IMG/VR virus record: IMGVR_UViG_3300025128_000221
Coordinates: 1-29,329 of that record
Direction: 5' to 3' (one strand)
DNA: 29,329 nt
Source: a virus
The notes below the pieces were generated by a model. That model saw nothing but the letters and a program-made list of their open reading frames with translations, was not told the origin of the DNA and made no database searches. This document shows positions 1-29,329 of this stretch, in pieces. Position 1 is the stretch's first letter. Each line of letters begins with the position of its first letter. Position numbers and translations under genes: made by a program.

Positions 1-1305
1 TCTGGAGTTAAAGTAAGGCTGCCCGACAAGCGTTTCGTTTGGGTAGGCACACAGCCGGGAACGTTTTACATGCAGCATAAGTTTAACGGCGGTAAGATGC
101 TTGTTGTAACTGAAGGCGAGATCGACGCGCTTAGCTATGCTGAAACACATAAGTGTCGTTGGCCAACTGTATCATTACCTAACGGAGCCCAAGGTGCTGC
201 GAGTGTCTTTAAGAGACACATGGAATGGTTGAGTAACTTTGACAAAGTTGTGTTGATGTTCGATCAGGATGATCCGGGCAGAAAAGCAGCGGAAGAATGT
301 GCGTTGTTGTTGCCTCCGGGTAAAGCACATATCGCAACACTATCGAAGAAAGATGCCAACGAAGTTCTTACGGCGGGGAACCCCGACGAGTTAACTAAAG
401 CTGTATACCAAGCCCGTGAATACATTCCCGGTGGTTTGGTTAAAGGTGAAGACTTGTGGGATCTTGTATCCACCGTACCCGAAGTTACGTGCGTCGAATA
501 TCCGTGGCTTAGTCTCCAAAGTAAGACGCGGGGATTACGTATGGGAGAACTAACGACTATCACAGCCGGGACTGGTATCGGTAAGTCACAAGTATGCCGG
601 GAACTTGCGTACCAGTTTTCACAACAAGGCTGGAAGGTTGGTTATTTTGCGCTAGAGGAAAGTGTTAGAAAGACAGCGCTATCCTTTATGTCCCTGTACT
701 TAGGTACACCGCTGTTTAATCTGGAAGAGAACTATAGTGAGTTCTCCAAGGATACGATTAAGGCTGCGTTTGACTCGGCTGTTGGTAACGGTAACTTAAT
801 TCTGTTCGACCACTTTGGTAGCCTCCAATCGGACAGACTTGTTACTAAGATTCGTTACGCGATCAAGGCATTGGATTGTAAAATCATCTTCCTAGATCAC
901 TTGTCAATTGTTGTTAGTGAGTTTGCTGACTCACAGGAAAGAACAGCGATTGATATGACAATGACGAAGCTCCGCTCGTTAGTTGAGGAAACAGGATGTT
1001 CGATGGTTCTTGTATCACATCTTAGGCGCTCGGATGGACGCGCACACGAGGAAGGTGGTCAGGTATCACTAGCACAATTGCGCGGTTCACATAGTATTGC
1101 ACAGCTTTCCGATATGGTTGTAGGACTTGAACGTTCACAGCAGGAAGAAGGCGATATCTCTAACTTGACACACGTACGGATTCTTAAGAATCGGTATAGC
1201 GGTGAAACAGGGCCGAGCGGTATTCTTCGTTATGATCCTCCAACAGGGAGATTACATAATCACGAAGATGAACCCGACCGTAACGACGATTTCTCGGAGA
1301 TGTAA
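1..1305 (+). CDS. Primase-helicase, T7 gp4-like (5' end cut by window)
   Basis: The frame is open from base 1, so the ATG at 70 is an internal Met and the true start lies upstream. About 434 residues are visible, against 566 in T7 gp4; the N-terminal zinc-binding domain and part of the primase core are missing. Visible in order: a Toprim glutamate motif (TEGEID, about 109-126), the Toprim metal motif FDQDDPGRKAA (about 259-291), a RecA-like helicase Walker A (AGTGIGKS, about 565-588), Walker B (IIFLDHLSIVV, about 883-915), the LVSHLRR motif and the LRGSHSIAQLSD loop. The tail is acidic with a late Phe (DDFSEM), like the T7 gp4 tail that contacts the DNA polymerase. By family, it unwinds the fork and lays primers. 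The polymerase gene starts 2 bases after the stop, so the two are probably co-translated. Confidence 0.95.
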   Translation, partial: SGVKVRLPDKRFVWVGTQPGTFYMQHKFNGGKMLVVTEGEIDALSYAETHKCRWPTVSLPNGAQGAASVFKRHMEWLSNFDKVVLMFDQDDPGRKAAEECALLLPPGKAHIATLSKKDANEVLTAGNPDELTKAVYQAREYIPGGLVKGEDLWDLVSTVPEVTCVEYPWLSLQSKTRGLRMGELTTITAGTGIGKSQVCRELAYQFSQQGWKVGYFALEESVRKTALSFMSLYLGTPLFNLEENYSEFSKDTIKAAFDSAVGNGNLILFDHFGSLQSDRLVTKIRYAIKALDCKIIFLDHLSIVVSEFADSQERTAIDMTMTKLRSLVEETGCSMVLVSHLRRSDGRAHEEGGQVSLAQLRGSHSIAQLSDMVVGLERSQQEEGDISNLTHVRILKNRYSGETGPSGILRYDPPTGRLHNHEDEPDRNDDFSEM

Positions 1306-1307
1306 TC

Positions 1308-3110
1308 ATGGCACACTTAACATTTGACATTGAGGCTGACGGACTACTTGATGAAGCTACTAAAGTCCATTGCATATCTATTGCATATGACGATCAGGAA
1401 CCTGAGTGCTATACGGATATAACGAAAGCGCTTAAGGTACTAGACTGGGGTACGGCACTTATTGGTCATAACATTATTAACTATGACTTACCGCTGCTAA
1501 ATAAGTTATGCGGCTGGACCCCTAAAAGTACGCAAAAAATTTACGACACTTTTCCCCTAGCGAAAATAGTATGGCCGGACATTATCGAGAAAGATAAGAA
1601 GCTGGACGTACCTAAAAAGTACTGGGGCAGGTACAGCTTGCGTTCATTTGGTTACCGACTAGGTATGAACAAAGGTGATGTTGAATCCTTTGACAAGTAC
1701 GACGAAGCTATGGCTGAGTACTGTAACCAAGATGTACGCATAACGCACACGTTGTTTCAGCAGATTTGGGGACACCTAGATCGTGGACCTGAGTGGTGGC
1801 ACAAAGCGTTTAAGCTTGAGCTTGAGTTTGCTGAAGCCGCACAGGACATGGAACATGCAGGTATTGAGTTTGACATGGAGGCAGGGCTTGAACTGTACGG
1901 CAGAATACAAGATGACCGATCAGAGATACTTGAGCAGGTTAATGATCTTGTTAAGCCTAAAGTTGAAGAGCTAAAGACTCCAGAGTATTGGACGGACCCA
2001 CTTACAGGATGTATGTACAAGACTAAGTCGGAAGCTCCTCCGTCTAGTCGTAAAGATCTAGAGCGTGGCCCTAACAAAACTAGAGTCACACCCTTTAATC
2101 CGATGTCTCGTCCACAGGTAGCCGACTACTTAATTAGTAAGGGATGGAAACCGACTAACACAACGCCCACAGGCAAACCTAAAGTAGACGAGGGTACTTT
2201 GATGGCAATCGAAGATATCCCCGAAGCACATCTTCTTGCTAAGCTCTACCGCATCCAGAAGATTGCGGCGATGCTTGCAGAAGGTAAGGAAGCATGGCTT
2301 AAGTTGGCTGTTGGTAATCGTATTCACCCGCACCTTAATACTATTGGCGCGGTGTCTGGCCGGACATCGTGTGTACGCCCTAACCTACAGCAAGTACCTA
2401 GTGCGCGTTTAACTTACGGTAAAGAATGCCGACAGTTATTTACGGCAGCCCGTGGTTACTCGCTTGTTGGTTGTGATGCTAAGTCACTAGAGGTTAGATG
2501 CTTTGCACACTACATGGCTAAGTACGACAGCGGTGAGTTTGCACGGGAAGTTATCAGCGGTGATGTACACCAAGCGAATGCTGACATGATGCATTGCGAT
2601 AGACAGACAGCAAAGAACACATTCTTTGCTTTGATCTACGGTGCATCACCTAAGAAGATCGCCAAGATGCTGGACATTACTACGTTCGATGCTCAAGAGT
2701 TATTGGATAACCTGTTCCGTAGGCGACCTGCTATGGGATATGTAGTTGATGGTATTAAATCAATGGCTTCTACCCGTGGGTATCTACGTGGACTTGACGG
2801 GCGCAAGCTTTTCCCACGCTCGGAACACAGTAGTGTTAATCTACTTGTCCAAGCAGCGGGAGCGTGTGTCTCTAAGCAAGCGACGATTAACTTACGCAAG
2901 GCAATCATGGCCGACAAGATGAACTGTCTTGGTGTCAAGATTGTGGGATTCATACACGACGAAGTTTTGATCGAGTGTGTATCGTCCTTGGCTCAGCCTA
3001 TGCTGGATAAAGCGATTAAGGCTTTCCGAGAAACAACTGAGCAATTTAACTTACGCTGCCCTATGGATGGGGAAGGATCAATCGGGGATAACTGGTATGA
3101 AGTACACTAA
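1308..3110 (+). CDS. DNA polymerase, family A (T7 gp5-like) with 3'-5' exonuclease
   Basis: A 600-residue replicative polymerase; T7 gp5 has 704. The exonuclease domain is intact: Exo I FDIEADG (6-12), Exo II around GHNIINYD (53-60) and Exo III YCNQDV (138-143). Polymerase motif A is LVGCDAKSLEVRC (386-398). Motif B has R432, K436, F440, Y444 and G445. Motif C is FIHDEV (548-553). In the R-x3-K-x3-[F/Y] spacing, F440 corresponds to E. coli Pol I F762 and T7 Y526. The segment where T7 carries its thioredoxin-binding insertion is short, with roughly 30 residues between DPLTG (230-234) and NPMSR (264-268). The ATG at 1308 follows a GGAGA in the end of the helicase gene. The 3' end overlaps the exonuclease gene by 14 bases. 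Confidence 0.96.
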   Translation: MAHLTFDIEADGLLDEATKVHCISIAYDDQEPECYTDITKALKVLDWGTALIGHNIINYDLPLLNKLCGWTPKSTQKIYDTFPLAKIVWPDIIEKDKKLDVPKKYWGRYSLRSFGYRLGMNKGDVESFDKYDEAMAEYCNQDVRITHTLFQQIWGHLDRGPEWWHKAFKLELEFAEAAQDMEHAGIEFDMEAGLELYGRIQDDRSEILEQVNDLVKPKVEELKTPEYWTDPLTGCMYKTKSEAPPSSRKDLERGPNKTRVTPFNPMSRPQVADYLISKGWKPTNTTPTGKPKVDEGTLMAIEDIPEAHLLAKLYRIQKIAAMLAEGKEAWLKLAVGNRIHPHLNTIGAVSGRTSCVRPNLQQVPSARLTYGKECRQLFTAARGYSLVGCDAKSLEVRCFAHYMAKYDSGEFAREVISGDVHQANADMMHCDRQTAKNTFFALIYGASPKKIAKMLDITTFDAQELLDNLFRRRPAMGYVVDGIKSMASTRGYLRGLDGRKLFPRSEHSSVNLLVQAAGACVSKQATINLRKAIMADKMNCLGVKIVGFIHDEVLIECVSSLAQPMLDKAIKAFRETTEQFNLRCPMDGEGSIGDNWYEVH

Positions 3111-3849
3111 GAATAATAAACTACAACCCAACATGTTAGTACTTATCGATGCTGACATTTTATACAACAGGGCGGCGTTTAGCTGCGAGACAGCTTTCTC
3201 ATTTGAGGGGGATGATGTACACGTATCAGACCCCGCTAATGTGGCGGATCTATTTCATCGGTTAACGATGGGGATACTGCACAAGCTAGACTCATCGCGT
3301 TACTTTATGTGCTGGAGTAGCCACGAAAACTTTCGTACATCTATCACCGACACGTATAAAGCCAACCGAGTTAGCGCACGTAGGCCCGCCCTTGACCCAA
3401 GCTTTAAGGAGCATATAAAGAGACGTTACCCAAGTGTGCAGATTAACCGACTGGAAGCAGACGATGTTATGGGCCTTATGTCCGGTGCTTTTGTTGTTAT
3501 TGCATCGGATGATAAGGACATGCTGACCATACCCGGATACAGCTATAAACCTAGACGACCTGATGATGGTTTACTGTACGTATCTGAAGAAGATGCCAAA
3601 TATAACTGGTACAAACAGATACTAATGGGTGACCGTGTTGACGGCTACAATGGTATTCCCGGAGTCGGGGAGAAAAAGTCTGATAAAATTATGGCTGACA
3701 ACGGCGCTACATGGAAAACTGTAGTTGACGCGTACGAGTGGGCTGACCTAACTGAAGAAGATGCTATCCAAACAGCACAGCTTGCGCGTATCTTACATCC
3801 CGGAGAGTGGGACTACAACACAAACGAACCCAAACTATGGCATCCTTAA
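3097..3849 (+). CDS. 5'-3' exonuclease, T7 gp6-like
   Basis: Read from the ATG at 3097, which overlaps the polymerase stop and has GGGGAT upstream, the protein has 250 residues; a second possible start is the ATG at 3133. The open frame reaches further back, but only inside the polymerase gene. Features of the FEN/5' nuclease family are visible: LIDADIL near the N-terminus, TYKANR, RLEADDVMGLMS, the SDDKDM acidic cluster and a GDRVDGYNGIPGVGEKK helix-hairpin-helix-like segment. The ending YNTNEPKLWHP closely resembles the end of T7 gp6. By family, it degrades duplex DNA from 5' ends, removes primers and helps break down host DNA. Its position after the polymerase fits the T7 replication module. 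Confidence 0.88.
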   Translation: MKYTKNNKLQPNMLVLIDADILYNRAAFSCETAFSFEGDDVHVSDPANVADLFHRLTMGILHKLDSSRYFMCWSSHENFRTSITDTYKANRVSARRPALDPSFKEHIKRRYPSVQINRLEADDVMGLMSGAFVVIASDDKDMLTIPGYSYKPRRPDDGLLYVSEEDAKYNWYKQILMGDRVDGYNGIPGVGEKKSDKIMADNGATWKTVVDAYEWADLTEEDAIQTAQLARILHPGEWDYNTNEPKLWHP

Positions 3850-4169
3850 TGAACAGAGAACAATTCCTAAAATTACACGAAACTTTATGCGATGAGGCTT
3901 ATGAAATTCTCGATGAAAAAATCACGAACTACTCTGGAACCGGAGATGTATTTACGAACTTTAGCCGAGTGGAAACCCTCCAAATATGCTCGACCACTAC
4001 GGGAATCCTCGCAAGAATGGCGGATAAATTTGGCCGACTTATCACGCACACCAATACGAAAGGTGGTTTGGTTGGCGAAGAAAGTTTTCACGATAGTGTG
4101 CTTGATCTCATTAACTATCTTGTATTTCTTTACGGCAGCAATACTGATGGGAGCGTAGACGATGCCTAG
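3849..4169 (+). CDS. Nmad1/DUF1599-like small protein
   Basis: The product has 106 residues from the ATG at 3849, which overlaps the exonuclease stop as TAATG; an upstream in-frame ATG at 3837 is possible. The pattern of a polar helix, then NYSGTGDVFTNF, a GILARMADKFGRL helix and EESFHDSVLDLINYLVFLY resembles small phage proteins of the nucleotide-modification-associated (DUF1599/Nmad1) type. These are predicted all-helical and are thought to act on nucleotides or modified bases. The family call rests on motif memory only; no catalytic residue can be assigned. It sits between the exonuclease and the zinc-knuckle gene, overlapping the latter by 8 bases, so it is in the same transcript. Confidence 0.55.
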   Translation: MNREQFLKLHETLCDEAYEILDEKITNYSGTGDVFTNFSRVETLQICSTTTGILARMADKFGRLITHTNTKGGLVGEESFHDSVLDLINYLVFLYGSNTDGSVDDA

Positions 4170-4404
4170 AACAACAACAGGACAGCGGAGAGCAGAGGAA
4201 AGACGCGCAGCGCATAAGGCCGGGGAGATACATCCCGACTCTGAGAAATGGTGCCAAATGTGCGACACCGTAAAACCTTTTACAGATTTTTATATCCGTT
4301 ATGATTATAATGGGTTACTATCACAGTACTGTAAAGTCTGTCATATGAAAGACTGCAAGGTTAGGAAACAGATTAAACGGAGGATGAATGCACAAAGTAC
4401 CTGA
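4162..4404 (+). CDS. Small zinc-knuckle protein, unknown role
   Basis: This basic 80-residue protein has two cysteine pairs, C31-x2-C34 and C57-x2-C60, plus C65, in the arrangement WCQMCDTVKPFTDFY ... YCKVCHMKDC. This is a compact treble-clef or zinc-ribbon layout of the kind found at the N-terminus of some phage HNH/endonuclease VII-like proteins, but no nuclease residues follow here. The rest is rich in Arg and Lys, so nucleic-acid binding is likely. It overlaps the gene before it by 8 bases and terL by 17 bases, showing tight coupling. The exact function is not recognisable. Confidence 0.75.
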   Translation: MPRTTTGQRRAEERRAAHKAGEIHPDSEKWCQMCDTVKPFTDFYIRYDYNGLLSQYCKVCHMKDCKVRKQIKRRMNAQST

Positions 4405-6061
4405 AGAGCTTAAAGACTTCCGTAACTTTCTGTTTGTTACTTGGAAGCACCTAGGACTACCGGACCCAACACCAATTCAATATGACATTGCTGAGTATCT
4501 TCAGAACGGACCCCGTAGGCGGATGGTACAAGCTTTTCGTGGGGTTGGAAAGTCTTGGATTACTTCTGCTTTTGTGCTATGGAATCTACTTAACAACCCA
4601 GATAAGAAAATCTTAGTTGTATCGGCCAGTAAAACACGCGCCGATGATTTCTCTACATTCTGCCACAGGCTTGTGGTAGAGATGCCGTGCCTAAAACATT
4701 TAGCGCCGACTGACGATCAACGAACAAGTAAGATTTCATGGGATGTTGGCCCAGCCCGTGCATCGCATTCCCCCTCATGTAAGTCAGTAGGTATTACAGG
4801 GCAGCTTACGGGCTCCCGTGCTGACCTTATTATTGCCGATGACGTAGAAGTCCCCGGCAACAGTTCTACCGTTACAGCGCGTCTCAAGCTGTCTGAAGCG
4901 GTACGTGAATTTGAAGCTATTATTAAACCCGAAGTCGGAGAGGTTGTTTTCCTTGGAACCCCACAATCACAAGAGTCCATCTACACAGAGCTTAACGCTC
5001 GCCAATATAATGTCGCGATTTATCCGGCGCGAATTCCCGAAGATCCCGGAATCTACGAGGGGGCACTTGCTCCTTATATTCTCAGCCTCCCTAGAGATGC
5101 TGGATCAGCAACCGACCCAGAAAGATTCTCCGACGAAGAACTCTTTGATAGAGAGGCTGCGTACGGGCGAACTGGATTCCAACTACAGTTCCAATTAGAT
5201 GTTCGTCTTTCAGACCTTGACCGTTATCCTTTACGTCTGTCTGATCTGGTTGTCATGGATATTGATACGGAGGTAGGGCCAGAAAAAGTTGTATGGGGCA
5301 CATCAATTGAGTTTGAGGGGCTACCAAACCTAGGGTTTTCGCGTGACAAGTACTATCGACCTGCGAAACTTGTAGGGGAAATGGTCCCGTATGACGGGTC
5401 ATGCATGTCGGTTGACCCGAGTGGCCGTGGTAAAGATGAAACAGCGTGGAGTGTTGTTAAATACCTGAACGGTTATTTGTACTTAGTTGACTGGGGAGGA
5501 TTTAGCGACGGGTTTACTGAAGAGGTTATGCGAAGCCTCGCTACCAAAGCCAAACAGCACCAAGTTAACGTAATAGTTACTGAGGCAAACTACGGCGGTG
5601 GGATGTTTAGCGAACTCCTTAAGCCCCACTTACGGGAAATCTACCCCGTAGCTATTGAAGAAATTACCGCACGTACTATGAAAGAACGTCGGATAGCTGA
5701 TACACTAGAACCTGTGCTTAACCAACATAAGCTATGCATCGACGCGTCTGCTATCCGCCGAGACTACGAAAGTACCCTCAAGCTATCGCCAGAAGTTGCT
5801 GCACAATATAGCCTTATGCATCAGATGTCACATGTAGCCAGAGAGCGCGGATGCTTAGTCCACGACGATAGATTAGATGCTGTAACTATGGCCGTCGAGT
5901 ACTGGTCAGAAGCTATGTCACGCAGCGCCGACGATGCAATTGCCGAACGCCGTGAAGAACTACTTGACGAAGAACTAGACGCTATTATAAACGGGACACC
6001 GTCCCCTAGAGAGAGGAGGGGAGTGACGAAAGGTAATCGTCCCCGTTGGTTTGATGTTTAG
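4388..6061 (+). CDS. terL: Terminase large subunit (DNA packaging ATPase/nuclease), T7 gp19-like
   Basis: The protein has 557 residues, close to T7 gp19 (586). The ATPase domain shows the T7-type Walker A QAFRGVGKSW (48-57), an adenine-side segment VVSASKTRADDF and Walker B with its glutamate, LIIADDVE (147-154). The preceding TGQLTGSRAD is also gp19-like. The nuclease domain shows its first acidic residue in SVDPSGRGKDETAW (about 5408-5449), the YGGGMF segment and the final HDDRLDAVTMAVEYW, which carries the last metal-binding aspartates. By family, it cuts the concatemer and pumps DNA into the prohead through the portal. It starts inside the zinc-knuckle gene. Its last 56 bases overlap the probable small subunit on the other strand. 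Confidence 0.95.
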   Translation: MHKVPEELKDFRNFLFVTWKHLGLPDPTPIQYDIAEYLQNGPRRRMVQAFRGVGKSWITSAFVLWNLLNNPDKKILVVSASKTRADDFSTFCHRLVVEMPCLKHLAPTDDQRTSKISWDVGPARASHSPSCKSVGITGQLTGSRADLIIADDVEVPGNSSTVTARLKLSEAVREFEAIIKPEVGEVVFLGTPQSQESIYTELNARQYNVAIYPARIPEDPGIYEGALAPYILSLPRDAGSATDPERFSDEELFDREAAYGRTGFQLQFQLDVRLSDLDRYPLRLSDLVVMDIDTEVGPEKVVWGTSIEFEGLPNLGFSRDKYYRPAKLVGEMVPYDGSCMSVDPSGRGKDETAWSVVKYLNGYLYLVDWGGFSDGFTEEVMRSLATKAKQHQVNVIVTEANYGGGMFSELLKPHLREIYPVAIEEITARTMKERRIADTLEPVLNQHKLCIDASAIRRDYESTLKLSPEVAAQYSLMHQMSHVARERGCLVHDDRLDAVTMAVEYWSEAMSRSADDAIAERREELLDEELDAIINGTPSPRERRGVTKGNRPRWFDV

Positions 6062-6260
6062 TAGAGAAAGGTAGGATGTCTTTAATGTCACCAAGCGGTG
6101 ACTCCTCTACATCCGACACAGTTATACTATGATCCTTCAACATTTGACGAGCAATATTTAGATCCTGAGATGTATAATCCCCTGACTCAATTTTACTTAA
6201 CAATGTGTTTACGGTTAGTGACCATAGACGCTCTAACATGGCTTGCTTGGGATCTTGCAT
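6006..6260 (-). CDS. terS: Probable terminase small subunit (T7 gp18-like), antisense to the 3' end of terL
   Basis: The 84-residue product has a small-terminase pattern as known from T7-like marine phages: a helix (LERLWSLTVNTLLSKI), then SGDYTSQDLNIARQMLKDHSITV, then an ESPLGDIKDILPF segment. By family, it recognises phage DNA and stimulates TerL. The start is the ATG at 6260, with GGAG 8 bases upstream on this strand. The gene runs against all its neighbours. It ends inside terL, with a 56-base overlap and the two C-termini encoded on opposite strands. Its start codon overlaps that of the next + gene within one CATG. Similarity was judged by eye, so the call is strong but unproven. Confidence 0.78.
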   Translation of the reverse strand: MQDPKQAMLERLWSLTVNTLLSKIESGDYTSQDLNIARQMLKDHSITVSDVEESPLGDIKDILPFSTKHQTNGDDYLSSLPSSL

Positions 6261-6519
6261 GAGATTAACTCCGAGTGATAATGATGATGTGAATGGACCT
6301 GTAACGTTTGCTCAGATCCTACTAACTAATAAGATAATGGAACAACTAATTGAAGAGCTAGGTGATAGATTGTTTTCTGTCCGCAAGCTTATCAATGCAA
6401 CTGTGAAAGAAACCCCGACAACCGACAAGAATTACGGAGTGTATGCCGCTTTACTCTGTATACTTGACCAACCTATTGAGACTAACCTATGGAAAATGGG
6501 AGAAGACGAAGATGAGTAA
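6259..6519 (+). CDS. Hypothetical protein, 86 residues, acidic tail
   Basis: No family is recognised. From the ATG at 6259 the protein reads as a probably helical domain (TFAQILLTNKIMEQLIEELGDRLFSVRKLI), a short polar linker, a second hydrophobic helix (GVYAALLCILDQPIE) and an acidic end, MGEDEDE. The frame extends to an ATG at 6205, and an internal ATG exists at 6238. The ATG at 6259 is chosen because a GGGAT lies about 8 bases upstream. It shares the CATG with the terS start on the other strand. The 3' end overlaps the phosphoesterase gene by 8 bases, so the two are translationally coupled. Confidence 0.65.
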   Translation: MRLTPSDNDDVNGPVTFAQILLTNKIMEQLIEELGDRLFSVRKLINATVKETPTTDKNYGVYAALLCILDQPIETNLWKMGEDEDE

Positions 6520-7492
6520 CAAACTAGAGAAAGAAGTCCGAAGACTAACGCGCCAATTACAGGAACGCGACGATATTGAAGCGTTGGTTATGCGTAGGGT
6601 GGATGACGCACTTAAAACATTTAAGTGGGAAGCCCCAGCCATACGTAAGAAAGACACGCGCAAGCGTGGTGAAGAAGTATGTGTTATCCATATTAGTGAT
6701 ACACAGATTGGTAAAAAGACCAGTACGTATAACACTAAGATTGCTGCAAAACGTATTGAACAGTTTGCTGACAAAGTAGACAGACTAACCGACAACCGAC
6801 GCACTAGCTCAAAAGTAGAAGAAGCTGTTGTATTGATTGGTGGCGACATTGTTGAAGGGGAAACAATCTTCCCACACCAACCGTGGGTAGTTGACAATGA
6901 CCTATGGGGTCAGGCTATCCAACATGCACCAACGATGCTTGCCGACTTTATCGTTAAGTTAAGCAGTTCATTCCGCAAGCTGCGTGTGCTATCTGTGCCG
7001 GGAAACCACGGCAGATCACAACCAAAGAATGCCGGAGCTTCTCCGCGCACAAACTTTGACATGATTGCTACGCAGATTACACGGCTGCTCGTAGCCAAGT
7101 CAATTAAAGATAACCGCGTAGAGTGGGACATTGACCACGATACGTTCTACCGCATCGCAGACGTACTAGGGCACAAGCTTTTGCTTATCCACGGAGATCA
7201 GATCTCTGGTGGTGGCGGCTTGGGTGGTTACCCGTTAACCGGACTTGCACGAAAGATTGCAGGTTGGAGCGGCAGCATCCCCGACAACTGGTCTAACATT
7301 TTCCTAGGGCACTTCCATCGTCCCATGTCTGGAGTCATCCAAGACAAGATGTTCTTTGGTAATGGGACTACGGAAAGTAGCAACGATTGGGCATTAGAAG
7401 TTATCGGAGATGCTGGTCGCCCCTGTCAACGTGTAGTGTTTTTTAATAAAGAGCATGGGCCTGTGTCAGATAGTCTAGTCTGGCTCGACTAA
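6512..7492 (+). CDS. Calcineurin-like metallophosphoesterase
   Basis: Read from the ATG at 6512, preceded by GGGAG, the protein has 326 residues. An N-terminal charged helix (about 1-38) is likely coiled coil. The metal-binding blocks of the superfamily follow in order: ISDTQIG (61-67, with Gln where the family usually has His), GGDIVEGE (110-117), PGNHGR (163-168), LIHGDQ (225-230) and LGHFHRP (265-271). By family, this is a binuclear metal phosphodiesterase or phosphatase, and relatives act on DNA, RNA or cyclic nucleotides. The substrate cannot be told from the sequence. Its place after the packaging genes suggests DNA processing, but this is inference. Its stop overlaps the HNH gene stop on the opposite strand. 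Confidence 0.85.
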   Translation: MSNKLEKEVRRLTRQLQERDDIEALVMRRVDDALKTFKWEAPAIRKKDTRKRGEEVCVIHISDTQIGKKTSTYNTKIAAKRIEQFADKVDRLTDNRRTSSKVEEAVVLIGGDIVEGETIFPHQPWVVDNDLWGQAIQHAPTMLADFIVKLSSSFRKLRVLSVPGNHGRSQPKNAGASPRTNFDMIATQITRLLVAKSIKDNRVEWDIDHDTFYRIADVLGHKLLLIHGDQISGGGGLGGYPLTGLARKIAGWSGSIPDNWSNIFLGHFHRPMSGVIQDKMFFGNGTTESSNDWALEVIGDAGRPCQRVVFFNKEHGPVSDSLVWLD

Positions 7493-7740
7493 CGTTTACG
7501 GGCACGTTTCTTGTTCGATTTTGTTGTGTTCTTTTTCTTAGAGATACACTTTAGATTCGAGCGCTTATTGTTGCGAGGGTTCCCGTCAATATGTTCAACC
7601 TCCCGGTCCCCGCACTTTAACTTACGCCGCGCTCGGTTACGGGAGGCGCGGTCTTTAATATCTTTTGCATTACCCTGATCGCGTTTGTACTCTTTCTTGT
7701 AGTCGCGCTTACGCCCTCGTTTGTCTCGTTTAGTAGCCAT
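7489..7740 (-). CDS. Small basic HNH-type endonuclease-like protein
   Basis: The 83-residue protein is extremely rich in Lys and Arg. A Lys/Arg-rich helix (DRASRNRARRK, 30-40) leads into REVEHIDGNPRNNKRSNL, an HNH core with E49-H50, N58 and N62, then a KKKN stretch with N71. Small phage proteins with this layout are usually annotated HNH endonucleases. The first half of the usual double-His or Asp-His metal site is Glu here, so activity is uncertain. The gene faces the phosphoesterase tail to tail with overlapping stops (CTAA). It is 8 bases away from, and divergent to, the metalloprotease gene. Expression probably needs read-through of the leftward late transcript. Confidence 0.68.
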   Translation of the reverse strand: MATKRDKRGRKRDYKKEYKRDQGNAKDIKDRASRNRARRKLKCGDREVEHIDGNPRNNKRSNLKCISKKKNTTKSNKKRARKR

Positions 7741-7748
7741 ATTATCTT

Positions 7749-8048
7749 ATGAAGTTTAGGGAAGCTGTTGTACTTTTACTGCACCAAGAGCCGTTAATCT
7801 GCGAAGTCGATGTACAGCTTACATCTAAGTTAGACGAAGATGTGTATGGGGAGTGCCATTTAGACCTTAACAAGAAACGCATCAACATCATGGTAGCAAG
7901 GTCACTCCCGCTAGTAGCACAACTTGACGCACTAATCCACGAATGGGCTCACGCAATGCTCGCAGGGATGCCCGAAGAGTTTCATAAACACGGACCAATG
8001 TGGGGCGTATGCTACGCTCGTTGTTACTGCGCTGTATACCCACGCTAA
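7749..8048 (+). CDS. Small zinc metalloprotease-like protein (HEWAH motif, SprT-like)
   Basis: The product has 99 residues. The zinc-binding motif HExxH is present as IHEWAHAML (H64-E65-x2-H68), followed by HGPMWGVCYARCY, where H81 is a plausible third ligand. This spacing resembles the short SprT-like or WLM-type 'mini-metalloprotease' proteins seen in phages and bacteria. No signal peptide or membrane segment is visible, so it would act in the cytoplasm. Targets are unknown; processing of structural proteins or host factors is only a guess. Its TAA overlaps the TAG of the converging 88-residue gene in a CTAA tetranucleotide. It is the last + strand gene in the window. Confidence 0.75.
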   Translation: MKFREAVVLLLHQEPLICEVDVQLTSKLDEDVYGECHLDLNKKRINIMVARSLPLVAQLDALIHEWAHAMLAGMPEEFHKHGPMWGVCYARCYCAVYPR

Positions 8049-8311
8049 CTCCGCCTACTTTTAGCGCCCGAACACTTCCAACGCTTACGTGATAAGTTGT
8101 TGGGGGTGTTTGGGTCATTTCGTTTAGCTACCGACAAACGTTTCTTAATCCCAAGTGATCTCGCACAGTACGAGTCCCCTTTAGATGTTCCCGGTCTAAC
8201 TCTCGGACCACCGCCCTTAGCTTTACCAGCTTGTCCGTAACTTACTTTCTTACCGGAAGCTGTGCGTTTGACACGCGCTTTGCCCTTAGCAGGGCCACTA
8301 CGTCTAGGCAT
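8045..8311 (-). CDS. Small basic protein of unknown function
   Basis: The 88-residue product is strongly basic. The N-terminal half is low in complexity (Arg, Lys, Gly, Ala). The C-terminal half has a more defined segment, DSYCARSLGIKK ... NTPNNLSRKRWKCSG, with two cysteines. I remember similar tails in small proteins of marine phages but know no function; a nucleic-acid-binding or virion-associated role is possible. The start ATG overlaps the end of the holin-like gene by 8 bases, tying it to the late leftward operon, and it is the last gene before the arms collide. The overlap with its neighbour and the conserved-looking tail support that it is real. Confidence 0.65.
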   Translation of the reverse strand: MPRRSGPAKGKARVKRTASGKKVSYGQAGKAKGGGPRVRPGTSKGDSYCARSLGIKKRLSVAKRNDPNTPNNLSRKRWKCSGAKSRRS

Positions 8312-8711
8312 CTTTCTTCTCCTTATCTTTTGTTAATGTGTCGGCAGATCCATCAACAATCGTTTTAAGAATTGACGATAGCGATGTGACCACGAGAGTA
8401 ATTAATCCAGCCACGACTGCAATTGAGTCGGCGGGGATAAACAAACAACTTCCCACAAAAGCGAGAACAAGGATTAGCAAATATAATCCTGCAAACTGAG
8501 ACAAATGTATAGAGGCAAGTTCACTAGCACTTTGGCTTGCTTTAATCTCAGCAAGTTTAGCTTTAGCTTCTACTTCGCGCAGTAGAACCTCGGCCCTAGT
8601 ATCTATAACTTGTGCGCGTTGGCGCTGATCTGATTCTGACATGTTTAATCCAAGAAGTTTACGAAGCAGATTTTGCAATCGCTTTCGCAAGGAGGTTTTA
8701 AAGAGACGCAT
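8304..8711 (-). CDS. Holin-like membrane protein (two transmembrane segments)
   Basis: The chosen start is the ATG at 8711, with GGTGG just upstream, giving 135 residues. The frame stays open to 8798, but that would overlap the spanin-like gene with no better ribosome site. Layout: a basic amphipathic N-terminus (1-23), a charged helix rich in Ala, Glu and Lys (about 35-65), a first membrane segment (about 73-92), a second (about 96-114) separated by a short IPAD turn, and a charged tail KDKEKKDA. Two membrane spans with a charged C-terminus fit a class II holin, which opens the inner membrane at lysis. The neighbouring u-spanin-like gene supports this. An alternative is a structural or superinfection membrane protein. 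Confidence 0.6.
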   Translation of the reverse strand: MRLFKTSLRKRLQNLLRKLLGLNMSESDQRQRAQVIDTRAEVLLREVEAKAKLAEIKASQSASELASIHLSQFAGLYLLILVLAFVGSCLFIPADSIAVVAGLITLVVTSLSSILKTIVDGSADTLTKDKEKKDA

Positions 8712-8739
8712 GATGCCACCAGTAGTAATAGTAATATTT

Positions 8740-9165
8740 TTAGTGCCATCCGTTAGACCTTTGTAGTTTAACAAGAAGACCAATAAGAAGAACAGCAATC
8801 ACGCCGCCAAAAACAGAGGCGTGTCGCCAGTCAGCTTTGAAGGTAGCTCCTGTAGCAAGGCTCTCAGAGAACTCTTCATCTACGGGCTCTTCTTCAATAA
8901 TAACTGAAGTACCTAAAACTTCATTTCTATCCACCACAGGGTGGGCATCAATGCTGGGTATGTGCCATGTAAGAGCGGCAGCAGTTGATGAGCTTTCGCC
9001 TTCATACTCAAACATATCGTTATGTCCTGAGTAACCGCCTACTGTAGCTGATGTACCTTCTGCATGACCAAGCGTTAACTCGTCAGGCATTAATACATCA
9101 GCTACAGATGTGGACGCGCAGGAGGCTAAAAGAAGCCCAATGACTGCTAAAGCTTTTTTGCTCAT
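8740..9165 (-). CDS. u-spanin-like lipoprotein with C-terminal membrane anchor
   Basis: The 141-residue protein starts with a lipoprotein signal peptide: MSKKALAVIG, then a hydrophobic run ending in the lipobox LLASC with Cys16. It ends with a single membrane segment (about 117-134, VFGGVIAVLLIGLLVKL) and a short basic tail. The middle is polar and rich in Ser, Thr and Gly. A lipid anchor for the outer membrane plus an inner-membrane helix in one chain is the architecture of unimolecular spanins such as phage T1 gp11, which fuse the two membranes at the end of lysis. The start overlaps the stop of the small basic gene as ATGA, and the holin-like gene follows. The function is inferred from architecture only. 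Confidence 0.6.
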   Translation of the reverse strand: MSKKALAVIGLLLASCASTSVADVLMPDELTLGHAEGTSATVGGYSGHNDMFEYEGESSSTAAALTWHIPSIDAHPVVDRNEVLGTSVIIEEEPVDEEFSESLATGATFKADWRHASVFGGVIAVLLIGLLVKLQRSNGWH

Positions 9166-9323
9166 GACTTCTTCGTGCGTTTTTTAGTCGTTTTTTTAGA
9201 CTGTGTAAACGCTTTTTTGGTAGGCGCTCCCTTAGTTCCGGGTTTACGCATTGTTTCGCCGCTTCCCGCTTTAATACGCTTACGCTTTGCGTGGATGTTA
9301 CTGTAAAGGCCGGGGCGCTTCAC
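9162..9323 (-). CDS. Small basic protein, 53 residues, GTG start
   Basis: This short gene starts at GTG 9323, which overlaps the stop of the preceding lipoprotein gene as GTGA, and ends with TGA overlapping the next start as ATGA. GGAG lies 8 bases before the GTG. The product begins MKRPGLYSNIHAKRKRI (GTG read as Met), continues KAGSGETMRKPGTKGAP and ends in a Lys/Thr-rich tail. I recall the RPGLY-N-IHAKR-RIKAGSGE-MRKPG pattern as a recurrent small protein in marine phages without known function. The in-frame ATG at 9251 would give only the last 29 residues and lose that pattern. Double overlap coupling on both sides supports a real gene. Confidence 0.8.
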   Translation of the reverse strand: MKRPGLYSNIHAKRKRIKAGSGETMRKPGTKGAPTKKAFTQSKKTTKKRTKKS

Positions 9324-9634
9324 GCTTGCGTCTCCTCTTCCTCGTCTTCTTCTTCAAGAACTTCCCACTCTTCGGCTTCTTTCTTTGCCTTGTGCTTCTT
9401 AGCAGCAAACAAAGCAGCAGCGCCGCCGAGCATAGTAGCAACAGCACCGCCCATAGCGGGGTTACCAGTCATCATTGTTGTTAACGTCCCCGCTTGCTCA
9501 GCAAGCATAGGTGCGCTATCCATAATAGTTGCTCCCATAGCTTCAGCTTGCTCTTCGCCTCCGGGCATTAGTTTGCCAACGGTTGCACAGGCAGGAAGAA
9601 GGACGGGCATCATAAGAACATATAGTCGATTCAT
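9320..9634 (-). CDS. Putative lipoprotein with second hydrophobic segment, unknown role
   Basis: From the ATG at 9634, one base after the stop of the gp16-like gene, the product has 104 residues. The frame extends 11 codons further upstream into that gene, but only this Met gives a clean signal sequence. It begins MNRLYVLMMPVLLPAC, a lipoprotein-type signal with Cys16. A Gly/Ala-rich hydrophobic stretch at about 58-78 could span a membrane. Lys-rich residues and a very acidic tail (EEEDEEEETQA) follow. It lies between the ejection-protein genes and the spanin/holin pair, so a lysis or envelope role is possible. I do not recognise the family. Confidence 0.65.
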   Translation of the reverse strand: MNRLYVLMMPVLLPACATVGKLMPGGEEQAEAMGATIMDSAPMLAEQAGTLTTMMTGNPAMGGAVATMLGGAAALFAAKKHKAKKEAEEWEVLEEEDEEEETQA

Positions 9635-9635
9635 T

Positions 9636-12600
9636 TTATTGTGGGGGTTTGGGTAAGAGAGGCTCAATTAAAACATTACTAATAATACTGGAGTACCATG
9701 CGTTAGCCATCGGGACCATACGCATTAAGCTACGGTATTGTTTCTGATCTAAGTGCCCTTGCTTAAAGGCATCGAATATTGTGCCGGGAACTTTTCCTGC
9801 ATCAGCAAGCGTAGACATTGATGGGAAGTTAACGAGCGTGGGCTCGTGCATGTTTGTAAAGACAGGCTCAACAGGCAGCCCAATCCGACCAAGCCCCCAA
9901 AGAACTGAGTCAGTTAGGTCAGGCATCATTCCCCACAGCGCCGTCTTACGTGTTGCAGCTTTAAGTAACCCTTCAGTTGACAGTGCTTCTTCTAATTTTT
10001 CAGGCTCATCCCAGTAGTACAGGTAAGCCAGCGCAATCGACACGCCAATAGCCCCCACCATCTGTGCCATTAATGTTTGGGCTGCTAACGAATCCCTTAG
10101 CTGGACGTTGCGAGCAAAGTGGTTAGTTTGTGATGTAATAGCAAAGGCTTTAAACTGAGTAAAGAAGTCACCCATTTCACTACTAACTAGCCATTGGGGA
10201 CGGTCCAAAACGTCTGAGCGCTGCATAACTTGTTTAACCCACTTAGTAGACATTGACCTAAAGCGAGCTTGCATTTCAGGAGATAGTGCGTTGACGTTAA
10301 TGCGGTCAAGCGTAATACCGTTCATTGTTTCAGACACAATTACTCCGGGATTACTCAATGCATCCATTAGCTCATCAAAGCCTTCCCGTGTTTGACCTAG
10401 CGTAGCAATGCGTACGTTCTTGCGGCCAACAAAGTCAGCCACATCCCCAGTTCGCACCATTGCAGACATACGATTCATAAACGAACTAAACGCCCACATG
10501 TCTCCGTAGATGTTTAGGTTCGAGTACCCTGACTTGTATCCCACTCTGGGCTGCATACGTGAGGATACTTCATATGCACGGCCCAGTTTACCGTCACCAA
10601 ACATGGGCTGACCTTCGCTCATTAGCTCGAACTTGTTGTATGCCAAAGCCATTTCAGCCTCAGCATCACCCATTCCTAAGAAGAAGGACAAGAAATCACG
10701 AAGCGTTTCGTCCTCAATTTTTCCACCAGCCATTGCGGCTGTGCGGATCTTTGTAAAGACGGGCATTGCATCTAACACAGTTGAAAACCCACCGGATACT
10801 GCTGCTGCTGTAGTCTCAGGAAGCTGCGTCTTAACGAAACCCGGAACCCTTAAGTTACCTGTAGCCGAACGTAGAACTGATAAAGCTGAGCCAAGAGTAG
10901 ATCGGTGAAACTGCGGCTTTCCTAGAATATCATTCTCTAGGATTTTTAGTTCTTGTTTAAGTCCTTGAATATTAGTAACAGCGTTACGTGCTTGTGCAGT
11001 CTCCACTACGCCAGTCATTAGCTCAGAGATCGTATCGTATCGCTTACCGCCGGGGCCTCTGTACTTATCAAGAATGTACTTAGTTTGAATTTCAATAAAT
11101 ATATCGCTTGCGTATCTATCAAGAACAGCTTGTGGGTTTTCCTCGAAAAGATCCGTAATGTAAATTTCTTTAGTACTACCATCAGTAAGCTTAAACTTTT
11201 TAGTAATTGTAGGATCAAGCTTAACACGGTACATAGTCCTCTTAGACTTCTTAATTGTAATGCCAATGTCTTTAAGCAACGCCGCACGTTCTTCCGAAGT
11301 AAAGGCAAATGTACTATCTTCCCCCATACCCTCACGCAACCACTTCTCAACGCCTTCTAGTGTTTCTTCTGCATTGCCTTTAGCCATGCTGGCAACTTGC
11401 TGCGCTGTGTTCTGGTGCGATGCTCCCACGGTGTAATACGTGTATAGCTTTTGTGCCATAATACGTGATGATTCTTCAGACCATTCTTCACCTTTCATAA
11501 TAGCATCAGTAAGGAAGTCTTCCATTTGTTCCTTGCCAGAGCGTCCACTAGTAATAACAACTTTATTAACAAAGCTGTCCAGCTTGCCCGTCTGCATAAT
11601 CTGGGTAAAGTAAGACGGATCGGGATCAATGTTCTCGAACCCACGGATCTCGGCATCCTGCGCCATCTCCATTAGTTCTTTGAACTTCTTCTGTATAGGA
11701 GCGGCGGCTTTCTTAACGAGGGCTTGCTCAGCGGGATCAGTCGGAAGAACTCTGCCGTCACTTTTAATGTAACGGGCAACCATGTGGTCAAATTCAGTAG
11801 CAAGGTTACCGGAAATAGCTTGCCTTGCTCTTTTACCTAAGCCTGACTCGTTAATTGTATTTCGGTGTTTAACAAACTCATCAACTGTTGGAAGGTATAT
11901 GCGCCTAAAATCGTTAAGCTGCGTGGTAACAAATGTCCTACGTGCTGCCTTAGCACCATCAGACAAGATGTTGTAGTTCTTAAATAATCCCTGAGCTTGT
12001 CCGGCAGGAAAGTATTGACCCGCTTTATTGTGCAAAGCCGCTTGGCTGCCGAGTACATCAGAAGCCATAGCTCGTACAATACCAAGGTGGTGCGAAAGCA
12101 TTTTAGATCTGTAGCCACCAAGAGATACAAAGTTCCAAAACTTATGTAGTCTCGGAGCATCGTCAAGTATGTTGTCCCTACTAACCTCAACAGTCTCAGA
12201 CGCCCCTGTAATCCCCTCTCCCAGTTCTTCAGCGCGTGCTTGACGCGCAGCCTCGGCTTCTCGTTTAAGCTCTCCTGCGGCCCTGTAGCGCTCTAGCTCA
12301 GATGCTCGCTCAAAGCGTTGCCGAGGACTAGTATTTACATTAATGTTTGCATCACCAAACTCAGTTAACGTGTACCAGTCAGCAGGTAAGTCTCCGTATT
12401 GCGACAATCTAATAAGAGGATCTTCGGGATACTCAATAGAATGTAGGAACTCAAAGCCCTCTTCGCCCCGCAGCAGTCCCATCTTAGCGCGAAGAGCCAT
12501 TGTAAACTCAGGATCGGCTAACTGAGCAACACGCTGTTCCCTAACACGCCTGTTAATCTCAGCCATTGCCTCGGCTTTATTCATATCGTCAAGCATAAAG

Positions 12601-15600
12601 CGCTGAGTTTGGGCTCCCTCGGCGCTATCCTTAATACGTACCGCCCACGTCCTACGCTTGCCCCCAACCTTTAGTCGGCTTACTTCAACGTCAAAGCCCA
12701 TAATGCTTTGGCTAAACTTAATGCCCAGTCGCTTGTTTCCTTGCCACGTATGCTCAATTGTTTTGAGTGACGTTGTAGGGAACAACGAATCACTAGCCGC
12801 AGCAAACTTAACTAAGTCTTCTGTCCGTGCTACGTGTACCTCTCCCTGCTTAGTCCGTACAACACGTTCCCGCATTGCATCGTCGGAACGGAACTCAGGC
12901 TGCATTGGAGAATCGTCGAGGACTCCGCCTCCAAACAAAAGATCGTCAACATCAGTATCCGTAAGATACTCAGCAGTTTCCACTTCGCCTGTTTTCTTTG
13001 TTACGGTGCGGGGTGTTAAATCATCATAATCAATAATAAGTAGGTCATCTCGTTGCGCACGTACAAGACCTAACCTACCGTCAGGACCAACAACAAGGTC
13101 ACCAGCCTTCTTCTTTAACCTACGCCCTAATCGTATTGACTTATCATCAAGCTCTTGTGCTACGTTAATTGCGGCCCTTGCACGTAGACGTTGCTCTGCG
13201 GTTATGTTAACAAGATCACGCAGACGTAGATTACGGACAGTTGCTGGACTTTGACGCGACAAAAACTCTAAGTCGTTTATGCCAATAAATCCTGCGTGTC
13301 CTTGCGTAATGTCACTTATTAGGCGTAAAGTTTGCGCCTGTACGCCAGCAGGATCAGGAGCTTCTTTTGCTAGCTCGTCAATTTCAGAACGTAATCCAGA
13401 TACGTTAGCGTTATGCTTACGAGTTAAGTCAAGTAATTGATTTTCGGCTTTACGTATTTGTTTAGCTGTAGCGCCTGACTCTTTAAGGTTATCAATTCGC
13501 CGCTGTAGCTGTCTAGCTTTACTGGAGTACTGTGCTGTTTCTTTATCAATATTTTTTTGTAGCTCTTCAGACTTCTCAAGATTCTGGCGATACCGTAGGG
13601 TGGCATTGTAGTCAGCAAGTCTGGCTCCAAGTCGGCTTTTCTCAACAGAGTTTGCAATAGCTTCGTCAAACTTCTTTTGGGTTACCCTAATTTCTTCCGT
13701 AATATCATCAATAGACTTTGTTGCTGTGCTGGGTATTACATTAAGTACTTCATCAGTACTAAGAGTACCGACATTACCAGCACCCTCGAACATAGCGTCA
13801 AGTGTTTCTTGGTTGTCAAAGTCGAGCTTACGCATAAACGGTAGCTCATACTCATCACCCTGACGAATCCATTCCATAGGACCAGCCATGTCAGGCGTAC
13901 CACGGTAGGTTGGGTCAGCCATAAGAATAGCTTCGTAAGCTGCTTCGACTTCATCGTACAAACTTTGAAGCATCTCGCGTCCTTCAGGATGACGTAGAAG
14001 CCAGTCAACGCGCTCAGCATTAAGCATTTCAACGGCTTCTGTGTCGCCACGCCCCACAGCGCTTAACAGTTCATCTATACGCGAGTCTTCTACGCTAGTG
14101 GTTTTTAGCCTCTCTAGACGTTCTCTAAGTGTGGCTTCTTCTCCACGTAGTTTATCGGCTTCTTGTCTAAACGATCCGGATGTACGTCTACCCGCTTCCG
14201 GCCCTGTTGTAGATTTTTTACTTGGGGCAGCAAGAGCAGCGTCTTCTAGCTCTTTAATCTTTTCAGCGTTAGCTTTAACAGTTTGCTCAATTTCTGCTTC
14301 AAGTGCGGCTATTTCTTTTTGAAGACGCTCAGAAGGTTTTCCGGTTCTGGCCGAATCAAGGTCAATGCTGCTGCGGATCTCGTCCTCCATCCTACGCCAC
14401 AGATCTTCTTGGCGAGATAGTAATTGATCCATTCGTGGTAGTTGACGTAAAGAATCAATACGTGAACGTAGTAGCTCTATTTCCCGTGTAATTTTTGTAG
14501 CTTCTTCAGGCGAAGCCGCATCAAGCTCGTCAGCTAAGTCTCTAAGCTGCTTATTTAAGTTACCTCGTCGGCGGGGATCAGGTGGTCCAAATAGTTCAAG
14601 TTCAGGACCAATTAACTCATCTAGCATTTGATCGTGACGCGACAGGATGTTCATTACTTCCTGCGTGTATCTTGGATCTGTTTGTGCGGGATCAGTAGCA
14701 GCTTTAAGCGCCAGACGTAGCTCTTGGAAGCTGGCTGTCATAGCTTCCTGTCGGGCCATTTCAATGCCCTCTTTTACGGCTACGCGCTCAAGAGCATTAC
14801 GCATAAACCCACGATGCTCGATCCCCCCAAACGTCCCGCCTAGCAGTCCTGCCAACGCAATGTTAAAGGCGTAGTCTTCGTCTTCAACGTACGGACTACC
14901 AGCGTCAGCCATTGCTGTAAACGTAGCTCCCCAGAGGCCCTCTGCGGCTGCGTGTATGCCCATCCCCCGTACAAATGATCCTTTAGTCGTTGCTAGTTTA
15001 GCCGCCCGTGAGGCCAATCCTATCCGTGCTACAAGCGATGCTCCACGGTCTACTAACACACTACCAACAAGCGGGATTGGGTCCGTCATAGGCAGAAGCC
15101 ATTGGTCAGCAAACCGCCACAACTCGTCGCTGCCGCCGTCGCGCTCTGCGTGAATCATACCTTCCATAGCAGACATAAACTCTTCGTCTGACTGAATGCG
15201 CGACACAAAACGCTCAGCGTCTCTTAATGATGGTTGTTCAAATAACTCATCGTGAAAACGTGCAGGAATGCCTCTACTTAATCTTCCCCAGTTTTTACCG
15301 TCCCACGCAAAGTCAGGATCCGGTGTTGTTTCCGTAAAGAACCCGCCAACCATTCCGGTTGTGTACGACCACTTATGCTGCATGTACCGCCCAAAGGTAC
15401 TGCCGGAGTCTGTGGGCTTAGTCTCAAAATTACCCGTAGCTAAGTTACGGGTAGTCTCCATGTTGTCACCAAAAATTTGTACAAACGGGTTTACATCCGT
15501 ACGCCACGTAGGCTGCTGAGTTAGTATTTCTGCTTTACGGGCGTACCGATCATACATATTAGCCCGAAGCGCATCTAAATTCTCATCAGATAGCGTGGGC

Positions 15601-15665
15601 TTTGCCCGACGAATCGCAGGGCTAGTGGTAACTAATTCTGACCACTCAGAGGGATCTTGTGCCAA
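9636..15665 (-). CDS. Giant internal virion/ejection protein, T7 gp16-like
   Basis: A 2009-residue protein; T7 gp16 has 1318. Its place after gp13-, gp14- and gp15-like genes identifies it as the inner core/ejection protein, which by family leaves the head with the DNA and forms a channel across the cell envelope. A Gly/Ala-rich hydrophobic region lies near residue 270. Long charged helices typical of coiled coil occur at about 340-560 and 690-790. A segment near 1600-1660 reads SALSVLRSATGNLRVPGF, and a hydrophobic helix near 1875 reads GAIGVSIALAYLYYW. No lytic transglycosylase motif was found by eye at the N-terminus, unlike T7 gp16. The start is TTG at 15665, 2 bases after the upstream stop and with GGGGG upstream; the next ATG would remove 37 residues. 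Confidence 0.85.
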   Translation of the reverse strand: MAQDPSEWSELVTTSPAIRRAKPTLSDENLDALRANMYDRYARKAEILTQQPTWRTDVNPFVQIFGDNMETTRNLATGNFETKPTDSGSTFGRYMQHKWSYTTGMVGGFFTETTPDPDFAWDGKNWGRLSRGIPARFHDELFEQPSLRDAERFVSRIQSDEEFMSAMEGMIHAERDGGSDELWRFADQWLLPMTDPIPLVGSVLVDRGASLVARIGLASRAAKLATTKGSFVRGMGIHAAAEGLWGATFTAMADAGSPYVEDEDYAFNIALAGLLGGTFGGIEHRGFMRNALERVAVKEGIEMARQEAMTASFQELRLALKAATDPAQTDPRYTQEVMNILSRHDQMLDELIGPELELFGPPDPRRRGNLNKQLRDLADELDAASPEEATKITREIELLRSRIDSLRQLPRMDQLLSRQEDLWRRMEDEIRSSIDLDSARTGKPSERLQKEIAALEAEIEQTVKANAEKIKELEDAALAAPSKKSTTGPEAGRRTSGSFRQEADKLRGEEATLRERLERLKTTSVEDSRIDELLSAVGRGDTEAVEMLNAERVDWLLRHPEGREMLQSLYDEVEAAYEAILMADPTYRGTPDMAGPMEWIRQGDEYELPFMRKLDFDNQETLDAMFEGAGNVGTLSTDEVLNVIPSTATKSIDDITEEIRVTQKKFDEAIANSVEKSRLGARLADYNATLRYRQNLEKSEELQKNIDKETAQYSSKARQLQRRIDNLKESGATAKQIRKAENQLLDLTRKHNANVSGLRSEIDELAKEAPDPAGVQAQTLRLISDITQGHAGFIGINDLEFLSRQSPATVRNLRLRDLVNITAEQRLRARAAINVAQELDDKSIRLGRRLKKKAGDLVVGPDGRLGLVRAQRDDLLIIDYDDLTPRTVTKKTGEVETAEYLTDTDVDDLLFGGGVLDDSPMQPEFRSDDAMRERVVRTKQGEVHVARTEDLVKFAAASDSLFPTTSLKTIEHTWQGNKRLGIKFSQSIMGFDVEVSRLKVGGKRRTWAVRIKDSAEGAQTQRFMLDDMNKAEAMAEINRRVREQRVAQLADPEFTMALRAKMGLLRGEEGFEFLHSIEYPEDPLIRLSQYGDLPADWYTLTEFGDANINVNTSPRQRFERASELERYRAAGELKREAEAARQARAEELGEGITGASETVEVSRDNILDDAPRLHKFWNFVSLGGYRSKMLSHHLGIVRAMASDVLGSQAALHNKAGQYFPAGQAQGLFKNYNILSDGAKAARRTFVTTQLNDFRRIYLPTVDEFVKHRNTINESGLGKRARQAISGNLATEFDHMVARYIKSDGRVLPTDPAEQALVKKAAAPIQKKFKELMEMAQDAEIRGFENIDPDPSYFTQIMQTGKLDSFVNKVVITSGRSGKEQMEDFLTDAIMKGEEWSEESSRIMAQKLYTYYTVGASHQNTAQQVASMAKGNAEETLEGVEKWLREGMGEDSTFAFTSEERAALLKDIGITIKKSKRTMYRVKLDPTITKKFKLTDGSTKEIYITDLFEENPQAVLDRYASDIFIEIQTKYILDKYRGPGGKRYDTISELMTGVVETAQARNAVTNIQGLKQELKILENDILGKPQFHRSTLGSALSVLRSATGNLRVPGFVKTQLPETTAAAVSGGFSTVLDAMPVFTKIRTAAMAGGKIEDETLRDFLSFFLGMGDAEAEMALAYNKFELMSEGQPMFGDGKLGRAYEVSSRMQPRVGYKSGYSNLNIYGDMWAFSSFMNRMSAMVRTGDVADFVGRKNVRIATLGQTREGFDELMDALSNPGVIVSETMNGITLDRINVNALSPEMQARFRSMSTKWVKQVMQRSDVLDRPQWLVSSEMGDFFTQFKAFAITSQTNHFARNVQLRDSLAAQTLMAQMVGAIGVSIALAYLYYWDEPEKLEEALSTEGLLKAATRKTALWGMMPDLTDSVLWGLGRIGLPVEPVFTNMHEPTLVNFPSMSTLADAGKVPGTIFDAFKQGHLDQKQYRSLMRMVPMANAWYSSIISNVLIEPLLPKPPQ

Positions 15666-15667
15666 AA

Positions 15668-18523
15668 TTAACGTCCCCCGGAAAGAAGATCGAAGGAGCT
15701 TGGGAGAACATCTGGTCTGCGGTTTGCTTCCCTAAACTCTGCCATAACGTCATCAATAACATCTTTAGTCATTGGAATTGACGGCAACCGTAATCCGGGC
15801 CTTGTTGGATCAACAACCAGCATTTCAAAAATCTGACCATCGTCGTCCTTAAGCGGAGTAATAACTAAGTTTGCTTTGTCAATACCAAGCGCCGCTAAAG
15901 AATCCATGTTTTCTCCATATACTCTTTTTAACGTATTATACGTTTGGTCAAACATATCTAGTTCTTTGGGCCCCTTAGCTCTGGCTTGCTGCCGCAGCAT
16001 TCCCATCTGCTCTAAATACTCTGCTGAGGTTACATCGTACACAAAGTGATTATCAATTATCATGTTACCTAGCTGATCAAGCTGATGTTCGCTATATACC
16101 GAACCTAGATCGTAGGCCTCAAATCCGCCTTTGCCCCCGTCAGGCATAAACAAGTTACCTGAATCAGATATAATAGCAGGGCCTAACGCATCATTAATTA
16201 TGATACTTTCTTGTGTTACCGGATCATACCCAGCCGATGTACCCTTTTTATTGCTTATTCTACCTTCTATTTGATGACTTAAATATCTGTAGATATAAGC
16301 ATATTGAGGTAATTCCCGATCAAGCGGTCCACCATCAAACCCAAACGGGTCCGTTTTTTCAGCTATTGCCGCCTGTAGTGCCGCACCCTGTGTTGGGGAC
16401 AGGTATTTCTTTGGCAATGTTTCTGCGGTACGGGTCAAAAGTCCAGCAACAATATCTTCAGGCGCAGCAGCAGAGTTATTGTCACGATCTGTAATGTACT
16501 GGTTAATAAACGAGTTACCATCACCAAATACATGCTGCTGTGTGCCTATTTTTCGACCGGGAAATTTATCGCTTAAGGAATATGCCAGCTCTAAATTCCG
16601 CACCGCAAGTCTTCCAACTTCGCCATTAAAAAGTGCAGCTAAGCTTTCCGAATCTGCTACGCCATCTTCATCTTTTTTAACAGCATCGTATCCGTTAAAA
16701 AACTGCACCATTTGTTGATACATAGCCCGACGAAGTGCTGGCATGTCTTCGCCGCGCATATCAACTACACGGTTAGCTACATTATACCAGACATCGTCTG
16801 GACTAAGGCCTTCATCTAACTCAGTTTGTGTTGCGTATTGTTTTAACGCTTCTTCGTTCCCCCACGCCGCTAGAAGAGCATCGCGCTGCATGCGGTCAAC
16901 TCTTTTCTTAATGTCTGATGGGCTAATGCCTAACATGTCCATTTGCTCCGCAAACTCAGGTTGCCCATACAGTTCGTCAACCCGCTCGCCCATTCCAGCT
17001 ATAGATCCTGTAACAGCCCCAGTCGATACATCAAACACAGAAGACACCAAAGTATTAATGGCTGTATTATATGTTGTTTGAGCCGCATGACGCATAACAA
17101 GAGCCTGCTGCATTTGTTCCCATTCAACCTTAAAGTTTTCGTTACGAGTACGTATTTGACTAATAACGTCGGTTAAGTTTCCTGCATCTTGGAACGCAAC
17201 AAAATCATCAATTTGCTCGGTTAGGGCTTTCTTTTCTTTTTCCTGAAGCTCTTTAATTTTTGCGGCAAGGTTTGCGCCAGTTGCCCCAGCATCTTTTGCT
17301 TGCTTTGTCCAGTAGTCTTCATCATCAAGCATATGTACGCGTGAGTAAAACGTACCCAATGCTTCGGCTTCCTCTAGCTCTCGGGCAGACTTTTTGCTTT
17401 CGGTTGCAAGTTCCCCGGCTTCATACGGCGTGTTACGTTCCGACAGTTGTAGTGCAACTTTAATGCCTTCCCATTCAGCATCAGTAAGTAACCCATCATC
17501 TAAATGCTTGGTAACTGCGCTAAGTTCATTATTAAACCAATTTGGGTCTTTATCTAACTGACGTGCTACAAACGTAACGTCACTAAGCGACCGAACACGC
17601 GCCATTAGATTAGCGCGTTGTTCTCTAGCCGCTGTACGATTACGCGTCTGGCGGTTCGACTCAATCGACTTACCCTTTAACTCTGCACTATTTATGTAAT
17701 ACGGATCGTCAGCCAACTTACTGCCGTTTGGGCCAGTTTTTAGTCCGTTATAAAACTCGTCGGCAAGTGTCGGGTTTTCTGTGCTTTGCCTTATCGTGTT
17801 TAGTCGGTCAGCTACATTTGCCTTAAGATCTTGCCCCCACATCCCACGGTCATTCAGACTTTCAATAACTTCTTGGGCAGCCTCTATTGATCCTTCAGTA
17901 CCGTTAGTATGTGCAATAAGATGCGCACCTATAAGGTCTACGGCGCGATTAGACTCATACGTGTATAACCGCCCTTGTGCCGCCGTAAGCTCTCTACCCG
18001 CTTTTTGCGTATGCCACGAAGTAACGCCCTTAAAGAAAGCGTTTTTCCAGTAGTGACTATCTACTTCTGCGGTATCGACGAACTTGCTAACTTCGTCTTC
18101 GTAATATTTTGTAAACGCTTCAGGATCGCGTCCCCGTGTGTCATTGCTGTCATTAGTAATCTGATTCCAACCAGCATTAATCTTGCTCGTAAGATCTGTA
18201 GCGGCCAAGCTACCATCAATTTCCATTGCTCCGACAGTAAACCACGGGTTTTGTGTAGCATCTATTTCTCCAGCCGCAACGGCTTGCTTAAATGTTTTTT
18301 GACTTTGTCTCCGCCACGCACGGCCTTCTTCAAGAGCCGTTTCGTTTTGTTCAGCAGTCTTTACACTAGTATATTTCATTAGTGTATTACTAAACTCAGC
18401 AAACTGTTGCTGAACTGGAGACGCAACTGGGGTATACGTATCAATGCTCGGAATAGATGAACCGCCGCTTACGCGAACATCGTATCCGGGAATATCGGGG
18501 AGTGAGGGATCGCCTTTTGCCAT
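15668..18523 (-). CDS. Internal virion/ejection protein, T7 gp15-like
   Basis: A 951-residue protein; T7 gp15 has 747. The N-terminus is Pro/Gly/Ser-rich (DPSLPDIPGYDVRVSGG) and the rest is largely helical and polar, with long Glu/Lys/Ala stretches and no signal peptide. Position between the gp14-like and gp16-like genes, its size, and the early pattern ALEEGRAWRRQSQKTF followed by NPWFTVGAMEIDG fit gp15 of T7-like phages, an ejected core protein that helps form the periplasmic tunnel. The start ATG at 18523 lies 15 bases after the gp14-like stop with only a weak Shine-Dalgarno. The assignment rests mainly on gene order and composition. Confidence 0.82.
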   Translation of the reverse strand: MAKGDPSLPDIPGYDVRVSGGSSIPSIDTYTPVASPVQQQFAEFSNTLMKYTSVKTAEQNETALEEGRAWRRQSQKTFKQAVAAGEIDATQNPWFTVGAMEIDGSLAATDLTSKINAGWNQITNDSNDTRGRDPEAFTKYYEDEVSKFVDTAEVDSHYWKNAFFKGVTSWHTQKAGRELTAAQGRLYTYESNRAVDLIGAHLIAHTNGTEGSIEAAQEVIESLNDRGMWGQDLKANVADRLNTIRQSTENPTLADEFYNGLKTGPNGSKLADDPYYINSAELKGKSIESNRQTRNRTAAREQRANLMARVRSLSDVTFVARQLDKDPNWFNNELSAVTKHLDDGLLTDAEWEGIKVALQLSERNTPYEAGELATESKKSARELEEAEALGTFYSRVHMLDDEDYWTKQAKDAGATGANLAAKIKELQEKEKKALTEQIDDFVAFQDAGNLTDVISQIRTRNENFKVEWEQMQQALVMRHAAQTTYNTAINTLVSSVFDVSTGAVTGSIAGMGERVDELYGQPEFAEQMDMLGISPSDIKKRVDRMQRDALLAAWGNEEALKQYATQTELDEGLSPDDVWYNVANRVVDMRGEDMPALRRAMYQQMVQFFNGYDAVKKDEDGVADSESLAALFNGEVGRLAVRNLELAYSLSDKFPGRKIGTQQHVFGDGNSFINQYITDRDNNSAAAPEDIVAGLLTRTAETLPKKYLSPTQGAALQAAIAEKTDPFGFDGGPLDRELPQYAYIYRYLSHQIEGRISNKKGTSAGYDPVTQESIIINDALGPAIISDSGNLFMPDGGKGGFEAYDLGSVYSEHQLDQLGNMIIDNHFVYDVTSAEYLEQMGMLRQQARAKGPKELDMFDQTYNTLKRVYGENMDSLAALGIDKANLVITPLKDDDGQIFEMLVVDPTRPGLRLPSIPMTKDVIDDVMAEFREANRRPDVLPSSFDLLSGGR

Positions 18524-18538
18524 AATTAATAAAGTCCG

Positions 18539-19153
18539 TTAAGGAAACATACCATCAGGGTAAACCTTTGCACCGCTTTCGTATAAAAATTGATTGTTAA
18601 CGCCCAAAGATCCTGTTGGTGCTGTCCCCATGCCGGGAATATTTGTTACAGAACTAGTATCACCAAACACATCTGCGCCGTCTAGCGGGTTTTTTCCGGC
18701 AATCATTTGACTTTGTAAATAGCCTTGACCAGCAGCGAGCGCGTATCCCGCTAGACCGGAACTCCTGTTTTGCATCATTCGTCCTTGCCATTGGCTTACT
18801 CTTGCGGCATTCCGCATGCCACCAGCAAGAGCTTGCTGATCTCGCTTCGCAGAAATTGCTGATTGGTACTGACCTTCTCTTTGTGCAAACTCGTCCAATA
18901 GCTGATCCAACGATGCAGATTTAGCTGTGCCCCGTGCCGCACCTAACGCACGAACGCTACCCTGCGCCATAAGTGATTTACGGCGGATTTTATCGCGCTC
19001 AAGCTCTGCACCAATCATTTCTTCAGTTTGCCGCTGAGCTTCGCCAACACGCGAAATCCTAAGCGCTGCTGTTGCATTTTCACGATTAGCACGTTTGTCC
19101 GACTCCGCCATCGCGTGTTTGGCAACCGACATTACTATGGCTATATGGCACAT
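18539..19153 (-). CDS. Internal virion protein, T7 gp14-like
   Basis: A 204-residue protein; T7 gp14 has 196. The N-terminus MCHIAIVMSVAKHAM parallels the hydrophobic MCWAAAIPIAISGAQ start of T7 gp14. A polar helical stretch follows, and SASLDQLLDEFAQREGQYQ matches the SSMDRI...EGQFIREAN region of gp14 in pattern. The C-terminal third is Gly/Ser/Asn-rich. By family, gp14 is ejected first and forms the outer-membrane pore. The start ATG overlaps the upstream stop as TAATG, and AGGGGGA upstream gives one of the clearer ribosome sites in this arm. Confidence 0.83.
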   Translation of the reverse strand: MCHIAIVMSVAKHAMAESDKRANRENATAALRISRVGEAQRQTEEMIGAELERDKIRRKSLMAQGSVRALGAARGTAKSASLDQLLDEFAQREGQYQSAISAKRDQQALAGGMRNAARVSQWQGRMMQNRSSGLAGYALAAGQGYLQSQMIAGKNPLDGADVFGDTSSVTNIPGMGTAPTGSLGVNNQFLYESGAKVYPDGMFP

Positions 19154-19617
19154 TAGTTATCCCCCTTTGTGTACTCAATATAATAAAATGGTAGGCCAAA
19201 CGGACCAGCATGTATTGTTGCCGTAATACTAAAGCCTAACCACGTATACCAGTCAGTATGTTTTTTGTTACGGACATCGGCAACAGCCCACACACGATCA
19301 AAGTCTTTTGCAATGTTGTTAAGCCAGCGTTTTGACTCGCGTAAAAACTGCCAACGAATGTCTTTAATTTTATCAGAGCCCAGCATCCACACGTTAGCGC
19401 TCCCACCGGAGTCCACAAGATAACCAAACATAGCGATAGGCTCGTCATCGTAATCTACTGACCAGCACTCGTCAGAGGCGTTTAACGCAGTCTCAAGGCC
19501 AGCCTTAGCGCTTTGGCCTGAATGGGCAATAACTTCTCGTCTGTCAGCCAAACGTAAGATCGGTGAAAGCTTCCCGCAGTCACTCTTTATTGACTTACGA
19601 ACCAGAGCTTTAACCAC
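19153..19617 (-). CDS. T7 gp13-like protein (DUF2833, acetyltransferase-like fold)
   Basis: The 154-residue product parallels T7 gp13 (138 residues): an N-terminal SDCGKLSPILRLADRREVIA segment, PIAMFGYLVDS, NVWMLGSDKIKDIRWQFLR, and a final WLGFSITATIHAGPFGLPFYYIEY. These resemble gp13's IGG.....WFVTSDQVW ... FLKTIGAVFHEEY region, a GNAT-like layout. In T7, gp13 is needed for correct assembly of the internal core. The start is GTG at 19617, inside the end of the tail tubular B gene (8-base overlap), preceded by GAGG. The stop overlaps the gp14-like start. Confidence 0.8.
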   Translation of the reverse strand: MVKALVRKSIKSDCGKLSPILRLADRREVIAHSGQSAKAGLETALNASDECWSVDYDDEPIAMFGYLVDSGGSANVWMLGSDKIKDIRWQFLRESKRWLNNIAKDFDRVWAVADVRNKKHTDWYTWLGFSITATIHAGPFGLPFYYIEYTKGDN

Positions 19618-22600
19618 GGGACATTACCTCTTGGATGTTCATATCGTACGAGATGCCCTGAAACATTGCGTTAAAGGGGTTAGAGTTTTCGATTGTGTAC
19701 GAGAACTCCGGCATGTACTTGCGTAGCCCAAAATACATCTCACCGCTTGTTGTTTTAGCAGCAGAGTCTGCGGTAACTGTGTCGCTGTAAACTGTGCCAG
19801 CATGTGTAACTTTAGTAGTAAACTCAGTAGCCATTGTATATGTAAGCCGCGCCCCTCTTACATAGATGTTGCGCCCTCGTACAGCTTTATCACCAATACG
19901 GGGAGCAAACGAACCAAATGTTGAAGACATAGTATAACCAAAACCAACGTAATAATCAACTGAGCGTAGATCAACTCCGGCTACTGCAATTGTACCCAAG
20001 CCGCTTGTTGTCGGGGCGGTCATTGTTAATCCTGATGAAGCGGTGTAACGCACCCCAGCAGAAGTGACAACCTCAATAGATGACATCATCTGTGAGTCAA
20101 ACGCCCACGGCGGTGTAATAGTGGTGACGTTTGTGCCCGAGTTATAGCTCTCTGTGAGTCCTGTGGCAGAGTTAGATGTTTTACGGTCAAGCAGAACTAC
20201 AGGATTAGTAGTTGAGTTAGTAGCTTCAAAATCGGTAACAATACTACTTGCAACAAGTGTGTCCGGTGTCTTCATGTCAAGATCAATATACTCAAGGCAT
20301 ATATCGTAACAGTAGTCGCCGGATCCTCCAGTTCTTATAGCGCGAGTGCCAGTAACAAGGTACAGCCGATCAGAAACAACGGCAGCATTAAGAATGCGAT
20401 ACCCTGTAGCAGAATTAGCGTCGCTAGTGTGTCCTGTTTCTTTGTCCGCGTTAAGTCGCCATTTAGTCCACGCGGACTGAACACGCCCATTTGGGCCATC
20501 CGTAAACTTGTAGACATAGATGTTTTGATCTTTTCCATAGTCTGCGTGGGAGGTAATATCGGCGTTGGAGCTACCGTCGTAGGTTGATGGTCGATCATTG
20601 ATGTAAAACAACATCCGATGCTTTGAGCTTCCGGTTAGTACACGCGCACCTTTAGGAAGAAAGCCGGGGATTTGATCTGAGATATCTGTAGTATCAAACG
20701 TGTTGTTGCGTACGTTACTAGGAGCAAATTGCCACGCGCCACCGAAGCTAGACGTACTATATGTATAGTACAGATCGCCCTTCATAGGAAACGGTAACGG
20801 ATCAAAATCACAAGTTGAATGCGAAGCAGCCACAATCTCAACCGACTTAGCTGCAAACTTGCCATCAAGCGACCGCACAATGTGCTGCGCTTCGTTTGTA
20901 AACACAACAAGGTTCTGCCCAAAACCTGCCGCAGCTTTAATTGCATCGCCACGGGAATCAGATGGCGACACTCCAAATGGGTCATCATCAATTAGATCGC
21001 GTACCGTAGTCCGGAAAATTGAGTAAGGGTCACCTGTAGCACTAAAGTAAACCTCTTTATCGGAAACAAAGCCAAGTCGATTGTTGTGCGTAAATATCTT
21101 GTTGATCTTACGGGAAAACATATCGGGCAGCGGGTTTGTTGCGTTATCACCTGCCTGACGATCAGCCCACGATTCCAAGCTGTACGTGTGAATTTTTGTG
21201 GGGCAGTTTTGTAGTGTTGCCGTTGAAGCACTAAACTCAATGGCAGAACCGCCTTCGGTTTCTGATAGTTTAACTGTATACGCTCTAGCGTTCTTTGTAA
21301 CACTAATAACAAAATACTCTTTGTTTTGCTCAAGCTCAATAGGAAACGTACCAGTTCCGCCATTTTGTGAGAACGACAAAGTGTCGCCAACAATAATAGC
21401 CATCGGGTTAGTACCAGCGACTACGCCTGTACCACCATCGTCGGAGAACCCAGTATCAAGCTGGATCAATACAGTATCGTCTGATCCCCCAGTAAACACT
21501 ACTTGGTCGTTGGCTGTGTTAATTTGGAAGTCGCCCCGCGCTTCCATCATAATAAACGAACCATCGGGACGCCTGTGCAAAACGTGAGGCATGGTTGCCG
21601 CGTCTACCGTAGTCTGAACCCCCACACCGCAATGCTCTTCCCAATGACCTTCAGCGGGAAGCTTTGTAGTTTTAGAGTTTAGTGTTGTGGTTCCTGCGCC
21701 AAACGCTGTTTTAGTACCAAAAGCTCTGCCTTCACCAGTACCTGCTGCGTGTGGATGGTCAGCGGTGTTTTCAAACGTAGTTGAAGAAACTTCATCACTA
21801 ACGTACCGCATATAAAAAACGTCGTTAGTGTCGTTGTCTGTGTCGCGAACCTCTAGCGTATGGTCTTCCCATGAACGCGGCGGCAAAGCAGAAATACTAG
21901 GCACAGTCTTAAACGCGTTGTATATACCCGTAGCATCACGGGCAGCAGTTGCTTTAACCGACACAAGTTTACCAATCTGTGATTCAGGATCAGTATTGTC
22001 AAAGAGTCGGCCCGTAATAACAGAGTCACCATCTTTAGGTTCGTCCCCAAAATCAGCACGGTTTGTGGCTTCTAGGTAGTCAACCTCAGATAATTGGTAG
22101 GCTAGGATACCTGCCAAAACTTTGGTGTCGTTCATTAGGTCTGTTGTGCTTGTAAAAGCTTTATTAACACTAGAGTCATCCTGAGAAGTTTGGACAGTTT
22201 CTTTAGTTTCTACTAGTGTTCCGTCTGGTTGCTCATACGTAACGTTAACACCAAACGTTTGTTTACCTGCTACATGACTCTTTAGCCATAACGCAAAAAC
22301 TTCGTCATTAGTGCATGTACGTGTTGTAGCATCGCTTGTGCCAGTATACGCCTCGTTATAACCAGTCCACGTAGTTGTACTCATCTTAGGCCGTACGTGG
22401 GCATGGTTAATAAACGTATTATCACCAATAGTCGCAAACGAAATGTCTGACGGCGAGAGCATAACTCCCGTGTACGGATCTTCAGTAAGCAGCGGGTACT
22501 TAGAGATTGCAGGTTGGATAGCTGCTGCTGAGGCAGGGAAGTGCGTAATTACATTGTACGAACCGTCTTCACTAAAGAGTGCCCACTTTGCTGTTGTAGA

Positions 22601-22894
22601 GTCCGCAAACGCCCCCGCCGAGTTTCCTGTGTCGCCCCTAAAACCCACAAGTATGCGCGTGTCGTCGCCATACGATATTGGATGCATTACGCAGTCAGTA
22701 TCTGAAAAAGATATAAACCCTGCGTGTGATTTAACTTTAGCTAGAAAATTTGTATTAGGGCGTTTAGCCAATCCATACTTATCGGACAGTAAGCAGTTCT
22801 CTTGGTCCGTAGCCTGTGAATCTAGACGGACAGCATACTCCATGTTGGAGATGCCGCCAAGAATGCTAGATGCTGAGTAGGAAACGTTAGCCAT
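19610..22894 (-). CDS. Tail tubular protein B (nozzle), T7 gp12-like
   Basis: A 1094-residue protein, about 300 residues longer than T7 gp12 (794). The N-terminus, with ILGGISNMEYAVRLDSQATD and GLAKRPNTNFLAKV, matches the gp12 opening (GGISQQPDILR ... GLQKRPPLVFL). Much of the rest is beta-rich, with many Thr/Ser/Gly strands. A block around residues 450-560 (GTGVVAGTNPMAIIVGDTLSF and after) looks like an inserted small beta domain. By family, it forms the tail nozzle at the end of the short tail. It starts 2 bases after the preceding stop (TAATAATG), with no clear Shine-Dalgarno, so reinitiation is likely. Confidence 0.92.
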   Translation of the reverse strand: MANVSYSASSILGGISNMEYAVRLDSQATDQENCLLSDKYGLAKRPNTNFLAKVKSHAGFISFSDTDCVMHPISYGDDTRILVGFRGDTGNSAGAFADSTTAKWALFSEDGSYNVITHFPASAAAIQPAISKYPLLTEDPYTGVMLSPSDISFATIGDNTFINHAHVRPKMSTTTWTGYNEAYTGTSDATTRTCTNDEVFALWLKSHVAGKQTFGVNVTYEQPDGTLVETKETVQTSQDDSSVNKAFTSTTDLMNDTKVLAGILAYQLSEVDYLEATNRADFGDEPKDGDSVITGRLFDNTDPESQIGKLVSVKATAARDATGIYNAFKTVPSISALPPRSWEDHTLEVRDTDNDTNDVFYMRYVSDEVSSTTFENTADHPHAAGTGEGRAFGTKTAFGAGTTTLNSKTTKLPAEGHWEEHCGVGVQTTVDAATMPHVLHRRPDGSFIMMEARGDFQINTANDQVVFTGGSDDTVLIQLDTGFSDDGGTGVVAGTNPMAIIVGDTLSFSQNGGTGTFPIELEQNKEYFVISVTKNARAYTVKLSETEGGSAIEFSASTATLQNCPTKIHTYSLESWADRQAGDNATNPLPDMFSRKINKIFTHNNRLGFVSDKEVYFSATGDPYSIFRTTVRDLIDDDPFGVSPSDSRGDAIKAAAGFGQNLVVFTNEAQHIVRSLDGKFAAKSVEIVAASHSTCDFDPLPFPMKGDLYYTYSTSSFGGAWQFAPSNVRNNTFDTTDISDQIPGFLPKGARVLTGSSKHRMLFYINDRPSTYDGSSNADITSHADYGKDQNIYVYKFTDGPNGRVQSAWTKWRLNADKETGHTSDANSATGYRILNAAVVSDRLYLVTGTRAIRTGGSGDYCYDICLEYIDLDMKTPDTLVASSIVTDFEATNSTTNPVVLLDRKTSNSATGLTESYNSGTNVTTITPPWAFDSQMMSSIEVVTSAGVRYTASSGLTMTAPTTSGLGTIAVAGVDLRSVDYYVGFGYTMSSTFGSFAPRIGDKAVRGRNIYVRGARLTYTMATEFTTKVTHAGTVYSDTVTADSAAKTTSGEMYFGLRKYMPEFSYTIENSNPFNAMFQGISYDMNIQEVMSRG

Positions 22895-22896
22895 TA

Positions 22897-23181
22897 TTAT
22901 TTAGTTGACTGCCTATTTTTAATTACTAATCGCGCTTTTGCTTCGGCTTCCGTGCGCCGCTTAGTTTGGTCTTTGTAGAACTGTTGACGATCTTCGTCCG
23001 ACGCGCTCTTCCACCACTCTAAGTTTACTTTGCCTGTTCCCGGCAAATACCGATTATCACCAATAGGTTCGCGCCGTCCCGCATACATCGGGTCACGTAC
23101 CTGCCACGCCTTTAGGTCATTAGGGCTGGGCGTAGGGCGTACAGCTTTAATATCTGATTTAGTAGTACTGGGTACACACAT
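22897..23181 (-). CDS. Small protein between tail tubular A and B, unknown role
   Basis: From the ATG at 23181, 2 bases after the tail tubular A stop (TAATAATG), the product has 94 residues. A GTG at 23202 would add seven residues, but it lies inside the previous gene. It begins MCVPSTTKSDIKAVRP and has a distinctive centre, AWQVRDPMYAGRREPIGDNRYLPGTGKVNLEWW. The C-terminus is charged and helical (DEDRQQFYKDQTKRRTEAEAKARL). Phages with T7 order often carry a small gene here. No function is recognised, and a tail or head-tail accessory role is inference from position. Tight spacing on both sides supports expression. Confidence 0.75.
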   Translation of the reverse strand: MCVPSTTKSDIKAVRPTPSPNDLKAWQVRDPMYAGRREPIGDNRYLPGTGKVNLEWWKSASDEDRQQFYKDQTKRRTEAEAKARLVIKNRQSTK

Positions 23182-23183
23182 TA

Positions 23184-23834
23184 TTAAAGACGTACTCCCC
23201 ACGACACGCTAGAAGGCCGTGCGCGACTCGACACAATTTTCCATGTATCGAAGTTATCCCATATAGCGTAGTCAAGTTGCTCAGACTCAAACGCGTAAAA
23301 ACCGGATCGCGCATGCATAAACTTTTGCGTAAGGATTGCATCCATTTGCGGGTTACCCACCATCTGAGCCTGAAAGTCCTTAGCCGCCATAGCGGTTACG
23401 TAGGACTTTACAGGCTCAGGAATATCCTCCCATTGCAGGTAGTACGATACGGTAGCTTTGTACAACGATCCTGTAAACGCTGTGTACGAGTGCGTCGTGC
23501 GGTCGTACAGCTTAGTGCCTTTAATAATAACATCAAGAGAACCCGCATTAACGGGCTCTAGATCTATACAAGATATATATGTACCAGTATAGCCAGATGT
23601 ACTGAGATCAATTTCATTACTACCATTTGGTGTAAACTCAACATCTGCCTCTGTATTAAAACCCCATCTATGACTCATGAGATCTCTCATGGCGTCACGC
23701 AATGCGTTATACGCTGCGTCTGCCGTGAACGAAAGACTACTAAGTGCAGCTACTTTCTCACCACCAACTGTGGACAGAATCCTGTTGACTGCTTCGACTT
23801 CGGTAAAACGTGTAATCGGGGTTTGCATTGCCAT
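23184..23834 (-). CDS. Tail tubular protein A (adaptor), T7 gp11-like
   Basis: A 216-residue protein; T7 gp11 has 196. The opening, EVEAVNRILSTVGGEKVAAL, with the following helix ALRDAMRDLMSHRWGFNTE, is the classic start of the gp11/TTPA family. The C-terminal helices read PVKSYVTAMAAKDFQAQMVG. By family, a ring of twelve copies joins the portal to the nozzle. It directly follows the major capsid gene, as in T7, separated by a hairpin (23843-23870). The start is ATG at 23834; a second Met two codons on (MAM) is also possible. Confidence 0.93.
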   Translation of the reverse strand: MAMQTPITRFTEVEAVNRILSTVGGEKVAALSSLSFTADAAYNALRDAMRDLMSHRWGFNTEADVEFTPNGSNEIDLSTSGYTGTYISCIDLEPVNAGSLDVIIKGTKLYDRTTHSYTAFTGSLYKATVSYYLQWEDIPEPVKSYVTAMAAKDFQAQMVGNPQMDAILTQKFMHARSGFYAFESEQLDYAIWDNFDTWKIVSSRARPSSVSWGVRL

Positions 23835-23842
23835 AGTATTGT

Positions 23843-23870
23843 AGGGGGCCCCTGTTTCCAGAAGCCCCCT
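23843..23870 (-). terminator. GC-rich hairpin between capsid and tail tubular A genes (possible leaky terminator or mRNA-end structure)
   Basis: AGGGGGC at 23843-23849 pairs perfectly with GCCCCCT at 23864-23870, giving a 7-bp stem with a 14-base loop. It lies just after the capsid stop and 8 bases before the tail tubular A start. T7 places its partial terminator T-phi at the same point, after gene 10. No T-run follows on the - strand, so it may act as a weak terminator, an RNase-processing or 3'-end-stabilising element, or a modulator of translation of the next gene. Confidence 0.45.
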
Positions 23871-23876
23871 GTTTAA

Positions 23877-25031
23877 TTAAGCCGTCCTAATCAGAGCAAC
23901 AGCGTCGTTACGAAGTGCGCCCATACCAGTAGCAAGCTTAGCAACCATCAAGGTTCCTTGGCGCTCAATGATGTACTCAGACTCCATTGTAACGTCCTTA
24001 AGCTTAACCATACCAGCAGCAGACTTGTGGAAGACAAGAGCAGCGGCGGTGTTTCCGCCAGCCATTGTTCCACCGACCTGTCCGTTGGGAACGCCGTCTT
24101 CGTCGGCAATGTTGCGAGAGCCGTGACGCTCGCTAACCGTGTCGCCGCCTTTGGAGTCAATCATTGCGTGACTCTGAAGACCCGCAGCGTTGGTAACTAC
24201 AACAGGCATACCCGCAACAGACATGTTGCCTTCAGCACGGGGACCATGCGTAGAAGTAATGGCACCGTCAGCCGCAGTACTAAACGTATCAAAACCACGG
24301 GGGCGCGGATCCGAAGGCATTCCAGCACCGTTAGCACTAAGTACACCAGCTTTCAGCAAGTTGTAGTAGCCATCCGGGTTAAGAAGAACACAGCGATCTT
24401 CTTTGGGAACGTCCTTTTCGTCAAGTGCTTTAGCTGCATCGTAGATTGTATCTACAGCAGATGAAGCGCTAGTAAGGAAATCAGCATCAACAACAGGCTC
24501 AATGTGGGTAGTCGGTGTAGACTCACCGCTAACCTGACCAACGTTGTATGCTGAAGCAATAAGAGTGTAAAGAGCGTACTGATCTTGGTGACGCGCAAGT
24601 GCATTACCAAGTTCACGGGCAAAGATTGACCGATAGTCGTAGTGGCTCATCGCCTCGTCAAGATCATCAATAAAGCATGACGCGGTCAAAAGTTCGTCAA
24701 TGTGAATGACGCGCTCTGACTGGCTAAGCTTAGAAAGATAATTTTGGGGGGTACTGCCGTCACCTTCGGACTGCCCTGCGACAGCCCCCGGCTCAAACAA
24801 GTTTTCGCCCGGAGTAAAGTAACGCGCAGCCGCCACACCAGTAGTGGGGAACTGTGCTGACTTACCGGAAGTAATAGTTCTTCCAGTAATTAGCGGTGAA
24901 ACTTTAATCTGACGCTCAAAGGCGCGAAGAACTTCTCCGCTAAATACCTTAAGAAAAAGTCCACGTTGGTTTACGGCGCTATCAGACGCCGCTCCACCTC
25001 CATGTGACACAAAAGAAGCAAGACTACCCAT
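23877..25031 (-). CDS. Major capsid protein, T7 gp10-like
   Basis: A 384-residue protein (T7 gp10A 345) between scaffold and tail tubular A, as in T7. The N-terminal region LFLKVFSGEVLRAFERQIKV with ITGRTITSGKSAQFPTTG is typical of gp10-type HK97-fold capsid proteins. ELLTASCFIDDLDEAMSHYD and a following RSIFARELGNALARHQD helix also fit. The C-terminus has the usual beta-rich end (MGALRNDAVALIRTA). It has the strongest ribosome site in the arm (AGGAGG, 5 bases before ATG), which fits the most abundant protein. No frameshift signal like that of T7 gene 10 is evident. A possible leader structure is described separately. Confidence 0.95.
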   Translation of the reverse strand: MGSLASFVSHGGGAASDSAVNQRGLFLKVFSGEVLRAFERQIKVSPLITGRTITSGKSAQFPTTGVAAARYFTPGENLFEPGAVAGQSEGDGSTPQNYLSKLSQSERVIHIDELLTASCFIDDLDEAMSHYDYRSIFARELGNALARHQDQYALYTLIASAYNVGQVSGESTPTTHIEPVVDADFLTSASSAVDTIYDAAKALDEKDVPKEDRCVLLNPDGYYNLLKAGVLSANGAGMPSDPRPRGFDTFSTAADGAITSTHGPRAEGNMSVAGMPVVVTNAAGLQSHAMIDSKGGDTVSERHGSRNIADEDGVPNGQVGGTMAGGNTAAALVFHKSAAGMVKLKDVTMESEYIIERQGTLMVAKLATGMGALRNDAVALIRTA

Positions 25032-25036
25032 GATAT
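25032..25036 (-). other. Spacer between Shine-Dalgarno and capsid start
   Basis: The five-base spacer ATATC separates AGGAGG from the ATG at 25031, an optimal distance. It confirms the capsid start. Confidence 0.7.
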
Positions 25037-25042
25037 CCTCCT
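25037..25042 (-). promoter_or_regulatory. Strong Shine-Dalgarno of the major capsid gene
   Basis: AGGAGG on the - strand is a perfect match to the 16S rRNA tail. Most other genes of this arm have weak sites, so this one probably sets the high capsid output. The bases are complementary to a segment further upstream in the same leader. Confidence 0.85.
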
Positions 25043-25054
25043 ATGGATTTGGGT

Positions 25055-25082
25055 TTAATATAGTAAAAATAACAACTAACAA
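25055..25082 (-). promoter_or_regulatory. Weak candidate sigma70-type promoter before the capsid gene
   Basis: TTGTTA (25082 to 25077) and TATTAA (25060 to 25055) are separated by 16 bases in the AT-rich part of the only sizeable non-coding gap of the late arm. Each hexamer matches the consensus at 4 of 6 positions. Transcripts starting here would lack the upstream CCUCCU strand. Confidence 0.22.
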
Positions 25083-25103
25083 ATTTATTGACCACAGGAG
25101 GTT

Positions 25104-25119
25104 GTCGGACGCATCCGGC
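25104..25119 (-). repeat. Small hairpin in the scaffold-capsid gap
   Basis: GTCGGA (25104-25109) and TCCGGC (25114-25119) form a 6-bp stem (one G-U or mismatch depending on strand) around a four-base loop. It has no following T-run, so it is not a typical terminator. It may be part of the capsid leader fold. Confidence 0.35.
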
Positions 25120-25141
25120 CTTCGTACCAATAAAAAAGTAT

Positions 25142-25867
25142 CTAAAATATGGTTTCGCTGGTTAACGCAAGTTTACGCTCAAATTCTGCTCGGTAAGCAG
25201 CATCATATTCGTAACGAGGGTCGTTTAGCATTTCCATGACCTGTCCCCTACTTTCAAATCCGGGAGGCGCTTCGGGAGTTGTCTTGCCTTGGACTTGATT
25301 GTAGTTTGTACCTGACGCAGCTTGGTATCGCGCATACATGCCCGACATAAGAACGCGAACTTCATCGTCAGAACCACTACCAATTACGCGGTTGTACGCG
25401 TCAATTTCGGTGTCCTGTAATGAGTCCTGCATCCACTCCGTCATTTGTGTGTAGTTTTCTTCGCCACCTACGGTGTTGTAGTAGCTAAGTGTTTCTTGAG
25501 CCGTTTGAGCGTTCTGTCCTGAAATATATGAATCAACAATGGAACGATCAATACCAACGCTGCTAAGTGCTTCATAATGTTCATCACTAAGTTCGCCGTT
25601 CTCTCCGTAATATTCAGAAGCTTGTGTTAACGAGTCTGTTAATCCGGGCGCACCTTGGCCCAGTCGTTGCTCTAAGTTTTGATATGCTTGCTCAAGATCC
25701 GTCTGCGATGTAAACTTACCTAAAATTAAGTTGCTTGTATCCGGTTGTTCTTGTGCTGGTTGTTCGGGCGAACCTTCGTACGTAATACCCATAGCGTCCG
25801 CTTGCTCTTGCAAGGTCGGACCCGGATTTGCTTCGTTCGCTACGCTCGGTGTAAATTCTTCGGCCAT
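25142..25867 (-). CDS. Scaffold (capsid assembly) protein, T7 gp9-like
   Basis: A 241-residue acidic, helical protein between portal and major capsid, the fixed position of the T7-like scaffold (gp9, 307 residues). The N-terminal half is rich in Glu, Gln, Pro and Asn. A GKFTSQTDLEQAYQNLEQRL helix follows. The end, FESRGQVMEMLNDPRYEYD and AYRAEFERKL, is the conserved C-terminal helix-turn-helix pattern that binds capsid subunits in this family. By family, it guides prohead assembly and is then released. The start ATG lies 13 bases after the portal stop, with GGAG overlapping that stop (TAGGAG). Confidence 0.92.
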   Translation of the reverse strand: MAEEFTPSVANEANPGPTLQEQADAMGITYEGSPEQPAQEQPDTSNLILGKFTSQTDLEQAYQNLEQRLGQGAPGLTDSLTQASEYYGENGELSDEHYEALSSVGIDRSIVDSYISGQNAQTAQETLSYYNTVGGEENYTQMTEWMQDSLQDTEIDAYNRVIGSGSDDEVRVLMSGMYARYQAASGTNYNQVQGKTTPEAPPGFESRGQVMEMLNDPRYEYDAAYRAEFERKLALTSETIF

Positions 25868-25880
25868 TTATTATGAACTC

Positions 25881-27506
25881 CTAGGGTTCTTGTTGGGGAA
25901 TTTGGCTTTGTACAGCGGCTCTAGCAGCTTCTTCGCCACCAGTCTTACCGCCCGACATTGCAGCTTGCTGCATAGCTTGCTGCATCATCGCTTGTTGTTG
26001 CTCTTGTTGTTTTTGCTCAGCGGTCTTTACAAGACCATCTGTCTGAACACCAAGTGCTGTCGCCCTCCTCCGCAAATACTCGTCCACATTAATCATGCTA
26101 CCCAGAGCTTCGGGGCCAAACATTTGCCCCATTCCAGCCAGCATTGTGTCGAGTTTTTCTAGTTCCGCAGCGCGTCCAATTGCGTCAACGCCTACAACAA
26201 TGGTTGGGCGGACTTGATCGGGAAGAGCGGGTATTTTCTTTTGTTTCTCTAGCGTCTTAAGGATGATCTTAATAAGCGGTAGCTGAAACTCTGTACTAAG
26301 TAAAGAGAACAAACCACCAAGCGTTTTCTCAACCTGCCGGATTACTGCTTGAATCTCCATAGCAGTAACTCGCTCAGCGTCACGGAACAGGTCGGTTGTA
26401 ATCATAAATGCTTTACTTAGCCGATCCTTAATCATGTTAATCGTGTTAAGCGCAACTGACAGATCAGCTTGCTTACCCACTTGCAGCACACTTACGTCAG
26501 CAGCAGAGCCCGACACAATAGCACCGTTTTCACTCTCAGCTAGGGTCTTAGCTTTTGTCGTGCCGTTTGGGCTAACCAAGAACAGCACTTTGGCACTTGC
26601 CGCAGCGCCCTCCAAGATTGCTTGGCTAAGCCCCTCAAGGCTCCGAATATCACCAATATGCTCTTCCACAAAAGATCGACCGTAATCTTCACCAGTAACG
26701 CGGGTAAAGCGAAGCGCCATGTATGGAAGTTCGTCAGGCTTAAATGAAGTCCGTGTTTTTGGGAGTTCAACATCCTCGACGGTCTGAAATACGTCATAAA
26801 CAGACTTAGCATGATTATACTTGACACAAGTATAGAGATCAGCCAAACGATCACTTGACTCGCTCTGTAGCACACTTTCTTGTATGCTTGGGTCAAGAGT
26901 GTCCAAATGTACTTTTTCTTTAATAACAATTTTATCAACCCTGCCAGACGGATGCCGTTGAACTACGTAGCTGTCAAGACGGAACGTTCGCATGTCTCCA
27001 TCTTTCGTAATTTGCACCAGAGCATTCCCTGTAACAACAAGAAGACGTAACGCTTCGTGTACAGCGGGGCGATATGCCTCTACCTCTAGTTCTTTTTGGA
27101 CTACTTGTTCGATATTACTAAGGTTGCGTTCAATCTCACCGACAATGTTGGGGTCACCTAGCTCCGCCTTAGCCTTCTCGTCAACAACAAGCCTAAAAAA
27201 GCTTTGGTTGGGCGGCAGCAAAGACATCAGCAAGTTTGCTGCCATAGTGTTGACACCACGCGCCCCAAGCGACTGATATGGTTGATATAGTTCGTTATAT
27301 CCCCCTGTGTTCATTGTATGCGCCGGGGGCATAAGCGCCGGAATAGTTAGCTTTGCCGAGTCCTCTGCTCGGTTAACAAACGACGAACGATATTGAGTTA
27401 GTTTTTCATATACAGCTTTCGGGCTAAGCTCCGCAGGGGTTTCTTGGCTAGTTTTTTCAATACTGCGCCGTGATGCACCTGCGTTATATAAGTTACTTCC
27501 GTCCAT
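25881..27506 (-). CDS. Portal (head-tail connector) protein, T7 gp8-like
   Basis: The 541-residue protein is nearly the same length as T7 gp8 (536). Family traits: YEKLTQYRSSFVNRAEDSAKLTIPALMPP near the N-terminus (a helix and a pocket before the wing), GARGVNTMAANLLMSLLPP, and ERVTAMEIQAVIRQVEKTLGG in the stem/crown part. A Gln-rich low-complexity tail follows (QKQQEQQQAMMQQAMQQ). By family, twelve copies form the DNA entry channel that docks TerL. The start is ATG at 27506, with only a weak AAGTAAG-type ribosome site upstream. Confidence 0.94.
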   Translation of the reverse strand: MDGSNLYNAGASRRSIEKTSQETPAELSPKAVYEKLTQYRSSFVNRAEDSAKLTIPALMPPAHTMNTGGYNELYQPYQSLGARGVNTMAANLLMSLLPPNQSFFRLVVDEKAKAELGDPNIVGEIERNLSNIEQVVQKELEVEAYRPAVHEALRLLVVTGNALVQITKDGDMRTFRLDSYVVQRHPSGRVDKIVIKEKVHLDTLDPSIQESVLQSESSDRLADLYTCVKYNHAKSVYDVFQTVEDVELPKTRTSFKPDELPYMALRFTRVTGEDYGRSFVEEHIGDIRSLEGLSQAILEGAAASAKVLFLVSPNGTTKAKTLAESENGAIVSGSAADVSVLQVGKQADLSVALNTINMIKDRLSKAFMITTDLFRDAERVTAMEIQAVIRQVEKTLGGLFSLLSTEFQLPLIKIILKTLEKQKKIPALPDQVRPTIVVGVDAIGRAAELEKLDTMLAGMGQMFGPEALGSMINVDEYLRRRATALGVQTDGLVKTAEQKQQEQQQAMMQQAMQQAAMSGGKTGGEEAARAAVQSQIPQQEP

Positions 27507-27525
27507 TGTATATACTTACTTAAAC

Positions 27526-27702
27526 TTAAACTTGTGCGCTTGTGGTCGGTGCGATTCCCGACATAGAAGCGCGGCGTTTGACTAGCATTTGGCTGCGTCT
27601 AGCTTTAGCCTCCGACACACCGGAAGATTCTTCAAGTTCGGCGGGTTTCTGTACCATCGGAGGCTTCGGGGGTTCCGGAGCTTTCGGAGTCATAATGCAC
27701 AT
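27526..27702 (-). CDS. Small proline-rich protein just before the portal gene
   Basis: The 58-residue product starts one base after the previous stop (TAATATG) and ends 19 bases before the portal start. It reads MCIMTPKAPEPPKPP, then an acidic stretch (AELEESSGVSEAKA) and a basic end (RRSQMLVKRRASMSG). Short proline-rich MC...P-P proteins with basic ends are common just upstream of the portal in T7-like phages. T7 has gene 7.3, a tail assembly protein, at the same place; the relation is positional only. The tight junction and codon composition support a real gene. Confidence 0.65.
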   Translation of the reverse strand: MCIMTPKAPEPPKPPMVQKPAELEESSGVSEAKARRSQMLVKRRASMSGIAPTTSAQV

Positions 27703-27703
27703 A

Positions 27704-27871
27704 TTAGTATCCTTTTGCGCGGGGTGTGCGCGGTTTACGGGGAACGGGTTTACGGCTTCGTACGCTTCTGGAGTTCATTGACATGCTTGCGCCTGTTCTG
27801 GCTGCATGCAATTTGGCCGCACGGATACCTGCTTTAGTATAAGGGAATGATTTACCACCGACTGTAGGCAT
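27704..27871 (-). CDS. Small basic protein (GGKSFPYTKAGIRAAK motif)
   Basis: From the ATG at 27871 the product has 55 residues; the frame extends further, but only into the preceding gene. MPTVGGKSFPYTKAGIRAAK is a recognisable recurrent pattern of small basic phage proteins of unknown function. An Arg/Lys/Pro-rich tail (RSRKPVPRKPRTPRAKGY) follows. It is likely nucleic-acid or virion associated. Both junctions are TAATATG, with one base between genes, so translation is probably coupled. Confidence 0.72.
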   Translation of the reverse strand: MPTVGGKSFPYTKAGIRAAKLHAARTGASMSMNSRSVRSRKPVPRKPRTPRAKGY

Positions 27872-27872
27872 A

Positions 27873-28220
27873 TTAGTAGATAAAGTGCATTGTACACGCG
27901 TTATCACTACCAGACGTATCTAGTAGGTAGAATTCGTGGGGGATTGCGCCTTTGTTAACAACGCCAACTTTTGTTGAGTTAGCGTTCTGAAACTCGGCAC
28001 TCATGATAAGAGATCGGTACGTAGAGGATCCGCTCATTTTCATTTCAAATTTAACAGCGGTTGCTGTCGCAATTAAAAGGATACACTTAGCGTTTCCGGG
28101 GTAGTACGGACCAGAACGGTTACTTGCAGGAACATTTACGTCAATAGTTTTAACGTGCTTTGCTGCGTCAGCAGAAGTTGAGTCACCCTGAACTTGATTA
28201 ATAAAATTACGATCAGCCAT
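27873..28220 (-). CDS. Small beta-rich protein, paralogue B of a tandem pair
   Basis: From the ATG at 28220 the product has 115 residues (MADRNFINQVQGDST...). It is clearly related to the gene immediately upstream. Shared blocks are the MAD[RK] start, AAKH.. TI.V.VP, GPYYPGNAK, [IV]LL[IL]AT, VGV[VI]N, PHEFYL.DT and a CTM.FIY end. It lacks about 16 residues before the YYPGNAK block that the other copy has. The function is unknown. The position before the portal and the beta-rich composition suggest a virion or head-decoration role, which is inference. Confidence 0.75.
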   Translation of the reverse strand: MADRNFINQVQGDSTSADAAKHVKTIDVNVPASNRSGPYYPGNAKCILLIATATAVKFEMKMSGSSTYRSLIMSAEFQNANSTKVGVVNKGAIPHEFYLLDTSGSDNACTMHFIY

Positions 28221-28228
28221 AGTAGTAT

Positions 28229-28630
28229 CTAGTAAATAAAGTACATTGTGCAAACGTTGCCAGATCCACCGACAGCCGTGTCATATAAATAAAACTCATG
28301 GGGCATAGTCTCTTCGTTAATAACGCCGACATTTGCGTTAGTTGCCTCTTGATATTCTCCGGGCATTGTTAGCTGACGCATTACGGTAACCGCTGCCCCA
28401 CCTGATCCGCCGCTGCCGTTCATCCAAAACTGTACACTGTCACCCGTTGCAAGCAAAAGTACAGCCTTAGCATTACCGGGGTAGTAAGGACCAGCACACG
28501 CCGCTACGTTTGCAGGGGGATTAGACGCATGACCATCAGGAACCGTTACGGTAATAGTGGTGGTATGCTTTGCTGCCTCCGCTGCGGTTCCATCCTCCTG
28601 TGTTGCGTTATAGTAGCTTTTGTCGGCCAT
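28229..28630 (-). CDS. Small beta-rich protein, paralogue A of a tandem pair
   Basis: The product has 133 residues, starting MADKSYYNATQEDGT with the ATG 2 bases after the previous stop (TAACTATG). It shares the GPYYPGNAK, PHEFYLYDT and CTMYFIY blocks with the following gene. It also has a Gly/Ser-rich loop (NGSGGSGGAA) and a Pro/Ala/Cys insert (NPPANVAACAG) absent from the shorter copy. No known family is recognised. A tandem duplication followed by divergence is the simplest explanation. A capsid surface or tail accessory protein is possible from its place in the structural operon. Confidence 0.78.
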   Translation of the reverse strand: MADKSYYNATQEDGTAAEAAKHTTTITVTVPDGHASNPPANVAACAGPYYPGNAKAVLLLATGDSVQFWMNGSGGSGGAAVTVMRQLTMPGEYQEATNANVGVINEETMPHEFYLYDTAVGGSGNVCTMYFIY

Positions 28631-28632
28631 AG

Positions 28633-28812
28633 TTATGCTTCTTTGTGGTTTTGTTCTTCGTAAAGTTTAATAAGAAAACGAACCATTTCTCGTTTTCCCG
28701 CGTAGTTGTGTATCTGTTCTAGGGTTTCGTCCGGTTTGGCGCAGCGCTCTGGACAAACCTCATTAAGTTTCTGGATTAGTACTGCCGGAAGGTACGGCCA
28801 CTCGTCGTTCAT
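28633..28812 (-). CDS. Small helical protein, 59 residues, unknown role
   Basis: It starts at the ATG at 28812, in the same frame as the LysM gene that ends 27 bases upstream. It reads MNDEWPYLPAVLIQKLNEVC, PERCAKPDETLEQIHNYAGK and REMVRFLIKLYEEQN, so mostly amphipathic helix with two cysteines. A purine-rich tract (AAGAAGAAAAAGAA) precedes the start. I recall similar short proteins in marine podoviruses but know no function. Genes on both sides are close (2 bases on one side). Confidence 0.72.
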   Translation of the reverse strand: MNDEWPYLPAVLIQKLNEVCPERCAKPDETLEQIHNYAGKREMVRFLIKLYEEQNHKEA

Positions 28813-28839
28813 TTCTTTTTCTTCTTGCCCCCACGGGGT

Positions 28840-29329
28840 TTACTTTTCTTGCTTCACGCCATCACTAACATCCATTGGTTGGGGACTACTGGCGCTGGCT
28901 TTTGTTCCGATGTCCATTGTGTACGTACTGCTCCGCACAAGGTCTGTACGGTCTACGTTCTCTAAGTCAACCTTGCCGGGGACACCATCAGCGGGAATAA
29001 ATAGTCGTTGTCCGGGGACAATCCTGTCGGATGTTAGTCCGTTAGCATTGCTAATCTCGGTATGGCGACTACCCTTACCCCACAGTTTTTTTGATATTTT
29101 CCATAACGAATCATCTTTCTGCACCGTATAAAAATTGGCGTTAGGATCACCCCCTTTAGTAATAGAGTCAGGGAGTCCCGTTTGCCTCTTCCGGGCCCCC
29201 ACTTGTGTATAGTACGGATCATCGGGAGTGTACGGGGTACGGTCAGTTGAATCCCATATTTTCCGGAACTCCGAGTGATACTCGTTTAGATTGTCTAACT
29301 TCTCGCCTGTTTTAATGGCCCAACTAGGT
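28840..29329 (-). CDS. LysM-domain protein (5' end cut by window)
   Basis: The frame is open to the right edge, so the true start is outside the window and at least 162 residues are visible; the GTG at 29202 is internal. A LysM peptidoglycan-binding domain lies at about 28993-29135: FYTVQKDDSLWKISKKLWG, a TEISNANGL helix, then RIVPGQRLFIP. The last 50 residues are polar and lack a catalytic motif. The part before the LysM (EKLDNLNEYHSEFRKIWD) is charged and helical. By family, LysM binds cell-wall glycan. It may be a tail- or core-associated protein or an endolysin piece; any catalytic domain would be to the right. It precedes the structural operon. Confidence 0.82.
   Translation of the reverse strand, partial: PSWAIKTGEKLDNLNEYHSEFRKIWDSTDRTPYTPDDPYYTQVGARKRQTGLPDSITKGGDPNANFYTVQKDDSLWKISKKLWGKGSRHTEISNANGLTSDRIVPGQRLFIPADGVPGKVDLENVDRTDLVRSSTYTMDIGTKASASSPQPMDVSDGVKQEK

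Follow-up and report, generated by a model that had tools for sequence, protein, structure and literature searches.

The window, the whole 29,329-nt stretch of viral DNA analysed here, carries two genes that profile searches assign to the large and small subunits of a T7-type terminase. They lie on opposite strands and overlap tail to tail. The large subunit gene, terL, follows a run of replication genes on the plus strand, and the small subunit gene, terS, lies on the minus strand, beyond the end of a long late arm. An earlier reading of this DNA, made from the letters alone (the sequence-only reading), had drawn attention to the junction, and its coordinates, opposite strands and 56-nt overlap all agree with the ORF coordinates. 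The features of the locus, in order of position, are:

70..4404, plus strand: replication arm (primase-helicase, DNA polymerase, exonuclease, endonuclease VII-like)
4388..6061, plus strand: terL, large terminase, 557 aa, the last replication-arm gene before terS (PF22530, PHROG 38)
5993..6005, minus strand: weak terminator-like hairpin directly after the terS stop (consensus scan)
6006..6061, no strand assigned: tail-to-tail overlap of terL and terS, 56 nt (ORF coordinates)
6006..6260, minus strand: terS, T7 gp18-type small terminase by profile, 84 aa (PF11123, PHROG 891)
6259..6519, plus strand: 86-aa ORF of no assigned function, head to head with terS (shared CATG)
6269..6272, minus strand: GGAG upstream of terS, 8 nt before the ATG (anti-SD duplex energy -6.1)
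6512..7492, plus strand: metallophosphoesterase/exonuclease-like gene, its ATG overlapping the stop of the 86-aa ORF (PHROG 284)
8045..29202, minus strand: late arm (LysM protein, portal, scaffold, capsid, tail tubular A and B, internal virion protein, small genes)

Identity of the terminase genes

The terL product matches both PF22530 (E 3.4e-38) and PHROG 38 (E 6e-117). The 84-aa product of the minus-strand ORF scores 48.2 bits against PF11123 (DNA_Packaging_2), where the cut-off is 27.5 (E 1.1e-12), and also matches PHROG 891, 'terminase small subunit' (E 4e-8). In a 61-sequence alignment, it has the ARQ-LKD and C-terminal LPF motifs in common with other T7-like TerS proteins. The product is small and predicted to be mostly helical, as a T7-type small terminase should be; the structure model places helices at 4-26, 31-43 and 57-62, with a mean pLDDT of 73 and a low-confidence C-terminus. 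Neither a profile search of TerS against PDB sequences nor a Foldseek search with the model gave a meaningful match. Between two close relatives, L093 and L096, terS has accumulated 4, 3 and 28 substitutions at codon positions 1, 2 and 3 (dN 0.05, dS 0.92), and this third-position bias indicates that it behaves as a translated gene. Among the relatives, purifying selection on terS is strong.

The 29-kb window holds one PF11123 match, and so does G001, a relative of 40,386 bases that comprises loci L177, L207 and L208; the stretches of G001 outside L177 contain no terL or terS match. The last 100 bases of G001 repeat its first 100 (99/100 identical), and on the strength of this terminal repeat we took the genome to be complete at about 40.3 kb, a completeness that is apparent, such records being generally classed as linear and often being fragments. 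The profile matches, the selection and the single terS of G001 all uphold the proposal of the sequence-only reading that the ORF encodes TerS. Judged by its sequence, the 84-aa minus-strand ORF is a real T7-type small terminase, with DNA binding and activation of TerL as predicted activities.

Convergent terminase genes in one clade of T7-like phages

TerL-bearing loci were gathered from IMG/VR with several queries, and a TerS profile was built from them. Among the matches listed, terS lay on the terL strand in 149 entries and on the opposite strand in 16; the latter include the window, entered as L001, and several entries that show one contig a second time. After dereplication at 95% TerL identity, 70 of the 78 T7-type TerL loci with TerS among the matches listed were co-directional and 8 were opposite, figures that describe the sampled loci and depend on the query patterns, and so are not a population frequency. 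Within this sample, terS and terL are indeed normally co-directional in T7-like phages, as the sequence-only reading had stated. The eight opposite-strand loci are the window, L083, L093, L096, L097, L098, L099 and L008. In the TerL tree, the window, L083, L093 and L096-L099 form one clade (SH-aLRT 100); two quick trees were built, with SH-aLRT support only, and both group these seven convergent-overlap loci with full support. TerL identity between the window and the clade members is about 70-74%.

Convergent orientation was seen again in every clade member found, and the search for relatives with the same arrangement turned up the same type of junction in about ten contigs. The window is a 29-kb fragment, which leaves some room for the view that the ORF is no true gene, with the authentic terS at another place, or that its orientation is an assembly artefact. 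Yet the profile matches, the selection, the absence of another terS from G001 and the recurrence of the junction across contigs run against this view, which we consider extremely improbable. The convergent terminase arrangement is real and is inherited in one group of uncultured T7-like phages, most of which are represented by metagenomic fragments. A search of genome contigs returned only same-strand relatives, and the literature on T7-like phages, consulted mostly at the level of titles and abstracts, yielded no opposite-strand terS/terL case.

T7 genes 18-18.5-19 (TerS, spanin and TerL; Autographiviridae) likewise place a gp18-family gene (PF11123) and a gp19-family gene (PF22530) in one neighbourhood. 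In T7, however, terS and terL share a strand and a single late region, whereas here they are convergent and TerL is grouped with the replication genes. The window and its clade therefore lack the canonical T7 packaging cluster, a late-region pair of co-directional terS and terL. Among the closest catalogued TerL proteins (~54-58% identity) are those of Ayaqvirus S45C18, Roseobacter phage CRP-114, Pelagibacter phage HTVC011P and Pseudomonas phage LUZ100. In all four, unlike in the window, terS precedes terL on the same strand, directly in S45-C18, CRP-114 and HTVC011P and with one gene between in LUZ100; terS of S45-C18 is annotated as hypothetical in its record and was recognised by a match. 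The IMG/VR lineage L008/L012/L013/L122 resembles the window clade in having convergent terL and terS, but differs from it in its flanks and in the ~930 nt, including an HNH gene, that separate the two. We considered this lineage as a second independent origin; the tree places L008 elsewhere, but the hypothesis of one shared origin survives the AU test (p-AU 0.39). In L008, an HNH-like gene (8360-8602, minus strand; called by eye, with no profile) overlaps terS by 4 nt. Small HNH-type or HNH-like genes also lie near terS in the window (7489-7740, minus strand), L082 and L083.

The gene order of the clade is replication genes, terL (plus), terS (minus), 86-aa ORF (plus), metallophosphoesterase/exonuclease (plus) and late genes (minus), and it is the same in L083, L093, L096-L099, L177, L179 and L180. 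A SprT-like gene stands between the exonuclease and the late genes in several members. terS packs exactly, in antisense, into a plus-strand gap of ~200 nt between terL and the 86-aa ORF. Its start codon overlaps that of the 86-aa ORF as CATG in the window, L093 and L096, and the other members examined have 0-5 nt between the two (in L083/L092 the 86-aa ORF was taken to start at GTG). The 86-aa ORF is kept across the clade at 20-37% identity and under purifying selection, and is modelled as two helices with moderate confidence. The exonuclease-like gene (PHROG 284 'exonuclease', E 1.2e-43) has 64-70% identity within the clade. Two further observations were made on these neighbours. First, a SprT-like small protein (PF10263, below cut-off) is encoded at 7749-8048 on the plus strand of the window, amid minus-strand genes. 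Second, an exonuclease/metallophosphoesterase gene with 45% identity also lies 3' of terL on L181 (9935-10734), a more distantly related 11-kb contig in which no terS was found.

The late arm was recognised by its portal (PF12236) and internal virion protein (PHROG 342) and has the same order in G001. There, the portal, scaffold, capsid and tail genes lie on the strand opposite terL, while the terL strand also encodes a T7-type RNA polymerase; this polymerase is upstream of the replication arm in the relatives L098/G003, G001 and G002. In the same-strand relatives whose coordinates were compared, the capsid gene is on the terL strand. The clade genome consists of two convergent arms, terL standing at the end of the replication arm and terS being part of the late arm. 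Judging from gene order, at least two rearrangements would be needed to derive it from the usual arrangement.

The leader of the capsid gene in the late arm has features of its own. A hairpin with a 4-bp stem and a UGCG loop (UACG once), followed by (G)AYAAY, occurs at 25106-25117 (minus strand) in the window, at 9920 in L208 and in L213-L230. In the window and at 17 of the 18 other T7-like capsid loci scanned, it precedes the major capsid gene by ~75-110 nt, and no further copy was found in the sources scanned. The isolates RHEph01, CRP-114, HTVC119P and S45-C18 have it, BB8 has it with a UGAG loop, and T7 does not. The stem covaries, with 97% of cells paired and 21 two-sided changes against 5.9 in shuffles, although the structure was picked from the same sequences as were tested. 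No Rfam family matched the hairpin at gathering level in the sources searched. The capsid leader of the clade (window 25028-25135, minus strand; L208:9894-10012; L214) also contains CCTCCTRTGG, which is complementary to the capsid ribosome site CCATAGGAGG. The pairing of CCTCCTRTGG with CCATAGGAGG spans 10 bp in G001 and G002 and has one G-U pair in the window; it is formed in the minimum-energy fold of the window and not in that of G001. By its complementarity, this pairing possibly exerts translational control over capsid synthesis.

Overlap length and expression signals around terS

The window has a 56-nt overlap at the junction and L083/L092 one of 50 nt, but in L093, L096, L097, L098, L099, L177, L179 and L180 the two genes share just 4 nt. 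The conserved feature is the convergent orientation and not a long overlap, and the 56 nt of the window are most likely an incidental shift of the terS stop codon. The sequence-only reading had proposed that the terL and terS mRNAs form a duplex at their 3' ends that ties their levels together. Such a duplex could extend over the long overlaps of the window and L083/L092, but eight other clade loci would offer it only 4 nt, the plus-strand RNA fold across the overlap is not unusually stable (z -0.34), and a duplex would be likelier to trigger decay than to match levels. We therefore regard coupling through the overlap as very unlikely. If antisense RNA matters here, the relevant region would be the whole of terS, and mutually exclusive states would be more likely than matched levels.

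Signals for translation and transcription were also inspected. The GGAG site that had been described as good is present before terS in the window, but this part of the description does not extend to the clade: none of the six relatives checked has a ribosome site at terS (anti-SD duplex energy 0.4 to 3.1). The hairpin after the terS stop is missing from the minimum-energy fold and is unmatched at the corresponding place in most relatives. L098 has a GGGGGTTCGTTCCC-T5 hairpin just 3' of the terS stop on the minus strand, and L093, L097, L099 and L092 have no hairpin like it at the 3' end of terS. In the window and five relatives, a sigma-70 scan near terS gave promoter-like sites at chance level, and a terminator scan gave few sites, not consistently conserved; between 6061 and 6259, the window scan detected no plus-strand terminator-like site. 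A search of G001 for a repeated phage RNA polymerase promoter returned just one short local repeat, and a repeat search in the window, L098 and L093 gave nothing convincing. With promoter- and terminator-like sites at chance level or inconsistent, these scans do not place the transcription units, and regulation is something that we infer.

Separate transcripts and proposed timing of TerS and TerL

The opposite strands require that TerS and TerL come from different transcripts, a point on which the sequence-only reading was right. The account that we favour, and hold to be somewhat more probable than its negation, is that of a T7-type pair in a two-arm genome, with TerL early and TerS later by opposite transcription, licensing packaging. 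TerL would be made together with the replication proteins, from the plus strand, and TerS would be made later, by oppositely directed transcription. Packaging would then be licensed only once TerS appears, and the availability of TerS would act as a timer.

The arrangement could also be the passive outcome of rearrangement and compaction, an inversion of the late arm and a move of terL having left the genes tail to tail with no regulation. This agrees with the two-arm anatomy and with separate expression, and differs only on whether there is a regulatory effect. Overlaps of 4 nt at stop codons are ordinary among compact phage genomes; in the clade, overlap length ranges between 4 and 56 nt, relatives do not share the ribosome site of the window, and no promoters or terminators are consistently conserved. 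On the other hand, terS has kept its orientation and its close fit at either end through deep divergence (~70% TerL and 44-60% TerS identity), a persistence that one ancestral event without easy reversal could explain. We judge the chances of a purely passive origin to be evenly balanced.

Alternatively, the locus could work as a switch of the kind found in noncontiguous operons (defined and reviewed in PMC7154746), with the terL transcript running antisense through terS and terS transcription running antisense through the 86-aa ORF and exonuclease, so that replication and packaging states exclude each other. The anatomy fits the definition: as in menE-menC-MW1733-ytkD-MW1731 of S. aureus and tha/ith of phage 80alpha (PMC7154746, PMC11087260), a coding gene is nested in antisense within an opposite run, and every member examined has terS flanked by terL and the 86-aa ORF. 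Such a unit has been shown to switch gene expression in 80alpha (PMC11087260). Those units, however, were characterised by measuring their transcripts and reciprocal regulation; the candidate unit here involves terminase subunits and is defined by its anatomy, the promoter search having placed neither promoter. Were terL, the 86-aa ORF and the exonuclease carried on a single transcript, the whole of terS would be covered in antisense, and such a spanning transcript would tend to make the expression states for replication and packaging mutually exclusive. A promoter inside the antisense strand of terS could instead drive the 86-aa ORF and exonuclease, leaving no spanning transcript. We hold a switch of this kind to be possible but improbable, and say the same, tentatively, of any real regulatory effect of the antisense arrangement. 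That it times packaging in a lytic T7-like clade, with terS silenced under replication transcripts and freed by late transcription, is doubtful. In S. aureus phages, the terS-terL region yields RNA capable of activating a bacterial CBASS cyclase (PMC10686824), and by analogy activation of this type is a possible side effect of terS-terL RNA here.

Returning to the favoured account, the split of TerS and TerL onto opposing arms suggests that their co-transcription is not required. Terminase subunits act as a complex, and their genes are usually adjacent. Whether TerS timing is by itself enough to license packaging could be examined in this clade as a natural experiment. Should the antisense overlap prove regulatory, noncontiguous-operon control would extend to the packaging genes of a lytic phage.
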